DNA of 64,000 nt from Oceanimonas doudoroffii. Its GTDB lineage: Bacteria; Pseudomonadota; Gammaproteobacteria; Enterobacterales; Aeromonadaceae. A program made the translations under genes and the position numbers. The notes under the pieces were generated by a model. The model ran no database searches, was not told where the DNA came from, and saw only the letters and a list, made by a program, of their open reading frames with translations. This document shows, piece by piece, positions 1 through 64,000 of the stretch. The stretch lies in the NCBI RefSeq assembly GCF_002242685.1, contig NZ_NBIM01000003.1:191636-255635 (forward strand), in the 5' to 3' direction. Position 1 is the first letter of the stretch. The number at the start of each line of letters is the position of its first letter.

Positions 1-461
1 CCCGTGGTGCGGCCGATAATGGGAGAGCTGATCACCGACTCTCGCGTGCGGATCAGGGTACGAAAGTGAGGGCGGTCGGCGTAGTTGGTGCCCAGGCGGC
101 CGGGCACCAGGGTGGTTTCGGTAATGGCGGTGGCGTTGGCGTCAAACACCAGCACGCCATCGGGAAACAGCTGGCGCAGCATGGGCTGGCGTTGCAACCG
201 CGCCTGCAGTTCGGCGGTGGAATGCAGATGCACGCCGTTCGTCAGCTGGGGCGTCACCATTTCCAGCGAGTGACGACGCAGCGCCAGCACTCGTTCCACC
301 TGCTCGGCGGCACGCAAGGTTGCATTGTACTGACGCTGACTGTATAGCTGTTCAAAGTCATCCACCAGCGAATGATAGGCGGTAGTCAGTACGCCGAGGA
401 CGGTCAGCATGGCGCCGGTCAGCATAATCAGCGCAATGCGTCCCTTGAGAGACAGCTTCAT
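1..461 (-). CDS. Membrane sensor protein with Cache-like domain, N-terminal part only
   Basis: An open frame runs from an ATG at 461 leftward off the window edge, with no stop in 153 codons. The protein starts MKLSLKGRIALIMLTGAML, a basic residue stretch followed by a hydrophobic helix that should anchor it in the inner membrane. The following periplasmic part contains LVFDANATAITET and a DRPHFRTL motif, as in Cache-type ligand-binding domains of diguanylate cyclases, histidine kinases and chemoreceptors. The output domain lies outside the window, so its class is unknown. The gene is divergent from the Hpt-receiver-GGDEF gene at 593, which suggests a signalling partnership (inference). Confidence 0.7.
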   Translation of the reverse strand, partial: MKLSLKGRIALIMLTGAMLTVLGVLTTAYHSLVDDFEQLYSQRQYNATLRAAEQVERVLALRRHSLEMVTPQLTNGVHLHSTAELQARLQRQPMLRQLFPDGVLVFDANATAITETTLVPGRLGTNYADRPHFRTLIRTRESVISSPIIGRTT

Positions 462-592
462 TCAACCCGTTCCTTGTTGCAATGAGGGGGCGCCGGAAAA
501 ACCGGTCCCGCATGAAACTCTATCAGCATATACTAATCACAACCACGCAGACGGAATGGATTGGTATTTGATTAACGCCAAAGGAATCAACC

Positions 593-2239
593 ATGACTGA
601 CACCGGCCCCCTGGAACAGCACCTGGCCCGCCTCAGCGCCCGTTTCACCGAGCGCACCACCGAGCAGCTGACCGAGCAACTGGAGGCGCTGCGCGCATGG
701 CGGCCCGGAATTCCTCATCAGTCCTTGCAGGACGCACTGATCCAACTACTGCACCGGCTCGCCGGTTCGGCCGGCACCTTTGGCCAGGCCGAACTCGGGC
801 GGCAGGCGGCCGGGCTGGAGCAACGCCTGAAAACGGAGCACACCGACCCCGCCCAGGCCGGCCTGATGATCAGCGAACTGACCGTCGAGCTGGAGCAGCT
901 ATTACAGCTGCTGGGCAAGCCTCTGCCGCCCGCGGCCGTGACCGCCACTTCCCCCAGCCTGCCGCTGGCCGACGGCACCAGTGAATTGCTGGTGCTGGGT
1001 GCCGACCTGGCTGAACTGGCCGCCGCCCTGAAGCAATACGGCTTCGCCACTCGGCATGAGCAACAGCTCGACACCCTGCCCGCCTCCTGCTGGCACGAAC
1101 ACGGCATCATCATCACCCGCAGCCAGCACCTGCAGGAGGTGTCGGAGTGGAACCGATACAGGGCCAGCCGGGCCGGCAAGACACCCGCCCCCCTGCTGTG
1201 CGCCGGCGCCGAGCAGGATTTTTCCACCCGTTACCGCCTGGCGGAGCTGGGCGTGGATGGCCTGTTCCCCCTGCCCGTGGACGTCCCGGCCCTGGCCGAA
1301 CGCATTGAACAGCTGAACCGGGAACATCAGCAGCATGATCAGGCCAGGGTATTGCTGATGGACGATGACGAAGAGCTGGCCGAACACTACCGTTTGGTGC
1401 TGACCGAGGCCGGCATGGAAGTCAGGGTGCTCAACCGACCCTACAACATGATGAGTACCCTGGCCGAGTTTCACCCCGATATTCTGCTGATGGACATACA
1501 CATGCCACCCTATTCGGGCACCACCCTGGCGCGCATGATTCGCTTTGAGCCTCAATGGCTGAGCCTGCCGATCATTTATCTGTCATCGGAGCAGGACCGG
1601 GAGCGACAGCTCAGCGCCCTGGCCCAGGGCGCCGATGAATTCATCACCAAGCCCATTTCCGACTCGCTGCTAATCCGCACCGTGAGCATTCTCTGTCACC
1701 GGGCCCGGCAGCTGTCCCGGCTGCTGGCCCGGGACGGGCTCACCGGCTTGCTCAACCACTCGCACAGCAAACAGGCGCTGAGCCAGGAGCACGCTCGAGT
1801 TCAGCGCATGGGCCACCACACCATGGTGGCCATGCTCGACCTGGATCACTTCAAAAAGGTCAACGACAATCATGGCCACGCCACCGGCGACCGGGTAATC
1901 AACACCCTGGCCCACCTGCTGCAACGGCGGCTACGCAAAACCGACAGCCTGGGGCGCTATGGCGGTGAGGAGTTCGTAGCGGTTCTGCCCGAATGTGATG
2001 CCCAGCAGGCTCGCACCCTGTTCGAGCAAATTTGCCACGACTTTGCCGCCCTGAAATTTCGAGGACAAGAGCAGGAATTCGGCGTTACCGTCAGTGTGGG
2101 CCTGGCCTGCCTGAATGACTTTACCACCGCCGAGGAAGCACTGAGCGCGGCGGATCAGGCCCTGTATGAACGAAAGAGACTCGGCCGAAACGGTGTCACC
2201 GACTATGCTGTAATCAGTGCTCACAAGCCCAGGGTGTAG
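593..2239 (+). CDS. Hpt - pseudo-receiver - receiver - GGDEF diguanylate cyclase
   Basis: The 548-residue soluble protein has four modules. An N-terminal histidine phosphotransfer-like domain carries LLHRLAGSAGTFG with His54 as likely phosphate acceptor. Residues about 127-245 resemble a receiver fold but lack the acidic pocket and phosphorylatable Asp. A true receiver follows (VLLMDDDEE; LLMDIHMPP with Asp301; a TKP lysine). The C-terminal GGDEF domain has GGEEF at residues 457-461 and an RxxD inhibitory site (RKTD) five residues before it, so it should make c-di-GMP with product inhibition. The start at 593 has an AAAGGAA ribosome site. It leads a tight cluster with the HDOD and single-receiver genes downstream. 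The input kinase is not evident, although the divergent sensor gene is a candidate. Confidence 0.88.
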   Translation: MTDTGPLEQHLARLSARFTERTTEQLTEQLEALRAWRPGIPHQSLQDALIQLLHRLAGSAGTFGQAELGRQAAGLEQRLKTEHTDPAQAGLMISELTVELEQLLQLLGKPLPPAAVTATSPSLPLADGTSELLVLGADLAELAAALKQYGFATRHEQQLDTLPASCWHEHGIIITRSQHLQEVSEWNRYRASRAGKTPAPLLCAGAEQDFSTRYRLAELGVDGLFPLPVDVPALAERIEQLNREHQQHDQARVLLMDDDEELAEHYRLVLTEAGMEVRVLNRPYNMMSTLAEFHPDILLMDIHMPPYSGTTLARMIRFEPQWLSLPIIYLSSEQDRERQLSALAQGADEFITKPISDSLLIRTVSILCHRARQLSRLLARDGLTGLLNHSHSKQALSQEHARVQRMGHHTMVAMLDLDHFKKVNDNHGHATGDRVINTLAHLLQRRLRKTDSLGRYGGEEFVAVLPECDAQQARTLFEQICHDFAALKFRGQEQEFGVTVSVGLACLNDFTTAEEALSAADQALYERKRLGRNGVTDYAVISAHKPRV

Positions 2240-2248
2240 GTACCACGC

Positions 2249-3430
2249 GTGAATGTACTGCTGCTTGAAGACGATTACCTGATTGCCGATCTGGTGGAAA
2301 CCGTGATGCTCGGCCTGTCGGCCAAGGCCAGGGTCAGGCATTGCGCCAGCCTGGCAGACGCCAAGGCGGCCTGGCAGAAATTACCGGCGAGCCTGGTACT
2401 GTGCGACTGGCACCTGCCCGACGGCTGCGGCCTGGAGCTGATCAAGCTGATCCGCAAGACCGACAAGCACACGCCGGTGATAGTTATCAGTGCCAGTGCC
2501 GACAGGGACAGTGTCAGGGTGGCCCTGCATCACGGCATTAACGACTTCATCGCCAAGCCCTTTGATCTGCCCATGCTGCAAAAGCGGCTGCAGGCCGTAA
2601 TCGCCGACGCCAGTGCCCGTGCAAAATCCATCGACGACAACACCGACCTCTCCGAAACATCCGACGTCCCTTCGGTGGAGGAATGGCTGGAGCAGGCGCT
2701 CAGTGAGAAACTGCAATTGCCTGGTGCCCTGGACAACGACAAGGTGCTGCCACTGCTCAGTCGCATCGACGAGCTGAGCACCGCCGAACTCACCACCACC
2801 TGGAAGAACGAAACCGCCCTGGTTACCCGGCTGCTGAAACTGGCCAACAGCGCCTCGCTGCGCCGCAGCGGCAAGCCGGTCTCGCGTCTGGATGAAGCCA
2901 TCATCACCCTGGGCATCTCCCAGTCGCTGAACTGTGCCCTGGCCATGAGCCTCGACATTTCCGGTGCCTTGACCCACGCCGAGTTCAGTGAGCAGGCACA
3001 GCAGCATCAGGCCATCGCCGAGCAGGTGGCCGCCATCGCCCGTAACATGGCCCTGAGCGTGGACACAGACGGCGCCAGCTGCCACACTGCCGGCCTGCTC
3101 AGCCGCTGTGGCGAGCTGGCGGTACTGCGCACCCTGCAGCAATACCTGGACCAGGGAGGTACGCTGAATGCCGGCCAGGCGGAGACCTTGCTGCAGCAAT
3201 GGGGCCCCCGCTATGGCAACCGGCTCAAGATTCAGTGGGGGCTGCCCCTGCCGTTGAGGGAACTGATTGGCGCCGTACACATGGCACCCGCTCACGCCAC
3301 CCGCAAGGCCCCCACCATCATGCATCTGGCCGGTCTGTGTGTGGCCTCAAAGCTGTACGGTACCGACACCGAACGGCTGCTGCAGCGTGTTGGGCTGGAT
3401 CCGGAAAAATGGCTGAACCAGCCCGACTGA
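2249..3430 (+). CDS. Response regulator with HDOD output domain
   Basis: The 393-residue protein has an N-terminal receiver (VLLLEDDYL; phospho-acceptor Asp53 in LVLCDWHLP; KPFDLP lysine). After a linker comes an HDOD domain of roughly 200 residues (LPLLSRIDELSTAEL; TRLLKLANSASLRR; LDEAIITLGISQSLN). HDOD domains are HD-like folds that often lack catalytic metal ligands and act in signalling. The start is GTG at 2249, only 9 bases after the preceding stop, so the two genes are very probably cotranscribed. The physiological output is not deducible from the sequence. Confidence 0.85.
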   Translation: MNVLLLEDDYLIADLVETVMLGLSAKARVRHCASLADAKAAWQKLPASLVLCDWHLPDGCGLELIKLIRKTDKHTPVIVISASADRDSVRVALHHGINDFIAKPFDLPMLQKRLQAVIADASARAKSIDDNTDLSETSDVPSVEEWLEQALSEKLQLPGALDNDKVLPLLSRIDELSTAELTTTWKNETALVTRLLKLANSASLRRSGKPVSRLDEAIITLGISQSLNCALAMSLDISGALTHAEFSEQAQQHQAIAEQVAAIARNMALSVDTDGASCHTAGLLSRCGELAVLRTLQQYLDQGGTLNAGQAETLLQQWGPRYGNRLKIQWGLPLPLRELIGAVHMAPAHATRKAPTIMHLAGLCVASKLYGTDTERLLQRVGLDPEKWLNQPD

Positions 3431-3455
3431 CCCCCACCAAGCCCAAGGAAAGGAT

Positions 3456-3851
3456 ATGCCACAACACCAGGAACCCCGCCGCGTTCTTTACGTGGAAGAC
3501 GACGACGACATTCGTGAAATCGCCCGGCTGGCGCTGGAAGTCGTGGGAGAATTTGAAGTGATGCTGTGCGCCTCGGGGGAAGACGCCCTCGCCGGAGCCG
3601 CGGCCTTCAACCCCGATATCATACTGCTGGATGTGATGATGCCGGGCATGGACGGCCCTTCAACCCTCACCGCCCTTCGCCGGCAGCCGGCCCTGGAGAA
3701 AATTCCGGTGGCCTTTATGACCGCCAAGATCCAGCCGCGAGAAATTGCCGCCTACAAGGCCATGGGTGCCGTTGAGGTGATCGCCAAACCCTTTGACCCC
3801 ATGACCCTGTCCGAGCAGATTCGCACTATCTGGCACACGGCCAGGGCATAG
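3456..3851 (+). CDS. Single-domain response regulator (CheY-like)
   Basis: The 131-residue protein is essentially one receiver domain: acidic pocket in VLYVEDDDDIRE, phospho-acceptor Asp59 in IILLDVMMPGMDG, switch Thr in FMTAK, and the conserved Lys in AKPFDP. No output domain is present, so it should act by protein contact or as a phosphate relay or sink with the upstream Hpt domain. It follows the HDOD gene by 25 bases and closes the three-gene cluster ahead of a hairpin at 3869. Confidence 0.85.
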   Translation: MPQHQEPRRVLYVEDDDDIREIARLALEVVGEFEVMLCASGEDALAGAAAFNPDIILLDVMMPGMDGPSTLTALRRQPALEKIPVAFMTAKIQPREIAAYKAMGAVEVIAKPFDPMTLSEQIRTIWHTARA

Positions 3852-3868
3852 GCCATCAACGGCATTGC

Positions 3869-3890
3869 AGCGCGGGAGCTTGCCCGCGCT
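3869..3890. terminator. Hairpin between convergent operons
   Basis: AGCGCGGG and CCCGCGCT form a perfect 8-bp stem around a 6-nt loop, between the end of the receiver gene and the end of mrpG. There is no strong U-tract on either side, so termination activity is inferred from position. Confidence 0.5.
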
Positions 3891-3895
3891 CTCTA

Positions 3896-4270
3896 TCAGT
3901 CATCCCGCTTGCGGGCGGAGCTGCCGAGCTGGTGGGTCTTGAGATCGTAACGCTCCTTGATCACGTCCTTGACCGTGCCTTCCCACAGCCGAATGCCCAC
4001 AAAATAGCCGGCCCGGGCCAGTACATGAGCCGCCACCGGTGCCGTCATGATCACGAACACCACCACCGCCAGCGCCCTTACCACGACACTGACCTCGGGA
4101 AAATACACCGCAAAACCGCAGGCCAGCAGCCCGGCTCCCAGGGCACCGGCCTTGCTGGTGGCGTGCATACGGGTCAGCAGATCGGGCATGCGAATAATGC
4201 CGATGCCGGCCAGCAACATCAGGAAAGAGCCCAGCAGCAGAAACAGGCTGGTAATCATCTCAGTCATCAT
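3896..4270 (-). CDS. mrpG: Na+/H+ antiporter subunit MrpG/MnhG
   Basis: The 124-residue membrane protein has about three helices (LFLLLGSFLMLLAGIGIIRM, a GALGAGLLACGFAVYF segment and a VVVFVIMTAPVAAHVLARA segment), with PDLLTRMHATSKA typical of MnhG/PhaG. The start chosen at 4270 has GGGAGG eight bases upstream and overlaps the end of mrpF. A longer upstream start would only add a non-conserved tail inside mrpF. It is the last gene of mrpABCDEFG. The subunit is needed for assembly of the hetero-oligomeric cation/proton antiporter in the inner membrane. Confidence 0.9.
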   Translation of the reverse strand: MMTEMITSLFLLLGSFLMLLAGIGIIRMPDLLTRMHATSKAGALGAGLLACGFAVYFPEVSVVVRALAVVVFVIMTAPVAAHVLARAGYFVGIRLWEGTVKDVIKERYDLKTHQLGSSARKRDD

Positions 4271-4535
4271 CGCGCTGGCCTCCCCGCTCCAGGTAGCGGG
4301 CAAAGCCCACCGCCGCCATAAAGGAGGTGAGCGCCAGCACGATCACCACATCTATCAGTGCCGGTGTGTCGTAGGCAATGCTGTACACCAGAATAAATCC
4401 GATGGTCAGCGAGGCGATCACCTCGAGCGCCACCACCCGATCCGGCAAGGTGGGGCCGATCAGCAACCGCACCGTGGCCAGCACCAGGCCCAGGCTGAGA
4501 AAGACAAACGACAGGGTCAGGGCAAGTTCAAACAT
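4260..4535 (-). CDS. mrpF: Na+/H+ antiporter subunit MrpF/MnhF
   Basis: The 91-residue protein has three hydrophobic helices and the family core GPTLPDRVVALEVIASLTIG followed by TPALIDVVIVLAL. An in-frame start 36 bases upstream exists, but the ATG at 4535 lies 4 bases after the mrpE stop and gives the usual family length. The last codons overlap mrpG, so translation is probably coupled. In Mrp complexes F belongs to the small-subunit module. Confidence 0.9.
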   Translation of the reverse strand: MFELALTLSFVFLSLGLVLATVRLLIGPTLPDRVVALEVIASLTIGFILVYSIAYDTPALIDVVIVLALTSFMAAVGFARYLERGGQRDDD

Positions 4536-4539
4536 GGGC

Positions 4540-5013
4540 TCATCCCAGCAAATCGATAACACGGGCCTCAAGGGCCTTGAATTCCGCCAGCTGGCGGGAC
4601 TCGTCTTCCAGGTACATCAGGTGCACATAGAGCACCTTGCGATCACTCGACACGTCCAGGGTCAGGGAGCCCGGGGTGGCGGTGATCAGGTTGGCCAGAA
4701 TGGTAATGCCGCCTTCGTCCTTTAAGTCCAGTGGAATGGCGATCACCCCCGGCCGCATCAGGTGCGTCGGGGTCAACACGTCGTAGGCCACACGGGCATT
4801 GGACTTGATCAAGTCCCAGATAAAGAACAGCACGAAATTGACGATACGCGGCGCCTTGCCCAGGTAACGGGCAAAGGTGGGCTTGTCTCGACCCACATAG
4901 GCCAGCACCAGGTAACTGAGCAGAATACCGATCACCAGATTGCTGATGGTATAGGTGCCCGACAACACCACCCAGGCCATGGCCAGCAACATGTTCCATC
5001 CAAAGGCTTTCAT
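4540..5013 (-). CDS. mrpE: Na+/H+ antiporter subunit MrpE/MnhE
   Basis: The 157-residue protein has two N-terminal membrane segments ([34 protein letters not shown]) and a cytoplasmic C-terminal part with [17 protein letters not shown] and the MrpE-typical [12 protein letters not shown]. It overlaps the end of mrpD by 4 bases. MrpE is a non-NADH-dehydrogenase-like subunit of the antiporter complex. Confidence 0.92.
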
Positions 5014-6512
5014 TGGCTTCCTCCCAGCACCGCTTCAATATAGCCCGCCGGCGACAGCAGCTGCTCCGCCGTGGCCATGGCCAGCTGCACAAACCACTCG
5101 GCGCCAAAGCCGATGGTCAGGGTGATCAGCGCCAGCACCACGATGGGCCCGTACAGCACATACAGGTGCGGATCCTGCTGCCCGCGCAGTGGCTTGGCCT
5201 CGTCGGGCAGTCCCTTCCAGAAGGCCTCGGCCCAGATTTTGACCATGGAATACAGGGTCAGCAGGCCCACGATCAGCGCCATGGCCACCATCAGCCAGTG
5301 GCCTTCAAGCACACCCGCCTTGATCACCGTGAACTTGGCAAAAAAGCCCGACAGCGGCGGCAGTCCCGCCAGCGACATGGCCGGAACCATAAACAGAGCC
5401 GCCAGCCAGGGCGCCGAGCGGTACAGGCCCCCCAGCCGGGACAGATCATAACTGCCGTGATAGCGGTACATGACCCCGCTCACCAGGAACAGGTTGGTCT
5501 TCACGATAATATGATGAAAGATGTAAAACACGCCGCCGGCCACCGCCAGCGGCGTGAACAGCGCCAGCCCCACCAGCATATAGCCTATCTGGCTGATGAT
5601 GTGAAAGGAGAGAATGCGCCGTACCTCGAACTGAGCCGCCGCCCCCAGTACCCCGGTAACCATGGTGAAAATGCCCATGGCCATCAGCACGGTGCCGTGG
5701 GTAAAGTCGGTGTCCTGCACGAAGATCAGGCTGAACACTCGGTACAGGGCATAGACCCCCACCTTGGTGAGCAGGCCGGCAAACACCGCCGAGATCGCCA
5801 CCGGCGGGGTGTGGTAGGACGCCGGCAGCCAGAAAAACAGCGGAAAGGCCGCCGCCTTGATGCCAAAGGCCACCAGGAACAACATGGCGATCACCGTCAC
5901 CAGGCCGGACTGCTCGGGACCGTTCAGCTTCACCGCCAGATCCGCCATGTTCAAGGTGCCGGCATAGCCGTAGAGCAGGCCCACGGCGGTCAGGAACATG
6001 GCCGAGGAGATCAGGTTGAGGGTGACATACTTGATGGCCCCCTCCATCTGTGCCCGCTCGCCGCCCAGTATCATCAGGCCAAAGGAGGCGATCAGCAGGA
6101 TCTCGAACCACACATAGAGGTTGAAGATATCGCCGGTAAGAAAGGCCCCGGTCACTCCCGCCAGCATCAGGTGCAGCAGCGGGTAATAGCCAAAGGCCTC
6201 GTGGCTGCGGGTCATGGTGGCCAGGGAATAGACCGCCACCGCCAGCCCGATCACCCCGGTCACCACCACCATGATGGCGCTGAGCAAGTCCGCCACCAGG
6301 GTGATGCCGTAAGGCGCGGGCCAGCTGCCCATATAGGCCACCTGAATGCCGTCGTGCTGCACCTTGTGCAGCAGCACCAGGGATGCCACCAGCAGGCCGG
6401 CCCCCGACAGCACGGAAATCCAGCGCTGTACCAGCCGCCAACGCCAGCAGGTCAGGCACAGGGCCCCGGCCAGCATGGGAATAAGAATGGGTATAATAAC
6501 TTCTGCTTTCAC
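5010..6512 (-). CDS. mrpD: Na+/H+ antiporter subunit MrpD/MnhD (NuoM/N-like)
   Basis: The 500-residue polytopic protein of the proton-pumping NADH dehydrogenase NuoL/M/N family has about 14 predicted helices. The ion-translocation residues are visible: Glu in [15 protein letters not shown], Lys in [17 protein letters not shown] and Lys in [13 protein letters not shown]. It is one of the two large antiporter subunits, with MrpA. It overlaps mrpC and mrpE by 4 bases each, so the whole operon is translationally coupled. Confidence 0.94.
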
Positions 6513-6856
6513 GAATCCGTGCTCTTCATCTCGTTGACATCGTCGGCGCCAATCACTTCATAGGCCCGGTGAATCAGTACCACGGCAAAGGCCAGCACCC
6601 CGAAGCTGATCACGATGGCGGTGAGGATCAACGCCTGGGGTAGCGGGTCGGCAATGGCGCCCACCGGCTGGTACAGGCCTTCCGGAATCAGCGGCGGGGC
6701 TCCCCGCACCAGGCCGCCGCTGGTGAAGATCAGCAGGTTGGCGGCGTTGGACAGAATAATCAGCCCGATCACCAGTTTGACCACGCTGCGCCGCAGCATC
6801 ATAAACAGGGCGGTGGCGTACAGGCCGCCCACCACAAAGGCAAACAGGTTTTCCAT
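6509..6856 (-). CDS. mrpC: Na+/H+ antiporter subunit MrpC/MnhC (NuoK-like)
   Basis: The 115-residue protein with three membrane helices is of the NuoK type. [20 protein letters not shown] and [19 protein letters not shown] are hallmarks of MnhC. It begins directly after the mrpB stop and overlaps mrpD. NuoK-like subunits carry conserved carboxylates in the proton path of Mrp and complex I. Confidence 0.94.
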
Positions 6857-7288
6857 TTATTCCTCCACCTTTGCCAGGGACAGCATGATGGTAGTGACCA
6901 CGCCGACCACCACCAGAAACACGCCGATATCAAAAAACAGCGGTGTACTCAGCTTGAGCTCACCCAACCCCGGCACATATAGCGACCACCACTGGCTGGA
7001 CAGAAACGGCTGGCCGTTGAACACCATGCCCACGGTGCCGCTGACCAGGGCCAGCAACAGGCCGCAGCCCATCAGCAGCTGGCTTTCCACCCCCATCAGC
7101 TTGCGGGTGCTGCCGGCATCAAAGGCAAACAGGTGCAGGGCAAAGGCCCCGGACGCCACCAGCCCGGCGATGAAACCGCCACCGGGCTCATTGTGGCCAC
7201 GCAGCAGCAAAAACACCGAAAACAGGAACAGCAACGGCACCAGAAAACGGGTGGCGGTCTGCAGAATCAGCGACGAACCGGAGATCAT
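6857..7288 (-). CDS. mrpB: Na+/H+ antiporter subunit MrpB/MnhB
   Basis: The 143-residue membrane protein has the MnhB signature [20 protein letters not shown] and four hydrophobic segments. Its ATG overlaps the mrpA stop. Having MrpB as a separate gene and not fused to MrpA makes this a seven-gene type operon, as in Bacillus and Vibrio. Confidence 0.94.
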
Positions 7289-9588
7289 CGGTAGTCCTCC
7301 CAGCGAAAGCGGATCATGGCGTTAACGCCGATGGCGGCCAGGGCCAGTACGAAAATTTCCCCCAGGGTATCCAGCGCCCGGTAATCCACCAGGATAACGT
7401 TGACGATATTGCGACCGTGGGCCACCTCATAGCTGTTGGCCACCAGGTAGTCACTGATGCCCTCACCCAGGGAAGACTGGTTCACGGTCAGTACCATCAT
7501 GGTCACCAGCACGCCAAAGACCCCGGCCACGGCGGCGTCGCGCCAGCGGGTACGGACGCTGGACAGATCCTGAAAGCCGGGCAGGCGGAACAACACCAGC
7601 ACCAGCAGGATCACCGTCAGGGTCTCCACCAGCACCTGGGTGATGGCCAGATCCGGCGCGCTGAAGAACACGTAGATCAGTGCCATGGCAAAGCCCAGCA
7701 CGCCCACCGCCGCCACCGACCCCAGCCGCAGATGGGTGGCACTGGCATACACCACGGCCACCAGCATCAGCAGACTGATCACTACCTCATACAGACGCAC
7801 GCCCTCGAACGACAGTGAATACACAAAGGCGTCGTGAGCCCAGAAGGCATACACCAGCAAGCCGATGGCGGTGATCAGTATGGTCAGAATGTAGTTGGTC
7901 ATGTAGCCGTTCTGCAGCCATTGCGTCTGCCAGCGGGCCAGCCGCACCAGGCCGTCCATCATGTTTTCATAGCCCCGCTCGGGACCATAAGACAGCGGAT
8001 AAATGACCTTGCCCAGGGGCTGGTACACGCGGTCCCAGCCACGGTAGAGCAGGCCACCGGCCACCAGGGCGGCGGCGCTGAACAACAGCGGCAGGTTGAT
8101 GCCATGCCACAGCGCCAGATCCAGATCGGCGGCTTGAGTGCCGCTGATGGCGGTGACCGCCGCCGCCAGCAGTGGCTCTGCCAGTCCGGGCACCAGCCCC
8201 AGCACCAGACTCAGGGTTGCCAGTACGCTGAACCCCAGGCGCAGGGCCAGCGGTGCCTCGTGGGGCGCCTTGGGAGTGGGCTTGAGGGCGCCAAAGAAGG
8301 GCTTGATCGCCACCAGGGCACTGGCAGCCACGATGCAAACCGCGGTGATCAGCGACAGCAGGGTCAGCAGCAGTGACAGCGACGCTGCCCCCAGCGCCGC
8401 CTCGAACATCAGCTCCTTGGCGATAAAGCCAAACAGCGGCGGAATGCCCGCCAGCGACAGCGCCGCCAGCCACAGAAACCACGCCGTTTGCGGCATGTGG
8501 GCACGCAGGCCGCCCAGCTCGCGCACGTCCTTGGTGCCGGTGGCGTGATCCAGGGTGCCGGCGGCCATAAACAGGGCGCCCTTGTACAGGGCGTGGGCCA
8601 GCAAAAACACCATGGCCGCCTTCAGCGCCACCGGGGTACCGATGCCGATCAACATGGTCAGGGTGCCCAGGGCCATCACGGTGGAAAAGGCCAGAATGCG
8701 CTTGAGATCCGTGCTGCACACCGACATCACCGCCCCCACCGTCATGGTCACGGCACCAAACAGCGACAGTGCCAGCAGCCAGGCGTCGCTGCCCGCCATC
8801 ACCGGCTGCAGCCGGGCCATCAGAAAGACCCCAGCCTTGACCATGGTGGCCGAGTGCAGGTAGGCGCTCACCGGGGTGGGCGCGGCCATGGCATTGGGCA
8901 GCCAGAAATGGAACGGGGTCTGGGCCGACTTGGTAAAACACCCCGCCAGCACCAGCACCATCATCGGCAGGAACAACCCGTGCTGCTGCAGCGCCGCCCC
9001 TTGCGCCAGCACCTCGCGCAGTTCAAAGCTGCCGGCCATCCAGCCCAGCATAATCAGCCCGGTCATCAGCGCCAGGCCACCACCCATGGTGACAAACAGC
9101 CCCTGCAGCGCCGCCTTGCGGGCTTTTTCCTGCTCGTGGTTAAAGCCGATCAGCAGGTAGGAGGTAATGCTGGTCAGCTCCCAGAATACAAACAGGCCGA
9201 TAAGGTTGCTGCACAGCACCACCCCCAGCATGGCACTCATAAAGGCCAGCAGGTACATCATCAACTTGTGCCTGTCCGGGTTGCCTTCCAGGTAACGACC
9301 GGCGTAAATCAGAATAAAGGTACCAATGCCGGTGATCAGCAGGGCGAACATCAGGCTCAGGCCATCCAGCAGAAAGCTGAGGCTGACGTTCAGGCTGGGA
9401 ATCCAGTCGTAATAAAAGTGCACCACCTCGCCCCCGGTCACCCGGGGCCAGAAGCTCGCAAAATAGCCAAACAGGGCGGCCGGCAGGGCGGCCAGGCACC
9501 AGCCGATGTGCTTGCCCAGTAAAGGGCTCAAACGCGGCACCAGGGCGGCCAGAATAAAACCTGCCAGAACGGCAACAAGCATACGCAA
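7285..9588 (-). CDS. mrpA: Na+/H+ antiporter subunit MrpA/MnhA
   Basis: The 767-residue protein is the largest antiporter subunit. Residues 1 to about 480 are NuoL-like ([15 protein letters not shown] with the key Glu; [20 protein letters not shown]; a Lys-containing [10 protein letters not shown]). The C-terminal part carries the MrpA-specific region ([20 protein letters not shown]) and ends in the juxtamembrane [19 protein letters not shown] precedes the ATG. The Mrp complex exports Na+, and in some bacteria K+, for inward protons, serving alkali and salt tolerance, which fits a marine or saline lifestyle. It heads the operon, with a probable promoter about 70 bases upstream. Confidence 0.94.
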
Positions 9589-9657
9589 GGCTCCTTACAA
9601 AGCCCCTGGAAGGGCATCAGGATCGGCGAAAAATAAAGGAGAGACTCTGTAGAGCAG

Positions 9658-9703
9658 ACTATAGCAGTGAAGTAATTGGATTAACTATCAGTAAGTTAAT
9701 CAA
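9658..9703 (-). promoter_or_regulatory. Probable mrp promoter with overlapping inverted repeat
   Basis: A TATAGT -10 candidate reads leftward at 9663-9658. Just upstream is the inverted repeat TTAACT-N7-AGTTAA at 9681-9699, extended imperfectly by ATTG/CAAT flanks. It covers the expected -35 area, so it may be an operator. No regulator is identified and the assignment is from sequence only. Confidence 0.45.
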
Positions 9704-9740
9704 TTTTTTATTGGTTATTAGCGCTGAAATACTACAAGCC

Positions 9741-9773
9741 GCCCCGGCCCGGCGCAAGGGGACCGGGGCGATA
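9741..9773 (-). terminator. GC-rich hairpin after thiD
   Basis: CGCCCCGG and CCGGGGCG pair over a 15-nt interior that can itself fold. It lies 10 bases beyond the thiD stop in the direction of transcription. The U-run is weak, so its strength is uncertain. Confidence 0.45.
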
Positions 9774-9782
9774 ATGCCGGGG

Positions 9783-10589
9783 TCAGCGGGCAAAAAAGTG
9801 CTCTACCGGTCCCCGACCCTGGCCGATTTTGAGGCGAGCACCGGCCTCGATGGCGCGCTCGATATAGTGCTTGGCCGAGGCCACCGCCAGCTCCAGCTCC
9901 AGGCCCTGGGCCAGGTAGGACGCCAGGGCACCGGACAGGGTGCAGCCGGTGCCATGGGTGTTGGTGGTGATCACCCTGGGAGTGTCAAAGCAGCGCATGC
10001 CATCGCCATGCAACAGCCAGTCGGGGCTGCGCGGCTCCTGCTGCAAAAAGCCGCCCTTGAGCAGCACCGCCCGGCATTTCAGCTCCTTCAGGGCCGCGAG
10101 CAGCGGCTCGACCTCGCGCAGCGAGGCCGGTACCTGGCGATCGGTCAGGCAGGCCGCTTCCGGCAGGTTGGGGGTGATCACGTCCGCCAGGGGCAACAGC
10201 CGCTGCTTCAGGCTTTGCACCGCCTCCGGGGCCAGCAGCATGTCGCCGTTGGCGCTAACCATCACCGGATCCACCACCAGATGCCGGGGCCGGTATTGTT
10301 CCAGGGCATCGGCCACGGTGTTGATGGTGTCGGCGTCGCCCAGCATGCCCACCTTGACCGCCGCCACCGGCAAATCGCCGAACACGGCATCGAGCTGGGC
10401 GCGAATAATGTCCTGAGGAATGGGGTGCACCGCAGACACGCCACGGGTGTTTTGGGCGGTAATGGCGGTGAGCACCGAACAGGCATAGCCACCGGTGGCG
10501 GAAATGGCCTTGATGTCGGCCTGAACACCGGCACCGCCGCCGCTGTCGGAGCCGGCAATGGAGAGAATAATGGCTTTGCTGCTGTGCAT
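9783..10589 (-). CDS. thiD: Hydroxymethylpyrimidine/phosphomethylpyrimidine kinase ThiD
   Basis: The 268-residue protein of the ribokinase-like fold phosphorylates HMP to HMP-P and HMP-PP in thiamine pyrophosphate synthesis. Visible family motifs are [18 protein letters not shown] near the N-terminus (HMP pocket), [17 protein letters not shown], and the anion-hole [12 protein letters not shown] containing the catalytic-type Asp/Gly region of the family. The length matches the family. It is monocistronic behind a TPP riboswitch, so expression should fall when TPP is sufficient. Confidence 0.95.
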
Positions 10590-10620
10590 GTCCTTATGGT
10601 CCTCGTGAGGCGGGGAACCT

Positions 10621-10730
10621 CATCGGACATCTGCCGCCGGTTCCCTACGCCAGTATCAACTGGATCAGGTTCAACGGGTTCGGCGCCTTGCCGTCTCAGC
10701 CTTGCGGCTCCCCGACCAATGGTCCGATGA
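10621..10730 (-). ncRNA. TPP riboswitch (thi box) in thiD leader
   Basis: The minus strand reads GGGGAGCCGCAAGGCTGAGA, then ACCCGTTGAACCTGATC and TGATACTGGCGTAGGGAA. These are the invariant thi-box pyrimidine- and pyrophosphate-sensing elements. The core spans about 10640-10715. An extra 8-bp stem (CATCGGAC at 10621-10628 with GTCCGATG at 10722-10729) closes around the aptamer and may extend P1 or serve the expression platform. It ends about 30 bases before the thiD ATG, which suits control of translation initiation (inference). Confidence 0.95.
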
Positions 10731-10814
10731 TAACCAGCCCTTCCCCCAAATGCCAGCGGAGGCCCTGAACGGTTTTCGGCAGCAAAACTGTAACCTTTTT
10801 ACAAAAAATTAATT

Positions 10815-10824
10815 TTGTATACAA
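10815..10824. promoter_or_regulatory. Palindrome TTGTATACAA in the thiD promoter region
   Basis: This is a perfect 10-bp palindrome in an AT-rich stretch upstream of the riboswitch. The pattern resembles operators of GntR/FadR-type regulators, but it also overlaps plausible promoter elements and may have no regulator. Confidence 0.25.
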
Positions 10825-10848
10825 GTTACAGGGAATTCTGAAACAGGC

Positions 10849-10956
10849 AAAAAAAACGCCTTCAGCAGTCATGCTGAAGGCGGCCTGAGCAGTCACGTAT
10901 CGAATGCACAAATGAAAGTCAGACAGGGATGTCCCTGCCTCTGTACCTGAAGCTAC
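10849..10956 (-). ncRNA. spf: Spot 42 sRNA
   Basis: On the minus strand downstream of polA, the sequence begins GTAGCTTCAGGTACAGAGG. It has a short hairpin (CAGGGACATCCCTG) and ends in a GC-rich stem, GCCTTCAGC/GCTGAAGGC, followed by eight T. E. coli Spot 42 is 109 nt, begins GUAGGGUACAGAGG, has a hairpin at the same place and lies just downstream of polA in the same orientation. The 5' motif, length (about 108 nt), terminator and location all match. Known role: Hfq-dependent repression of catabolic and TCA genes, itself repressed by cAMP-CRP. A TAAAGT -10 candidate overlaps the proposed 5' end, so the start may be up to 9 nt later. Confidence 0.88.
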
Positions 10957-11028
10957 TTTACTCTCGAACCGAGGCCGAGAAAAGCCCCAATCCGTAATTT
11001 TATTTCATTTCTGTTTTTTTACACCAGA

Positions 11029-13764
11029 TCAGTGAGCCTGATCCCAGTTGTCTCCCACCCCGGCTTCCACCAGCAGGGGCACATCCAGGGTGGCCGCCTG
11101 CTGCATCAGTGCACAGATGTTCTCCCGGTAGGCGTCCACCTTGTCTTCACGAATTTCAAACACCAGTTCATCGTGCACCTGCATCAGCATGCGCACTTCG
11201 CCCTCGGGCAACCTGGTCAGCCAGTCACTCACCCGCACCATGGCCTTCTTGATAATGTCGGCGGCGGTACCCTGCATGGGCGCATTGATGGCCGCCCGTT
11301 CGGCGCCCTTGCGCCGAGCGCCGTTTTTGGACTTGATCTCAGGCAGGTAGAGCCGGCGGCCGAACAGGGTGGATACATAGCCACGCTCGCTGGCCTGCTC
11401 CCGCGTGTCTTCCATGTAGCGCAGCACGCCCGGATAGCGCTCGAAGTAGATGTTCATATAGTCCTGAGCCTCGTTACGGCCAATGCCCAGCTGACGCGCC
11501 AGGCCAAAGGCGCTCATGCCGTAGATCAGGCCAAAGTTGATGGCCTTGGCCCGGCGACGCTGCTCGGTGCTGACCTCATCCACCGGCACGCCAAATACCT
11601 CGGCGGCGGTGGCACGGTGAATGTCCTGGCCATGGGCAAAGGCATCGAGCAACCCCTTGTCCTGAGACAGGTGCGCCATGATGCGCAGCTCAATCTGGGA
11701 GTAGTCCGCCGCCACCAGCTTGTAGCCGGGCTCGGCCACAAAGGCCTGACGAATGCGGCGACCTTCGGTGGTGCGAATGGGAATGTTCTGCAGGTTGGGA
11801 TCCGACGACGACAACCGCCCGGTGGCGGTGTTGGCCTGATGATAGGAGGTATGAATGCGGCCGCTGTGCTCGTTGACCATTTGCGGCAGCTTGTCGGTAT
11901 AGGTGGACTTGAGCTTGCTCAGGGCCCGGTATTCCATCAGCAGTTTGGGCAGGGGGTAATCCAGCGCCAGCTCCTGCAGCACTTCCTCGGCGGTGGACGG
12001 CGCGCCCTTGGGGGTTTTCTTGATCACCGGCAGTTCCAGCTTGGTGAACAGGATCTCACCCAGCTGCTTGGTGGAGCTCAGGTTGAAGGGCTCGCCGGCA
12101 AGCTCATGGGCTTCCAGCTCCAGCTCCTTGAGTCGTTTGGCGATCTCGTCGCTCTGGGTGGCCAGCAGCTTGCCGTCGATGCGCACGCCGGTGTATTCCA
12201 TGCTGGCCAGAATCGGCACCAGGGGCAGCTCGATGTCGTTGAATACGCTTTGCAGGTCGGGCTCGGCGGCCAGTTTTTCCGCCAGGTGGTGGTGCAGCCG
12301 CAGAGTAATGTCGGCGTCTTCCGCCGCATAGGGGCCGGCCTGCTCCAGGGGGATCTGGTTAAAGGTCAGCTGCTTGGCACCCTTGCCGGCGATAGATTCA
12401 AACGACGTGGTGGTGTGATTGAGAAAGAACGCCGCCATGCTGTCCATGTCGTGCCGGGTCTGCACCGAATTCAGCGCGTAGGACTCCAGCATGGTGTCGA
12501 GCAGGGCGCCTTTCAGCTCTATGCCGTGGTTTTTCAGCACGTTAATGTCGTACTTGAGGTTTTGCCCCAGCTTGATGCGGCTGTCGTCTTCCAGCAGCGG
12601 CTTGAGCGCCCCCAGCACGGCCTCTTCACTGAGTTGTTCGGGCGCATCCAGGTAGTCGTGGCCAAACGGCACATAGGCGGCCTGGCCCGCTTCCACCGCG
12701 AATGACACGCCGACCACTCGGGCATCCCGGTAATTGAGGCTGGTGGTTTCGGTATCAAAGGCGAACAGCGGCGCGGCCTTGAGCCGGGCGATCCATTCGT
12801 CCAGTTGCGCCTGCTCGGTGATCGTCTGATAGTCGGTTGCCAGCGCCGGGGCAGCCGGTGCCTGTTCCTGCTCGTCGCCGGAATCCAGCTCGGCCAGCAG
12901 GTTGCGGAATTCAAATTCCTGATACAGGGCGCGCAGGGCCTCTACATTCGGCTCCGCCTGTTGCAGCTCGGCCGGGCCCACCTGCAGCGCCACATCGGTC
13001 TTGATGGTGGCCAGGGTGTAGGACAGCCGCACCTGTTCCTCATGCTCGGCAAACTTGGCGGCAAAGGACTTGGATCCGCGAAAGCCCAGCTCGGCGATTT
13101 TGTCGGTATGGGCGGCAATGTCGTCGATGGAGCCCAGCCCCTGCAGCAGCGCCAGCGCGGTCTTCTCGCCCACGCCGGGCATGCCGGGAATGTTGTCGAC
13201 CTTGTCCCCCACCAGCGCCAGCAGATCGATGATCAACTCCGGCGGCACGCCGAACTTTTCCACCACGCCGTCCCGATCGAGAAAGCTGTTTTTCATGGTG
13301 TCCATCAGCAGCACATGATTCGACACCAGCTGGGCCATGTCCTTGTCGCCGGTGCTGATCACCACGTCCAGCTGCTGCTCGGTGGCCTGCCGGGCCAGGG
13401 TGCCGATGACGTCGTCTGCCTCTACCCCTTCCTCGATCAGCAACGGCAGCCCCATGGCGCGAATAATGTCGTGAATGGGCTTAATCTGTTCGCGCAGATC
13501 GTCGGGCATGGACGGCCGCTGGGCCTTGTATTCCGGATAGATGTCATCACGAAAGGTCTTGCCCTTGGCATCGAACACCACCGCCACACGAGACTCGGGA
13601 AACTGTTTGTGCAGGCTGCGCAGCATGTTGGTGACCACACGAATGGCACCGGTGGGGCGACCATCGCTGGTGCGCAGATCCGCCTGCTGAGAGGCGAAAT
13701 AGGCACGATAGAGGTAGGAAGATCCATCGACCAGGATCAGGGGTTTGGCAGGAATGGCAACCAT
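11029..13764 (-). CDS. polA: DNA polymerase I
   Basis: The 911-residue protein has an N-terminal 5'-3' exonuclease ([44 protein letters not shown]), a proofreading exonuclease with an intact FDTETTSL motif near residue 335, and a polymerase domain with motif [20 protein letters not shown], an O-helix ([15 protein letters not shown]) and motif [10 protein letters not shown]. It acts in gap filling, Okazaki fragment maturation and repair. The start at 13764 fits the family ([16 protein letters not shown]); an in-frame extension of 20 residues upstream is not conserved. Spot 42 follows downstream. Confidence 0.97.
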
Positions 13765-14078
13765 GGCGTCTTTCTCGTTGATACGTTGGCCGCTAGCATG
13801 CCACAGCGGGCCGCCGGACTCCACGCCGGCGCCGGATCCTGCCTGTGGATAACTCTGTGGAGGCAGGATCCGAAACAGATCCGAAAAATAAAAACAAAAC
13901 CTTTAGGATCAAAAGCTTACATTTTGATCTCACGGCTTGATAAGGGATCGGAGAATGTGGAAAATCGACAGACAAGGCAATGTGCACAATTATTAACCGG
14001 ATTAATGCTAGCACAGTTTTGCCCGGTCAAGGCGACCTGAATCACAAAGTCCGACTCGTTCAACCAAAGGAGAGCGAA
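13765..14078. other. polA/elbB divergent intergenic region
   Basis: These 314 bases contain divergent promoters and the long hairpin described separately at 13833-13872. For elbB, a TTAATGCTAGC stretch near 14003 could contain the -10, and AAAGGAGAG is the ribosome site. No coding frame with family support is visible. Confidence 0.5.
13833..13872. repeat. 12-bp perfect inverted repeat with a DnaA-box sequence in the loop
   Basis: CGGATCCTGCCT and AGGCAGGATCCG flank a 16-nt loop. The loop edge contains TGTGGATAA, the exact complement of the DnaA box TTATCCACA, followed by a second TGTGG. It lies between polA and elbB. It lacks a U-tract and cannot be a standard terminator for either divergent gene. 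The function is unknown. Confidence 0.55.
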
Positions 14079-14726
14079 ATGAAAAAAGTTGCCGTAATTC
14101 TGAGCGGCTGTGGCGTATACGACGGCGCGGAAATTCACGAGGCCGTGCTGTGCCTGCTGCACCTGGCCCGCAACGGTGCCCGCTACCAGTGCTTTGCCCC
14201 GGATCAACCCCAGCACCATGTGATCGATCACCGCACCGGCGAGGAAATCGGCGAGCGGCGCAACGTGCTGACCGAAGCCGCCCGCATCGCCCGGGGCGAC
14301 ATTCAGCCCCTGAGCGAGCTGAACGCCGACGACTTTGACGCCCTGCTGCTGCCCGGCGGCTTTGGCGCCGCCAAAAACCTGTGCAATTTCGCCTTTGAGG
14401 GCGACGCCTGTGACGTCAACCACGAAGTGCTGGCCGCCTGCCGGGCCTTTGCCAAGGCCCGCAAGCCCGCCGGCTATTGCTGCATTGCCCCCGTGCTGAT
14501 GCCCCGGGTCTACCCGGCCGGGGTCAAGGGCACCATAGGCACAGACGCCGCCGTGGCCGAGGCCTTTGCCGCCATGGGCGGCGAGCACATCGGCTGCGCC
14601 GTGACCGACGTGGTGGAAGACGCGCATTATCAAGTGATTTCCACTCCCGCCTATATGCTGGCCCAAAGCATTACCGAGGCCGACACCGGCATTGGCAAAC
14701 TGGTCAAGCGACTACTGGAAATGTAA
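14079..14726 (+). CDS. elbB: Isoprenoid biosynthesis glyoxalase ElbB
   Basis: The 215-residue DJ-1/PfpI superfamily protein begins KKVAVILSGCGVYDGAEIHE and has LLLPGGFGAAKNLCNFAFEG and YCCIAPVLMPRVYP around the nucleophile region, all characteristic of ElbB/YhbL (E. coli 217 residues). A glyoxalase activity is reported for the family; the link to isoprenoid synthesis is indirect. The start at 14079 has AAAGGAGAG nine bases upstream. An upstream in-frame ATG at 13980 is rejected because the extra 33 residues are not family-like. Confidence 0.93.
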   Translation: MKKVAVILSGCGVYDGAEIHEAVLCLLHLARNGARYQCFAPDQPQHHVIDHRTGEEIGERRNVLTEAARIARGDIQPLSELNADDFDALLLPGGFGAAKNLCNFAFEGDACDVNHEVLAACRAFAKARKPAGYCCIAPVLMPRVYPAGVKGTIGTDAAVAEAFAAMGGEHIGCAVTDVVEDAHYQVISTPAYMLAQSITEADTGIGKLVKRLLEM

Positions 14727-14768
14727 ATTCAACGAAGCATGACTGAGCGCAGCAGCTCAAACACGGAT

Positions 14769-14883
14769 AAAAAAAGGGCCGGCATTAAGCCGGCCTAAAA
14801 ACTCTGGAAGCAATGTGAGCAATGTCGTGCCTTCGCAAGCTGCCTGTGCCCTACGTCTGAATGGGAGGCTGTGTTCGGAAAGC
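14769..14883 (-). ncRNA. ryhB: RyhB iron-responsive sRNA
   Basis: The minus strand carries GCACGACATTGCTCACATT followed by GCTTCCAG, identical to the conserved target-pairing core of enterobacterial RyhB. The 3' end is a rho-independent terminator (GGCCGGC TTAAT GCCGGCC then seven T). The promoter has TTGCAA, a 17-bp spacer and TATCGT at 14895-14890, overlapped by a Fur box. The predicted transcript is about 115 nt, starting near 14883. RyhB is known to repress iron-using proteins such as SdhCDAB, aconitase and FeSOD when iron is short. A spurious protein frame covers it on the same strand. Confidence 0.93.
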
Positions 14884-14887
14884 AAGG

Positions 14888-14905
14888 TAACGATAATCGT
14901 TATCA
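14888..14905 (-). promoter_or_regulatory. Fur box over the ryhB promoter
   Basis: TAACGATAATCGTTATCA contains overlapping palindromes of GATAAT hexamers, the Fur consensus arrangement. It covers the ryhB -10 and spacer, so Fur-Fe(II) should block ryhB. It is too far from the plus-strand gene at 15004 to be assigned to it with confidence. Confidence 0.9.
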
Positions 14906-15003
14906 TTTGTTCTTGCAACCCCTTTTTATCCCTTTCGAGCATTTTTTGCTCCCTGCCTTTGCCGCCCCCTTGGCTACACTGAGAAAAAACTGCGGAGTAC
15001 ACC

Positions 15004-15585
15004 ATGAACAAGCACTGGTTATGGGCCGGACTGTTGTTGCCGGGCCTGCTGCTGGCCGATGATGCCGAAATTCGGCGGGCCATAGAGGAAGGCACCCGTG
15101 CCTACGAGGCCGGGGAATGGTCTCAGGCCGCTTCCCAATTCGATTATGCCGCTACCCTGGTACGCCAGCTGCAGGCCGGCCAGCTGGGTGAACTGTTTCC
15201 CGCCCCCCTGCCCGGCTGGCAGGCGGAAGACGCCGATACCCAGGCCGCCTCAGCAACGCTCTTTGGCGGTGGCATTCACGCCTCGCGCCAGTACCACAAG
15301 GACAATGCCCGGCTGGAAATGACCATCGCCAAGAATTCCCCCCTGCTGCAGACCATGGCCATGCTGTTTACCAATCCCAGCATGGCCACCATGAGCGGCT
15401 ACAAGGTGCGCCGCATCAATGGCCAGAGCGCCATGGTCAAGGAGGAAGGAGACAGCAAGGAACTGATGATGCTGGTGGCCAACACCACCCTGGTGCAGCT
15501 GAGCGGCCGCGGCAGCGAGCTGGCCATGGCGGATCTGGAGGCCTACGCCGGTGCGCTGGACGTGAACGCCCTGTCGGCGCTGTGA
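15004..15585 (+). CDS. Uncharacterised exported protein
   Basis: The 193-residue protein starts with a short signal peptide (MNKHWLWAGLLLPGLLLADD, cleavage after LLA likely). A helical segment EEGTRAYEAGEWSQAASQFDYAA resembles a single TPR-like unit. The C-terminal half has an alternating hydrophobic pattern (ASRQYHKDNARLEMTI; MSGYKVRRINGQSAMV) that suggests a beta-rich domain. GGAG lies seven bases before the ATG. It is flanked by ryhB on the left and a tandem-repeat hairpin on the right, so it is probably monocistronic. I do not recognise the family; location in the periplasm is inferred. Confidence 0.7.
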   Translation: MNKHWLWAGLLLPGLLLADDAEIRRAIEEGTRAYEAGEWSQAASQFDYAATLVRQLQAGQLGELFPAPLPGWQAEDADTQAASATLFGGGIHASRQYHKDNARLEMTIAKNSPLLQTMAMLFTNPSMATMSGYKVRRINGQSAMVKEEGDSKELMMLVANTTLVQLSGRGSELAMADLEAYAGALDVNALSAL

Positions 15586-15590
15586 CAGTT

Positions 15591-15661
15591 TGTGAGGAGT
15601 GAGGGGTGAGGCGTGAACTCCAATGAGACAACACCTCTCTCTTCTCTCCTCACCCCTCACC
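15591..15661. repeat. Tandem GTGAGGx heptamers forming a 13-bp inverted repeat
   Basis: On the left are consecutive units GTGAGGA, GTGAGGG, GTGAGGC and GTGAACT. The arm GTGAGGGGTGAGG (15599-15611) is perfectly complementary to CCTCACCCCTCAC (15648-15660). It sits between convergent genes, so it may terminate both, but it has no U-tract. It looks like a dispersed intergenic repeat, although only one copy occurs here. Confidence 0.6.
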
Positions 15662-16321
15662 TCAGTTACTGGTTTGCAGGGCGGCCTGTTCGTCGCCCAG
15701 CACCTTGCGGCTCAGGTACTTGAGCAGCAGGCCGTAGGCGGGCACGAACAGGCCCAGGCTGAACACCAGCTTGAAACCGTAGTCCACCCAGGCGATTTCC
15801 ACCCAGTGCTCGGCCATAAAGGGATCCGGCGAGCGCCAGAACGCCAGGCTGAAAAACGCCAGGGTATCGATAAGGTTGCCGAAAATGGTGGAGCAGGTGG
15901 GCGCCACCCACCAGGCGCGCACCTGACGCAGCCGGTTGAACACCGACACATCCATGATCTGCCCCAGCACATAGGCCATAAAGCTGGCCAGGGCGATGCG
16001 GGCCACGAACAGGTTGAACTCCGCCAGTGCCCCCAGGCCCTGATAGCTTGCCTCAAAAAACAGCACCGACAGCACATAGGAGCTGGCCAGGGCCGGCAAC
16101 ATCACCGCGAAAATAATGCGCCGGGCCAGCCCGGCGCCAAAGATACGCACCGTCAGATCCGTGGCCAGATAAATAAAGGGAAAACTGAGCGCGCCCCAGG
16201 TGGTATGAAAACCAAACAGGGTAAAGGGCAGCTGCACCAGGTAGTTGCTGGCGGCGATCACCGCGATATGAAACAGCGACAGCCGAATCAGCGCGGTGCG
16301 ATATTGAGAGGCAGAAATCAT
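15662..16321 (-). CDS. yhhQ: Queuosine precursor (preQ0/preQ1) transporter YhhQ
   Basis: The 219-residue inner-membrane protein has about six helices and the YhhQ/VUT signatures SFPFIYLATDLTVRIFG, GQIMDVSVFNRLRQ and APTCSTIFGNLIDTLAFF (E. coli 221 residues). The family salvages 7-deazaguanine precursors for tRNA queuosine. A preQ1-I riboswitch directly covers its ribosome site, which independently supports the assignment. It ends beside a repeat hairpin, convergent with the exported-protein gene. Confidence 0.93.
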   Translation of the reverse strand: MISASQYRTALIRLSLFHIAVIAASNYLVQLPFTLFGFHTTWGALSFPFIYLATDLTVRIFGAGLARRIIFAVMLPALASSYVLSVLFFEASYQGLGALAEFNLFVARIALASFMAYVLGQIMDVSVFNRLRQVRAWWVAPTCSTIFGNLIDTLAFFSLAFWRSPDPFMAEHWVEIAWVDYGFKLVFSLGLFVPAYGLLLKYLSRKVLGDEQAALQTSN

Positions 16322-16327
16322 CCGATA

Positions 16328-16360
16328 CCTTTTTGATTAATGGGGTCAGGGAACCCATTC
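16328..16360 (-). ncRNA. preQ1-I riboswitch in yhhQ leader
   Basis: The minus strand reads AATGGG, TTCCCTGAC, CCCATT, then an A-rich tail AATCAAAAAGG, six bases before the yhhQ ATG. AATGGG/CCCATT forms P1. CCU in the loop can pair with AGG of the tail to make the P2 pseudoknot, which sequesters the Shine-Dalgarno sequence. This is the compact class I preQ1 architecture, and yhhQ is a known regulon member of that class. Binding should shut off translation of the transporter. Confidence 0.82.
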
Positions 16361-16432
16361 CGGACAGAACACACGACAAGCGGTTTATTTATTCACCAAC
16401 CGGAATGCGAAGTGCGGCATTCTAGTCGTTTT

Positions 16433-16732
16433 TTAATCATTTGTCTTTATTTGAAGTGAATTTCCGGCTTGCGTCCGGTTCCACTGCTCGGTCAGCCAGG
16501 CGACCGTGGCCTCATCCTGCCCACCCAGGGGCTGCAGCCAGGCGCAGTCGGCGTAATGCTGAAAACACACCAACAACCGGCTGCCTTCAAAGTCCACCAG
16601 CCACTGGTGGTAGTCGGCGCCGGCTTCCCGCTCCAGCACGGTCAGCTCCAGCTCCTGAGCCAGCTCGGCGGCCCAGTCGGGAAAGGTGTCGATGGTCAGG
16701 GGGAATTCACTTTTTAATGGCGTCATGGTCAT
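16433..16732 (-). CDS. Small uncharacterised protein (possibly DUF3630)
   Basis: The 99-residue soluble acidic protein has a Trp-rich centre (FPDWAAELAQELELTV; YHQWLVDFEGSRLLVCFQHY; ADCAWLQPLGG). It looks like a small alpha/beta domain. Its ATG overlaps the selO stop (ATGA), so it is translated with selO. I associate the pattern loosely with DUF3630-type gammaproteobacterial proteins, but this is not certain and no function is known. Confidence 0.6.
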   Translation of the reverse strand: MTMTPLKSEFPLTIDTFPDWAAELAQELELTVLEREAGADYHQWLVDFEGSRLLVCFQHYADCAWLQPLGGQDEATVAWLTEQWNRTQAGNSLQIKTND

Positions 16733-18162
16733 GAACTACAGGAAACACAAAGGGATGCCGCCCACTCGGGGGCCGGCTCGGCATAATCATTAAACTCGGG
16801 CTGCTCGTCAAAGGGCCGTGCCAGCAGCCGCAGCAGGGTATCGGCCTCGGCCATGTCGCCCTGCTCGGCCCGCTCTATCGCGCGCTGTGCCAGATGGTTA
16901 CGCAGCACATACTTGGGGTTGATGGCGTCCATCCGTGCCCGGCGCTCGGCCTGAGTACCGCCTTCAAGGGCCAGCCGGGCCCGGTAGCGGGCAAACCAGT
17001 CATGCCAGGCCTCGGGCTTCGCCAGCAGGGCGATAAGGCTTGCCGGCGGCTCGCCTTCGGCTTCAAGCAGGGCCAGCCTGCGAAACCAGCAGCTGTAATC
17101 CACCCGGTGCTCGGCCATCAGGCCGAACATGTCGCGGAACAGCGCCGGATCGCCTTCATGCCACTGCTCAAGGCCCAGTTTTTGCCGCATCAGCTCGGAA
17201 TAGGCGGTCAGCAGCCGGTGTTCGTATTGCCCCAGCGACGCTTGCAGCACGTCCAGCTCGATATGTCCCGACAGCGCCTGGGCCAGCCGTTGCAGGTTCC
17301 ACAACCCTACCGCCGGCTGCTGATCGTAGGCGTAACGGCCGGCAGGGTCGGAATGATTGCAGATATGACCGGGATCATAGGCATCGAGAAAACCGTAAGG
17401 GCCATAATCCAGGGTCAGGCCCAGCATCGACATGTTATCGGTGTTCATCACTCCGTGGCAAAAACCGACCGCCTGCCACTGGGCAATCAGCTCGGCGGTG
17501 CGGGTAACCACCCGGTCAAACAGGGCGCCATAGTCCTGGGGCTGCTGTTTCAGCTCCGGCCACTGGGTGTCTATCAGGTAGTCCAGCAGGGCGGGAATGT
17601 GCTCGGGCTGGCCGCTGTAATAGAAATATTCAAAGTGGCCAAAGCGCAGGTGGCTGAGGGCGGCCCGCAGCAGGGCGGCGCCGGGCTCGACCTGCTCCCG
17701 GTAAACCGGTTCGTCACTGCCCACCAGGCACAGCGCGCGCGTGGTGGGAATATGCAGATGGTACAGGGCTTCCGAGGCCAGGTATTCCCTCAGCGACGAG
17801 CGCAACACGGCACGACCGTCGCCAAAGCGCGAATAGGGGGTCTTGCCGGCGCCCTTGAGGTGCAGATCCCAACGGGTGCCGCCCGGGGTCACTACCTCCC
17901 CCAGCAGCAGGGCACGACCATCCCCCAGCCGCGGGCTGAAGCCGCCGAACTGATGACCGGCATAGACCTGGGCAAAGGGCGTCATTTCCGGCGGCAACCG
18001 CTGACCGCTGGTAATGTCCAGCCACTGACGCTCCTCGAGTGAAATGCCCAGTTCGCCGGCAAGGTCATGATTGATGAGCAATAACCGGGGAGAATGAAGC
18101 GGGGTCGGCGCTACCGGTGTTCCAGCCCATGTGAAACTTGCATACTGATTATCTAATTGCAC
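16729..18162 (-). CDS. selO: Protein adenylyltransferase SelO (YdiU)
   Basis: The 477-residue pseudokinase-fold enzyme transfers AMP to hydroxyl side chains of redox-related proteins. It shows the SelO motifs FAQVYAGHQFGGFSPRLGDG, LHLKGAGKTPYSRFGDGRAV, CHGVMNTDNMS and DYGPYGFLDAYDP. It ends in VSCSS, where the C-terminal Cys replaces the selenocysteine of some homologues (the codon here is TGT, not TGA). The length matches E. coli YdiU. The downstream small gene overlaps by four bases. Confidence 0.95.
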   Translation of the reverse strand: MQLDNQYASFTWAGTPVAPTPLHSPRLLLINHDLAGELGISLEERQWLDITSGQRLPPEMTPFAQVYAGHQFGGFSPRLGDGRALLLGEVVTPGGTRWDLHLKGAGKTPYSRFGDGRAVLRSSLREYLASEALYHLHIPTTRALCLVGSDEPVYREQVEPGAALLRAALSHLRFGHFEYFYYSGQPEHIPALLDYLIDTQWPELKQQPQDYGALFDRVVTRTAELIAQWQAVGFCHGVMNTDNMSMLGLTLDYGPYGFLDAYDPGHICNHSDPAGRYAYDQQPAVGLWNLQRLAQALSGHIELDVLQASLGQYEHRLLTAYSELMRQKLGLEQWHEGDPALFRDMFGLMAEHRVDYSCWFRRLALLEAEGEPPASLIALLAKPEAWHDWFARYRARLALEGGTQAERRARMDAINPKYVLRNHLAQRAIERAEQGDMAEADTLLRLLARPFDEQPEFNDYAEPAPEWAASLCVSCSS

Positions 18163-18190
18163 ATTATCACCCTGAAGCCCGCCTATGGGT

Positions 18191-18242
18191 TTCCTTTTTA
18201 ACCACAGCTTAACTTATACTGCAACGGCTCAACAGCTGAGCC
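18191..18242 (+). promoter_or_regulatory. Promoter and inverted repeat before the cytochrome c gene
   Basis: TATACT near 18215 is a good -10 candidate. Downstream, GGCTCA-N5-TGAGCC (18226-18242) is a perfect 6-bp inverted repeat that could form a hairpin in the leader or bind a regulator. Which one is not decidable by eye. Confidence 0.4.
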
Positions 18243-18281
18243 AGGAAGCAATTCGAGATTCGATAATAACGGAGTTTAATA

Positions 18282-18581
18282 ATGAAAAAACTGATGACAG
18301 CCGCCGCCGTTATGGCCATGTTCGCTGCTCCTGCCTTTGCCGCCGGCGACGCCGAAGCGGGCAAGGCCAAGTCTGCCGTGTGTGCCGCCTGCCACGGCGC
18401 CGACGGTATTTCCACCATGGACATCTACCCCAACCTGGCCGGTCAGAAGGCTGCCTACCTCGTCAGTCAGCTGAAGGCCTTCAAGGCCGGCGAGCGCAAC
18501 AACCCCATCATGGCCCCCATGGCCATGCCCCTGTCCGATCAGGACATGGAAGACCTGGCCGCCTACTACGCCGGCCTGTAA
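18282..18581 (+). CDS. Periplasmic c-type cytochrome (c4/c5 or c553 family)
   Basis: The 99-residue precursor has a clear Sec signal peptide ([20 protein letters not shown] with AFA-A cleavage). Next comes a haem site CAACH and a C-terminal Met ligand in the [21 protein letters not shown] region. One haem attachment motif makes it a monohaem class I cytochrome, most like one half of cytochrome c4 or small c553 electron carriers. It is monocistronic with a terminator following. The partner oxidase or reductase is not in the immediate neighbourhood. Confidence 0.9.
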
Positions 18582-18589
18582 GGTTACAG

Positions 18590-18617
18590 GGTCCGCCACG
18601 GCGGGCCTTTATTTTTT
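18590..18617 (+). terminator. Rho-independent terminator after cytochrome c gene
   Basis: GGTCCGC and GCGGGCC pair (one G-U) around CACG, followed by TTTATTTTTT, nine bases past the stop codon. recQ converges from the right. Confidence 0.85.
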
Positions 18618-18624
18618 CGTACCT

Positions 18625-20451
18625 TCAGCCTTCACGGCGCAGCAGCGCCAGAAACGCCTCGCCAAAGCGCTCCAGCTTGCGTACCCCGACGCCGTTGATG
18701 CCCAGCAGTTCCGCCTCGGTTTTGGGCCGGTAACGGGCCAGCTCGGTCAGGGTGGCGTCGTTAAACACCACGTAGGGCGGCACATCCGCCTCTTCCGCCA
18801 GCTGCTTGCGCAGTTGCCGCAATGCCTTGAACAGGGTTCTGTCTTCGGCCCGGGTCAGGCCGCTTTCCGCCTTGTCCTTTTGCTTCACCCGCGCCAGCCT
18901 GGGCTCCGCCAGCTCCAGGGCCACCTCGCCGCGCAGCACCGGGCGGGCCGCCTCGGTCAGCTGCAACACCATGTTGCGGGTAATGTTCTGGGTCAGCAGG
19001 CCGGAGTGGATCAGCTGGCGCAATACGCTTACCCAGTGCTCCTGGCTCTTGTCTCTGCCGATGCCGTAGGTGGACAGCTTGTCATGGCCATGTTCGCGCA
19101 CCCGCTGGGTGTCGGCGCCGCGCAGCACCTCCACCACATAGAGCACGCCAAAGCGCTGGCCGGTGCGGTAGACGCAGGACAGCGCCTTTTGTGCGTCTTC
19201 GGTGCCGTCGTAGCGCCTGGGGGGGTCCAGGCAGATATCACAGTTGCCACAGGGCTCGCGCTGGTATTCGCCAAAGTAGTTGAGCAGCACCTGGCGGCGG
19301 CAGGTCAGCGACTCGGCAAAGGCCGCCATCACGTTCAGCTTGTACAGCTCCACCTGCAACTGCTGCTCGTTGTCGCTGTTTTCCAGCAGGCGCCGCACTC
19401 GGCCCACGTCGCCCGGATCGTAGAGCAGCAGGGCTTCAGAGGGCAGGCCGTCGCGCCCGCCCCGGCCGGTTTCCTGATAGTAGGACTCGATATTCTTGGG
19501 AATGTCGTAGTGCACCACATAGCGCACGTTGGGCTTGTCGATGCCCATGCCGAAGGCCACCGTGGCCACCACGATATCGAGATCGTCACGAATAAAGCGC
19601 TCCTGCACCGACTGGCGCAGCTCCAGGGGCAGACCGGCATGATAGCTGGCGGCCTTGTGGCCCCGGGCCAGCAGTCGCTCGGCCACCTCTTCCACCCGTT
19701 TGCGGCTGGAGCAATAGACGATGCCGCACTGGCCGTTTTGTTCGGCCACATAGCGCACCAGTTGATCCAGCCCCTTGAATTTTTCCACCAGGGTGTAGCG
19801 TATGTTGGGTCGATCAAAACTGGCGATGTGGATCAGTGGCTCGGTGAGATTGAGCCGGCTCAGCATGTCGTGGCGGGTGGCTTCGTCGGCGGTGGCGGTG
19901 AGCGCGATCACCGGTGTGTGGGGAAACCACTGCTTGAGCCGGCCCAGCTCGGCGTATTCCGGGCGAAAGTCGTGGCCCCACTGGGAGATGCAGTGGGCCT
20001 CGTCGATGGCGAACATGGCCAGATTCAGTTCGCCCAGGCGCTCCATGAATTCGTGCTGCAACAGCCGCTCCGGCGACACATAGAGCAGCTTGATCTCACC
20101 CCGACGCAGGGCGGTAAAGTGGCGCAACATGGTTTCGCGGCTGAGTGAGCTGTTGATGTAGGCCGCCGCCACGCCGTTGGCCACCAGGGTGTCGACCTGA
20201 TCCTTCATCAGCGAGATCAGCGGCGACACCACCACCGTTAGCCCCGGCCGCAGCAGGGCCGGAATCTGGTAACACAGCGATTTACCGCCACCGGTAGGCA
20301 TGATCACCATGGCATCGCGCCCGGCTACCGCCGCTTCCACGATGTCCAGCTGGCCGTCGCGAAAGTCCTGATAACCGAACACCTGCTGCAGCACGCCGTG
20401 GGGCGTGTCGGGAATGGGAACGGAAGCGGTGTCTTCGGTGTCGGGATTCAT
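18625..20451 (-). CDS. recQ: ATP-dependent DNA helicase RecQ
   Basis: The 608-residue protein has a Walker [14 protein letters not shown], a DEAH-type [18 protein letters not shown] box, motif [12 protein letters not shown], and the RecQ zinc-binding region with [12 protein letters not shown] and [12 protein letters not shown] winged helix and a C-terminal HRDC domain ([31 protein letters not shown]) follow. The start at 20451 gives 608 residues (E. coli 609); an in-frame extension to 20505 is not conserved. It acts in RecF-pathway recombination and fork repair. Confidence 0.96.
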
Positions 20452-20601
20452 CACGGTCGGCCGGGCAAAAATGAACGAGCATTGTAAGGCAGGGGGCTGA
20501 AACAATAAACCGCAGGCCGGCGGCGAAAAGTTTCAACCGTTACTGGATGCGAGCCGGGCACCGGCAGTACACTGCGCTTTTCCCCGCCGATGATAATAAA
20601 C

Positions 20602-21504
20602 ATGGAACAGGATCAATCCACCCGTGGCGCCCTGCTCGCCCTGTGCGCCTATTTGCTGTGGGGCCTGGCCCCGGTCTATTTCAAGCAATTGCTCGAGGTG
20701 CCGGCACCGGAAATTCTGGCGCACCGGGTGGTGTGGTCCTGCCTGCTGCTGCTGGGGCTGATCACCGCCCTGGGCTACTGGACTCGTGTGCGGGCCCTGT
20801 TGCGCCGGCCGGCGTTGCTGCTGTTGCTGCTGATCTCGTCCTTGGTGATCGGCACCAACTGGCTGGTGTTTATCTGGGCGGTGAACAACAATCATATTCT
20901 CGACGCCAGCCTGGGCTATTACATCAATCCGCTGCTTAATATCGTGCTGGGCATGGTGTTCCTGAAGGAGCGCTACCGGCCGCTGCAGTGGCTGGCGGTA
21001 GGGCTGGCCGCCCTGGGCGTGCTGGTGCAGCTGCTGGTGTTTGGCCGCCTGCCCTGGGTGGCGCTGGTGCTGGCATTGTCGTTCGGCACCTATGGGCTTA
21101 TTCGCAAACAGGTGCCGGTAGACCCCTTTACCGGCCTGCTGCTGGAAACCTCGGTGTTGCTGGTGCCCGCCCTGTTGTGGCTGTGGGGACTGCAGTCCGC
21201 CACCGGCGATCTAACCGCCAACCCCGCCGGCCTGAACCTGCTGCTGCTGGCCGCCGGCCTGGTCACCACGGTGCCGCTGTTGCTGTTCGCCGGTGCCGCC
21301 AGCCGGCTGCGGCTCTCGACCCTGGGCTTTTTTCAGTATCTGGCCCCCAGCCTGGCACTGCTGCTGGGCGTGCTGGTCTATGGCGAAGCCTTTACCCTCG
21401 ACAAGGCCATTACCTTTGCCCTGATCTGGACCGCGCTGGTGATCTATAGCCTGGACGGCATTCGCCAGCGACGGCGGTTGAAACAGGCAAGAAGCGGGGC
21501 CTGA
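20602..21504 (+). CDS. rarD: EamA family transporter RarD
   Basis: The 300-residue protein has ten hydrophobic segments as two EamA repeats. RarD signatures are ALCAYLLWGLAPVYFKQL, EILAHRVVWS and LVFIWAVNNNHILDASLGYYINPL. I chose the ATG at 20602 because it matches the family start; an ATG four codons upstream is in frame and cannot be excluded. It is divergent from recQ. The substrate is unknown (the name reflects a chloramphenicol-related phenotype in other species). Confidence 0.9.
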   Translation: MEQDQSTRGALLALCAYLLWGLAPVYFKQLLEVPAPEILAHRVVWSCLLLLGLITALGYWTRVRALLRRPALLLLLLISSLVIGTNWLVFIWAVNNNHILDASLGYYINPLLNIVLGMVFLKERYRPLQWLAVGLAALGVLVQLLVFGRLPWVALVLALSFGTYGLIRKQVPVDPFTGLLLETSVLLVPALLWLWGLQSATGDLTANPAGLNLLLLAAGLVTTVPLLLFAGAASRLRLSTLGFFQYLAPSLALLLGVLVYGEAFTLDKAITFALIWTALVIYSLDGIRQRRRLKQARSGA

Positions 21505-21562
21505 CCCTGCCCGGCGCAATCTTTTACAAAACCCGGCAGCGTCAATCGGCTAAAATCGGCCC

Positions 21563-22351
21563 ATGAGCAGCGTTAGATACTGGAAAACCAAGGGCCTGAA
21601 CGGCCTGGAACTTTGCCTGGCGAATCATGCCGGCTTTCGCTATGGCCACCACATTCACCTGGACTATCACCTGGGCCTGGTGGAAAGCGGTGCCCAGAAG
21701 TTCATTCACCGAGGCAGCTCGGCGCCGCTGGTGCCGGGTCAGCTGTCACTGATCAATCCGGATGTGGCCCATGACGGCGACTGCTTTGACGAGACGGGGT
21801 TTCGCGTGCGCGTCTTTTCCCTGTCGCCCGAGCTGGTGTCCGATTTGGCCGATGAGCTGGAGCAACCCCTGCCCTTTTTTACTCAGCCCCTGCGGCACCA
21901 GCCTCACCTCTATCAACACGCCCTGGCCCTGCACCGACAGCTGGAACTGCCCGAGCCGTCCGCCCTGCATGCCGAAAGCAGCCTGCTGGCACTGCTGGCC
22001 GATTGTTTTTCGTTACAGGATGCACCACCCCTGGCCCGGCCCCTGCTGGCCCGCATCAGGGAGCGCATGCTGGCCGGGCTGGATCAACCCCATTCGCTGG
22101 ACGAACTGGCTGCCGAGCTGGGCCTGTCGCGCTTTCAGTTTCTGCGCCAGTTCAAGGCCGGCCTGGGCATGACGCCCCACGCCTATCTCAAGCGATTGCG
22201 GCTGGAGGCCGCCAAGAAACGGCTGGCCGCCGGTCATCCCGTGCTCGACACCGCACTGGCGGTGGGCTTTTTTGACCAGTCGCATTTTCATCGCGCCTTT
22301 GTTCACGCCTATCACATCACACCGGCCCGCTTTCGCGCACAGATGCAATAA
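21563..22351 (+). CDS. AraC family transcriptional regulator
   Basis: The 262-residue protein has an N-terminal cupin-like sensing domain (HHIHLDYHLGLVESGAQKF; VPGQLSLINPDVAHDGDC) and a C-terminal double helix-turn-helix AraC domain (LDELAAELGLSRFQFLRQFK; ALAVGFFDQSHFHRAFVHAY). It lies 61 bases upstream of a LysE-type exporter in the same direction, the usual arrangement for an exporter and its activator. Regulation of the exporter is inferred. Confidence 0.88.
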   Translation: MSSVRYWKTKGLNGLELCLANHAGFRYGHHIHLDYHLGLVESGAQKFIHRGSSAPLVPGQLSLINPDVAHDGDCFDETGFRVRVFSLSPELVSDLADELEQPLPFFTQPLRHQPHLYQHALALHRQLELPEPSALHAESSLLALLADCFSLQDAPPLARPLLARIRERMLAGLDQPHSLDELAAELGLSRFQFLRQFKAGLGMTPHAYLKRLRLEAAKKRLAAGHPVLDTALAVGFFDQSHFHRAFVHAYHITPARFRAQMQ

Positions 22352-22412
22352 CTTACAAGCCGGTAAAACGCCCGCCTTTTACACTGTGCATCCACCACAG
22401 GCGGAGCCCCTC

Positions 22413-23039
22413 ATGAACGTTTCACTGCTGATTACCATAGGCGTTATTCACCTCATCGCGCTGGCGAGCCCGGGCCCGGATATTGCCCTGATGCTGCGCT
22501 TTTCGGCCCGGCGACGAGCCGCCCTGAGCGCGGCGCTGGGCATTGCCACCGGCATTCTGGTGCACAGCATACTGAGCCTCACCGGCATCAGCCTGCTCAT
22601 TCAGGCACACCCGTTGCTGTTTACCCTGGTGCGGCTGGCGGGTGCCATTTATCTGGGATGGATGGGTTGGGGCGCCTTGCGGGCGGCCTTCAGGCCGGCC
22701 AGTGAACTCAAGGCCGCCAATGGTGGGGCGTCCGGAAACGGCTTCTGGACCGGGCTGAATACCAACCTGCTCAACCCCAAGGCCCTGGTGTTTTTTATTG
22801 GCCTGCTCGCCGCACTGGTGGGGCCCGACGTCAACTGGCTGACCCGTACCGCCCTGGTGGTGGAGCTGTTCGCATTGAGCCTTGCCTGGTTTGTGCTGCT
22901 GGCCTGGTGGCTGTCTTCGCCGCGGATACAACTCAGGCTGCAGGCCTGGAGCCGCCCGATTAACGGCCTGTGCGGCCTGTTGTTCTGCTCGGTGGCCGGC
23001 TCCATTCTGTGGCTGCTGGTTGGCTCACCATCCATCTGA
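22413..23039 (+). CDS. LysE/RhtB family amino-acid exporter
   Basis: The 208-residue protein has six hydrophobic segments and LysE family motifs: HLIALASPGPDIALMLRFS near the N-terminus, LVRLAGAIYLGWMGWGALR and GLNTNLLNPKALVFFIGL. The start at 22413 is preceded by GGCGGAG. An earlier in-frame ATG inside the AraC gene is rejected because it adds 47 non-family residues. It probably exports an amino acid or a related metabolite; the substrate is unknown. Confidence 0.9.
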   Translation: MNVSLLITIGVIHLIALASPGPDIALMLRFSARRRAALSAALGIATGILVHSILSLTGISLLIQAHPLLFTLVRLAGAIYLGWMGWGALRAAFRPASELKAANGGASGNGFWTGLNTNLLNPKALVFFIGLLAALVGPDVNWLTRTALVVELFALSLAWFVLLAWWLSSPRIQLRLQAWSRPINGLCGLLFCSVAGSILWLLVGSPSI

Positions 23040-23058
23040 TGGCCTCAGCCTATCGCCA

Positions 23059-25227
23059 TTAAAGGGCTTCCAGCCGGGCGTAGGCGGTCACCAGCCACTT
23101 GGCGCCGCCGTCGTCGAAGTTGACCTGTACTCGGCTCTGGGCTCCGGCGCCCTCGAAGTTGAGCACTATGCCTTCGCCAAACTTGGGATGCAGTACTCGC
23201 TGGCCCAGACGAAAACCGGTCTGGTTAAAGGTCTCCTGCACCCGGTCCTGGCTGAAGCGGCCATTGGGAATGGTGCGGGTCACCTTGGCCTTGAGCCGAA
23301 TTTCCTCCAGGCAGTCGGCGGGCAGCTCCTTGATAAAGCGGCTGGGACGGTGGAACATTTCCCGGCCATAGAGGCGACGGCTCTCGGCATGGCTGATATA
23401 GAGCTTTGCCATGGCCCGGGTCATGCCCACATAGGCCAGCCGGCGTTCTTCCTCCAGCCGGCTGCTTTCTTCCGCCGACAGCTGGCTGGGGAACATGCCC
23501 TCTTCCACCCCCACCATAAACACCAGCGGAAATTCCAAGCCCTTGGCGGAGTGCAGCGTCATCAACTGCACGGCGTCGTCAAACTGATCCGCCTGGCCCT
23601 CGCCCGCCTCCAGTGCGGCATGGGACAAAAATGCCGACAGCGGTGACATATCCTCTTCTTCCGACGGGCTGAACTGCCGAGTGGCGGTGACCAGCTCCTC
23701 AAGGTTTTCCACCCGGGACTGGGCCTTCTCGCCTTTTTCCGCCTGATACATGGCCTTGAGGCCCGACAGCTCGATCACGCGGTCGGTCTGCACATGCAGC
23801 GGCAGTTCCCGAGTGTCGTCTTCCAGCTGGTTGATCAGATTGATAAAGCGGCTCACCGCCGCCGCGGCTCTGCCGGTAAGCACCTTTTCTTCCACCAGCG
23901 CCCAGGCCGCCCGCCACAGGGTCACTTCCCGATCCCGCGCCGCCTCACGGATTAGCCCAAGCGTGCGCTCGCCAATGCCTCGAGTGGGGGTGTTGACGAT
24001 ACGCTCAAACGAGGCCTCGTCGCCTCTGTTGTTAATCAGCCGCAGGTAACCGAGGGCATCCTTGATCTCCTGACGTTCAAAAAAGCGCAGGCCACCGTAG
24101 ATGCGGTAGGGAATGCGCTCCTGAATCAGTGCCTCTTCCAGTACCCGGGACTGGGCATTGTTGCGATAGAGAATGGCGCTTTCACTCAGAGCTCCGTCCT
24201 GATTACGCCATTGCTTGATGCGCTCCACCACAAAGCGGGCCTCATCCACTTCGTTAAAGGCGCTGTATACGGCAATGGGCTCACCCTCGGTGCCTTCGGT
24301 CCACAGCTCCTTGCCCATGCGCTCGGCATTGTTGGCAATCAGCCGGTTGGCGGCTTTGAGAATGGTGCCGGTGGAGCGGTAGTTCTGCTCCAGGCGCACG
24401 GTCTCGGCACCGGGAAAGTCCTGCAGAAAGCGGGAAATGTTTTCCACCCGGGCGCCGCGCCAGCCGTAAATGGACTGATCGTCGTCGCCCACTATCATGA
24501 CGCGGGAGCTGTCACCGGCGAGCATGCGCAGCCAGGCATACTGAATGCTGTTGGTGTCCTGGAATTCGTCCACCAGAATATGCTGAAAGCGTTGCTGGTA
24601 GTGCGCCAGAATGTGCGGCTTGTACAACCACAGCTCATGGGCCCGCAGCAGCAGCTCGGCGAAGTCCACCAGCCCGGCGCGGTCGCAGGTGTCCTGATAG
24701 ACCTGATAGATCTGGCGGTAGGTCTTTTGCAGGGGATCGTTGAGCACCTGAATGTCGCCCGGGCGCAGGCCCTCGTCCTTGCGGCCGTTGATATAGCCGG
24801 CCACCTGACGGGGCGGCCACTGCTTTTCATCCAGGTTCATGCTCTTGAGAATACGCTTGAGCAGGCGCAGCTGATCGTCGGAGTCGAGGATCTGAAAGTC
24901 CTGGGGCAGGTTGGCGTCCAGATGATGGGCCCGCAGCAGCCGGTGCGCCAGGCCGTGAAAGGTGCCCAGCCAGAGGCCGAACAGGCGGCCACCGAGCAGT
25001 TGCTCCACCCGGCTGCGCATTTCGGCGGCGGCCTTGTTGGTAAAGGTCACCGCCAGTATGCCCGAGGCCGGCACCTGCTCCACCTGCATCAACCAGGCAA
25101 TGCGATGCACCAGCACCCGGGTCTTGCCACTGCCGGCACCGGCCAGCACCAGCATGTTCTGGGAAGGGGCGGCCACCGCCTCTCTTTGCTTGTCGTTCAT
25201 GCCGTCAAGCAGGCTGGATACATCCAT
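23059..25227 (-). CDS. uvrD: DNA helicase II UvrD
   Basis: The 722-residue superfamily 1 helicase begins MDVSSLLDGMNDKQREAV and has Walker A LAGAGSGKTRVLVHRIAWL, DEFQDTN, GDDDQSIYGWRGA and a C-terminal GEGIVLNFEG Tudor-like segment. Length and start match E. coli UvrD (720 residues). It functions in nucleotide excision and mismatch repair. CAGGAG precedes the start, and a LexA box lies at 25236-25251. It is downstream of yigB as in E. coli. Confidence 0.97.
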   Translation of the reverse strand: MDVSSLLDGMNDKQREAVAAPSQNMLVLAGAGSGKTRVLVHRIAWLMQVEQVPASGILAVTFTNKAAAEMRSRVEQLLGGRLFGLWLGTFHGLAHRLLRAHHLDANLPQDFQILDSDDQLRLLKRILKSMNLDEKQWPPRQVAGYINGRKDEGLRPGDIQVLNDPLQKTYRQIYQVYQDTCDRAGLVDFAELLLRAHELWLYKPHILAHYQQRFQHILVDEFQDTNSIQYAWLRMLAGDSSRVMIVGDDDQSIYGWRGARVENISRFLQDFPGAETVRLEQNYRSTGTILKAANRLIANNAERMGKELWTEGTEGEPIAVYSAFNEVDEARFVVERIKQWRNQDGALSESAILYRNNAQSRVLEEALIQERIPYRIYGGLRFFERQEIKDALGYLRLINNRGDEASFERIVNTPTRGIGERTLGLIREAARDREVTLWRAAWALVEEKVLTGRAAAAVSRFINLINQLEDDTRELPLHVQTDRVIELSGLKAMYQAEKGEKAQSRVENLEELVTATRQFSPSEEEDMSPLSAFLSHAALEAGEGQADQFDDAVQLMTLHSAKGLEFPLVFMVGVEEGMFPSQLSAEESSRLEEERRLAYVGMTRAMAKLYISHAESRRLYGREMFHRPSRFIKELPADCLEEIRLKAKVTRTIPNGRFSQDRVQETFNQTGFRLGQRVLHPKFGEGIVLNFEGAGAQSRVQVNFDDGGAKWLVTAYARLEAL

Positions 25228-25235
25228 CACAACTC

Positions 25236-25251
25236 CTGGGAATATTTACAG
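25236..25251 (-). promoter_or_regulatory. LexA (SOS) box of uvrD
   Basis: The minus strand reads CTGTAAATATTCCCAG, in the CTG-N10-CAG format and very close to the E. coli uvrD box as I recall it (CTGTATATATACCCAG). It ends 9 bases before the uvrD start codon, inside the likely leader, so uvrD should be damage-inducible. Confidence 0.85.
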
Positions 25252-25262
25252 TACGCTGGCGA

Positions 25263-25970
25263 TTATAACAGCTCGAGCAGCTGCTCCAACCGCGTCAGGG
25301 CAACCTGGGGCAAGCATTGCAGATCCGCTTCGGTACGGCCGTTGTCGTTAAGCCACACCGCCTGGCAGCCGCTATGCACGGCACCGGCCACGTCGGTGCG
25401 AATATGATCGCCAATATGCAAAATCTCGGCGTGATTCACCCCGGCCTGCTCTGCCAGCCGGTCAAACAGATCCGGCGCCGGCTTCATGCGGCCGTCGGGG
25501 CCGGCCTTGAGCACAATCTCGAAATAGGGCGCCAGCTCGGTGTGCTCCAGGGGCATATTGCCGTTGGTGATCACCGCCAGCCGGTACTTTTCCTTGAGCG
25601 TGGTCAGCACGTTATGGGTGGTCTCGGGCACTTTGATTTTGCCGCGCTCGGCCAGAAAGCCCTGATAAAAGGTCTCGGCCAACTGCTCCGCTTTATCTTC
25701 CGCTACTCCCTGCTGACGCAGGCCCTCGACCAGCACGCGCCGACGGCAGGCGCTGACGTCGTGAGCCAGCTCTGGCTGCTCGGCAATCAGCCGGCGCTTG
25801 ATCGCCGCCAGGTTGTCCGCCCCCAGCAGGGTGGACTCGGGGTAATCGTCACGCAGCGCCTGCAGCAGCCAGTTTTCGGCTGCCGTCATCACCGGCACGT
25901 TGTCGTAGAGGGTGTCGTCCAGATCAAAGCTGAGCACCTTTACGGGTGCCATTCGTTTGTAAAAGCGCAT
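25263..25970 (-). CDS. yigB: HAD family phosphatase YigB
   Basis: The 235-residue protein has HAD motif I FDLDDTLYDN, motif II ITNGN, motif III Lys in GRMKPAPDLF and motif IV IGDHIRTDVAGA. The N-terminus MRFYKRMAPVKVLSFDL matches E. coli YigB, which dephosphorylates 5-amino-6-(5-phosphoribitylamino)uracil in riboflavin synthesis and other sugar phosphates. In E. coli it sits between xerC and uvrD. Here the uvrD side is kept, but xerC is 12 kb away. Confidence 0.92.
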   Translation of the reverse strand: MRFYKRMAPVKVLSFDLDDTLYDNVPVMTAAENWLLQALRDDYPESTLLGADNLAAIKRRLIAEQPELAHDVSACRRRVLVEGLRQQGVAEDKAEQLAETFYQGFLAERGKIKVPETTHNVLTTLKEKYRLAVITNGNMPLEHTELAPYFEIVLKAGPDGRMKPAPDLFDRLAEQAGVNHAEILHIGDHIRTDVAGAVHSGCQAVWLNDNGRTEADLQCLPQVALTRLEQLLELL

Positions 25971-26045
25971 GAGTTTGTTCCATTTGCGGTAAGCATGCAG
26001 GGATTGTACTCAAGAAGGCAAGTAAAATCCCTGGCTCTGCAGTAC

Positions 26046-26930
26046 CTATACCCGCCTCCCTCCCCGTATCGTCTGGGCCAGCTCCGAGATCAGCTCCTTG
26101 GTCAGGTGCGCCTTGCTGCTGTCCTCTTTTTCGATCAGCCCCAGTACCCGGTGCGGCGCCTTGTTGGTAAAGGGAATGCGCTTCAGGGGCAAAGTGCCTG
26201 GATACTGAATGCTGGACTGGGGAATGATGGACACGCCCAGGCCGTGATAGACCATGGCGGAAATGGCCTCCAGGGTATTCAGCTCCATAATGTCGTTCAC
26301 CACGATTCCCAGATTTTTCAGGTGCTCCTCGATCAACTGGCCGACAAATTCATTTTTGTTGAAACGAATAAAGGGATGGGTCTGTAGCAGCACTTCGGGG
26401 GGATCATTGGGTGAGTCGATGGGCGCAATAACAATCAGCGGCTCTGCACCAAAGGGGGTCCATTTCAGCCCCGGACGCTCCGAGGACGTCTCGCTGATAA
26501 TGGCGGCATCAATCGCGCCTCTGTCCACTTGGGCGATCAGGGAGTTGGACTGGCCGCTGGAGACGGAAATATGCAGCTGGGGCAATGACTGACGCAGGCT
26601 GGCCAGGGCCGTTGGCAGCACCCCGGTCAGCATGGTGGGCACCGAGCCCAGAGACAGCTGTCCGGACAGCTTGTCGATAATGGCCGAGGTTTCCATCAGC
26701 TGCTCATAATGCCTGACCAGTTCCCTGGCCTTGGGCACCAGGGCCATGCCCACGGCGTTCAGCACCGGTGGCCGCCGGGTGCGGTCAAACAGCGATATTT
26801 TCAGTTCTTCCTCCAGCGCCTTCATCTGCATGCTCACGGCGGCCTGGGTAATAAACACCGCCTCCGCCGCTTCCACAAAGGAGCCTTTGTCGGCAATGGC
26901 GACGAGGGTTTTCAGGTGGCGAATCGACAT
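26046..26930 (-). CDS. LysR family regulator of the dicarboxylate island
   Basis: The 294-residue LysR-type regulator has an N-terminal winged HTH (MSIRHLKTLVAIADKGSFVE, EAVFITQAAVSMQMKALEEE) and a substrate-binding effector domain (LSLGSVPTMLTGVLPTAL; GAIDAAIISE; GLGVSIIPQSS). It is divergent from the SDH-like operon. The shared region holds the inverted repeat CTTAA-N7-TTAAG, with a second copy upstream of tctC. I infer that it activates both operons in response to the transported acid or an intermediate. Confidence 0.88.
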   Translation of the reverse strand: MSIRHLKTLVAIADKGSFVEAAEAVFITQAAVSMQMKALEEELKISLFDRTRRPPVLNAVGMALVPKARELVRHYEQLMETSAIIDKLSGQLSLGSVPTMLTGVLPTALASLRQSLPQLHISVSSGQSNSLIAQVDRGAIDAAIISETSSERPGLKWTPFGAEPLIVIAPIDSPNDPPEVLLQTHPFIRFNKNEFVGQLIEEHLKNLGIVVNDIMELNTLEAISAMVYHGLGVSIIPQSSIQYPGTLPLKRIPFTNKAPHRVLGLIEKEDSSKAHLTKELISELAQTIRGGRRV

Positions 26931-26973
26931 GTCTGCGGCCTCGGTTGAAGTGGGATCGCCCCTCAGGGCATTT

Positions 26974-26990
26974 CTTAAGACAATATTAAG
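26974..26990. promoter_or_regulatory. LysR-type operator CTTAA-N7-TTAAG (catabolic operon)
   Basis: A perfect 5+5 inverted repeat with a T-N11-A core, CTTAAGACAATATTAAG, lies between the LysR start and the plus-strand operon, in a visibly AT-rich stretch. The same arms with the same spacing recur at 38244-38260. Confidence 0.7.
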
Positions 26991-27101
26991 TTGTTGTTAA
27001 ATTTATATCGTTATCATAAGAAAGGCTAGTTAAATATGATGACCTCAGTGAAGTGACAGCCATTGATCCCGCAGTCATTTTTCCGACGAGGAACTGAGAG
27101 T

Positions 27102-27827
27102 ATGGAAACCAAGCACGAGAAAATAAGCGTATCTATCTGGCGCGGTCAGGAAGACGGTGCATTCGAAGCCTTTGAAGTTCCCTTTGTGGAAGATCAAACC
27201 ATCCTGGATCTGCTGACCCATGTTCAGCGCTCCGTGGACAGCTCTCTGTCCTACCGTTTTGCCTGCCGGGTCGGCATGTGCGGCTCCTGCGCCATGCAGG
27301 TGAACGGCAAGCCGCGCTGGACCTGCCGGACCCTGGTTCGCAATGTGGTACAAAACGGGCAATTGACCCTCAAACCCCTGGCCAATCTGCCGATCGTCAA
27401 GGATCTGGTGGTGGACATGGAGCCATTTTTCAAAAAATGGCAGTCGGCCAAGGGCCGGTTCGAGCCCGCCCCCGCTCCCGTTGAGCACTTTGTGCCCATC
27501 AAGCCCGACGACAAGCAGCGGCAAAAAGCGGACGATGCCATTGAATGCATCAACTGTGGTTGCTGCTATTCCGCCTGTGACGTGGTGGAGTCCAATCCTG
27601 CCTACCTAGGTCCGGCGGCCCTGAACCGGGCCTGGTCACTGATCAACGATGCCAAGGATTACGCCAACCCGGAACGTCTGATCGCGGTCAGTAGCGATGG
27701 CGGCTGTCAGAATTGCCATACCAATTCCCAGTGTGTGGCGCGCTGCCCCCTGGGGCTGAACCCAACGCGCTCCATTGCCGGTCTGAAGAAGGCAGTCTCC
27801 CTGGCCACGCTGAAGGGGGAAATATGA
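27102..27827 (+). CDS. Succinate dehydrogenase/fumarate reductase-like iron-sulfur subunit
   Basis: The 241-residue SdhB/FrdB-type protein has a [2Fe-2S] site in CRVGMCGSCAMQVNGK with a further Cys at RWTC, and the bacterial-ferredoxin part CINCGCCYSACD and CHTNSQCVARCPLGLNPT for the [4Fe-4S] and [3Fe-4S] clusters. The start at 27102 is preceded by GAGGAACTGAGAG. It is first in the operon; the B-C-D-A order is unlike the housekeeping sdhCDAB order. It passes electrons from the flavoprotein at 28553 to quinone through the membrane subunits. Confidence 0.9.
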   Translation: METKHEKISVSIWRGQEDGAFEAFEVPFVEDQTILDLLTHVQRSVDSSLSYRFACRVGMCGSCAMQVNGKPRWTCRTLVRNVVQNGQLTLKPLANLPIVKDLVVDMEPFFKKWQSAKGRFEPAPAPVEHFVPIKPDDKQRQKADDAIECINCGCCYSACDVVESNPAYLGPAALNRAWSLINDAKDYANPERLIAVSSDGGCQNCHTNSQCVARCPLGLNPTRSIAGLKKAVSLATLKGEI

Positions 27828-28162
27828 ATAAAAGAACCGAATTCAAGCTGTGGCTGGCGCATCGCCTGAGCGGCATGCTGCTGGGGCTGTTCGTGGTCAT
27901 TCATATTACCGGCATGATTATCGCGATTCAGGGAGGCCTGTCCGCCTCCGAGATACTGCAGCGAACCAGCGGAAACTATTTACTCGGCCTGTTTTATGCC
28001 CTGTTTACCCTGGCGGCGGCCACCCATTCCGTTATCGGTCTGCGCACCGTGGCCAGGGAAGTCATGGGTTGGCAGGGAACAGGTGCCAACCTGGCGCTGG
28101 CCGTCTTTTTCCTGATGCTCTGTATCACGGGTATTTCTGCGGTAGGAGGCCTGGTGCTATGA
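27824..28162 (+). CDS. SDH/FRD-like membrane anchor, cytochrome b subunit (SdhC type)
   Basis: The 112-residue protein has three hydrophobic helices. It carries WLAHRLSGMLLGLFVVIHI, the HRxSG motif of SdhC, and an ATHSVIGLR histidine in the second helix that can ligate haem b. It overlaps the iron-sulfur gene by ATGA and the next anchor gene by ATGA. With the following gene it should form the quinone site. Confidence 0.85.
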   Translation: MNKRTEFKLWLAHRLSGMLLGLFVVIHITGMIIAIQGGLSASEILQRTSGNYLLGLFYALFTLAAATHSVIGLRTVAREVMGWQGTGANLALAVFFLMLCITGISAVGGLVL

Positions 28163-28497
28163 AAAAGAACCGAGACAAAAAAGAGTACTGGGCGTCCTTT
28201 GTCCAGCGCTGGTCGGGCGTGGCCCTGGCCCTCTTTCTTCCCTTTCACTTTATGGTGCTGAGCCTGATCTTGCAGGGCCCGGAAGTACTGGACGGCTTTC
28301 TTTACTGGGCGGATGCGCCCCTCGTCAAGTTTGCCGAGGCCGGTCTGGTGGGCCTGCTGGCCATTCACCTGCTGGGGGGTGTCCGGCTGTTGATTATCGA
28401 GTTCTTTGCCTGGAAAGAATGGCAGGGCTACCTGATATCCGCTGCCGCCACCGGTGCCGCCGCAACAGGTTGTTTATTTCTTCTGAGGGCACTCTGA
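28159..28497 (+). CDS. SDH/FRD-like membrane anchor, second subunit (SdhD type)
   Basis: The 112-residue protein has three hydrophobic helices, with FVQRWSGVALALFLPFHF at the start and GLLAIHLLGGVRLLIIEF in the second half. Both anchors of this complex carry an RxSG-like motif followed by His, so they may be related by duplication. It starts within the preceding stop codon. A 55-base spacer precedes the flavoprotein gene. Confidence 0.82.
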   Translation: MKKNRDKKEYWASFVQRWSGVALALFLPFHFMVLSLILQGPEVLDGFLYWADAPLVKFAEAGLVGLLAIHLLGGVRLLIIEFFAWKEWQGYLISAAATGAAATGCLFLLRAL

Positions 28498-28552
28498 GTA
28501 TTTGGCCTTAAAACATTCGATGGTGTCCTTTGCAGGATAACGAGGGGAATTT

Positions 28553-30298
28553 ATGAATATTGAAACCAAACAGACCGATATTCTTATTCTGGGCTCTGGT
28601 GGCGCCGGCCTGTTTGCCGCACTGCATTCCTACAGAAGCAACCCGGAACTGAAGATCACCGTGGCCGTCAAGGGCCTGCTGGGCAAATGCGGCTGCACCC
28701 GCATGGTACAGGGGGGCTATAACGTAGCCCTGAATCCGGGGGATTCGGTAGAGCGCCATTTTATGGATACCATTCACGGCGGCTACTGGATTCCCAACCA
28801 GGAGCTGGCCTGGAAACTGGTAGAAACAGCCCCCGGCCGCGTGCTGGAGCTGGAAAACGAGATCGGCTGTTTCTTTGATCGGGTGGAAGACGGCTCCCTG
28901 CACGGCAAGGCGTTCGCGGGCCAGACCTTTGATCGCACTATTCACAAGGGGGATCTGACCGGTATCGAGATCATCAACCGGCTGTCCGAGCAGGTCTGGG
29001 CCCGTCCCATCGACCGGCTCGAGGATCACAGGGCCATCGAGATTATCAAATCCGAGGACGGCGAGCGGATTGCCGGCATTCTGATGGTCAACCTGCGCAC
29101 CGGCAAGCCGCTGTTTGTGCAGGCCAAGGCGGTCATGCTGGGCACCGGTGGCGGCCCGACCATGTATCGCTATCACACCCCTTCCGGCGAAAAATCCTGC
29201 GACGGCCTGGCCATGGCGCTGCGAGCCGGGCTGAATCTGCGCGACATGGAAATGGTGCAATTCCACCCCACCGGCCTGCTGGCAGGAGAAGGTACCCGGC
29301 TGACCGGCACAGTGCTGGAAGAAGGGCTGCGCGGGGCCGGCGGACACCTGCTCAATGGCAAGGGTGAGCGCTTTATGCACTCCTATGACGAGCGTGGCGA
29401 GCGCGCCACCCGCGACGTGGTCTCCCGCTCCATTTATCGCGAGATGCGCAAGGGCAACACCACCAAGAGCGGCGGTGTGCATATCAGCATGGGCCACCTG
29501 GGTCCGGACAATGTACGCGAGAAGTTCAAGGGTATGGTCAGCCGCTGCCAGGACGTGGGCGCAGATCTCGCCGGCGGTCTGGTGGAGGTGGTGCCCACCG
29601 CCCACTACATGATGGGGGGCGTTGAGGTCAACGTGAACTGCGAAACCACCCTGCCGGGGCTCTACTGCGCCGGTGAGGATGCCGGCGGCGTCCATGGCGG
29701 TAACCGCCTTGGCGGCAACGGAGTGGCCAACTCCACCGTATTTGGCGGCATTGCCGGTGATGTGATGGCTGACTGGGTAGAACGCGAGGGTCGCTTTGCC
29801 GAGCCGGATCAGGCGAGCATGGCCCGAGCCATGGACTTTATCGAGACCCCCTTCCGCAACCAGCCGGGGGATCTCAATGACCTTCGTTACCGGCTGCTCG
29901 ACAAGATGTGGGATGACGCCGGCATTATCCGCAATGCCGAAGGGCTGGAGCGTGCCTACAAGGATGTGCTGGCCATTCGTGAAGAGCTGCTGCAACTGGG
30001 TATTCCCGAGCGGGCCAAGGCCTATAACCAGACCTGGCACGACTGGCTGAACCTGCATTCCCAGATCAGCGTCAGCCTCACCATTATCAAGTCGGCGCAG
30101 CTTCGCAAAAATTCCCGGGGCGCGCATTTCCGGGATGATTACCCCGACAAGGGCGATCTGGAGACCTCGACCTATATCCGGTCGAGCCAGCATGGCAATG
30201 AGATAGCAGTGACAGAAGTTCCGGTGGAGTTCACTCGGGTCAAACCCGGGCAGACCCTGATTATGGAAGAGCAAGAAGCGAAAATGGGAGTCGCATGA
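28553..30298 (+). CDS. SDH/FRD-like flavoprotein subunit with altered FAD attachment site
   Basis: The 581-residue flavoprotein of the SdhA/FrdA family has an FAD dinucleotide motif ILILGSGGAGLFAAL. Substrate-site residues are MVQFHPTGL, ATRDVVSRSIYREM (proton-shuttle Arg) and TAHYMMGGVEV, and GLYCAGEDAGGVHGGNRLGGN follows. Where SdhA/FrdA have Ser-His-Thr with FAD bound covalently to His, this protein has Gly-Cys-Thr (Cys48), so classical histidyl-FAD is impossible. It is therefore probably not housekeeping succinate dehydrogenase but a paralogue for another saturated or unsaturated acid. It overlaps the next gene by ATGA. Confidence 0.88.
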   Translation: MNIETKQTDILILGSGGAGLFAALHSYRSNPELKITVAVKGLLGKCGCTRMVQGGYNVALNPGDSVERHFMDTIHGGYWIPNQELAWKLVETAPGRVLELENEIGCFFDRVEDGSLHGKAFAGQTFDRTIHKGDLTGIEIINRLSEQVWARPIDRLEDHRAIEIIKSEDGERIAGILMVNLRTGKPLFVQAKAVMLGTGGGPTMYRYHTPSGEKSCDGLAMALRAGLNLRDMEMVQFHPTGLLAGEGTRLTGTVLEEGLRGAGGHLLNGKGERFMHSYDERGERATRDVVSRSIYREMRKGNTTKSGGVHISMGHLGPDNVREKFKGMVSRCQDVGADLAGGLVEVVPTAHYMMGGVEVNVNCETTLPGLYCAGEDAGGVHGGNRLGGNGVANSTVFGGIAGDVMADWVEREGRFAEPDQASMARAMDFIETPFRNQPGDLNDLRYRLLDKMWDDAGIIRNAEGLERAYKDVLAIREELLQLGIPERAKAYNQTWHDWLNLHSQISVSLTIIKSAQLRKNSRGAHFRDDYPDKGDLETSTYIRSSQHGNEIAVTEVPVEFTRVKPGQTLIMEEQEAKMGVA

Positions 30299-31236
30299 TG
30301 AGCGCAAAACGGATACCCCAGCAACTGGTACTGGAAACGGCAACGGCACTGATGGCACGGGCGGCAATCGACATTCCCCCCGATTACAAGCAGGCCCTGC
30401 AGCAGGCGGCCAGCCAGGAAACCGAAAACCTGTCCTGCTTTGTGATCAAGACCATGCTGGAAAACTACGACGTGGCCGAAAAAGACCGCCGACCCATGTG
30501 TGCCGACACCGGCCTGCCGCGGTTTTATGTCAAGGCGGGGAACGAGGCCATGGTGGAAGGGGGCTTTGTGGCCCTGGAACACGCCGTGCGTGAGGCGGTG
30601 GTCAGGGGCACCCAGGAGATCCCGCTGCGCCCGAACCGCGTGCATCCGTTAACCCGCAAGGACAACAACAACAACCTGGGCATCCATGCTCCGGAAATCG
30701 AATATACCTTTGAGCCGGGCGGAGACTGGATTGACCTGATCACCGTGCATAAAGGCGGCCTGTTCGGTACCGATTACCGTATGTTGTTTCCGGGCGACGG
30801 TATCGACGGTATCAAGCGGTTCTTTCTCGACACCATGGCGTCGTTCGGACGCCGGGGCCTGGCCTGTCAGCCCGCCATCATAGGGGTGGGCCTGGGCGGC
30901 AACAAGGACACCTGTATGCGTATTGGCAAAGAAGCCGCCTGTCTGCGGGTGGTGGGTGATGTCAACCCGGATCCGGAGGTCGCCAGACTAGAACAGGAGC
31001 TGAAAGAGCTGGGCAACAGCATTGGCATGGGGCCCATGGGCTTCAAGGGCAACACCCTGGTGGTCGACTGCCATGTTGAGGTGGCCTACACCCACACCGG
31101 GGGCATGCCAATGAGCATTCATTCCTTCTGTCACTCCTCCCGCCGGGCCGCGGCGCGTATTTACAGCGATGGCCGGGTGGAATTCAGGGACGATCCCCAG
31201 TGGTTCACCGACTTTTATCGCAGGGAGGGTATCTGA
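30295..31236 (+). CDS. Class I fumarase/tartrate dehydratase-like hydratase, alpha subunit
   Basis: The 313-residue protein matches the N-terminal domain of iron-sulfur class I fumarases and TtdA. It has three Cys in conserved settings for a [4Fe-4S] cluster: RPMCADTGLP, GNKDTCMRIG and SFCHSSRRAA. Also conserved are NRVHPLTRKDNNNNLG and GLGGNKDT. Such enzymes add water across a C=C next to a carboxylate (fumarate, mesaconate) or dehydrate tartrate. The substrate is not given by the sequence. It lies directly between the dehydrogenase flavoprotein and its own beta subunit with overlapping codons. Confidence 0.9.
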   Translation: MMSAKRIPQQLVLETATALMARAAIDIPPDYKQALQQAASQETENLSCFVIKTMLENYDVAEKDRRPMCADTGLPRFYVKAGNEAMVEGGFVALEHAVREAVVRGTQEIPLRPNRVHPLTRKDNNNNLGIHAPEIEYTFEPGGDWIDLITVHKGGLFGTDYRMLFPGDGIDGIKRFFLDTMASFGRRGLACQPAIIGVGLGGNKDTCMRIGKEAACLRVVGDVNPDPEVARLEQELKELGNSIGMGPMGFKGNTLVVDCHVEVAYTHTGGMPMSIHSFCHSSRRAAARIYSDGRVEFRDDPQWFTDFYRREGI

Positions 31237-31970
31237 TGAGCCAGATGAGAGTGGTCAAACTGCAAGTACCGGTATCCCAGGAAGATGTCGACAAGCTGGA
31301 GCAGGGGGATGTGGTTTACCTGACTGGTACCCTCTATACCGCCCGGGAAGGGGTGTACAAAAAAGTTCTGGAAAGTGGGGATGAGCTGCCGGTCGACATT
31401 CGCGCTATATCCAATGTCAACTTTCACTGTTCGCCGGCCGCCAGCCCCAATACCGAAGGAGGCTACGATGTGGGCGCGGTGACCGCCACCGCCAGCTTCC
31501 GCTTTGGCAAGTGGATGAAGGACTGGTTCGACACCTCCGGCGCCAAGATCATTATCGGCAAGGGCGGCATGCCGGAAGAAGCCTACCGCGAGGTGTTTAT
31601 GCCTTATGGAGCCCGCTACCTGTCCACGGTGGGATACGGCGCCGGCGCCCTGCTGGGGCGTGGCATCAAACGGGTAAAGGATGTGCACTGGCTGGAAGAA
31701 AACGGCATCGCCCAGGCCATGTGGATCTTTGAAGTGGAAGAAATCGGCCCCTTTATTGTTGATAACGACCGGGAAGGCAACAGCCTGTTCGTCAACCATG
31801 AGCGCGCCGTCAACGCCAAACTGGAAAAGCTGTATGAGGGGCTCAAACCCCCCGCCCTGAAACGTTACGGTGAAACCACCAGCCGCGCCGATGAAGTGAT
31901 CGGCGAGCCGGACAATACCCCCATTCAAATTGTCAATGTAATGCCATATCAAGGGAGTGATAAAAAATGA
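31236..31970 (+). CDS. Class I fumarase/tartrate dehydratase-like hydratase, beta subunit
   Basis: The 244-residue protein corresponds to the C-terminal swivel domain of class I fumarases (TtdB). Signatures are LQVPVSQEDVDKLEQGDVVYL, TGTLYTAREGVYKKVLE, KIIIGKGGMPEEAY and AMWIFEVEEIGPF. The start at 31236 shares one base with the alpha-subunit stop (TGATG); a longer frame from 31200 lies inside the alpha gene. Separate subunits suit archaeal- and TtdAB-type enzymes. Confidence 0.9.
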   Translation: MSQMRVVKLQVPVSQEDVDKLEQGDVVYLTGTLYTAREGVYKKVLESGDELPVDIRAISNVNFHCSPAASPNTEGGYDVGAVTATASFRFGKWMKDWFDTSGAKIIIGKGGMPEEAYREVFMPYGARYLSTVGYGAGALLGRGIKRVKDVHWLEENGIAQAMWIFEVEEIGPFIVDNDREGNSLFVNHERAVNAKLEKLYEGLKPPALKRYGETTSRADEVIGEPDNTPIQIVNVMPYQGSDKK

Positions 31971-33457
31971 ACCAGTTAGGACACCATATTAATGGCGAAA
32001 CCGTCACCGGTCGCGGTGACCGTCACAGCGCGGTATTCAACCCCGCCACCGGCCTGCAGACTGCCCAGCTGACCCTGGCCACGGGCGCGGAAGTGGAGGA
32101 CGCCATTCAGGCCGCCACCCGGGCCCTACCTTCCTGGTCGGCCACCCCGGCGGTACGCCGGGCCCGTATCATGATGAAGTTTCTGCAACTGCTGAACGAC
32201 AACATCGATGAACTGGCTTTGCTGATCTCCAGGGAACACGGCAAGGTGCTGGACGATGCCAGGGGGGAAGTTACCCGGGGCATTGAGGTGGTGGAATTCG
32301 CCTGCGGCATTCCACACCTGCTAAAAGGCGAATATAGCGAAAACGTGGGCACCCGGGTCGACAGCTGGTCCGTCCGCCAGCCGGTGGGCGTCTGTGCCGG
32401 CATTTCCCCGTTCAATTTTCCGGTCATGGTACCGCTGTGGATGTTCCCCATCGCCATCGCCTGCGGCAACACCTTCATCATGAAGCCGTCGGAAAAGGAC
32501 CCCACCAGCACCCTCCGCCTGGCCGAGCTGTTTGCGGAAGCGGGGCTGCCCGCGGGCGTGTTCAACGTGGTCAACGGTGACAAAGAAGCGGTGGATACGC
32601 TACTGACCCATCCGGGGATCAGCGCGGTCAGCTTTGTGGGCTCCACCCCCATTGCCCGCTATGTACAAAGGGTCGGCATCGAACACGGCAAGCGGGTGCA
32701 GGCGCTGGGCGGAGCCAAAAACCACGCCATCATCATGCCGGATGCCGATCTGGACTCAACGGTCAATGCGCTGATGGGCGCGGCCTATGGCTCGGCCGGC
32801 GAGCGCTGCATGGCTATATCGGTGGCCGTGGCGGTCGGTGACATTGCCGACCCTCTGATGGCCGCCCTGAAGGAACGGTTGGAAGAGTTACGGGTGTTGC
32901 CCGGCACTCATCCCGACGCCGAGATGGGGCCACTAGTCACCCGGGAACATCTGGACACAGTGCTCAGCTTTGTGGACAGCGGCCTGAAAGAAGGCGCCAA
33001 GCTAGTCGTCGATGGTCGCCGGACCGATCATCCGGATCACGGAGACGGCTTTTTTATGGGCGGTTGCCTGTTTGACCATGTCACCCCCGACATGCGCATT
33101 TACCAGCAGGAGATCTTCGGGCCCGTGCTCTCCGTGGTGCGGGTGGATGATTATGAGCAGGCACTGGAGCTTATCAACCGCCATGAATACGGCAATGGCA
33201 CCGCCATTTTTACCCGCGAAGGACATGCCGCCCGCGAGTTTGCCGCCCGCGTTCAGGCTGGCATGGTGGGCATTAACGTGCCCATCCCCGTGCCTATGGC
33301 CTTCCACAGCTTTGGCGGCTGGAAAGGCTCCCTTTTTGGCGACCATCATATGCACGGCATGGAAGGCGTGCGCTTCTTCACCAAGCTAAAGACCATTACT
33401 TCCCGCTGGCAGGAAAACAACACCCAGTCTCAGTTTTCCATGCCGACCATGAAGTAA
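31967..33457 (+). CDS. CoA-acylating (methyl)malonate-semialdehyde dehydrogenase, MmsA-like
   Basis: The 496-residue aldehyde dehydrogenase superfamily protein has GVCAGISPFNFPVMVPLWMF, the NAD site FVGSTPIARY and catalytic Cys in SAGERCMAISVAV, the pattern of MmsA/IolA. The family converts methylmalonate or malonate semialdehyde with CoA and NAD+ to propionyl- or acetyl-CoA plus CO2. It overlaps the hydratase beta gene (ATGA) and so belongs to the same pathway. This implies that the pathway produces a 3-oxoacid semialdehyde (inference). Confidence 0.88.
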   Translation: MNQLGHHINGETVTGRGDRHSAVFNPATGLQTAQLTLATGAEVEDAIQAATRALPSWSATPAVRRARIMMKFLQLLNDNIDELALLISREHGKVLDDARGEVTRGIEVVEFACGIPHLLKGEYSENVGTRVDSWSVRQPVGVCAGISPFNFPVMVPLWMFPIAIACGNTFIMKPSEKDPTSTLRLAELFAEAGLPAGVFNVVNGDKEAVDTLLTHPGISAVSFVGSTPIARYVQRVGIEHGKRVQALGGAKNHAIIMPDADLDSTVNALMGAAYGSAGERCMAISVAVAVGDIADPLMAALKERLEELRVLPGTHPDAEMGPLVTREHLDTVLSFVDSGLKEGAKLVVDGRRTDHPDHGDGFFMGGCLFDHVTPDMRIYQQEIFGPVLSVVRVDDYEQALELINRHEYGNGTAIFTREGHAAREFAARVQAGMVGINVPIPVPMAFHSFGGWKGSLFGDHHMHGMEGVRFFTKLKTITSRWQENNTQSQFSMPTMK

Positions 33458-33614
33458 CCGGCCTGAGTCAGGGCCACGCAAAACGTAAATAAACCCGGGT
33501 GCCCGGTTCCCTGACCGGACGCCATGACTGACGGCTTGCTAACGCCTGAGAAAAGCTTCCCTGCTCCGCAGCAGGCGGCAATAAATATCCAACATTACAC
33601 GAGTGGAGAAAGTC

Positions 33615-33941
33615 ATGTTTATCGATGAGCGTATTTATACCCTGAAAAACGGCAAACTGGGGGAGTTCCTCAAGCTGTATGAGGAGCTGGGAAAAGACGT
33701 TCAGGTCCGGATTCTTGGCAATATGATCGGCTATTTCCATACCGATATCGGCCCCCTGAATCAGGTTGTGCATATGTGGGGATATGAATCCCTGGATGAC
33801 AGGTGGCAACGACGCAAGGAGCTACAGGCCAGTGAGGAGTGGCTGAAGTATGCCCTGCAGATGCGCCCGCTGGTGCAGAGCATTGAAAACAAGATACTGA
33901 TCCCCGAGCCCTGGAGCCCCATCGGCGGTAACCAGAACTGA
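33615..33941 (+). CDS. NIPSNAP family protein
   Basis: The 108-residue protein MFIDERIYTLKNGKLGEFLK has the beta-alpha-beta pattern of the NIPSNAP (dimeric alpha-beta barrel) family, with VHMWGYESLDDRWQRRKEL and a conserved C-terminal PWSP. GTGGAG lies upstream of the ATG at 33615. It follows the dehydrogenase gene after a 157-base untranslated stretch with no convincing gene, so it may have its own promoter. NIPSNAP proteins recur in catabolic gene clusters, but their reaction is generally unknown. A strong terminator follows. Confidence 0.85.
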   Translation: MFIDERIYTLKNGKLGEFLKLYEELGKDVQVRILGNMIGYFHTDIGPLNQVVHMWGYESLDDRWQRRKELQASEEWLKYALQMRPLVQSIENKILIPEPWSPIGGNQN

Positions 33942-33963
33942 CTATAATTCCTTATCTTTTTTG

Positions 33964-33997
33964 CAGCAGGATGTGCTCCCATCCTGCTGTTTTTTTG
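33964..33997 (+). terminator. Rho-independent terminator of the catabolic operon
   Basis: CAGCAGGAT and ATCCTGCTG form a 9-bp stem around an 8-nt loop, followed by eight T. It lies 23 bases after the NIPSNAP stop. Confidence 0.93.
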
Positions 33998-34084
33998 CCT
34001 ACCACTTTATGCCGGCGCTCGGCTCATACCGAACGGACTCAACATTTGTTCAAACTGTCAAAGTCAGGATCTGCCCGCATAAAG

Positions 34085-34105
34085 ATACCGGGTCAAGCCC
34101 GGTAT
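34085..34105. repeat. REP-like hairpin between convergent island operons
   Basis: ATACCGGG-TCAAG-CCCGGTAT is a perfect 8-bp stem with a TCAAG loop, a shape shared by common proteobacterial intergenic repeats. The surrounding 33998-34165 contains nothing else I can support. Confidence 0.5.
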
Positions 34106-34165
34106 GGCGGTATTTTACATGCGACTGGCTGTTAGACATTGATCACTTCTTTAGTGGGGTTGGTA

Positions 34166-34939
34166 TCAGAACCCCGCCAGCAGCAAACGCCCTGCCAGCA
34201 CTACTCCAAAGAACAGCAAAAACAGCCAGATCACCTTCTGAAACAGCTCCGCATTCATGCTGCCGGTTAACCGATTGCCCACCAGGGTGGCCAGCGCGGC
34301 CAGTGGCAAAAACAGCAGGTAAAATCCGACAAGACGGGGCGTGATCAGGCCGGCAGACACGTACCCCACCGGGATCAGCACACCACTCAGAATATAAAAG
34401 CCGCTGATGGTACTTTTGAACTGGCTCTGGCTCCAGCCACGCAGACCCCCGTAAATGGTAAAGACGATGCCCCGCAGGGCATAGGCCGAGCCCAGCATAC
34501 CGGCCAGACCGCCAAAGAAATAGCTCCAGCCATCTCCCTTCAGCTGGAAACCGGGATTCGGCAACAGCTTCCAGCAGGCCATGGAGATAAGCAGTATGCC
34601 CAGCAACCCCTTCACCACCTGCTCATTGCCCAGGCTCAGCAGCAACACACCCAAGGGCACTCCCAGCAGGGCCGCAATGGTGGTTCGCTTCAGGGAGCCG
34701 GCCTGCAGGTAATGCCGGTCTTTCCACAGCGCCATAAAGGAAATGGTGGTGGACAGACCGATCAGCAGGGGTACTGCCTCCCGCAGCTCGATAAACAGGG
34801 TCAGCAGCGGCACCGCCACCAGACCATCGCCAAACCCGATGGCAGCCCGCAATAGCAGGGCCACAAACAGGATTAAAGCGATATAGCCCAGATAACTCAC
34901 GTTCATCGCAAGGCCTAGGGATGAAAGCACATAGTCCAT
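34166..34939 (-). CDS. TauE/SafE family (DUF81) anion exporter
   Basis: The 257-residue protein has about eight hydrophobic segments in two repeats, with ALLLRAAIGFGDGLVAVPLL in the first and MLGSAYALRGIVFTIYGGL in the second, typical of TauE/SafE. The start at 34939 has AAGGAGAATCG upstream; an in-frame extension to 34999 is not family-like. It is the last gene after tctCBA. Family members export sulfite, sulfoacetate or related anions. Presence in this cluster may mean the substrate contains sulfur, or that an organic acid by-product is expelled (inference). Confidence 0.85.
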   Translation of the reverse strand: MDYVLSSLGLAMNVSYLGYIALILFVALLLRAAIGFGDGLVAVPLLTLFIELREAVPLLIGLSTTISFMALWKDRHYLQAGSLKRTTIAALLGVPLGVLLLSLGNEQVVKGLLGILLISMACWKLLPNPGFQLKGDGWSYFFGGLAGMLGSAYALRGIVFTIYGGLRGWSQSQFKSTISGFYILSGVLIPVGYVSAGLITPRLVGFYLLFLPLAALATLVGNRLTGSMNAELFQKVIWLFLLFFGVVLAGRLLLAGF

Positions 34940-35024
34940 TATCGATTCTCCTTGAAGACATTGATAAAAAAATGGCTGCCAACACGGGTTGACAGCCATT
35001 GTTCAGCCGAACAAATAAAACCAA

Positions 35025-36545
35025 CTATTGAAGAGATGAGGCTACGGTCGTTCCTCCTTTTTTCTTACTCTTTCCACAAAAGTGGCTTTTGACAAGAAAG
35101 AATACGGTCAGCGCGGTCAGGGACCAGAATACCCAGGTGATCACTCCACGGAACAAAATACCGAAGTCACCGTTGGACATCAGCATGGATTGTCGGAAAT
35201 TGTCCTCAAGCAGCGGGCTGAGAATAAAGGCAATCAGAAAAGGCGCCGAGGGCACATCCAGCCGCAGAAAGAGATAACCCAGCAGGCCCAGAACAAACAT
35301 CACCACAATATCAAACATGGAGTTGTTCACCGCATAGGCGCCATAAACACAGAGCACCAGCACCGCCGGCATAAGTATGGACTTAGGTACGTCCGCCACA
35401 AATCTGAAAATGCGAATGGAGAATCCGCCGATAAAAAACAGGAAGAAAGAACTTAACAGCAGCCCCATAAAGAGGGCATACACCAAGCTGCCATTGGTCT
35501 CAAAAAGCATGGGGCCGGGCTGAATGCCGTGGATCATAAAGGCGCCGATAATAATAGCGGTGATCACATCACCGGGAATGCCCAGCGCCAACAAGGGAAT
35601 AAGGGTAGAGCCGCACACCCCGTTATTGCCCGCTTCCGCCGCGGCTACCCCTTCTATTTCCCCCTTGCCAAAGTTCTGCTTGTTGCAGGACTTGCGTTTG
35701 GCCTCACTGTAGGACAGAAAGGCGGCAGGGGCGGCGCCGATACCCGGAATGGCCCCGAGCACCACACCGATAAAACTGCCCCGGCAGATGGAGCGAAAAC
35801 AGCGCTTGTATTCCTGCAGGGACACCAAGTTGCTGCCCAGCTGGCGCACCTTGCCGTTGTCATCGGACGGGTTCAGGGCAAAGGCAATAATCTCCGGCAG
35901 GGCAAACAGGCCGATAAGCACCACAATAAAGTTGAGCCCGCTCATCAGATCCACACTGCCCATGGTGAAGCGATCAGTGCCGTACACCAGATCCAGGCCA
36001 ACGGTGGCCAGCAGCAGCCCCAGCGCGGCAGAGAACAGCCCCTTCATCAGGTGTTCACCGGAAATACCGGCAATGATCATTAGGGAGAACACCATCAGGG
36101 TGAAATATTCAGGCGGGCCAAAGCTCATAGCGAACGACGCCAGCCAGCCGGCAAACATAATCAGGGACAGGTTAGAAATGATGTCGGCGGTACAGGACGC
36201 ATACAGCGCCATGCCCAGCGCCTTGCCCGCCTGGCCCTTGTCGGCCATGGGGTAGCCGTCCAGAATGGTGGCACTGGACGCCGGCGTACCCGGTGTCTTG
36301 ATCAGAATGGCCGGTATGGAGCCTCCAAAGACGCCTCCCTTGTAAACCCCCAGCAACAGCAGGATGCCCACCACGGGCTCAAGGGCAAAGGTAAAGGGCA
36401 GGGTCAGCGCCACCGCCATGGTGGCGGACATGCCGGGAATGGCCCCACAGATAACCCCCACGGCCACCCCCACCGCCAGAGCCAGAATACTGCTCCACTG
36501 GGCAACCATGGAAAAAGCATCAAGCATTGTATCAAGCATACTCAT
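35025..36545 (-). CDS. tctA: Tripartite tricarboxylate transporter large permease TctA
   Basis: The 506-residue protein has about twelve hydrophobic segments. TctA motifs are GVICGAIPGMSATMAVALTL, PGTPASSATILDGYPMA, GAIPGIGAAPAAFLSYS and LIPLLALGIPGDVITAI. It is the ion-coupled permease of a TTT system that receives substrate from TctC. It overlaps tctB (ATGA). The ligand is a carboxylic acid of unknown identity, presumably the substrate of the neighbouring SDH/hydratase pathway. Confidence 0.93.
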   Translation of the reverse strand: MSMLDTMLDAFSMVAQWSSILALAVGVAVGVICGAIPGMSATMAVALTLPFTFALEPVVGILLLLGVYKGGVFGGSIPAILIKTPGTPASSATILDGYPMADKGQAGKALGMALYASCTADIISNLSLIMFAGWLASFAMSFGPPEYFTLMVFSLMIIAGISGEHLMKGLFSAALGLLLATVGLDLVYGTDRFTMGSVDLMSGLNFIVVLIGLFALPEIIAFALNPSDDNGKVRQLGSNLVSLQEYKRCFRSICRGSFIGVVLGAIPGIGAAPAAFLSYSEAKRKSCNKQNFGKGEIEGVAAAEAGNNGVCGSTLIPLLALGIPGDVITAIIIGAFMIHGIQPGPMLFETNGSLVYALFMGLLLSSFFLFFIGGFSIRIFRFVADVPKSILMPAVLVLCVYGAYAVNNSMFDIVVMFVLGLLGYLFLRLDVPSAPFLIAFILSPLLEDNFRQSMLMSNGDFGILFRGVITWVFWSLTALTVFFLVKSHFCGKSKKKGGTTVASSLQ

Positions 36546-37036
36546 GGCAACCTCATCATTTCACTTTGGGGAATACTGATACCGGCCACATGATAAAAGA
36601 ATGCGTACAGAGTAATGGGCAGGAGAATACCGACGAGCACGGCGGAAATACGATACTGGGTTTTGCAGATCACGACGGAAAGCAGAATATAGGCAATACT
36701 GGACCCCCATACCATGCCCAGATCAGGGAGCAGAAGGTAATAACCGGTAAAAAACAAAACAAGGAGCAGCAGATACCACTCCTTTTTACAGGCCAGCAGG
36801 CCATTATTTCCGGATGATTCCGCCTTCTGTTTTTTTGACAGTGAGGAGGCCATCATGGCAAGGCCAATCAGCAACATCATCCATGAGATAACATTGGGCC
36901 AGAACGCAGGGTCTAGCACCAGCAACCTGACATTAGCCGGCGACACCACCGACGCCGGCACAATATAATAAATCAGCATCAGGGACAGGAGTAATACTCC
37001 AGCTCCGATGGAGAAGTCTCTGTTTTTAAAAACCAT
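36542..37036 (-). CDS. tctB: Tripartite tricarboxylate transporter small permease TctB
   Basis: The 164-residue protein has four hydrophobic helices (IGAGVLLLSLMLIYYIV; WPNVISWMMLLIGLAMM; WYLLLLVLFFTGYYLLL; AVLVGILLPITLYAFFYH), the TctB layout. It lies between tctC and tctA, as in other TTT operons. The poorly conserved family is identified from topology plus context. Confidence 0.85.
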   Translation of the reverse strand: MVFKNRDFSIGAGVLLLSLMLIYYIVPASVVSPANVRLLVLDPAFWPNVISWMMLLIGLAMMASSLSKKQKAESSGNNGLLACKKEWYLLLLVLFFTGYYLLLPDLGMVWGSSIAYILLSVVICKTQYRISAVLVGILLPITLYAFFYHVAGISIPQSEMMRLP

Positions 37037-37067
37037 GAAGTAAACCTCATGAATATTAAAAGGTGAT

Positions 37068-37086
37068 GCGCACCCTGAAGGTGCGC
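37068..37086 (-). other. Intercistronic hairpin between tctC and tctB
   Basis: GCGCACC-CTGAA-GGTGCGC is a perfect 7-bp stem in the 63-base gap. Hairpins after binding-protein genes often stabilise or attenuate so that the binding protein is made in excess. That role is inferred here. Confidence 0.55.
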
Positions 37087-37099
37087 AAAATATGGCTTA

Positions 37100-38086
37100 T
37101 TAATTAATTTGCATATTTAGCTTGACCACCAGCTCCCTGAAGGCGAGATACTGACCGTTAATAAAAGTTTCCGACTCCTCCGGCCCCATATTCACCACAA
37201 TAGAGCCCAGTTTTTCCATGCTTTCTACAAAGGTGGGATTATGCGTGGCGGTATGCATCCACTTTACCCAAGCTGCAGCCACTTCGGGTTCTAATGATTT
37301 GGGGCCGGCAATACCAGTCCAGCCAAGCAATGTCTCCAGTTCGGGGTGCTCCAGCTCCGCCGCCGTGGGGGCATCTATGCCCGGCAATCTTTCCTTGGTG
37401 GTGACCAGCAGGGGATTAACCTGGCCGTTCCTGATAAAACCGGCCACCGCCGCCGAGCTTTCACACAAGAAGGTGGCGGTGCCGTTCAATACCGCCGTCG
37501 CCGCTTCACCGCCTCCCCTCATGGGCAGGTGCACCGTGCTTTCTAGAGGCTTATCTACCCCAAAGGCATTCATCACCATGGCGCCGGCCAGATGCTGCAA
37601 CGAGCCAACCCCCGAGGAGCTGTAACTGACGCTACCCGGTTCGGCATGCACCTTGTCTACCAGCTGGTGAATGCTTTCTATACCACTCTCTTTGCTGGTA
37701 ATGCACACCACCGGATTGATTTCGTAAACCCCCACCATTTTGAAGTCGTCCAGCTGGTAAGGCAAAGTCTGCTTCATAGCGGGGTTGACCGTGTGGGAGC
37801 CCACCCGGGCGGCCACCATGGTATAGCCGTCCCCCCGGCTGTGAGCGACAAAGGCCGAGCCAGCGGCGCCCCCCGCCCCAGTGCGGTTTACCAGCACCAA
37901 GGGTTTCGACACCTCATCCGCCATCGCCTGGGCTAGGGCACGTGCCGAAATGTCCGTGACCCCACCGGTACCATAGGGGATCACCAGAGAAATGGGGCGA
38001 CTGGGGTATTCTGCATAAGCAGGGCCAGCCAGAGCGATACCGGCGCCTAACAGCAGAGAGGTTTTGAGCAGGTTACTTATAGCCAT
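37100..38086 (-). CDS. tctC: Tripartite tricarboxylate transporter substrate-binding protein TctC (Bug family)
   Basis: The 328-residue precursor has a signal peptide (LLLGAGIALAGPAYA-EYP). The Bug signature YPSRPISLVIPYGTGGVTDI precedes RALAQAMADE and NRTGAGGAAGSAFVA, which line the carboxylate-binding cleft. It is periplasmic and captures the substrate for TctAB. It heads the minus-strand operon and has a CTTAA-N7-TTAAG operator about 160 bases upstream. Confidence 0.93.
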   Translation of the reverse strand: MAISNLLKTSLLLGAGIALAGPAYAEYPSRPISLVIPYGTGGVTDISARALAQAMADEVSKPLVLVNRTGAGGAAGSAFVAHSRGDGYTMVAARVGSHTVNPAMKQTLPYQLDDFKMVGVYEINPVVCITSKESGIESIHQLVDKVHAEPGSVSYSSSGVGSLQHLAGAMVMNAFGVDKPLESTVHLPMRGGGEAATAVLNGTATFLCESSAAVAGFIRNGQVNPLLVTTKERLPGIDAPTAAELEHPELETLLGWTGIAGPKSLEPEVAAAWVKWMHTATHNPTFVESMEKLGSIVVNMGPEESETFINGQYLAFRELVVKLNMQIN

Positions 38087-38243
38087 GTTTAATCCCTTAA
38101 GCTAAGTCGGTCCAATCTTTAAAAAGGCTTCACCTATGGTTAGAGGCGCTACGCACCACAAGGGTACAACCACCAAAAACCACACGACAACAAAAAGGTA
38201 ACATAACAAAAACAAACTAAAATTGATTTTTTATTGACTAGTA

Positions 38244-38260
38244 CTTAAGCAAGAATTAAG
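38244..38260. promoter_or_regulatory. LysR-type operator CTTAA-N7-TTAAG (transporter operon)
   Basis: CTTAAGCAAGAATTAAG has the same 5+5 arms and 7-bp spacing as the site at 26974-26990. It lies in the AT-rich 195-base region between tctC and xerC. The duplicate links the transporter to the catabolic operon and its LysR regulator. Confidence 0.7.
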
Positions 38261-38273
38261 AACATTTAATCGC

Positions 38274-38296
38274 AAAAAGGGTTATTCACCCTTTTT
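38274..38296. terminator. Terminator overlapping the xerC stop codon
   Basis: AAAAAGGGT-TATTC-ACCCTTTTT is a 9-bp stem whose loop holds the xerC TAA. A and T runs within the stem ends allow use from either side. In E. coli transcription continues from xerC into yigB. Here it should stop, in line with the inserted island. Confidence 0.8.
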
Positions 38297-39199
38297 ACGT
38301 TTGGCCCTGGGGTGAGCCTGATCGTAGGCGTTGGCCAGGTGCTGAAAGTCGAGGTGGGTGTAGATTTGGGTGGTGGCCAGATCGGCGTGGCCCAGCAGCT
38401 CCTGCACCGCGCGCAGGTCGCCGCTGGACTCCAGCATATGGGTGGCGAAAGAGTGGCGTAGCTTGTGGGGGTGCACATGGCTGGACAGCGCCTGCTGCTG
38501 GCCCCGTTTGGCCAGGCGCAGTTGTACGCTGCGGTGGGTAATGCGCCGGCGCTGCTTGCTGACGAACAATGCCGGTTCGTCGGGGCCGGCCAGCTCGGGG
38601 CGCACGCTCAGCCACTTTTGCAGCCAGTCCAGTGCCATGCGCCCCACCGGTAGCACACGCTCCTTGTTGCCCTTGCCGGTCACCCTGACCTGGCGCTCGG
38701 CAAACTGCACATCCCCCAGGTTGAGCGCCACCAGTTCGGCCAGACGCAGGCCGGAGGAATACATCAGCTCCATGATGGCCCTGTCCCGTACCGCCAGGGG
38801 GTCGGATTCATCCAGATTCATCAGCTGATGCAGCTCGTCCACGTCCAGGTTTTTGGGCAACGGCCGGCCCTGCTTGGGCGCGCTTACCCCCTTGGCGGGA
38901 TTGGCGTCAAGCCGGCCAGTGAGCACCAGCCAGTCGCAAAAGCTGCGCAGGGCGCTGAGCCGGGCGGCGATGGAACGGGGTGACAGCCCCTGCTTGTGCA
39001 TGCGGGTGGCCAGGCCCCGGGCATGGGCCACCGAGAGATGTTGCCAGTCGGTCAGGTGAAGATCGGTCAGCTGTTCGCTCATGGCGCCCAGATGCCGGCG
39101 GTAGTTGTCCAGGGTATGCGGGCTGAGCTGGCGCTCCACCCGCAGGTAATCGAGAAAATCGGTTACCTTACCGGCCAATGCCGGTTCAGGCGTGGCCAT
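38282..39199 (-). CDS. xerC: Tyrosine recombinase XerC
   Basis: The 305-residue recombinase has an N-terminal SAM-like DNA-binding domain and a catalytic domain with Arg in [10 protein letters not shown], Lys in [23 protein letters not shown] (His and Arg), His in [10 protein letters not shown] and nucleophile Tyr in QIYTHLD. With XerD it resolves chromosome dimers at dif. It overlaps the DUF484 gene by 14 bases. The E. coli-type neighbour yigB has been separated from it by the island. Confidence 0.96.
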
Positions 39200-39869
39200 C
39201 GGCCACCATGCGCGGCAGCAGCAGGGCGAGAAAGCCGGCGAGCTGGCGAATGATCAGGGTGTCCATGCCCGAGCGATAATGGCTGCTGTCGGCGCTGCCA
39301 AAGGCCAGCAGGCCCATTTCCCCCTGCAGGCCAATGCGGATCAGGGCGCAGGAATTGATCAGGGTGTCGCCAAACAGCCGCTGCTTTTCTTCCCGACCGA
39401 GCCGGCCCAGGTAGACATCCTGGCCCGCCATGCGTTCCCGATACAGTTTTTCCAGCTGCTCGCCGGCCTGGGCCTGAGGCAGGCTGCACCAACGGGCGTC
39501 CGGCACCAGCCGTACCGCCGTGACTCTGAGCCGCTCCCGCAGGGCATGGGCAATGCGCTGCTCCAGCTCTGCCGGCGTGCGGCAGTCAAACAGCCGGGGA
39601 TACATGTCGAGGTAGACGCGAAAAATGCGCTCGTTCTCGCCGGCCACCGTCATCAGCTGAGTAATTTCTTCCTCCAGCTGATGAATGCGCAGCCGCTGAC
39701 GCTCCATGCGGGCTTCCACCAGCGACACGCTGCCGCGCTGCTCGTGGGGCAGACGCAAGTTATCGAGCAACCCGGGATGACGGGCAAAAAAGTCCGGCTG
39801 GGACGCCAGGTACTCGGCGACGTGGCTTTCATCCAGGCCGGCGTCGGCCAGGGCGCATTTCTCGGTCAT
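39186..39869 (-). CDS. DUF484 family protein (YigA-like)
   Basis: The 227-residue cytoplasmic protein has an N-terminal [26 protein letters not shown] motif, a coiled-coil stretch ([21 protein letters not shown]) and a GAF-like C-terminal domain ([23 protein letters not shown]). Its position between dapF and xerC is conserved with yigA. The function is unknown. Overlaps with both neighbours suggest coupled translation. Confidence 0.88.
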
Positions 39870-40699
39870 AGGTTGATCTGTCCGTCAAATACATGGGTGG
39901 CCGGGCCGGTCATGAATACCGGTTTGCCCGGGCCCTGCCAGGCAATGGTCAGGGTGCCGCCCGGCAGTTGCACGCGAACCCGCTCTGCCAGCTTGCCCCA
40001 GCTCATGCCCATCACCGCCGCCGCACAGGCGCCGGTGCCACAGGCCAGGGTTTCGCCGGCACCGCGCTCATGTACCCTGAGTTTGATTTCACGGGCGTTG
40101 ATTATCTGCATAAAGCCGACGTTGACCCGGGCCGGGAAACGCTCATGGGTTTCCAGCTCGGGCCCCAGGGTGCCCACCAGAGGTGTGTTGATGTCATCCA
40201 CCTCCACCACACAGTGGGGGTTGCCCATGGACACGGCACCGCACAGCACGGTCTGATCCTGAGCACGCACCAGGTAGGTTTTTTCCGCCTTCTGGGCCTT
40301 GAACGGAATATTGGCCGGCTCGAACTCGGGCACGCCCATGTTCACGGTAACCTGGTTGTCTTTCTCCAACTGCAGCACGATATTGCCCTTTTGCGTGCTG
40401 ACGGCAATGCGATCCTTGTTGGTCAGGCCCTTGAGCCGCACAAAGCGGGCAAAGCAACGGGCCCCGTTGCCGCACTGCTCCACCTCGGAGCCGTCGGCAT
40501 TAAAGATGCGGTAGTGAAAGTCGAGCTCGGGATCATAGGGCGGCTCCACCAGCAGTAGCTGATCAAAGCCCACGCCAAAATTGCGATCCGCCAGCTGGCG
40601 AATCACTTCGGGGTTGAAAAAGACCTTCTGGGTGACACCGTCCACCACCATAAAGTCGTTGCCCAGCCCCTGCATCTTGGAGAAATGAAGCGTGCTCAT
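39866..40699 (-). CDS. dapF: Diaminopimelate epimerase
   Basis: The 277-residue PLP-independent epimerase has the two catalytic Cys in [13 protein letters not shown] and [14 protein letters not shown]. It converts LL- to meso-diaminopimelate, the lysine and peptidoglycan precursor. [16 protein letters not shown] is the family N-terminus. It lies 3 bases after lysA and overlaps DUF484. Confidence 0.97.
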
Positions 40700-40702
40700 G
40701 AC

Positions 40703-41959
40703 TCAGGCCTCGGGCAGCAAGTGTTCGTCCCGCCACAGATCCGCCAGTTCTTCCCGCTCGCGCACCACAAAGGCCTGCTCACCATCCACCATGACTTCGG
40801 CGGCGCGGGGGCGGCTATTGTAGTTGGACGCCATGACAAAGCCGTAGGCTCCGGCGGAGCGGACCGCCAGCAGATCGCCTTCGGTAATGGCCAGCTCGCG
40901 ATCCTTGCCGATAAAGTCGCCGGTTTCGCAGATGGGACCCACGATGTCATACACGGCGGTGTCGCGCTCAAGCGTCTTGTCTACCGGAATAATGGCCTGC
41001 CAGGCGCTGTACAGGGCCGGACGAATGAGATCGTTCATGGCGGCATCAACAATGGCAAAGTTCTTGGCCTCGCCGGGCTTGAGGTGCTCCACCCGGGTCA
41101 GCAGCACGCCGGCGTTGGCGGCAATGGCCCGGCCCGGCTCAAACACCAGGGTCAGGTTGCGGCCCTGCAGGCGCTTTTTCAGCTCCTCGGCATAGTGGCT
41201 CGGCTCCGGCGGGGTTTCGTTGTCGTAACGCACGCCCAGGCCGCCGCCCACGTCCAGATGCTGAATGTGAATGCCGTCTTCGGCGAGGCCGTCAATCAGC
41301 GCCAGCAGCTTGTCCACCGCTTCCAGGAAGGGGGACAGCTCGGTAAGCTGGGAGCCGATATGGCAGTCCACGCCGTGAATTTCCAGGCTGCCCATGGCGG
41401 CGGCCTGGCGGTAGATGCTACGCGCCTGCTCGATGGGAATGCCGAACTTGTTTTCCTTCAGGCCGGTGGAGATATAGGGGTGGGTGCCGGCGTCGATGTC
41501 CGGGTTCACGCGAATGGATACCGGCGCCTTGACGCCCATGGCACCCGCCACCCGGTTGATGCGCTCAAGCTCCGCCACCGACTCCACGTTAAAGCAGAAG
41601 ATGTGCTGCTCCAGGGCAAAGCGAATTTCATCGTCACGCTTGCCCACGCCCGAGAACACCACCTTTTTCGGATCGCCGCCGGCGGCGATCACGCGGCGCA
41701 GCTCGCCAACGGACACGATGTCAAACCCCGAGCCCAGCCGCGCCAGCACATTGAGCACCGCCAGGTTGGAGTTGGCCTTGACCGCATAGCACACCAGGTG
41801 GTCCACCTCGCCCGCCGCCTGATCAAAGGCGTTCCAGTGACGCTCCAGGGTGGCACGGGAATAGACATACAGCGGGGTGCCGTGTTGCTCGGCCAAACGG
41901 GAGAGATCGCAGGCTTCGCCATAAAGGCGGCCATCATCCTGATAATTGAAATAATCCAA
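40703..41959 (-). CDS. lysA: Diaminopimelate decarboxylase
   Basis: The 418-residue fold-type III PLP enzyme has PLP Lys in CYAVKANSN, the phosphate-binding GGGLGVRYDNE, EPGRAI, and GPICETGDF with the catalytic Cys from the partner subunit. It makes lysine from meso-DAP, the step after DapF encoded just downstream. In E. coli lysA is elsewhere; lptM-lysA-dapF is a common order in other gammaproteobacteria. Confidence 0.97.
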   Translation of the reverse strand: MDYFNYQDDGRLYGEACDLSRLAEQHGTPLYVYSRATLERHWNAFDQAAGEVDHLVCYAVKANSNLAVLNVLARLGSGFDIVSVGELRRVIAAGGDPKKVVFSGVGKRDDEIRFALEQHIFCFNVESVAELERINRVAGAMGVKAPVSIRVNPDIDAGTHPYISTGLKENKFGIPIEQARSIYRQAAAMGSLEIHGVDCHIGSQLTELSPFLEAVDKLLALIDGLAEDGIHIQHLDVGGGLGVRYDNETPPEPSHYAEELKKRLQGRNLTLVFEPGRAIAANAGVLLTRVEHLKPGEAKNFAIVDAAMNDLIRPALYSAWQAIIPVDKTLERDTAVYDIVGPICETGDFIGKDRELAITEGDLLAVRSAGAYGFVMASNYNSRPRAAEVMVDGEQAFVVREREELADLWRDEHLLPEA

Positions 41960-41970
41960 GGTTGTTTCCT

Positions 41971-42093
41971 TTACGACTGCTCAACCTGAGAGGGTTGCTG
42001 CTCGGGTTCGGGCAGGGTCAGCGGGCCCTTGAGGCCGCATGCCGACAGGCTCAGAACCAGCGCAACCAGTGCGGTCAGCTTGATTTTGTTCAT
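41971..42093 (-). CDS. lptM: LPS-transport-associated lipoprotein LptM (YifL)
   Basis: The 40-residue lipoprotein MNKIKLTALVALVLSLSACG has a lipobox LSAC followed by the diagnostic GLKGPLTLP of LptM/YifL. After processing the mature peptide would be only about 22 residues. Known role: assists oxidative maturation of the LptD/LptE translocon. It is 11 bases upstream of lysA. A longer in-frame extension from 42414 is antisense to cyaY and is rejected. Confidence 0.93.
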   Translation of the reverse strand: MNKIKLTALVALVLSLSACGLKGPLTLPEPEQQPSQVEQS

Positions 42094-42165
42094 CGTATGA
42101 CTGTGAATATGGTTCAGGGCTCTTATAATCGCATTCACATTCTCAAAAGCAATAGGAAGCGGGCA

Positions 42166-42477
42166 ATGAACGACAGCGAATTCCACGCTCTGGCAGACGC
42201 CATTTATGAGCATATTGAGGCACGTATCGACGAAAGCGGTGAAGACATCGAATGTGAAACCGTGGGCGGCGTAATGAACCTGACCTTTGAGAACGGGGTA
42301 AAGTTTGTGATCAACCGCCAGGAGCCGCTGCACCAGATCTGGCTGGCCACTCGGGAAAACGGTCATCACTTTGCGCTGCAGGGTGACCAGTGGATCGACA
42401 ACCGTCAGGGCCACGAGCTGCTGAGCTGGCTCAGCCTGCAGGCCAAACGCCAGGGCGGCGTCGAGCTGCCGCTGTAA
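42166..42477 (+). CDS. cyaY: Frataxin homologue CyaY
   Basis: The 103-residue protein starts MNDSEFHALADAIYEHIEAR, and an acidic iron-binding first helix is followed by the frataxin beta-sheet (NLTFENGVKFVINRQEPLHQIWLA). It binds iron and modulates IscS-dependent Fe-S assembly. Divergent from lptM and convergent with cyaA, as in E. coli. An earlier in-frame ATG at 41962 is not used in the family. Confidence 0.95.
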   Translation: MNDSEFHALADAIYEHIEARIDESGEDIECETVGGVMNLTFENGVKFVINRQEPLHQIWLATRENGHHFALQGDQWIDNRQGHELLSWLSLQAKRQGGVELPL

Positions 42478-42481
42478 TTCC

Positions 42482-45025
42482 TCAGGCCGGCCCGGCCCGC
42501 AGCGGATCCCGGTCGTCCTTGCTGGTGCGGTAGGTCAGTACCCGCTGCTCACCGTCTTCACGCACAATTTCGTAATACTGGGGCAGGTTGAAGTGGCTGA
42601 AATGGCTTCGTCCTTCCCCCTGCTCCTGGTTAGCGGTATAGAAACGGTTGATGCTCTGCACCAGCTCGTCCTTGCTGCCGGCAATCTGGTGGTACACCTC
42701 GGTGCGATTGGCTTCATCCAGAATATACAGGTTGTAGCCCTCACCGCTGTTCTCAAAGAAAAACTGCATCAACCCCTCGCTGGCATAAGCATCCACCACC
42801 TCGGGTACCGGCGGCCGCTGATGCTGATCCAGCCGCAGTGCATAACCCCGGCGAGCCGTTGCGTCCCGCGCAGCGGCACCGAGGGGCGAGGGCTCCCGCA
42901 TGGCACCATTACGTTCCGCCTCCATGCGTTTGACACTCACCCCGCGCCGCTCAAAGAAAATGCCGAACTGCTCCGGCCCCAGCATCAGCCGCTTGAGCCT
43001 GTGCCCTTGTGCCGGCTCCAGCCGCAGCCCGATGCATTCCTTGACCAGTTGCTCAAAGCGGGTGCGCAGCAGGCTGCGAAAATGCCGGCTATAGCAAAAT
43101 ACGTCCACCTTGTCGGGCGGGCTGGCCCCCTGGTGCATCTTGCCCAGCATGGCGGTGAGGGCATCGACCACAGCGGTCTCTCCTTCAAAATGCAGGGTGC
43201 GAATCTCGTCCCAGGAGTTGCGATAGATGATGTCTACCGAGCCCACCAGGTTTTCTCGCTGGCGACCGAAACTGAAGGGATCACTGGTATCGGCACCAAA
43301 CTCGATGGGCCTGTCCCGGCGAAGGGCGGTGGGATCCTGCTCCAGGTTGAGGAAGATGCCGAGGTGGCGCACCTCGCAGGGCCGGCTCAGGGCCAGGTTG
43401 GTGGGCGCCGGCAGCCTTACCGGAAACACGCGGGCCAGATCCCGGCTGAATTCCTGCAGGTGCTGCAGATCCAGATCCGTGCTTTGGTTAAACAGGTGCC
43501 ACTGGGTCTGTTCGGTCAGCAGGCCGTTGAAATGCGCCCAGGCCACCAGCCGGCTGGCGTAGTCGCTGTGTTCCAGCGGGCTGCGCCCCAGAATCTCTAC
43601 CGGTGACAGCCCGTATTTGTAAAGGTACCAGCCGGCCTGGTTGGCCCGCCCCTTGGGAACCTGCACCAGGCTGATGTCCGGCTCGCTCAGATTCGGCGCA
43701 ATGCGCAGGTTAATCAGCTGCACCTTGCCCGGCAGGTTTTCAAAGGCGGCATAGAGTTTGCGCGACAGAATGCCAATGTCTTCCGGGTTAATGGACTCAC
43801 TGATGTTGTTGCGCCGGGCGAACTGGATCAGGCTGCGGTAGCTTTGCATCAGGGCTTCGAGCAACTCGCCGTAGGCGGCCCTGACCTCCTCCACCTTCCA
43901 GTTGTTTCTGTCGTCCAGCTTGGCCAGTTTTTCCGCCGGCCAGTCCCAGAGGGCGATCAACCGGTCCATGGTGCGGCGGCGCCAGGCAAAGGCCTCGTCG
44001 TGCTCCTGTCCCGGCTCCAGGGCCTCCGAAACCTTGAGATAAAAGCAGCGGCGTACCAGATCCAGGCGCTTTTCGTCGCCGATGGACTTGAGGTAGTCGG
44101 TCACCTTTTCCAGCATCAGCACATAGTGATCCTGGGTTTCATCCAGCGATTCGGCGGTCTGAAACACCGCCTTGTGCTGACGACACAGCAACTGGGTATC
44201 GGGATATTCGTGGGAATAGGCTTCCATCAGCACGGTTTTAAGCACCGCCTTGTAGGGCGAGTCGATGCTCTTGTAGAGCTGCCACAGGGCCGAACCGAAG
44301 TATTCTTCCGCCGGTATGCGGGCAAAGCCGCCCAGATCGAGCCAGTCGTCGTGATTGAGGGTGCCGTTGGCGAACTGCTCGGCCACAAAGCGATCGTACT
44401 CGGGCCCCAGCTTGCCGGGGGCGAACAGCCACACCAGCCGCTTGCCGGCGATGCGCAGGTGGCTGCGGTAGAACTCGTCCAGCAGCAGCAGGTGCTGGGC
44501 GCTGCCGCAGCTTTCCCCTTCCACCCACTGCTGGTTGTCGGTACGGAATTTATTATCGGGAATCAAAAAGAAGTTGAGTTCCACCCGACGCTGTTCGGCC
44601 CATTTGGAAATCAGCAGGCACTTTTGCTGCAGCAACGCCACCCGCTCGGCGGTCATGGCGTGGGAATGACACACCCAGATATCCAGGTCGGAGCGGCGGC
44701 CCTGGCCGATGGAGGAGGTGCTGCCCATGGAATAGAGCCCGAGGATTTCGTGGCGGTCCTGGGCCAGGCCCTGGTGGCCGTTGGCCGCCCGGCACAGCTC
44801 GTCGATAAATTCGCGCTGGCAGGGATTGGGAGCAAAACGGCAGATGCCCGCCGGCACGTCACCGGGCACATAACCCGGCAGCAGGGGGTGGTGGTAGTGC
44901 AGCAATACCGGTAACAGCTGAAACACCTGCTGGCCGTAACGGTTCATGACCGCCAGGGCACGTTGCTGCTTCTGCTGGTTGAATTGCTCACACCGCTCGA
45001 CGAGCCGATGAAAATTAGCGTGCAA
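42482..45025 (-). CDS. cyaA: Class I adenylate cyclase CyaA (UUG start)
   Basis: The 847-residue enzyme has the N-terminal catalytic domain ([40 protein letters not shown] with nucleotidyltransferase acidic residues) and a C-terminal regulatory domain for glucose/PTS control. Alignment by eye to E. coli CyaA places the start at TTG 45025, exactly 21 residues before RALAVM, giving 847 against 848 residues. A TTG ten codons upstream is also in frame. The rare UUG start is also used by E. coli cyaA, where it limits synthesis. Confidence 0.93.
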
Positions 45026-45074
45026 TGAGTTCAGGCCTTCGTTGGACCGACACAAACCCGCAACGGGTCAAAAG

Positions 45075-45090
45075 TGTGATCATGGTAACA
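45075..45090. promoter_or_regulatory. CRP-binding site upstream of cyaA
   Basis: TGTGATCATGGTAACA matches TGTGA-N6-TCACA with one mismatch. It lies 50 bases upstream of the cyaA start, between cyaA and hemC. In E. coli CRP represses cyaA from a comparable position, so feedback control is likely. Confidence 0.7.
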
Positions 45091-45222
45091 ATTAGCCAGT
45101 AAATGAACAATATCCCGTAATCACTCGGTAACGGGATGTCACTCGCGCGGCGCTCTTTGCCTGAAATAGCCGCACGAGAGTGATAACATCGAACCCAGTA
45201 CCCGGTAAACAACGAGAGTTTT

Positions 45223-46152
45223 ATGGCCAATCGCATTATTCGTATCGCCACCCGCAAAAGCCTGCTGGCCCTGTGGCAGGCCCATTACGTCAAGGATCGC
45301 CTGGAGGCCCTGCACCATGACGTGACCGTGGAGCTGGTGCCCATGACCACCCAGGGCGACGTGCTGCTCGACACCCCGCTGTCCAAAATCGGCGGCAAGG
45401 GGTTGTTTATCAAGGAGCTGGAGCAGGCCATGCTCGACGGTCGCGCCGACATCGCCGTGCATTCCATGAAGGATGTGCCGGTGGAGTTCCCCGAGGGCCT
45501 GGGACTGACGGTGATCTGCGAGCGCGAAGACCCGCGTGATGCCTTTGTTTCCAACCACTACAAAACCCTGGCCGAGCTGCCCGCCGGCGCCGTGGTGGGC
45601 ACCGCCAGCCTGCGCCGAGAATGCCAGATCCGCGCCCGTTACCCCGAGCTGCAAGTCAAAACCCTGCGTGGCAACGTGCAGACCCGGCTGCGCAAACTGG
45701 ATGACGGCGAATACGACGCCATTATTCTGGCCGCCGCCGGCCTCAAGCGCCTGGAGCTGGATGAGCGCATCGCCGGCCTGCTGAGCCCGGAAGACAGCCT
45801 GCCCGCCAACGGCCAGGGCGCCGTGGGCATTGAATGCCGGCTCGACGACGCCGAGCTGCTGGAACTGCTGGCTCCGCTGAATGACCGCGACACTCGGCTG
45901 CGGGTGGAAGCGGAGCGGGCCATGAACCACGGCCTGCAGGGGGGCTGCCAGGTACCTATTGGCTCCTACGCCCTGCTCGAAGGCGACCAGATCTGGCTGC
46001 GCGGCCTGGTCGGCCGCCCCGATGGCAGCGAAGTGCTTTACGATGAAATTCGCGGCCCGGCGGATCAGGGCCAGGCCCTGGGTGCCGAACTGGCCAAGCG
46101 GCTGCTGGCCGCCGGCGCCGACAAGATTCTGGCCGAGGTGTATTCCTCGTGA
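45223..46152 (+). CDS. hemC: Porphobilinogen deaminase
   Basis: The 309-residue hydroxymethylbilane synthase begins [18 protein letters not shown]. It has [11 protein letters not shown], the [13 protein letters not shown] arginine-rich substrate site and the dipyrromethane-cofactor Cys in GGCQVPIG. It polymerises four porphobilinogens. Divergent from cyaA as in E. coli; hemD overlaps the stop (GTGA). Confidence 0.97.
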
Positions 46153-46898
46153 TTCCGCTGGTGGTCCGCCCCGAGCCACAAAACCGCAGCCTGTGCGAGG
46201 TGCTGCACCGGGCCGGCCACCAGCCGGTGGCGTCTCCCCTGTTGCACTTTGCCCCCGGCGCCGAACTGGACCGGGTCACGGCGCTGTTGGGTGAGCTCGG
46301 CAGCCGGGATTATGTGATAGCGGTCAGCGCACAGGCGGTAAATTTCGCCGATAATGCCTTGAAAACTCAAGGACAATCCTGGCCGGCTGCCACCTATGTG
46401 GCGGTGGGCGAGGCCACCGGTCAGGCCTTTGCTGCGGCAGGCCTGACCGATGTGCTGGTGCCGGACGACCCTCGCTCCGAGGGCATGATCGCCCTGCCCC
46501 AGCTGCGATCGCCCGCCGGGCGGCGGGTGCTGATACTGCGCGGCGACGGCGGCCGGGACATGATGGCCCCTACCCTTGCTGCACGGGGCGCACAGGTGGC
46601 GTATTGCGAAGTCTACCGGCGCTGTTATCGTGACGATGCCGGTAGCGAGCTGGTGAAAGAGTGGCAGCACCGGGGTGTGGACAGTATTATCATCACCAGT
46701 GGCGGCCTGCTGCAGCACCTGTTTCGGCTCGCCGCCCACAGCGCAAGGGACTGGCTGCTAAGCCGTTTATTGATTGTACCCAGCATTCGCGTGGTCGAGC
46801 AGGCGAAGGCCCTGGGGTTTACTCACATCATCAATGCGAAAGGCGCATCCAACCCGGCGTTGCTCAACGCCCTGGATGAGAGGAAAAGGAATGACTGA
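46149..46898 (+). CDS. hemD: Uroporphyrinogen-III synthase
   Basis: The 249-residue protein has the loosely conserved two-lobe HemD fold: [20 protein letters not shown] at the start, ISVSAQAV-like [22 protein letters not shown] and [14 protein letters not shown]. The start is GTG at 46149 overlapping the hemC stop. It inverts ring D and cyclises hydroxymethylbilane. Confidence 0.93.
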
Positions 46899-48003
46899 CA
46901 AGAATCAAGACAAGCGGGACGACAAGCTGGTTGCCGGCGCCTCTAATCAGGCAGACACCCCGGCTCCCGAAACCCCGGCCGCCGAGCAGGCCAGCTCCCC
47001 CGAGCCGGCACAGGAAAAGCAGCCTTCCTCCGGCAAGGGGCTGGCCACGGTCGCCATTGTGCTGGCGGTGATCCTGACCGGCGGCCTGTACTGGCACGGT
47101 CATCAGCAGGGCGTGGCCCAGGCCGGCCAGCTTGCCAGCCTGGAAGCGCGCCTGGCGCAGCAGCAGTCCACCATTGACAGCCTCAAGAGCGAACAGGGCG
47201 CGACCCTCGGCAAACTGGAAAGCGCCCAGAACAGCGTGACCGAACAGGTGGAAGGCCTGTCGCGCAAGGTGCTGGATCTCGACAGCAAGCGCCCCAACGA
47301 CTGGATGCTGGCGGAAGCCGAATACCTGGTGCGCATGGCCGGCCGCAAGCTGTGGCTGGAGCATGACGCCGTGTCTGCCGCCATGATGCTGGCCAACGCC
47401 GACGAGCGCCTGGCCGCCCTCAACGATCCCACCCTGGTGCCCATTCGCAAGGCCCTGGCCGATGACATTGCCAGCATCAAGTCGGTGAAAAAGGTCGATC
47501 GCGAAGGCCTGGTGATTAAGCTCAACAGCATCAATGATCAGGTCGACAAGCTCAAACTGGCCGGCGTGATCATGGCCCGGGCCGAGGAACCCGACCTCGC
47601 CCTGTCCGAGTCGGTCAGCGACTGGAAAGACAACCTGAAAAAGAGCTGGGCCAGCTTTACCGACGACTTCGTCACCGTGCGCCGTCGCGACGGCAACGTC
47701 GAGGCCCTGCTTTCCCCCCAGCAACACTGGTACCTGAGCGAAAACCTCAAGGGCAAGCTGCTGCAGGGCCAGCTGGCGGTCTACCGCGAGCAGCAGGAGA
47801 TCTTCGACAGCTCCCTGGCCCAGTCAAAGCAGTGGTTGCAGGACTACTTTGCCGACGACAGCGTGCGCCAGTTTATGCTGGAGCAAATCGAACAGCTTGA
47901 AGGCCAGCAGATCAGCGTGGACTACCCGGAGCAGTTTGCCGCCCAGGAACACCTGCAACAGCTGCTGGATGACCGGCTGCAACGCCTGCTCACCGGCCTG
48001 TAA
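46891..48003 (+). CDS. hemX: HemX family membrane protein
   Basis: The 370-residue protein has an N-terminal Pro/Ala/Glu-rich cytoplasmic tail and one membrane helix (GLATVAIVLAVILTGGLYW). A long coiled coil follows (LASLEARLAQQQSTIDSLKS) and then the conserved DWMLAEAEYLVRMAGRKLWLE. It overlaps hemD by 8 bases; AGAGGAAAAGGA serves as ribosome site. The family is placed in the haem operon, but its enzymatic role is not established. Confidence 0.92.
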   Translation: MTDKNQDKRDDKLVAGASNQADTPAPETPAAEQASSPEPAQEKQPSSGKGLATVAIVLAVILTGGLYWHGHQQGVAQAGQLASLEARLAQQQSTIDSLKSEQGATLGKLESAQNSVTEQVEGLSRKVLDLDSKRPNDWMLAEAEYLVRMAGRKLWLEHDAVSAAMMLANADERLAALNDPTLVPIRKALADDIASIKSVKKVDREGLVIKLNSINDQVDKLKLAGVIMARAEEPDLALSESVSDWKDNLKKSWASFTDDFVTVRRRDGNVEALLSPQQHWYLSENLKGKLLQGQLAVYREQQEIFDSSLAQSKQWLQDYFADDSVRQFMLEQIEQLEGQQISVDYPEQFAAQEHLQQLLDDRLQRLLTGL

Positions 48004-48012
48004 GGGGGACTC

Positions 48013-49191
48013 ATGATACGACTCGCGATTATCGTCGCCATTCTGGCCGTCGGCCTGATAGTGGGCCCGGAGTTCATGGGTCGCCAGGGCTATGTACTGG
48101 TGGCCGCCGGCAACTACACCATTGAAACCACGGTTACCGTATTCCTGGTAGGCGCGGTGTTGTTCTACCTGCTGCTGCTGTTCGTGGAATGGCTGCTGGG
48201 CCGCATTTTTGGCCTCAGCCATCGTACCCGCGGCTGGTTTATCGGCCGTCGCCGACGCAAGGCCCTGAACTACACCCAGAGCGGTATGCAGGCGCTGGTG
48301 GCGGAAGACTACGCTACCGCCGAGAAAATGCTGCTCAAGGGCACCAAGGGCAACGAACTGGCACTGCTCAACTACCTCAATGCCGCCAGCGCCGCCCAGG
48401 CCCAGGGCAACGAGGAAAAACGCGACGACTACCTGCGTCAGGCCCAGGAGCAGCACCCTGCCGCCAGCCTGGCGGTGGGCATTACCCAGGCCCGGCTGCA
48501 ATATCAGCAAGGGCAGTTTGACCAGGCCCTGGCCGGTGTGCGAGAGCTGGAAGCCACCTATGGCCATCAGCCGGCCCTGCTCAAGCTGCAAAAGGACGTG
48601 TATCTGGCCACCGGCCAGTGGCAGGCCCTGCACGGTATTCTCGACAGCCTGGCCGGCAAGAACCTGATCGGCGCCGATGAAAAGGACGCCCTGCAGCAGC
48701 AGTGCTGGCTGGGGCGCTTTGATCAGGCCGCCCATGACGAAGGCAGTGATGGCCTGATCAAGGTCTGGCAGGCCCTGCCGCGCAAGGACAAATACAACGC
48801 CGAGCTGTTGCTGCCGTTGTGTGACCGGCTGATCGGCCTCAAGGCCCACAAGGAAGCCCAGCAACTGCTGCTGGAAGGCCTCGACAAGAAAACCGATGCG
48901 GGCCTGCTGTTGTGTGCCACCCGGCTGCAGCTGAGCGACTACCACCCGTTGCTCGCCGCACTGGAGAAAAAGGCCAGGAAGGAAAGCCTGCCCGAGCTGC
49001 ATTCGGCCCTGGGCCGGCTGTATCTGAAAGACGGCCAGGACGAGCAGGCCGAGCAGCAGCTGCAACAGGCGGTGGCCCAAAAGCCCGACGCTCAGGACTA
49101 CGTGCTGCTGGCCCAGCTGGCGGAAAAGCGCAAGGACCTGACCCGGGCCAACGACTACTACAAACACAGCCTGGCGCTGGAAACGGCCTGA
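48013..49191 (+). CDS. hemY: HemY family TPR membrane protein
   Basis: The 392-residue protein has two N-terminal membrane helices (IIVAILAVGLIVGPEFM; VTVFLVGAVLFYLLLLFVEW) and a TPR-rich remainder (SGMQALVAEDYATAEKMLLKG; LGRLYLKDGQDEQAEQQLQQA). It is the enterobacterial HemY, not the Bacillus protoporphyrinogen oxidase of the same name. Last gene of hemCDXY, 9 bases after hemX. It probably organises late haem synthesis. Confidence 0.93.
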   Translation: MIRLAIIVAILAVGLIVGPEFMGRQGYVLVAAGNYTIETTVTVFLVGAVLFYLLLLFVEWLLGRIFGLSHRTRGWFIGRRRRKALNYTQSGMQALVAEDYATAEKMLLKGTKGNELALLNYLNAASAAQAQGNEEKRDDYLRQAQEQHPAASLAVGITQARLQYQQGQFDQALAGVRELEATYGHQPALLKLQKDVYLATGQWQALHGILDSLAGKNLIGADEKDALQQQCWLGRFDQAAHDEGSDGLIKVWQALPRKDKYNAELLLPLCDRLIGLKAHKEAQQLLLEGLDKKTDAGLLLCATRLQLSDYHPLLAALEKKARKESLPELHSALGRLYLKDGQDEQAEQQLQQAVAQKPDAQDYVLLAQLAEKRKDLTRANDYYKHSLALETA

Positions 49192-49210
49192 GCCGTTGCC
49201 TTAAACACAA

Positions 49211-49237
49211 AAAGAGGAGCCTTGGCTCCTCTTTTTT
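49211..49237. terminator. Terminator after hemY
   Basis: AGAGGAGCC/GGCTCCTCT with a minimal loop, followed by six T and preceded by an A run. It can serve hemY and, from the opposite side, the reductase gene at 49271. Confidence 0.88.
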
Positions 49238-49270
49238 GATCGTGCTTACAGGGCCGACTGTGGATTCGCC

Positions 49271-50140
49271 TCAGGCGTCCTTGTACAGCTTGATCAGGGT
49301 GGCCGGGTCCCGCTCAAGGTAGCCCTTGCTGCCGTGCTGACGCATCAGCTGGGCGGCCAGCCCCGACATGGGCGTGGCGCTGCCGGCACGCTGGCTTTGG
49401 GCCACAGCCATGTCCAGATCCTTGAGCAGGGTGCGCACATGCCATTTGGGATCCGGATTTACCTCTTCCGCCATCAGCGGACCGGTGATCTGCATGGGCT
49501 TGGAGTCGGCAAAACCGCCGGCCAGAGCGGTGGGAATTTGCTCCGCATCCACACCGCAGGCCTTGGCCAGGGCCATCATTTCCGCCAGCACCATGAGGTT
49601 GCAACCCACGATCATCTGGTTGCACACCTTGGTGACCTGACCGGCACCCACTCCCCCCATGCGGGTCATCCGCTGGGACAACGGCGCCAGCACCGGGCGA
49701 ATGCGCTCGATATCGGCAGTCTCACCCCCACACATAATGGCCAGGGTGCCCGCCTCGGCACCGGCCACACCACCGGACACCGGCGAGTCGACCCAGCCCA
49801 TGCCACAGGCATCTTTCAGCCGGACGGCATAGTCACGGGTGGCATCGGGATCGGAGCTGGAAAAATCCACCAGCAGCTGACCGGCGCGGCCGTGCTCGGC
49901 CACACCGCCCGGGCCAAAAACCACGCTTTCCACCACGGCGGTATTGGCCAGGCACAGCAGCACCAGATCCACCTTTTCGGTCAGCTCGCCAATGTTGCCC
50001 GCCACGTGTGCGCCGGCGGCGGCCACCTCGGCCAGTTTGTTGGCACTACGGTTCCACACGGTGACATCAAAACCGGCGGCCAGCAGTCGCTCGGTCATCG
50101 GTTTTCCCATCAGCCCAATGCCGATAAATCCCAGTTTCAT
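49271..50140 (-). CDS. NAD(P)-dependent beta-hydroxyacid dehydrogenase (GarR/GlxR-like)
   Basis: The 289-residue protein of the 3-hydroxyisobutyrate dehydrogenase/tartronate semialdehyde reductase family has Rossmann GFIGIGLMGKPMTERLL, substrate-site DSPVSGGVAGAEAGTL and catalytic Lys in GAGQVTKVCNQMIVG. The start at 50140 gives the family N-terminus; an in-frame upstream extension does not. It lies 2 bases after the urea channel gene on the same transcript. The substrate is a small beta-hydroxyacid, not further defined. Confidence 0.88.
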   Translation of the reverse strand: MKLGFIGIGLMGKPMTERLLAAGFDVTVWNRSANKLAEVAAAGAHVAGNIGELTEKVDLVLLCLANTAVVESVVFGPGGVAEHGRAGQLLVDFSSSDPDATRDYAVRLKDACGMGWVDSPVSGGVAGAEAGTLAIMCGGETADIERIRPVLAPLSQRMTRMGGVGAGQVTKVCNQMIVGCNLMVLAEMMALAKACGVDAEQIPTALAGGFADSKPMQITGPLMAEEVNPDPKWHVRTLLKDLDMAVAQSQRAGSATPMSGLAAQLMRQHGSKGYLERDPATLIKLYKDA

Positions 50141-50142
50141 AC

Positions 50143-50979
50143 TTACTCCCTGTTGGTCGTGTGTGCCGGCCGGTGATAACACAAGCCCTTCTGCATTGCC
50201 AGGCACAGCCAGCAGGCCAGCACAAAGGGCATGGTCAGCATGGGCAGGCCCAGCTTGAGCATCACCGCGGTCATCAGCCCGGCCAGGGCCGGGGCCAGCA
50301 ATATCCAGATCTGCCGGCTGCCATGCCAGAACATGGCGATGGCCGCCAGTACGCCGTTATAGCCGGTCAGGCCAAAGTTGATGTAATCCGGGTTCACCAG
50401 CAACAGCAGGGCCGCACCGCTCGACACCATGGCACCCACAAAAGCCCAGCCCAGCATGCCGATGCCGGCCAGCAGCAAGGCGGCACAGATCAGTACCGCC
50501 GGCACCGTATCCGGCAGAAAGATCACCTGCCCGATGGCCGACAACGAGAAGTTATAGCCCTGAGGCACCTCGTCGGCGACCCGCTGGCCCATAAAATACA
50601 GCCAGGGCAGCACCACCAGGTTAAACGGCAGCGTATACCAGGGAATGGCGGCCTGCCGGCGCAGCCGGTAGTAGATCCAGGCCGAAAGCCCACCGCCCAG
50701 TGCCGACATCAGCAGCCAGAACGGCGTGTGCTCGGCAAACAGGCCAAAGGCCAGCCCCACCAGGGCGGCGTTAAAACCGAACAGGCCATCGCGCCAGGCC
50801 TCGGGCTCCCACTTGCAGGCCAGCGCCAGCAACGTGGCGGCCAGGGTGGCCAGCACCATGGTGGCAGCCATCCAGGGCGACACCCAGACCACGCCCGCCA
50901 CGATCAGGGCACCGGCAAGACGGTTGTTCAAAAAATATATCTGGCCAATGGCAGCCAGCAGGGAAGACAACAGCGCCAC
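50143..50979 (-). CDS. Urea transporter (UT family)
   Basis: The protein has about ten hydrophobic segments in two repeats, with the repeat signatures RDGLFGFNAALVGLAFG and FGLTGYNGVLAAIAMFW and a QIYFLNNRLAGALIV start. These are typical of UT-type urea channels. The ORF opens upstream to a GTG at 51057 without a ribosome site. The GTG at 50979 has AGGAG eight bases upstream and fits the usual N-terminus, so I prefer it (278 residues). No urease genes are in the window. Confidence 0.8.
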   Translation of the reverse strand: MALLSSLLAAIGQIYFLNNRLAGALIVAGVVWVSPWMAATMVLATLAATLLALACKWEPEAWRDGLFGFNAALVGLAFGLFAEHTPFWLLMSALGGGLSAWIYYRLRRQAAIPWYTLPFNLVVLPWLYFMGQRVADEVPQGYNFSLSAIGQVIFLPDTVPAVLICAALLLAGIGMLGWAFVGAMVSSGAALLLLVNPDYINFGLTGYNGVLAAIAMFWHGSRQIWILLAPALAGLMTAVMLKLGLPMLTMPFVLACWLCLAMQKGLCYHRPAHTTNRE

Positions 50980-51115
50980 GAAAGACACTCCTGTACCAAA
51001 AGAAAAGAACAAAGAGAACGGCGCGATTAAAACAGCCGAACGAAAAATGGTCAACACATTATTGTGAACAGTGTTGTATTAAGGTTAACAGAGGATTCAA
51101 TGCAGGCTTTGGGAA

Positions 51116-51143
51116 TTAAAAATGCCGGGGCAGGCCCGGCATT
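51116..51143 (-). terminator. Terminator after ilvA
   Basis: On the minus strand AATGCCGGG/CCCGGCATT pair, followed by TTTTTAATT. It ends the ilvGMEDA transcript. Confidence 0.85.
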
Positions 51144-51166
51144 GAGTAGGATGGATGCAAGCCCGT

Positions 51167-52723
51167 TCAGTGAGCCAGAAAAAAGCGGTAAGCGGGATCC
51201 TGAGTCACGTCGTACCAGGTGTAGCCCAGCTCCGCCAGATGACTTTCAAACGAGGCCAAATCGCTGTCGGGCAGCTCAAAGGCACAGAGCACTCGGCCGT
51301 ATTCGGCACCGTGGTTACGGTAGTGAAACAGGCTGATGTTCCAGTGGGTCCCAAGCGTGCGCAAAAAGCGCATCAGGGCACCGGGCTGCTCCGGAAACTG
51401 AAAGCCGTACAGACGCTCCTGCAACGGCTTGGGCGGCCGGCCGCCCACCATGTAGCGCACATGGGATTTGGCCAGATCGTTGTCGGTCATGTTGGCCACC
51501 GGATAACCGGCCTGCTCCAGCTCCGCCATGATCTGCGCCAGCTCCCGATCGCCGTCGGACAGCCGCACCGACACCAGCAGCGCCGCCTTGTCTTCCGCCG
51601 AATAGCGGTAGTTGAACTCGGTCACCATGCGGTTGCCGAGCACCTCGCAAAACTGCAGAAAGGCGCCCTTACGCTCGGGAATGGTTACCGCCAGCACCCC
51701 TTCCCGCTTTTCACCCAGTTCACACCGCTCGGATACATAGCGCAGGGAGTGAAAGTTGACATTGGCGCCGCTCAGCACCGCCGCCATGCGGGCGTGGGCA
51801 TAGTCCCCGGCCTGGCTGTATTTCTTGAGGCCGGCCAGCGACAGCGCCCCCGAGGGCTCGGCAATGGCCCGCGTATCCTCAAAAATGTCCTTGAGCGCGG
51901 CGCAGATCTCGTCGGAAGTCACGGTGATCACGCCGTCAAGGAACTCCCGGCACAGACGAAAGGTCTCGCTGCCCATGCGCTTTACCGCCACGCCGTCGGC
52001 AAACATGCTGACCCGGTCCAGGGTAACGACTTCCCCGGCATTGAGCGCCGCCTTGAGGCAGGCGGAGCCCTCGGCTTCCACTCCGATCACCTTGACCTGG
52101 GGCAGCAACTGCTTGATGTAAACCGCCACGCCGGCGGCCAGGCCGCCGCCGCCCACGGGCACAAATACATGGGTCAGTCGAGTGTCCTGCTCCAGCAGCT
52201 CGCGTCCCACCGTGCCCTGACCGGCGATCACGTCCTCGTCATCAAAGGGCGGAATCAGGGTCATGCCTTTTTCCTGCGCCAGCTCCAGGCAACGGGCATA
52301 GGCTTCGTCGAAATTGTTGCCGTGCAGCACCACCTGGCCGCCAAAGCGGCGCACCGACTCCACCTTGATATCGGGGGTGACGGTGGGCATGACGATGATG
52401 GCGTCAATGCCCAGTTTGGCCGCCGACAGTGCCACCCCTTGAGCATGGTTGCCCGCCGAGGCGGCGATCACGCCGCGCTGCTGCTGCTCGGTAGTCAGCT
52501 GGGCAATCTTGTTGTAGGCACCACGCAGCTTGAAAGAATGCACCGGCTGCATGTCTTCCCGCTTGAGGGACACCGGGTGCCCCAGCCGCTCGGAAATTTT
52601 CTTGAGCGGTGACAGCGGCGTGACCCGGGCCGCCTCATACACCGGCGACAGCAGAATATGACGCAGATACTCGGAGGCCGAACGGGGCGTGCCTTTTTCT
52701 TCCTTCAATGCCGGCTGTGCCAT
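51167..52723 (-). CDS. ilvA: Threonine deaminase (biosynthetic)
   Basis: The 518-residue PLP enzyme has the PLP Lys in VHSFKLRGAYNKIA, SAGNHAQGVALSA, the phosphate-binding VPVGGGGLAAGVA and two C-terminal ACT-like regulatory domains (LAVTIPERKGAFLQFCEVLG; YGFQFPEQPGALMRFLRTL). It is the long isoleucine-sensitive type, making 2-oxobutanoate. Last gene of the ilv operon, 3 bases after ilvD. Confidence 0.97.
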   Translation of the reverse strand: MAQPALKEEKGTPRSASEYLRHILLSPVYEAARVTPLSPLKKISERLGHPVSLKREDMQPVHSFKLRGAYNKIAQLTTEQQQRGVIAASAGNHAQGVALSAAKLGIDAIIVMPTVTPDIKVESVRRFGGQVVLHGNNFDEAYARCLELAQEKGMTLIPPFDDEDVIAGQGTVGRELLEQDTRLTHVFVPVGGGGLAAGVAVYIKQLLPQVKVIGVEAEGSACLKAALNAGEVVTLDRVSMFADGVAVKRMGSETFRLCREFLDGVITVTSDEICAALKDIFEDTRAIAEPSGALSLAGLKKYSQAGDYAHARMAAVLSGANVNFHSLRYVSERCELGEKREGVLAVTIPERKGAFLQFCEVLGNRMVTEFNYRYSAEDKAALLVSVRLSDGDRELAQIMAELEQAGYPVANMTDNDLAKSHVRYMVGGRPPKPLQERLYGFQFPEQPGALMRFLRTLGTHWNISLFHYRNHGAEYGRVLCAFELPDSDLASFESHLAELGYTWYDVTQDPAYRFFLAH

Positions 52724-52726
52724 GCT

Positions 52727-54577
52727 TCAGCCCCCCAGCTTGCTGCGGTCGCGCACCGCGCCCTTGTCGGCGCTGGTGGCCAGTGAGGCGTAGGCGCGCA
52801 GGGCAAAGGACACTTCCCGCTCGCGGTCAACCGGGCGCCAGGCCTGTTCGCCCTTGGCGTCCATGGCTTCACGGCGGGCCGCCAGCTCCTGTTCGGACAC
52901 CGCCAGCTCGATTTTGCGGGCCGGAATGTCGATGTCGATGATGTCACCGGTCTGCACCAGGCCGATGGTGCCGCCGTTGGCCGCCTCGGGCGAAACGTGG
53001 CCGATGGACAGGCCGGAGGTGCCGCCGGAGAAGCGACCGTCGGTGATCAGGGCGCACTTGGTGCCCAGGCCCATGGATTTGAGATAGGTGGTGGGATAGA
53101 GCATTTCCTGCATGCCCGGGCCGCCCTTGGGACCTTCGTAGCGGATCACCACCACTTCACCGGCCTTGACCTCGCCGCCGAGAATGCCAGCCACGGCGGT
53201 GTCCTGGCTTTCAAACACGCGGGCCGGGCCACGGAAGGTGAGGTTGTCGTCGGCCACGCCGGCGGTTTTGACGATGCAGCCGTCAATGGCCAGGTTGCCG
53301 GCCAGCACGGCCAGGCCGCCTTCCAGGCTGTAGGCATTGTCGATGCTGCGAATGCAGCCTTCGGCACGGTCATCATCCAGGGTGTCCCAGCGGCAGTCCT
53401 GGCTGAACGCCCGGGTGGTGCGAATGCCCGCTGGACCGGCGCGGAACATGGTTTTCACCGCGTCGTCGTCGGTGACCATGATGTCGTATTTGCCCAGCTG
53501 CTCGGCCAGGGTCATGCCCAGCACGGTGTTCACCTCGGTATTGAGCAGGCCGGCCCGGGCCAGCTCGGCCAGAATGCCCATGACGCCACCGGCGCGGTGC
53601 ACGTCTTCCATGTGGTACTTCTGAGTGGACGGGGCCACCTTGCACAGCTGGGGTACCTTGCGCGACAGCGCATCGATGTCGTCCATGGTGAAGTCCACTT
53701 CCGCTTCCTGAGCGGCGGCCAGCAGGTGCAGCACGGTATTGGTGGAGCCGCCCATGGCGATATCCAGCACCATGGCATTTTCAAAGGCGGACTTGGTGGC
53801 AATGTTGCGGGGCAACACGCCGGCGTCTTCACCTTCGTAGTAGCGCTTGGTCAGCTCGACAATGCGATGGCCGGCGGTCTTGAACAGCTGCTCGCGATCG
53901 GCGTGGGTAGCCAGCAGGGAACCGTTGCCGGGCTGGGACAGACCCAGAGCTTCGGTCAGGCAGTTCATGGAGTTGGCGGTAAACATGCCGGAGCAGGAAC
54001 CACAGGTGGGGCAGGCACTGCGCTCAACCTGTTCGCTCTGGGCGTCGGACACGGTGGGATCGGCGCCCTGGATCATGGCGTCCACCAGGTCCAGCTTGAT
54101 CAGCTGATCGGACAGCTTGGTCTTGCCCGCTTCCATGGGGCCGCCGGACACGAAGATCACCGGAATATTGACCCGCAGGGCGGCCATCAGCATGCCGGGA
54201 GTGATCTTGTCACAGTTGGAGATGCACACCATGGCATCGGCGCAGTGGGCGTTGACCATGTACTCCACCGAGTCGGCAATCAGCTCCCGGCTGGGCAGGG
54301 AATAAAGCATGCCGCCATGGCCCATGGCGATACCGTCATCCACCGCAATGGTGTTGAATTCCTTGGCCACACCGCCAGCCGCCTCGATCTCGCGGGCCAC
54401 CAGCTGGCCCATGTCCTTGAGGTGCACATGGCCGGGCACGAACTGGGTGAAGGAGTTCACCACGGCGATAATCGGCTTGCCGAAATCGTCTTCGGTCATG
54501 CCGGTGGCGCGCCACAGGGCGCGGGCACCGGCCATGTTGCGGCCGTGAGTGGTGGTGGCTGAACGATACCTTGGCAT
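52727..54577 (-). CDS. ilvD: Dihydroxy-acid dehydratase
   Basis: The 616-residue Fe-S dehydratase has [20 protein letters not shown] at the start, [15 protein letters not shown] and [14 protein letters not shown] with cluster-ligating Cys, and [19 protein letters not shown] at the C-terminus. The start at 54577 is preceded by GGAGTAAAAGG; the frame extends 42 codons further but is not conserved. It catalyses the third common step of valine and isoleucine synthesis. Confidence 0.97.
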
Positions 54578-54641
54578 TCCTTTTACTCCTGATTTTGCTT
54601 GAGAACGGCGGGGCTTGGCGCCCCATCTCCATTGATTTGAA

Positions 54642-55565
54642 TTAGTCGTTGACCGGGGTGAGCCAGCCCCACTTGTCCTGGGTGCTGCCGTCAAACAGGC
54701 CAAAAAAGGCCTGCTGCAGCTCTTTGGTGATCGGGCCGCGTTTACCCTCTCCCAGGGTGATGCCGTCCACGCTGCGCACCGGGGTCACTTCGGCGGCGGT
54801 ACCGGTCATGAACATTTCATCGGCCAGATAGAGGGCCTCCCGGGCAATGGCTTCTTCCCGCACTTCGTACCCGGCTTCCCGCGCCAGGGTCATCAGGGTA
54901 TCACGGGTAATGCCCGGCAGTATGCAGGCGGTGACCGGCGGTGTGTAGAGCACACCGTTCTTGATAAGAAAGAGGTTTTCCCCGGCGCCCTCGCTGAGGT
55001 GACCGTGCACGTCGAGGGAAATGCCCTCGCTGTAACCGTGGCGCTTGGCCTCACCGGAAATCAGCTGGGACGACAGATAGTTACCCCCCGCCTTGGCGCC
55101 GGTGGGCATGGTATTGGGCGCCAGCCGGTTCCATGACGTGACGCAGACATCCACGCCATTTTCCAGCCCTTCCTCGCCCAGATAGGCGCCCCAGGGAATG
55201 GCGGCGATAATCACCTCGCAGGGCACGTCCTTGGGCGCGTTCAGGCCCATGCCCACGTTGCCCACAAACACCAGCGGGCGCAGGTAGGCGCTGTCGAGTT
55301 TGTTGTCTGCCACCGCCGCCCGGCAGGCATCCATCAGCTCCGCCTTGGTATAGGGAATGGTCATGCGGTAAATCTTGGCCGAGTCAAACAGCCGCTGCAC
55401 GTGCTCTTCCAGCCGGAACACCACGGATCCCTGGGGAGTGTTGTAGGCGCGAATGCCTTCAAACACCGAGGAGCCGTAATGCAGGGCATGAGTCATCACG
55501 TGCACCTGGGCCTTTTCCCAGGGCACCATTTTCCCGTTGAACCAGATGTAATTGGCGGTAGACAT
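54642..55565 (-). CDS. ilvE: Branched-chain amino acid aminotransferase
   Basis: The 307-residue fold-type IV PLP enzyme has [35 protein letters not shown], the PLP Lys region [20 protein letters not shown] and [17 protein letters not shown]. It makes Ile, Val and Leu from their 2-oxoacids. Located 11 bases after ilvM in the ilvGMEDA order. Confidence 0.97.
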
Positions 55566-55576
55566 TGTTGTTTTCC

Positions 55577-55837
55577 TTAGGCCGATTGTTTCAGCGGTTG
55601 CTCCATGAGATGCGTTTCAACGCGGGTCACGTTCATCAGCTTTTCCAGCTGGCGACTCAGCAGCTGTATGGGACGCTCACTGCTGACAGTAACCCTGATG
55701 CTCAGGCTTTGACAATCGGCGGCGGTGGACATTTCCATGTCGTCCACGCGAAAGCCGCGGTGACGGGTCATGCGCAGCACCCGCTCAAGCACTTCCGGGC
55801 GAAACTGGGCTTCTATCTGCAAATTGTGCTGGTTCAT
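55577..55837 (-). CDS. ilvM: Acetolactate synthase II small subunit
   Basis: The 86-residue ACT-domain protein [20 protein letters not shown], with [21 protein letters not shown], matches IlvM (E. coli 87 residues). It overlaps ilvG by ATGA. It is required for activity and stability of the large subunit; this isozyme is usually valine-insensitive. Confidence 0.94.
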
Positions 55838-57483
55838 GCTTTGCTCTCCATCATCTGATCGTTGGCAACGCCCGGCGGCACCAGGGGCCAGACGTTTTCT
55901 TCCTCTGAAATACGCACGTGCAGCAGGTAGGCGGTGTCGGCCTGCAACATGCGCGCGATGGCGGGCTGCACCTGCTCCTTGCGGGTAATGGTTTCGCCCG
56001 GAATGCCAAAGGCGGCGGCCATGGCCACGAAGTCCGGGTTGTCGGTCAAAATGGTTTCGCTGAAGCGGCCATCAAAGAACAGCTCCTGCCACTGGCGCAC
56101 CATGCCCAGGCGCTGGTTGTCGAGCAGCACCATTTTCACCGGCAGCTGGGCGCGCTTGAGGGTGCCCAACTCCTGCACGTTCATCATGAAAGAGCCGTCG
56201 CCGGACACCAGTACCGACTCGTGCTCGGGGCGAGCCAGTTTGGCACCAATGGCGGCGGGCAAGCCAAAGCCCATGGTGCCCAGGCCGGCGCTGCTCAAAT
56301 GATTACGCGGGCTGGTAAAACGCATGTGCTGGGCCACCCACATTTGGTGTTGGCCCACGTCACAGCTGATCATGGCGGTGTCGTCCAGCGCCTCGCTCAG
56401 TTGTTTGAGCATCAGCGGCGCATAGATGGCCTCGCCCGGGTGATCGTAGCGCCACTGATGCTCGGCCTTGAGCGCCTTGCATTGGTCACGCCAGGCATCA
56501 ATGGCCAGATGCTCACCGGTGAGCCGGGGCAGCACCTGCTGCAGTTCGGCATCAATGCCCACATGGGCCTGACGCACCTTGCCAAATTCGGCGGCGTCCT
56601 TGTCGAGGTGAATCACTTTGGCATTCACCGCAAAGGCATCCAGCTTGCCGGTCACTCGGTCGTCAAAACGGGCACCCACTACCATCAGAAGATCACTCTG
56701 CTGAACGGCCAGGTTGGCGGCTTTTGTGCCATGCATGCCCAGCATGCCCAAAAACAGTTCATGGTCCGGGTTCAGCGTGCCGATGCCCTTCAGCGTGGTC
56801 ACGGCGGGAATGCCGCTGCGCTCGGCAAAAGCACGTAATTCTGCCTCGGCATTGGCCATGCCCACGCCCCCTCCCACGTAGAGAATTGGCTGACGGGCCT
56901 CGGCCAGCATGGCCCTGGCCTTGGCCAGGGCGGCCTCGTCAAGGGCGTTGGGGGCCGTGGTGCAGGGCACGGTGGCGCGAGGCTCCACCAATGCCACCTG
57001 CACGTTCTTGGGCACGTCGATCAGTACCGGGCCGGGCCGACCGGAGCGGGCCACTTCAAAGGCTTCGGCGATGATGTCGCCAAGATTTTCCACATTCTCT
57101 ACCAGATAGGAGTGCTTGGTGCAGGAAAGCGACATGCCCAGTACGTCTACTTCCTGAAAAGCGTCGGTGCCGATGGCGGCCATGGGCACCTGGCCGGTGA
57201 TGGCCACCACCGGAATGGAGTCAAGCATGGCATCGGCCAGACCGGTGATCAGGTTGGTGGCGCCGGGGCCGGAGGTGGCCATGCACACGCCGACCTGACC
57301 ACTGGCTCTGGCATAGCCCACCGCGCCCAGGGCGGCAGCCTGCTCATGGCGGCACAGCAGGTGCTCCACGCCGCCGTCGTAGAGGGCGTCGTAGAGCGGC
57401 ATGATGGCACCGCCGGGGTAGCCGAAGATCTGGGTTACCCCTTGTTGTTTCAGTGTCTGGACAATGTACTGTGCGCCATTCAT
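55834..57483 (-). CDS. ilvG: Acetolactate synthase II large subunit
   Basis: The 549-residue ThDP-dependent enzyme begins [29 protein letters not shown] and has the catalytic Glu in [19 protein letters not shown], an FAD region [12 protein letters not shown] and the ThDP motif [20 protein letters not shown]. It is full length, unlike the frameshifted ilvG of E. coli K-12. First structural gene after the attenuator. Confidence 0.97.
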
Positions 57484-57519
57484 GTGATTATCTGTCCCTG
57501 TATTGCTGCCAAAGTTTTT

Positions 57520-57553
57520 ATAAAAAAAAACCCCCGAGTGACTCGGGGGTTTG
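57520..57553 (-). terminator. ilv attenuator terminator
   Basis: Minus strand AACCCCCGAG-TCA-CTCGGGGGTT is followed by a run of T, between ilvL and ilvG. Its 5' arm CCCCCGAG can instead pair with CTCGGGG inside the ilvL coding region (57600-57606), giving the antiterminator expected in translation-controlled attenuation. Confidence 0.92.
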
Positions 57554-57573
57554 TGTGTTGTCGTTGACTGGTT

Positions 57574-57666
57574 TTACCTTTCGTCAGACCACAGTGCCCC
57601 GAGCGGAGATTTAATAATCACCACTAGGACCACAATAATGTTCACGAAACGAACGATGGAATGCAT
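57574..57666 (-). CDS. ilvL: ilv operon leader peptide IlvL
   Basis: A 30-codon frame starts at ATG 57666 and ends with TAA. It encodes a peptide with the run NIIVVLVVII, nine consecutive Ile/Val/Leu codons, then KSPLGALWSDER. E. coli IlvL has 32 residues with a similar Ile/Val/Leu run and position. Ribosome stalling at these codons would free the antiterminator arm. It is too short for ordinary gene finding and lies 91 bases before the ilvG start. Confidence 0.93.
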   Translation of the reverse strand: MHSIVRFVNIIVVLVVIIKSPLGALWSDER

Positions 57667-57722
57667 AAAACCAACCAAAAATAATTGCTCTCTACCGGGA
57701 ACTCCGGCGCGGCTGGCCTATA

Positions 57723-57751
57723 GAACTAGCACAGTGTTCTACACTACTCAA
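57723..57751 (-). promoter_or_regulatory. Candidate ilvL promoter
   Basis: Minus strand TTGAGT at 57751-57746 is followed by CTAGTT or TAGTTC at 16-17 bp spacing, placing the start near 57715, about 50 bases before ilvL. The -10 match is weak. The region to 57860 also holds the comM promoter and is AT-rich; no other gene is seen there. Confidence 0.4.
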
Positions 57752-57860
57752 GACTTTATTGAACGGGTATCACTAAAAAACCCGATCACAGACCACTCCC
57801 AACCAGTTAAAAAAACTAAGAAACATCAATTAATAAAAATAAAACTTCAAGGAATGACCT

Positions 57861-59372
57861 ATGTCTCTTGCCATTGTGTTTGCCCGAGCCAGTCTGGGCG
57901 TGACCGCCCCCCTGGTCACGGTGGAGGCCCATCTCGCCAATGGTTTGCCGGCATTCAACATAGTGGGATTGCCGGAAACCACGGTCAAGGAAGCACGGGA
58001 CCGAGTGCGCAGCGCCCTGATCAATGCCGGGTTTGAATTTCCGGCGCGGCGCATCACCATCAATCTGGCGCCGGCGGATCTGCCCAAGGACGGCGGTCGT
58101 TTTGACCTGCCCATCGCCATGGCCATTCTCGCTGCTTCGGCGCAGATACCGGCATCTTCCCTTGATGGGCTGGAATTTCTCGGCGAGTTAGCCCTCACCG
58201 GCGAGCTGCGCGGCATCAAGGGAGCCTTGCCGGCGGTGCTGGCCGCCCGCGACAGCGATCGCCGGCTCATCATTCCCGCCGCCAACGGTGCCGAGGCCGG
58301 CCTGATCAGTCCCTGCCCGGCGCTGCTGGCCTCCCACCTGCTGGCCATTACCGCCTGGCTGCGCGAGCAAGGCGAACTGCTCCATCCCGAACACAGGCCC
58401 GGCACCGAGCCTGCCGTTAGCGCTTGCCTGAGCGAGGTCATCGGCCAGGAAACCGGCAAGCGGGCTCTGGAGATCGCCGCCGCCGGCGAGCACAACCTGT
58501 TGTTTCTTGGTCCCCCAGGCACCGGCAAAAGCATGCTGGCCAGCCGCCTGCCCGGCTTGCTGCCGCCCATGACCGAGCAGGAAGCGCTGGAGGCGGCGGC
58601 CATTCGCTCCATCAGCGGCCAGCCACTCGACGCCGAGCACTGGCGGCAACGGGCCTTTCGCCAGCCTCACCATTCTTCCTCGGCGGCGGCCCTGGTGGGC
58701 GGTGGCAGCCATCCCAAGCCGGGAGAAATCTCCCTGGCCCATCACGGCGTACTGTTTCTTGACGAGCTGACCGAATTTGAACGCCGAGTGCTGGATGCCC
58801 TGCGCGAGCCCCTCGAAACCGGCACCATTAATATTTCCCGGGCCGCCCACAGCGTGTGTTTTCCCGCCCGCTTTCAGCTGATCGGCGCCATGAATCCCAG
58901 CCCTTGTGGCCATTATCAGGACGGCCTGACCCGCAGTTCACCGGAGCAGATTTTGCGTTACCTCGGCAAAATCTCCGGCCCCTTTGCGGATAGGTTTGAT
59001 CTGTCGGTGGAAGTGCCGCAACTGCCGCCCGGGGAGCTGAGTCGGCCACGGCAAAAACCGGAAGGAACAGCCGAGGTGCGGGCCAGGGTGCTGGCGGCAC
59101 GACAGCGTCAGCTGAGCAGGGCCGGCAAGAGCAACGCTCACTTGAGTGCCGCCGAGATGGAACGACTGTGCCCGCTGAGCAGGGATGACGCCGCCTTTCT
59201 GGAGCAGGCGCTGCACCACATGAAGCTGTCTATACGAGCCTGGCATAAACTTATTCGAGTGGCCCGCACCATCGCCGATCTGGCCGGTGAGCGGCATATT
59301 GGGCGGCCGCATCTGACCGAGGCCCTGAGTTATCGGGCCATGGATCGCCTGCTGGTCCGATTGCGGGAGTAA
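57861..59372 (+). CDS. comM: ComM family Mg chelatase-like AAA+ helicase (YifB)
   Basis: The 503-residue protein has the N-terminal ChlI-type domain (LVTVEAHLANGLPAFNIVGL; LAPADLPKDGGRFDLPIA), Walker A LFLGPPGTGKSMLASRLPGL, Walker B GVLFLDELTEF and a C-terminal Mg_chelatase_C domain. ComM promotes branch migration during natural transformation in Vibrio and Haemophilus. Divergent from ilvL as yifB is in E. coli. AAGGA precedes the ATG. Confidence 0.95.
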   Translation: MSLAIVFARASLGVTAPLVTVEAHLANGLPAFNIVGLPETTVKEARDRVRSALINAGFEFPARRITINLAPADLPKDGGRFDLPIAMAILAASAQIPASSLDGLEFLGELALTGELRGIKGALPAVLAARDSDRRLIIPAANGAEAGLISPCPALLASHLLAITAWLREQGELLHPEHRPGTEPAVSACLSEVIGQETGKRALEIAAAGEHNLLFLGPPGTGKSMLASRLPGLLPPMTEQEALEAAAIRSISGQPLDAEHWRQRAFRQPHHSSSAAALVGGGSHPKPGEISLAHHGVLFLDELTEFERRVLDALREPLETGTINISRAAHSVCFPARFQLIGAMNPSPCGHYQDGLTRSSPEQILRYLGKISGPFADRFDLSVEVPQLPPGELSRPRQKPEGTAEVRARVLAARQRQLSRAGKSNAHLSAAEMERLCPLSRDDAAFLEQALHHMKLSIRAWHKLIRVARTIADLAGERHIGRPHLTEALSYRAMDRLLVRLRE

Positions 59373-59401
59373 GTCGGAGCCTCATCATCAAGGAGAAGCC
59401 G

Positions 59402-59704
59402 ATGAAAAGTGCGAGGGAGTTTGCCGAATGGCTGCGTGACTGTTTTGGCAAGGAAAGCGGCGGGGTCTACCTGACTCGGGAGGACATTACCAGCCTGTCT
59501 GGCCGGCAGCACTTCAATCAGCAATTCGTGTCGGACATACACCATGAACTGACCCAGCTGGGCATGGGATTTGTCACCGATATGCATCGGGAGCGGTTTT
59601 ATCTGTTTCACCTGCCCAAGGTGCACTGGAAGGAGCTGGGCGACGGTTTTGACGAAACCAATATTCACCGCATGGCGGCCAAACAGGCTCCCCAGAAAGA
59701 ATAA
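59402..59704 (+). CDS. Small uncharacterised protein
   Basis: The 100-residue soluble protein MKSAREFAEWLRDCFGKESG has VYLTREDITSLSGRQHFNQQ, FVSDIHHELTQLGMGFV and RFYLFHLPKVHWKEL. The predicted alpha-alpha-beta pattern, with a short basic/acidic mix, could be a winged-helix-like fold, but I do not recognise the family. It is 29 bases after comM with AAGGAG upstream, so probably cotranscribed. Its 3' end lies within a terminator-like hairpin. Confidence 0.65.
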   Translation: MKSAREFAEWLRDCFGKESGGVYLTREDITSLSGRQHFNQQFVSDIHHELTQLGMGFVTDMHRERFYLFHLPKVHWKELGDGFDETNIHRMAAKQAPQKE

Positions 59705-59715
59705 AGGGGAGCCTG
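59684..59715. terminator. Hairpin between convergent 59402 gene and dsbA
   Basis: CAGGCTCCCC and GGGGAGCCTG form a 10-bp perfect stem around a 12-nt loop containing the TAA stop of the small gene. It is followed by TTCTTGGTGTT. Probably bidirectional. Confidence 0.7.
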
Positions 59716-59724
59716 TTCTTGGTG

Positions 59725-60327
59725 TTAGTCGGCCGCCAGCAGGTATTCCACCACGCGATAGAAGCGGTCTTCCGAACCAATTTCACCCATGTTCAGTTCA
59801 TACTTGCCACGCACGATCACCGTGGGGGTGCCGCGCACATTGAACTGCTCGGTAAGCCTGTCGTATTTGGCAATCATGCCGTTCAGGGCAAAGCTGTTGA
59901 TCACACCATCAAACTCCTTGCCATCCACGCCATTGGCAACAAAGACATCCTTTACCTCTTCAATGGAGCCGGGCATTTTTTTCTGGCGGTGAATACGGTC
60001 AAACATCACCGGAGTCAGTTTGTCTTCCACCTTCAGCAGCACGGCCGCACCATAGGCGCGCTGCAGCACCGGGCCCAGCTCACGGCCAAGAAAGCTCACC
60101 GGCACCTTGTTGATTTCGGCATCGGGCAGTCGCTCGGCCAGGTTGTCCATCAGCGGCTCAAAGCTGTAGCAGTGAGGGCAAACATAGGAGAAGAATTCGG
60201 TCACTTCCGGCTTGCTGCTGGGTACTTCACTGACCACGGTGTACTCCACCCCTTCCCGAAACTCGGGGGCGGCCTGGGCCAGGGGAGCGAGCAACAGGGT
60301 CACAAGGGCAAACATCAGCTTTTTCAT
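59725..60327 (-). CDS. dsbA: Thiol:disulfide interchange protein DsbA
   Basis: The 200-residue precursor has a signal peptide (MKKLMFALVTLLLAPLAQA), the active site CPHC at residues 50-53 of the precursor (FFSYVCPHCYSFEP), and the cis-Pro loop RGTPTVIV. It introduces disulfides in the periplasm. Located after srkA as in E. coli. Confidence 0.97.
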   Translation of the reverse strand: MKKLMFALVTLLLAPLAQAAPEFREGVEYTVVSEVPSSKPEVTEFFSYVCPHCYSFEPLMDNLAERLPDAEINKVPVSFLGRELGPVLQRAYGAAVLLKVEDKLTPVMFDRIHRQKKMPGSIEEVKDVFVANGVDGKEFDGVINSFALNGMIAKYDRLTEQFNVRGTPTVIVRGKYELNMGEIGSEDRFYRVVEYLLAAD

Positions 60328-60370
60328 AGGGTAAATCCCGTTCGTTTTAAGGCTGACCCAAATTAAGGAA

Positions 60371-61339
60371 TCAGCTCCAAGAGGTCAAGGACAACGGCGG
60401 TGCCGAAAGGCTCTGAAGTTGTTCGGTCAGGGCTCCCAGTTGCCGCTGCCAGTAATCCTCGGTGTTGAACCAGGGAAAGGCCACCGGAAAGGCTGGATCG
60501 CTCCAGCGCGCCGCCAGCCAGGCCATGTAGTTGATCATGCGTGAAGCACGCAACGGTTCGATCAGTGCCAGCTCGGCGCTGTTGAATTCGCGCACATTCT
60601 CATAGCCGGCCAGCAGGGTATCGAGCTGCATCAGCTGCTCGCTGCGATCGCCGCTCAGCATCATCCACAGATCCTGCACCGCCGGACCTTTTCGGCAGTC
60701 GTCGAAGTCCAGCAGCCAGGGGCCCTGGTGCCACAACAGGTTACCGCCGTGGCAGTCGCCGTGAATACCGATAAGCCCGCCGGGGCGATAGCCTTCGATC
60801 ACCCCCTGGGTCAGCTCATCCAGCACCGCAAAGAAACGCGGCCGCAAGGCCGCAGGAATGGCCGCCTGCTGCTCCAGCACGCGACGAGAGTGAACCAGCT
60901 CCGTCTTCGGCGTCATCTGTGGCCGCTGATCCAGGCTCAGGGTTTCACCCACGCCATGAAGCCGGGCCAGTTGCTCACCCAGGGCCTCCAACTGCTCCAG
61001 GTTGTCCGGCTCAAAGGCCCGGGCCGGTACCGAACGCCAGACCGAAAACAGCAAGCCATTGAGTTCAAACAAACGCACATCGTCACGTTGCAGCGGCTCG
61101 GCCACTCGCACTCCCTGCTCGGCGGCGGCGGTGACAAAGTCCAGCTCCTGCTCAATCTGCGCCCGAGACCAGCGTTCAGGGCGATAAAACTTGGCCACCA
61201 GGGTACCGTCGCTTTCCGACTGAAAGCGATAAACCCGATTCTCGTAGCTGTTCAGGGCCATCAGGCCGCGGTCCACGTATATGCCAACACTGGCCAGCGC
61301 CTCGTCGATCACGTCCGGGGTCAGTTGGTAGTAATCCAT
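60371..61339 (-). CDS. srkA: Stress response kinase A (YihE/RdoA)
   Basis: The 322-residue aminoglycoside phosphotransferase-like kinase has YENRVYRFQSESDGTLVAKFYRP, the catalytic loop LIGIHGDCHGGNLLW and LLDFDDCRKGPAVQDLWMML (Mg-binding Asp). E. coli SrkA/YihE phosphorylates Ser/Thr proteins in Cpx-linked stress and is cotranscribed with dsbA. The same order is kept with a 43-base gap. Confidence 0.95.
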   Translation of the reverse strand: MDYYQLTPDVIDEALASVGIYVDRGLMALNSYENRVYRFQSESDGTLVAKFYRPERWSRAQIEQELDFVTAAAEQGVRVAEPLQRDDVRLFELNGLLFSVWRSVPARAFEPDNLEQLEALGEQLARLHGVGETLSLDQRPQMTPKTELVHSRRVLEQQAAIPAALRPRFFAVLDELTQGVIEGYRPGGLIGIHGDCHGGNLLWHQGPWLLDFDDCRKGPAVQDLWMMLSGDRSEQLMQLDTLLAGYENVREFNSAELALIEPLRASRMINYMAWLAARWSDPAFPVAFPWFNTEDYWQRQLGALTEQLQSLSAPPLSLTSWS

Positions 61340-61350
61340 ATGTCTCCACT

Positions 61351-61376
61351 AAAAAAGCCGCAGGGTCGCTGCGGCT
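61351..61376 (-). terminator. Terminator after ccoG
   Basis: Minus strand AGCCGCAG-CGACC-CTGCGGCT is followed by TTTTTT. It ends only 12 bases before the srkA ATG, so srkA likely uses a promoter overlapping it or depends on readthrough. Confidence 0.85.
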
Positions 61377-61400
61377 CACTCTAACACGCTTTCTTGCCTG

Positions 61401-62822
61401 TCAGCGCAGGGCGCTGAAGAACTTGCTCTCGGTGCTGACCGACGACTTGCTGTCTTGGGCATCGGCCCCCTGGCGACGCATTACAAAGGTAATGTCGCGC
61501 ACCGGGGAAGACAGCAGGTAAGGATCCGCCGACAGGCTGACCGGCAGGCTAAGCACCTCACCGCCGTCAATGCTGACTTCGGACGGGCCTATCCATTCAA
61601 CTTCATCCATTCCCTTCACACTCAGCTGGTAGGTGGCCGGCTCCAGGGTCTTGTTGAGCAACTTAAGGGTATAGGTGTTTTCCACCAGTCCTTCGGTGGT
61701 TTCCCGGTAAAGCTGGTTGCGATCCCGTATTACCTCCAGTCCCATGGGCATGATACGGGTGGCCATATAGGCAAATACTCCCAGCATGATCACCATGATG
61801 ATGCCGTAACCAATCAACTTGGGTCGCGCCACATGGGTCTCTCTGTGCTTCAGTTGGTGCTCCGTGGTGTAGCTAATGAGCCCCGGCTCATAACCCATGC
61901 GCGCCATGGTTTGATCACAAGCGTCGATACAGGCACCGCAGTTGATGCACTCGTATTGAAGGCCATCACGAATATCGATGCCCGCCGGACACACCTGCAC
62001 GCACATGTCGCAATCGATGCAATCGCCCAGGCCCAGTTCTTTCGGATCCTTTTTGCGTGGCCGCGGCCCCCGCTGCTCACCCCGTTCGACGTCATAGCTG
62101 ACGGTATAGGTGTCCTTGTCGAACATGGCCGACTGGAAGCGGGAATAAGGGCACATGTGGGTGCACATTATGGTGCGCATAAAGCCGGCGTTACCATAGG
62201 TGCAAAAGGCGAAGAACAGCACCCAAAACCCCGTCCAGAAACCGGTAGAGAAGGTGGCCAGGCCCACAGCCAGCTCGGTAGCCGGCACAAAGTAGGCGAT
62301 AAAGGTAAAGCCGGTGAGCAGTGAAACCGCCAGCCAGCCGGTGTGCTTGGCCGCCTTGCGCCAGATCTTGTTGGCGTTCCAGGGCGACTTGTCGAGCTGA
62401 CGGCGCTTGTTGGCACTGCCCTCGAACTTTTCCTCAAACCAGATAAAGATAAAGGTCCACACCGTTTGCGGACACAGATAACCGCACCAGACCCGCCCTA
62501 AAAAGGTGGTGATGAAAAACAGGCCAAAGGCCGCCACCATAAACAATAAGGCCAACAGGGTCAGATCCTGGGGCCAGATGGTGGTACCGAACACATGAAA
62601 GCGCTGGTGCTCTACATCCAGCAAAATGGCCTGGCGGCCACTCCATTGCAGCCAGGGTCCCACCAGGAACACCAGCATCAGTACCCACCCCATGATCTTG
62701 CGCAATCGCTGCCATTTTCCGCTCTGGGCTCGAACATAAATATGGCCGTCGTCGGTGGGCCGGTGGGAACGCGTCTTGGGCGTGACGTTTTTTACGTCAA
62801 TTCTGTTGTTGTTATCGGTCAT
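61401..62822 (-). CDS. ccoG: Cytochrome c oxidase accessory protein CcoG (RdxA/FixG)
   Basis: The 473-residue membrane ferredoxin has about five hydrophobic helices, GYLCPQTVWTFIFIWFEE, and two [4Fe-4S] sites (CIDCDMCVQVCPAGIDI; CINCGACIDACDQTM). A C-terminal periplasmic immunoglobulin-like domain follows. CcoG reduces Cu(II) for cbb3 oxidase assembly. The oxidase genes themselves are not in the window. The neighbouring cueR also concerns copper. Confidence 0.95.
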   Translation of the reverse strand: MTDNNNRIDVKNVTPKTRSHRPTDDGHIYVRAQSGKWQRLRKIMGWVLMLVFLVGPWLQWSGRQAILLDVEHQRFHVFGTTIWPQDLTLLALLFMVAAFGLFFITTFLGRVWCGYLCPQTVWTFIFIWFEEKFEGSANKRRQLDKSPWNANKIWRKAAKHTGWLAVSLLTGFTFIAYFVPATELAVGLATFSTGFWTGFWVLFFAFCTYGNAGFMRTIMCTHMCPYSRFQSAMFDKDTYTVSYDVERGEQRGPRPRKKDPKELGLGDCIDCDMCVQVCPAGIDIRDGLQYECINCGACIDACDQTMARMGYEPGLISYTTEHQLKHRETHVARPKLIGYGIIMVIMLGVFAYMATRIMPMGLEVIRDRNQLYRETTEGLVENTYTLKLLNKTLEPATYQLSVKGMDEVEWIGPSEVSIDGGEVLSLPVSLSADPYLLSSPVRDITFVMRRQGADAQDSKSSVSTESKFFSALR

Positions 62823-62904
62823 TGCTGCTCACATCTTCGCTTTGATTGCTGCCTGAATCTGCCTACAAGACATAACCCCTTGTTAACATGCAGATAAGAT
62901 ACGA

Positions 62905-62929
62905 CTTATGGTGCATTTTGCGCCATAAG
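62905..62929. repeat. Inverted repeat upstream of ccoG
   Basis: CTTATGGTGC and GCGCCATAAG are complementary at 9 of 10 positions around a 5-nt loop. No U-tract follows on the minus strand. Either a weak cueR terminator or an operator; undecided. Confidence 0.4.
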
Positions 62930-62942
62930 CGGGAATAAAAGC

Positions 62943-62956
62943 GTGATACTGATCAC
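62943..62956. promoter_or_regulatory. FNR/ANR-like box upstream of ccoG
   Basis: GTGATACTGATCAC contains the core TGAT-N4-ATCA of FNR-type sites in a perfect palindrome. It overlaps the end of cueR and lies about 120 bases before ccoG. Oxygen control of ccoG is usual in the family, but the outer bases differ from the ideal TTGAT/ATCAA. Confidence 0.5.
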
Positions 62957-63366
62957 TCTTTCACCGAGGCGGAAAGGTGGCCGCCGGCCAGAGCATCCAT
63001 GATAGGGCACTCCCGTTTGCCATCTCCATGACATTGATCAGCCAAACGTTGTAAACCTTGCAGCATGGCCTGCAAATGGGCGATGCGTTGCTCAATGTCC
63101 GTGATTCGGGCCAAGGTCAACGCCTTGACCTCGGCGCTGGTGCGGCATGCATTTTCACTCAACGCCAGCAGCTCACGGCATTCATCCAGGCTAAAGCCCG
63201 CGTCCCGCGCATTCTTCACAAAACGAATGCGTCTGAGCGAATGGTCATCATACTCGCGATAGCCGTTTTCTCCCCGATGTGGGGCAGGAATAAGGCCAAT
63301 GGCCTCGTAATAGCGAAGGGTCTTGGCAGACAGGCCGGTAAGCCTGGCAACCTTGCTGATGTTCAT
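62953..63366 (-). CDS. cueR: Copper-responsive MerR family regulator CueR
   Basis: The 137-residue protein has a MerR HTH MNISKVARLTGLSAKTLRYYE, a dimerisation helix and a C-terminal metal loop CHGDGKREC (Cys-x7-Cys). A Ser in RTSAEVK sits at the position equivalent to Ser77 of E. coli CueR, typical of sensors for Cu(I)/Ag(I). The ATG at 63366 gives the CueR N-terminus; a start six codons earlier is possible. A MerR-type promoter with a 19-bp spacer reads into it. Confidence 0.92.
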   Translation of the reverse strand: MNISKVARLTGLSAKTLRYYEAIGLIPAPHRGENGYREYDDHSLRRIRFVKNARDAGFSLDECRELLALSENACRTSAEVKALTLARITDIEQRIAHLQAMLQGLQRLADQCHGDGKRECPIMDALAGGHLSASVKE

Positions 63367-63398
63367 GTCCGACTCCGTAGGCATGAGAAGACATCGCT

Positions 63399-63429
63399 AC
63401 CATAACCTTTCCCCCAAGGGGAAGGTCAA
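63399..63429 (-). promoter_or_regulatory. CueR-type promoter with 19-bp spacer, reading into cueR
   Basis: Minus strand TTGACC (63429-63424), 19-bp spacer, TATGGT (63404-63399). The spacer holds the near-perfect dyad CCTTCCCC-TTG-GGGGAAAGG, closely resembling copA-type CueR operators. No other gene lies between it and cueR, so cueR is probably self-activated by copper. Confidence 0.85.
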
Positions 63430-63445
63430 GCCGGCATCGGCCAAA

Positions 63446-63478
63446 ACAAAAAAGCCCGACACTTGAGTGTCGGGCTTT
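63446..63478 (-). terminator. rRNA operon terminator
   Basis: AAAGCCCGACACT/AGTGTCGGGCTTT forms a 13-bp stem with a 2-nt centre. On the minus strand it is followed by TTTTTTG, 11 bases after the distal 5S gene. Confidence 0.93.
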
Positions 63479-63489
63479 CGGAAGAGAGT

Positions 63490-63605
63490 GTTTGACTGTG
63501 ACCTACTTTCACATGGCAGCTGCCACACTATCATCGGCGCGGTTGCGTTTCACTTCTGAGTTCGGCAAGGGATCAGGTGGGGCCACAACGCTATGGCAGT
63601 CAAAC
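63490..63605 (-). rRNA. 5S rRNA, distal copy
   Basis: The minus strand has GCCGAACTCAGAAGTGAAACG and GCGCCGATGATAGTGTGGCAG with paired ends GTTTGACTG/CAGTCAAAC. About 116 nt. It differs from the proximal copy in the terminal stem and loop bases. Mature ends are approximate. Confidence 0.95.
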
Positions 63606-63611
63606 AAATTT

Positions 63612-63687
63612 TGGTGCTGATACCCAGAATCGAACTGGGGACCTCACCCTTACCAAGGGTGCGCTCTACCATCTGAGCTATATCAGC
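63612..63687 (-). tRNA. tRNA-Thr (GGT)
   Basis: A 76-nt cloverleaf: acceptor GCTGATA/TATCAGC, D arm GCTCAGATGGTAGAGC, anticodon stem CACCC-TTGGTAA-GGGTG with anticodon GGT, T arm GGTTCGAATC type (CCCAGTTCGAATCTGGG), discriminator A and encoded CCA. Confidence 0.98.
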
Positions 63688-63696
63688 GGAATTGGG

Positions 63697-63814
63697 TGCC
63701 TGGCAGTGACCTACTTTCACATGGCAGCTGCCACACTATCATCGGCGCGGGTGCGTTTCACTACTGAGTTCGGCATGGAGTCAGGTGGTTCCACAACGCT
63801 ATGGCCGCCAGGCA
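63697..63814 (-). rRNA. 5S rRNA, proximal copy
   Basis: 118 nt with terminal stem TGCCTGGC/GCCAGGCA and the conserved 5S core ATGCCGAACTCAGTAGTGAA. It lies between the 23S gene and tRNA-Thr; the 81-base spacer to 23S (63815-63895) carries processing stems only. Confidence 0.96.
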
Positions 63815-63895
63815 TAAAAACATAATTCGGAAAAAGCGTTTTGATGAAGAAGTCGTAGTCTCGACCTGCAAGGTCTCACACTTCTTGGGTGTTGT

Positions 63896-64000
63896 ATGGT
63901 TAAGCCGCACGGGTCATTAGTACAGGTTAGCTGCACGCCTCACAGCGCTTCCACACCCTGCCTATCAACGTCCTGGTCTCGGACGGCCCTTTAGAGGTAT
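63896..64000 (-). rRNA. 23S rRNA, 3' end only
   Basis: The minus strand reads CGTTGATAGGCAGGGTGTGG, then AGCTAACCTGTACTAATGACC and GTGCGGCTTAACCAT, the 3' end of bacterial 23S rRNA. The gene continues beyond the window. The order 23S-5S-tRNA-Thr-5S is that of E. coli rrnD. Confidence 0.96.

Follow-up and report, generated by a model that had tools for sequence, protein, structure and literature searches.

A gene cluster at positions 26046–38086 of the Oceanimonas doudoroffii DNA analyzed here (64,000 nucleotides, hereafter the window) resembles a previously unassigned pathway that likely turns a small acid containing sulfur, with 3-sulfopropionate (3-SP) the best candidate, into food carbon and sulfite. 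Directly observed are the families of its genes, their order in the operon, the insertion itself, and a recurrent linkage to sulfite and sulfonate genes. The cluster is most likely a horizontally acquired island for growth on a C3 sulfonate, with 3-SP as the likeliest substrate. It is very probable that the module in its operon acts on an organosulfonate, and we give the full route from 3-SP as far as malonate semialdehyde a probability of roughly 0.6.

A cluster inserted between two housekeeping genes

All genes named in a preliminary description of this DNA were located in the cluster by open reading frames and Pfam/TIGRFAM profile searches, and profile matches confirmed the SDH/FRD-like complex, fumarase-like hydratase, MmsA, NIPSNAP protein, TctCBA, and TauE/SafE exporter that it had listed. 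Several neighboring frames overlap by 1–4 bases. A LysR-type regulator (26046–26930, minus strand; Pfam HTH_1 and LysR_substrate) is divergent from the operon, and 18 of the 80 genome loci of the module have LysR genes from this blast group. The plus-strand genes start with an SdhB/FrdB-like iron-sulfur subunit (27102–27827; TIGR00384 191.9 bits, cut-off 88); its frame spans 27063–27827 from a TTG at 27063, with the probable start at the ATG at 27102, the corresponding place to where the homologue from locus L017 begins. Two small membrane subunits follow, the first SdhC-like (27824–28162; group found at 50/80 genome loci, L017 counterpart 91% identical) and the second matching Sdh_cyt (about 28159–28497; PF01127 on the frame 27850–28497, start from comparison with L017). 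Next are the SDH/FRD-like flavoprotein (28553–30298; Pfam), the class I fumarase-like hydratase alpha (30295–31236; TIGR00722 230.1, cut-off 100.65) and beta (about 31236–31970; PF05683 89.6, cut-off 22.2; start from comparison with L017) subunits, an MmsA-type CoA-acylating malonate/methylmalonate-semialdehyde dehydrogenase (31967–33457; TIGR01722 689.2 bits, cut-off 448.5), and a NIPSNAP-family protein (33615–33941; PF07978 99.6, cut-off 22.3). On the minus strand lie a TauE/SafE exporter, putatively for sulfite (34166–34999; PF01925 69.2, cut-off 32.6), and a TTT transporter with all three parts encoded together: the large subunit TctA (35025–36545; PF01970 488.4, cut-off 28.9), the small membrane subunit TctB (36542–37036; PF07331 39, cut-off 29.1), and the periplasmic binding protein TctC (37100–38086; PF03401 119.5, cut-off 27).

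The cluster is bordered on the left by a HAD hydrolase gene (25263–25970, minus strand; Pfam), which we take to be yigB-like, and on the right by a recombinase gene (38282–39199, minus strand; genome comparison), presumably xerC-like. These two genes adjoin one another in 21/21 congeners without the cluster, which is thus a unit inserted between the housekeeping genes xerC and yigB. Oceanimonas sp. CHS3-5, two Amphritea genomes, and a Pseudomonas sp. MPC6 plasmid all carry the same genes as a set, and this recurrence means that the set is not due to chance. The SdhB-C-D-A-FumA-FumB portion, the module, recurs far more broadly than the full set.

The module is linked to sulfite and sulfonate genes

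We looked within 8 kb of the flavoprotein gene for four markers (TauE, a YeiH-type putative sulfate exporter, a sulfite-oxidase-family protein, and a SuyB-like protein), using the 54 loci where both flanks of this gene span 5 kb or more. The controls were 40 windows from nine genomes of a phylum sample that was drawn evenly and gave no HMM seeds. A marker was present at 23 of the 54 loci, compared to 1/40 control windows. Marked loci included that of O. doudoroffii (1/1), 7 of 32 close genome loci, 10 of 12 plasmids, and 5 of 9 phylum-sample loci (Fisher p = 3.7e-4 for phylum sample versus control). The other 31 loci carry none of the four, and so the module may serve another use there or the genes may be located elsewhere. 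Also counting against the 3-SP reading is the commonness of TauE, whose family occurs in 194/200 phylum genomes at about four per genome.

The MPC6 plasmid combines TctCBA, TauE, the six module genes, MmsA, and NIPSNAP with a putative sulfate exporter, a SorT sulfite dehydrogenase (666.9 bits, cut-off 570), and a cytochrome c. UxaA-family pairs, accompanied by an Ldh-family and mostly a second dehydrogenase, neighbor the module in Methylobacterium radiotolerans, M. oryzae, the phylum-sample locus L118, and Haloarcula; in Paracoccus versutus they lie farther along the plasmid region that carries the module. We read these sets as SuyAB with sulfolactate dehydrogenases. The O. doudoroffii flavoprotein gene has no putative sulfate exporter, SSADH, or sulfite dehydrogenase within 8 kb, and the SorA-like gene of O. 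doudoroffii scores 224 against a cut-off of 600; both points count against the 3-SP reading. Other module loci have an SSADH above its subfamily cut-off (Telmatospirillum; 684.6, cut-off 646.35), a piece of one (Caenimonas), or gabD with a sulfolactaldehyde-3-reductase-like gene (NT-25/NT-26 plasmids; 324.3, below its cut-off of 348). These genes could be makers of 3-SP; the excerpted text of PMC11489063 cites 3-sulfopropionaldehyde dehydrogenases related to 4-aminobutyrate enzymes.

The preliminary description proposed that an acid R-X-CH2CH2-COO-, with X being S or O, is desaturated and hydrated and collapses to malonate semialdehyde, with export of a sulfur anion. This chemistry is largely supported. 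The identity of X has to be revised: since the module's neighbors elsewhere are SorT, a putative sulfate exporter, TauE, and sets read as SuyAB and sulfolactate dehydrogenases, SO3 is indicated rather than a thioether or ether. Sulfonates had been left out of that description; in their case the hydration step yields just a bisulfite adduct.

Enzymes of the module

The flavoprotein is co-encoded with iron-sulfur and membrane subunits, as in complex II, and most of its substrate-site residues are those of complex II. However, alignment with E. coli FrdA and motif counts across 80 module flavoproteins show a Cys in place of the FAD-linking His, in O. doudoroffii and in 75/75 rows that reach the position (5/80 are gapped), and a Glu in place of one substrate-site Thr in 80/80. 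The remaining four substrate-site residues (His, Arg, His, and Arg) are kept in 80/80; we take the five positions to be FrdA H232, T244, R287, H355, and R390. The module protein also has a longer cap stretch, and the O. doudoroffii genome encodes a separate SDH-like gene with HPTG...VTEG. The Cys and Glu departures from standard SDH, together with the separate SDH-like gene, count in favor of the 3-SP reading, and we propose that the protein may function as a 3-sulfopropionate dehydrogenase. Two of the same features count against it. Loss of the FAD-linking His in FrdA mutants costs succinate oxidation, and that His is absent here; the Glu found for the FrdA Thr offers no obvious means of binding a sulfonate.

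The hydratase has the alpha and beta domains and three Cys of the class I two-subunit fumarase/tartrate dehydratase superfamily. The Cys residues align with those of 6mso and are presumably cluster ligands. The alpha subunit scores 224.1 against the fumarase equivalog cut-off of 276 and 161.4 against the 365 set for tartrate dehydratase, thus falling short of both, and the beta subunit is below the TIGR00723 cut-off (118.8, cut-off 145.15). The MmsA gene, whose product has solved relatives 9q0d and 4e4g, overlaps the hydratase beta gene (31967 versus 31970). MmsA-type genes lie at most 8 kb from the flavoprotein gene at 8/54 loci, compared to 0/40 controls. Mapped onto the flavoprotein tree, this distribution takes 4 changes, and every one of the 8 loci is among the 23 with a marker. 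All 8 also carry the window-type hydratase, the kind in the O. doudoroffii operon, which is weak evidence given that this type is the common one. The Methylobacterium and L118 hydratases are of another type, with alpha subunits 37–38% identical to that of O. doudoroffii.

A proposed route for 3-sulfopropionate

From these genes we infer the substrate, each reaction, the position of hydration, and sulfite export. TctABC would take up 3-SP, the sulfonate analogue of succinate, and the membrane-bound SDH-like complex would remove two hydrogens from it, passing electrons to quinone and yielding 3-sulfoacrylate. The hydratase would add water onto the sulfonate-bearing carbon. The resulting 3-hydroxy-3-sulfopropionate is the adduct of bisulfite with malonate semialdehyde and would fall apart into these two, releasing sulfite. 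MmsA would then convert the semialdehyde to acetyl-CoA and CO2, with TauE exporting the sulfite. Published sulfofucose catabolism in P. wurundjeri counts against this scheme, as it bypasses 3-SP.

Hydration at the other carbon of the same sulfonate would instead give sulfolactate, from which a SuyAB-type lyase encoded elsewhere would release pyruvate and sulfite, leaving MmsA for another purpose. A thesis cited in PMC11489063, as excerpted, has Roseovarius nubinhibens degrading 3-SP through sulfoacrylate and sulfolactate without malonate semialdehyde, which counts against our scheme and in favor of this alternative. The SuyAB-read pairs and dehydrogenases near the module in Methylobacterium, L118, Haloarcula, and P. 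versutus also favor the alternative, as does the one SuyB-like gene of O. doudoroffii (C1:2035957). That gene, however, scores only 240 on a SuyB HMM built in this analysis, versus 596 in L066 and 363 in L118 (a gene cut by the locus end), and stands with enolase-superfamily and BCCT genes; no SuyA or SuyB lies within 8 kb of the flavoprotein gene. With MmsA overlapping the hydratase gene, and the Methylobacterium and L118 hydratases being of the other type, we consider sulfolactate formation in O. doudoroffii unlikely. A tentative extension, which we hold at less than even odds, is that a single SDH-like dehydrogenase specific for sulfonates supplies 3-sulfoacrylate to two kinds of hydratase, each sending it a different way. 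The window type, paired with MmsA, would add water beside the sulfonate, with immediate desulfonation to malonate semialdehyde; the Methylobacterium type, beside genes read as SuyAB and sulfolactate dehydrogenases, would hydrate the other carbon to give sulfolactate. Against a strict split, the window type is the common one and itself has a SuyB-like neighbor in L066 and in the broader P. versutus region, and no SuyB-like gene lies within reach of the relative of the other type in Rhodococcus jostii.

The family names (fumarase, tartrate dehydratase, fumarate reductase) and the 31/54 unmarked loci would fit a pathway for C4-dicarboxylates, ordinary or alternative, for methylsuccinate/mesaconate, or for tartrate, in which TauE is incidental. 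It is nonetheless quite unlikely given the marker enrichment over controls; it leaves MmsA unexplained, and the genome already has its SDH-like gene and a 545-residue frame with a fumarase C-terminal domain. The substrate could also be a different organosulfonate built on a succinate-like skeleton, sulfosuccinate for example, whose desaturation and hydration would give sulfite and a keto or aldehyde acid. This alternative shares the sulfite/sulfonate linkage, suits the longer cap and Thr-to-Glu change, and needs no semialdehyde step at loci without MmsA; but oxaloacetate would not need the overlapping, repeatedly linked MmsA, making such a substrate distinctly improbable. Least probable is the 3,3'-thiodipropionate (TDP), or other thioether or ether acid, of the preliminary description. 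Its chemistry likewise yields malonate semialdehyde, TctC proteins have been studied as TDP carriers in Variovorax (PMC8102459, as excerpted), and, in its favor, a Sulfitobacter sp. THAF37 gene annotated as 3-sulfinopropanoyl-CoA desulfinase lies some 10.7 kb away from the gene for the flavoprotein. However, the excerpts of PMC6370202 propose Variovorax TDP use through TDP-CoA and enoyl-CoA hydratases, and 'fumarase', the suggested precedent, appears 0 times in the excerpted Variovorax accounts. Profiles found no CoA activation, acyl-CoA dehydrogenase, or enoyl-CoA hydratase among the island genes. The mercaptopropionate dioxygenase described as missing from the window is matched by nothing in the whole genome either (cysteine-dioxygenase family PF05995, 0 matches). 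TDP is disfavored because its proposed route is CoA-dependent and the genome has no cysteine-dioxygenase-family gene; moreover, the linked genes handle sulfite, sulfate, and, as read, C3 sulfonates.

Discussion

In its excerpted text, PMC11489063 names homotaurine and the breakdown of sulfoquinovose, an abundant sugar of plant sulfolipids, as sources of 3-SP. Excerpts of PMC11489063, PMC9594981, and PMC12890257 describe 3-SP degradation as unreported apart from a thesis, needing investigation, or unclear in mechanism. If the 3-SP scheme is correct, the cluster provides genes for this missing step and a testable desulfonation chemistry, and the annotations 'L-aspartate oxidase', 'fumarate reductase', and 'tartrate dehydratase', now attached to proteins of the module's kind, would be corrected for these proteins. 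It would also explain why, in published Paracoccus proteomics, a 'fumarate and tartrate' cluster with a TauE gene was raised on a sulfonate, an observation that counts in favor of the scheme; we take that cluster to be the module, by its description rather than its sequence. If the hydratase split is also real, hydration-driven desulfonation of a vinyl sulfonate would be a widespread 3-SP route.

Among known systems, the cluster MmsA resembles MmsA/IolA-type malonate-semialdehyde dehydrogenases, being full-length and above the curated cut-off, but in an 11-row tree three of the genome's four other MmsA-like proteins separate from the 8 that are linked to the module. TDP catabolism in Variovorax paradoxus TBEA6 is similar in its TTT uptake and release of a sulfur anion, whereas its proposed route, as excerpted, is CoA-dependent, with enoyl-CoA hydratases, 3-mercaptopropionate dioxygenase, and a desulfinase. 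Enterococcus gilvus HpfXYZ (PMC11489063, as excerpted) shares 3-SP as a metabolite and an adjacent TauE gene, but this system forms 3-SP by way of a CoA ligase and exports it, without desulfonation. The R. nubinhibens route, for which the excerpted citation names no genes, has the same proposed first steps, 3-SP to sulfoacrylate and then hydration, but ends in sulfolactate, whereas MmsA in the O. doudoroffii cluster implies malonate semialdehyde. Finally, although the Paracoccus C3-sulfonate route through SlcC/ComC-SuyAB (PMC12421959) employs a sulfolactate lyase, and none was found near the O. doudoroffii operon, it likewise releases sulfite for export by TauE, and sets read as SlcC/ComC-SuyAB occur on the same islands as the module in Paracoccus, Methylobacterium, and L118, and partly so in Haloarcula.

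An acquired gene cluster next to xerC

The cluster at 26046–38086 of the window includes, on one strand, an operon whose order is SdhB-like subunit, two small membrane subunits, SdhA/FrdA-like flavoprotein, a class I fumarase-like hydratase of two subunits, an MmsA-type dehydrogenase and, last, a NIPSNAP protein. A LysR gene is divergent from it, and TauE, TctA, TctB and TctC lie on the strand opposite the operon. The gene list in the preliminary description was correct, every named gene being found. Several reading frames in this region overlap by 1–4 bases, the pattern to be expected of a single operon. We compared the upstream regions of LysR-SdhB and TctC for a shared operator motif, but no 9- to 12-base word occurs in both. 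PDB relatives of TctC were other TctC/Bug-type proteins only, which do not decide its substrate choice.

The right border gene is xerC-like; on the left are a yigB-like HAD hydrolase gene and then a uvrD-like gene. Among 23 genomes of the genus examined at xerC, all 21 that lack the cluster have yigB and xerC ~80 to 1140 bases apart, and the cluster's TctC occupies yigB's place in the window and in one other genome (G009). The cluster proteins of Oceanimonas sp. CHS3-5 are 77–99% identical to those of the window. Of 100 relatives, own genome counted, 2 gave a match to the hydratase alpha subunit at E ≤ 1e-40. The cluster is an acquired island.

The flavoprotein alignment to E. coli FrdA covers residues 4–529. 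Among 80 flavoproteins from loci with this module (SdhB-C-D-A-FumA-FumB), the active-site His, Arg, His and Arg are conserved in all, the Thr of FrdA's ILMTEG is Glu (VLEEGLRG) in all, and the FAD-linking His position is Cys in each of the 75 rows that reach it. The HPTGL-to-EEG stretch of the window's protein is also longer than FrdA's. Judged by these features, the flavoprotein is a relative of succinate dehydrogenase, yet not a standard member. Elsewhere the genome has a second SDH-like gene with the motif HPTG...VTEG, a fumarase C-terminal domain in a separate 545-residue frame, and four further MmsA-like genes (E ≤ 1e-80).

The module and its neighbors in other bacteria

Among the 80 top-scoring of at least 556 confirmed relatives, the six-gene set recurs in Alpha-, Beta- and Gammaproteobacteria, and at a number of these loci, Rokubacteria included, FumA and FumB alone are in reach. 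In an even draw of the phylum, the flavoprotein was matched at E ≤ 1e-150 in 11 of 398 genomes, counting the own one. At the loci we examined, Oceanimonas, Amphritea, Pseudomonas MPC6 and Telmatospirillum have MmsA directly 3' of the hydratase, and it lies a few genes off in Cupriavidus sp. P-10, C. necator N-1 and the phylum-sample locus L116.

The flavoprotein also matched 18 plasmid records at E ≤ 1e-100; we examined the regions of 16, 12 of them annotated. In Pseudomonas MPC6 the order is LysR, TctCBA, TauE, porin, module, MmsA and NIPSNAP, followed by a putative sulfate exporter, a sulfite oxidase that NCBIfam classes as SorT (666.9 bits, cut-off 570), and cytochrome c. Methylobacterium nodulans has the module, an amidohydrolase, a symporter, a putative sulfate exporter, a molybdopterin oxidoreductase, cytochrome c and TauE. 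Paracoccus versutus and P. ferrooxidans share the module, YeiH, NIPSNAP, TauE, LysR, Ldh-family and hydroxyacid dehydrogenases and a tripartite tricarboxylate (TTT) transporter. Further along in P. versutus come a hisD-annotated gene, which we interpret as HpsN, a UxaA pair interpreted as SuyAB, a sulfite oxidase and a putative sulfate exporter. Both M. radiotolerans and M. oryzae carry the module, a TPP enzyme, TauE, a UxaA pair, a dicarboxylate symporter and two dehydrogenases. In NT-25 and NT-26 the module is accompanied by a sulfate exporter, NIPSNAP, LysR, TauE, a TRAP transporter, gabD and a sulfolactaldehyde-3-reductase-like gene (324.3 bits, below the cut-off of 348). Sulfitobacter THAF37 has TauE, LysR and TTT and, farther away, a gene annotated 3-sulfinopropanoyl-CoA desulfinase; in Sulfitobacter S190 TTT is present and the exporter absent, and P. 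seriniphilus has TTT without TauE, with a YeiH gene just outside 8 kb. The Haloarcula sp. GH36 plasmid (L108, 5238–10509) carries the flavoprotein, SdhB, TauE, a UxaA pair and an Ldh-family gene. No fumarase is annotated nearby, and a gene annotated argininosuccinate lyase, which might be the hydratase, adjoins instead.

Several other genes were seen near the module. NIPSNAP lies within 8 kb in 9 of 80 module loci (the window, 33615–33941, and L017, L018, L019, L097, L099, L101, L106 and L109); all nine carry a sulfite marker, and five of the nine supplied or share HMM seeds. In several lineages an amidohydrolase gene recurs close to those for the hydratase (L116, 12651–13514; L040, PF04909; L052, L100, L103, L119 and L203). 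A TPP-dependent enzyme repeatedly adjoins the module (L052, L098, L104, L116, L118, L121 and L203); that of L052 is closest to the acetolactate synthase and 2-hydroxyacyl-CoA lyase models, under all cut-offs shown. Downstream of the module at L057 (12929–16274) are SelA- and SelB-like selenocysteine genes, Pfam-checked at this locus only, and L041 and L058 have the same gene groups in conserved order. On a Paracoccus pantotrophus DSM 11072 plasmid (L204, 9773–10939) the flavoprotein frame is short, at 388 aa, with none of SdhB, SdhC or SdhD recognized ahead of it; judged from its frames, this copy looks incomplete.

Sulfite-related genes are enriched near the module

Genes were called with a simple composition-aware caller, longest-frame calls being misled by antisense frames at GC-rich loci. 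We searched the loci with HMMs for 16 partner families. Requiring at least 5 kb on each side of the flavoprotein gene left 54 of 103 loci to be judged; 23 dropped out for want of a usable flavoprotein frame and 26 for having less than 5 kb on a side, L119, where TauE is present, being among those lost. L202–L204 stand outside all counts. Seed sequences for the HMMs were taken from the window, L018, L022, L040, L052, L074, L097–L099 and L101–L109, so that their matches are partly by construction; the close-loci and plasmid groups overlap these seeds, and the phylum sample (L116–L125) gave none. Controls were 40 windows of like size from nine phylum-sample genomes, at fixed positions on module-carrying contigs.

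A marker (TauE, YeiH, a sulfite-oxidase-family or a SuyB-like gene) lies within 8 kb at 23 of 54 loci: the window (1/1), close genome loci (7/32), plasmids (10/12) and phylum sample (5/9). The remaining 31 have no marker, which counts against a sulfonate link. One control window of 40 had a marker (TauE); NIPSNAP and TctA were each found in 1/40, and MmsA, SSADH, SuyB-like, YeiH, sulfite oxidase and HpsN-like genes in 0/40. Against these controls, Fisher tests gave p = 3.7e-4 for the phylum sample, p = 0.012 for close loci and p = 4e-8 for plasmids, the loci not being fully independent (among the plasmids, L099 is nearly a copy of L106, and L101 of L109). TauE alone is common, in 194 of 200 genomes, and YeiH is in 85 of 200. 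On a quick-method flavoprotein tree the marker label required 11 changes, of which starred branches force at least 6, and the MmsA label required 4; thus, the link between module and marker was gained or kept many times. A marker was present at all 8 MmsA loci (p = 5e-4).

Two types of hydratase

The Methylobacterium locus L104 and the phylum-sample locus L118 have a flavoprotein of the same kind (64–65% to the window's), but their hydratase alpha subunits are 37–38% identical to the window's and 66% to each other. The gene order there is changed to SdhBCD-FumAB-SdhA, and SuyB-like and sulfolactate-dehydrogenase-like genes adjoin the module. This second type is rare, with a match at E ≤ 1e-60 in 1 of 398 genomes. 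The window type occurs at 8 of 8 MmsA loci, which proves little alone because most other loci share it. These gene arrangements suggest two ways of hydrating sulfoacrylate, one per hydratase type, but there are exceptions to the split: SuyB-like genes accompany the window type in L066 and in the wider P. versutus region, and in R. jostii the other type (50%) has no SuyB-like gene in reach.

SuyAB, ComC, SlcC and HpsN are our own labels, resting on the recurring gene set, which is so named in a Paracoccus (PMC12421959). By NCBIfam, the L104 proteins fall under the cut-offs of their best matches: galactarate dehydratase for SuyB-like (135.5 of 730.85), L-sulfolactate dehydrogenase for ComC-like (160.1 of 500) and phosphoglycerate dehydrogenase for SlcC-like (265.2 of 454). 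The HpsN-like protein of module locus L107 scores above the histidinol dehydrogenase cut-off. In the Oceanimonas genome itself, a SuyB-like UxaA-family gene has an enolase-superfamily gene and one for a BCCT transporter as neighbors (L128, contig 1, 9605–13828), perhaps another acid dehydratase cluster.

A sulfonate as the likely substrate

The adduct of bisulfite with malonate semialdehyde dissociates, well-established chemistry that this pathway would exploit. In an acid X-CH2CH2-COO-, X would become a leaving group once OH had been added to the same carbon, and SDH-like, fumarase-like and MmsA enzymes in a row make sense if X leaves after hydration at the X-bearing carbon. With X = SO3, as in 3-sulfopropionate (3-SP), the hydrated product would be the bisulfite adduct of malonate semialdehyde and would fall apart, and MmsA would convert malonate semialdehyde to acetyl-CoA. 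We infer that one substrate, a dianion similar in shape to succinate, would account for the hydratase, MmsA, TauE, SorT and the sulfate exporters.

The preliminary description had proposed pathway chemistry of this form with a thioether or ether leaving group; the form stands, but a sulfonate is the more likely leaving group. Thiodipropionate and other thioether acids were rejected as first choice, two papers assigning thiodipropionate catabolism to a CoA-dependent route (PMC6370202, PMC8102459) and a whole-genome search for the cysteine dioxygenase family (PF05995) giving no match. An ordinary TCA or tartrate role is disfavored by the genome's own SDH-like and fumarase-domain genes, the marker enrichment over controls and the flavoprotein residue changes.

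Comparison with known systems

On the sulfonate reading, known enzyme families would make up an organosulfonate pathway, combined in a way for which we found no description in the open-access literature. No paper there was found to link 3-SP with malonate semialdehyde and sulfite, or to bring together at least four of the five elements sulfonate, succinate dehydrogenase, fumarase, malonate semialdehyde and sulfite exporter. PMC11489063 calls bacterial 3-SP degradation previously unreported and cites a thesis on Roseovarius nubinhibens that names sulfoacrylate and sulfolactate, PMC9594981 states that 3-SP degradation requires further investigation, and PMC12890257 describes its mechanism in Bilophila as unclear. 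The published P. wurundjeri cluster (11 locus numbers, MDP0926751–0926761, with TauE in seventh place) would be consistent with the six genes of the module plus TauE, LysR and TctCBA, and this putative 11-gene layout equals that of Sulfitobacter THAF37 less one gene.
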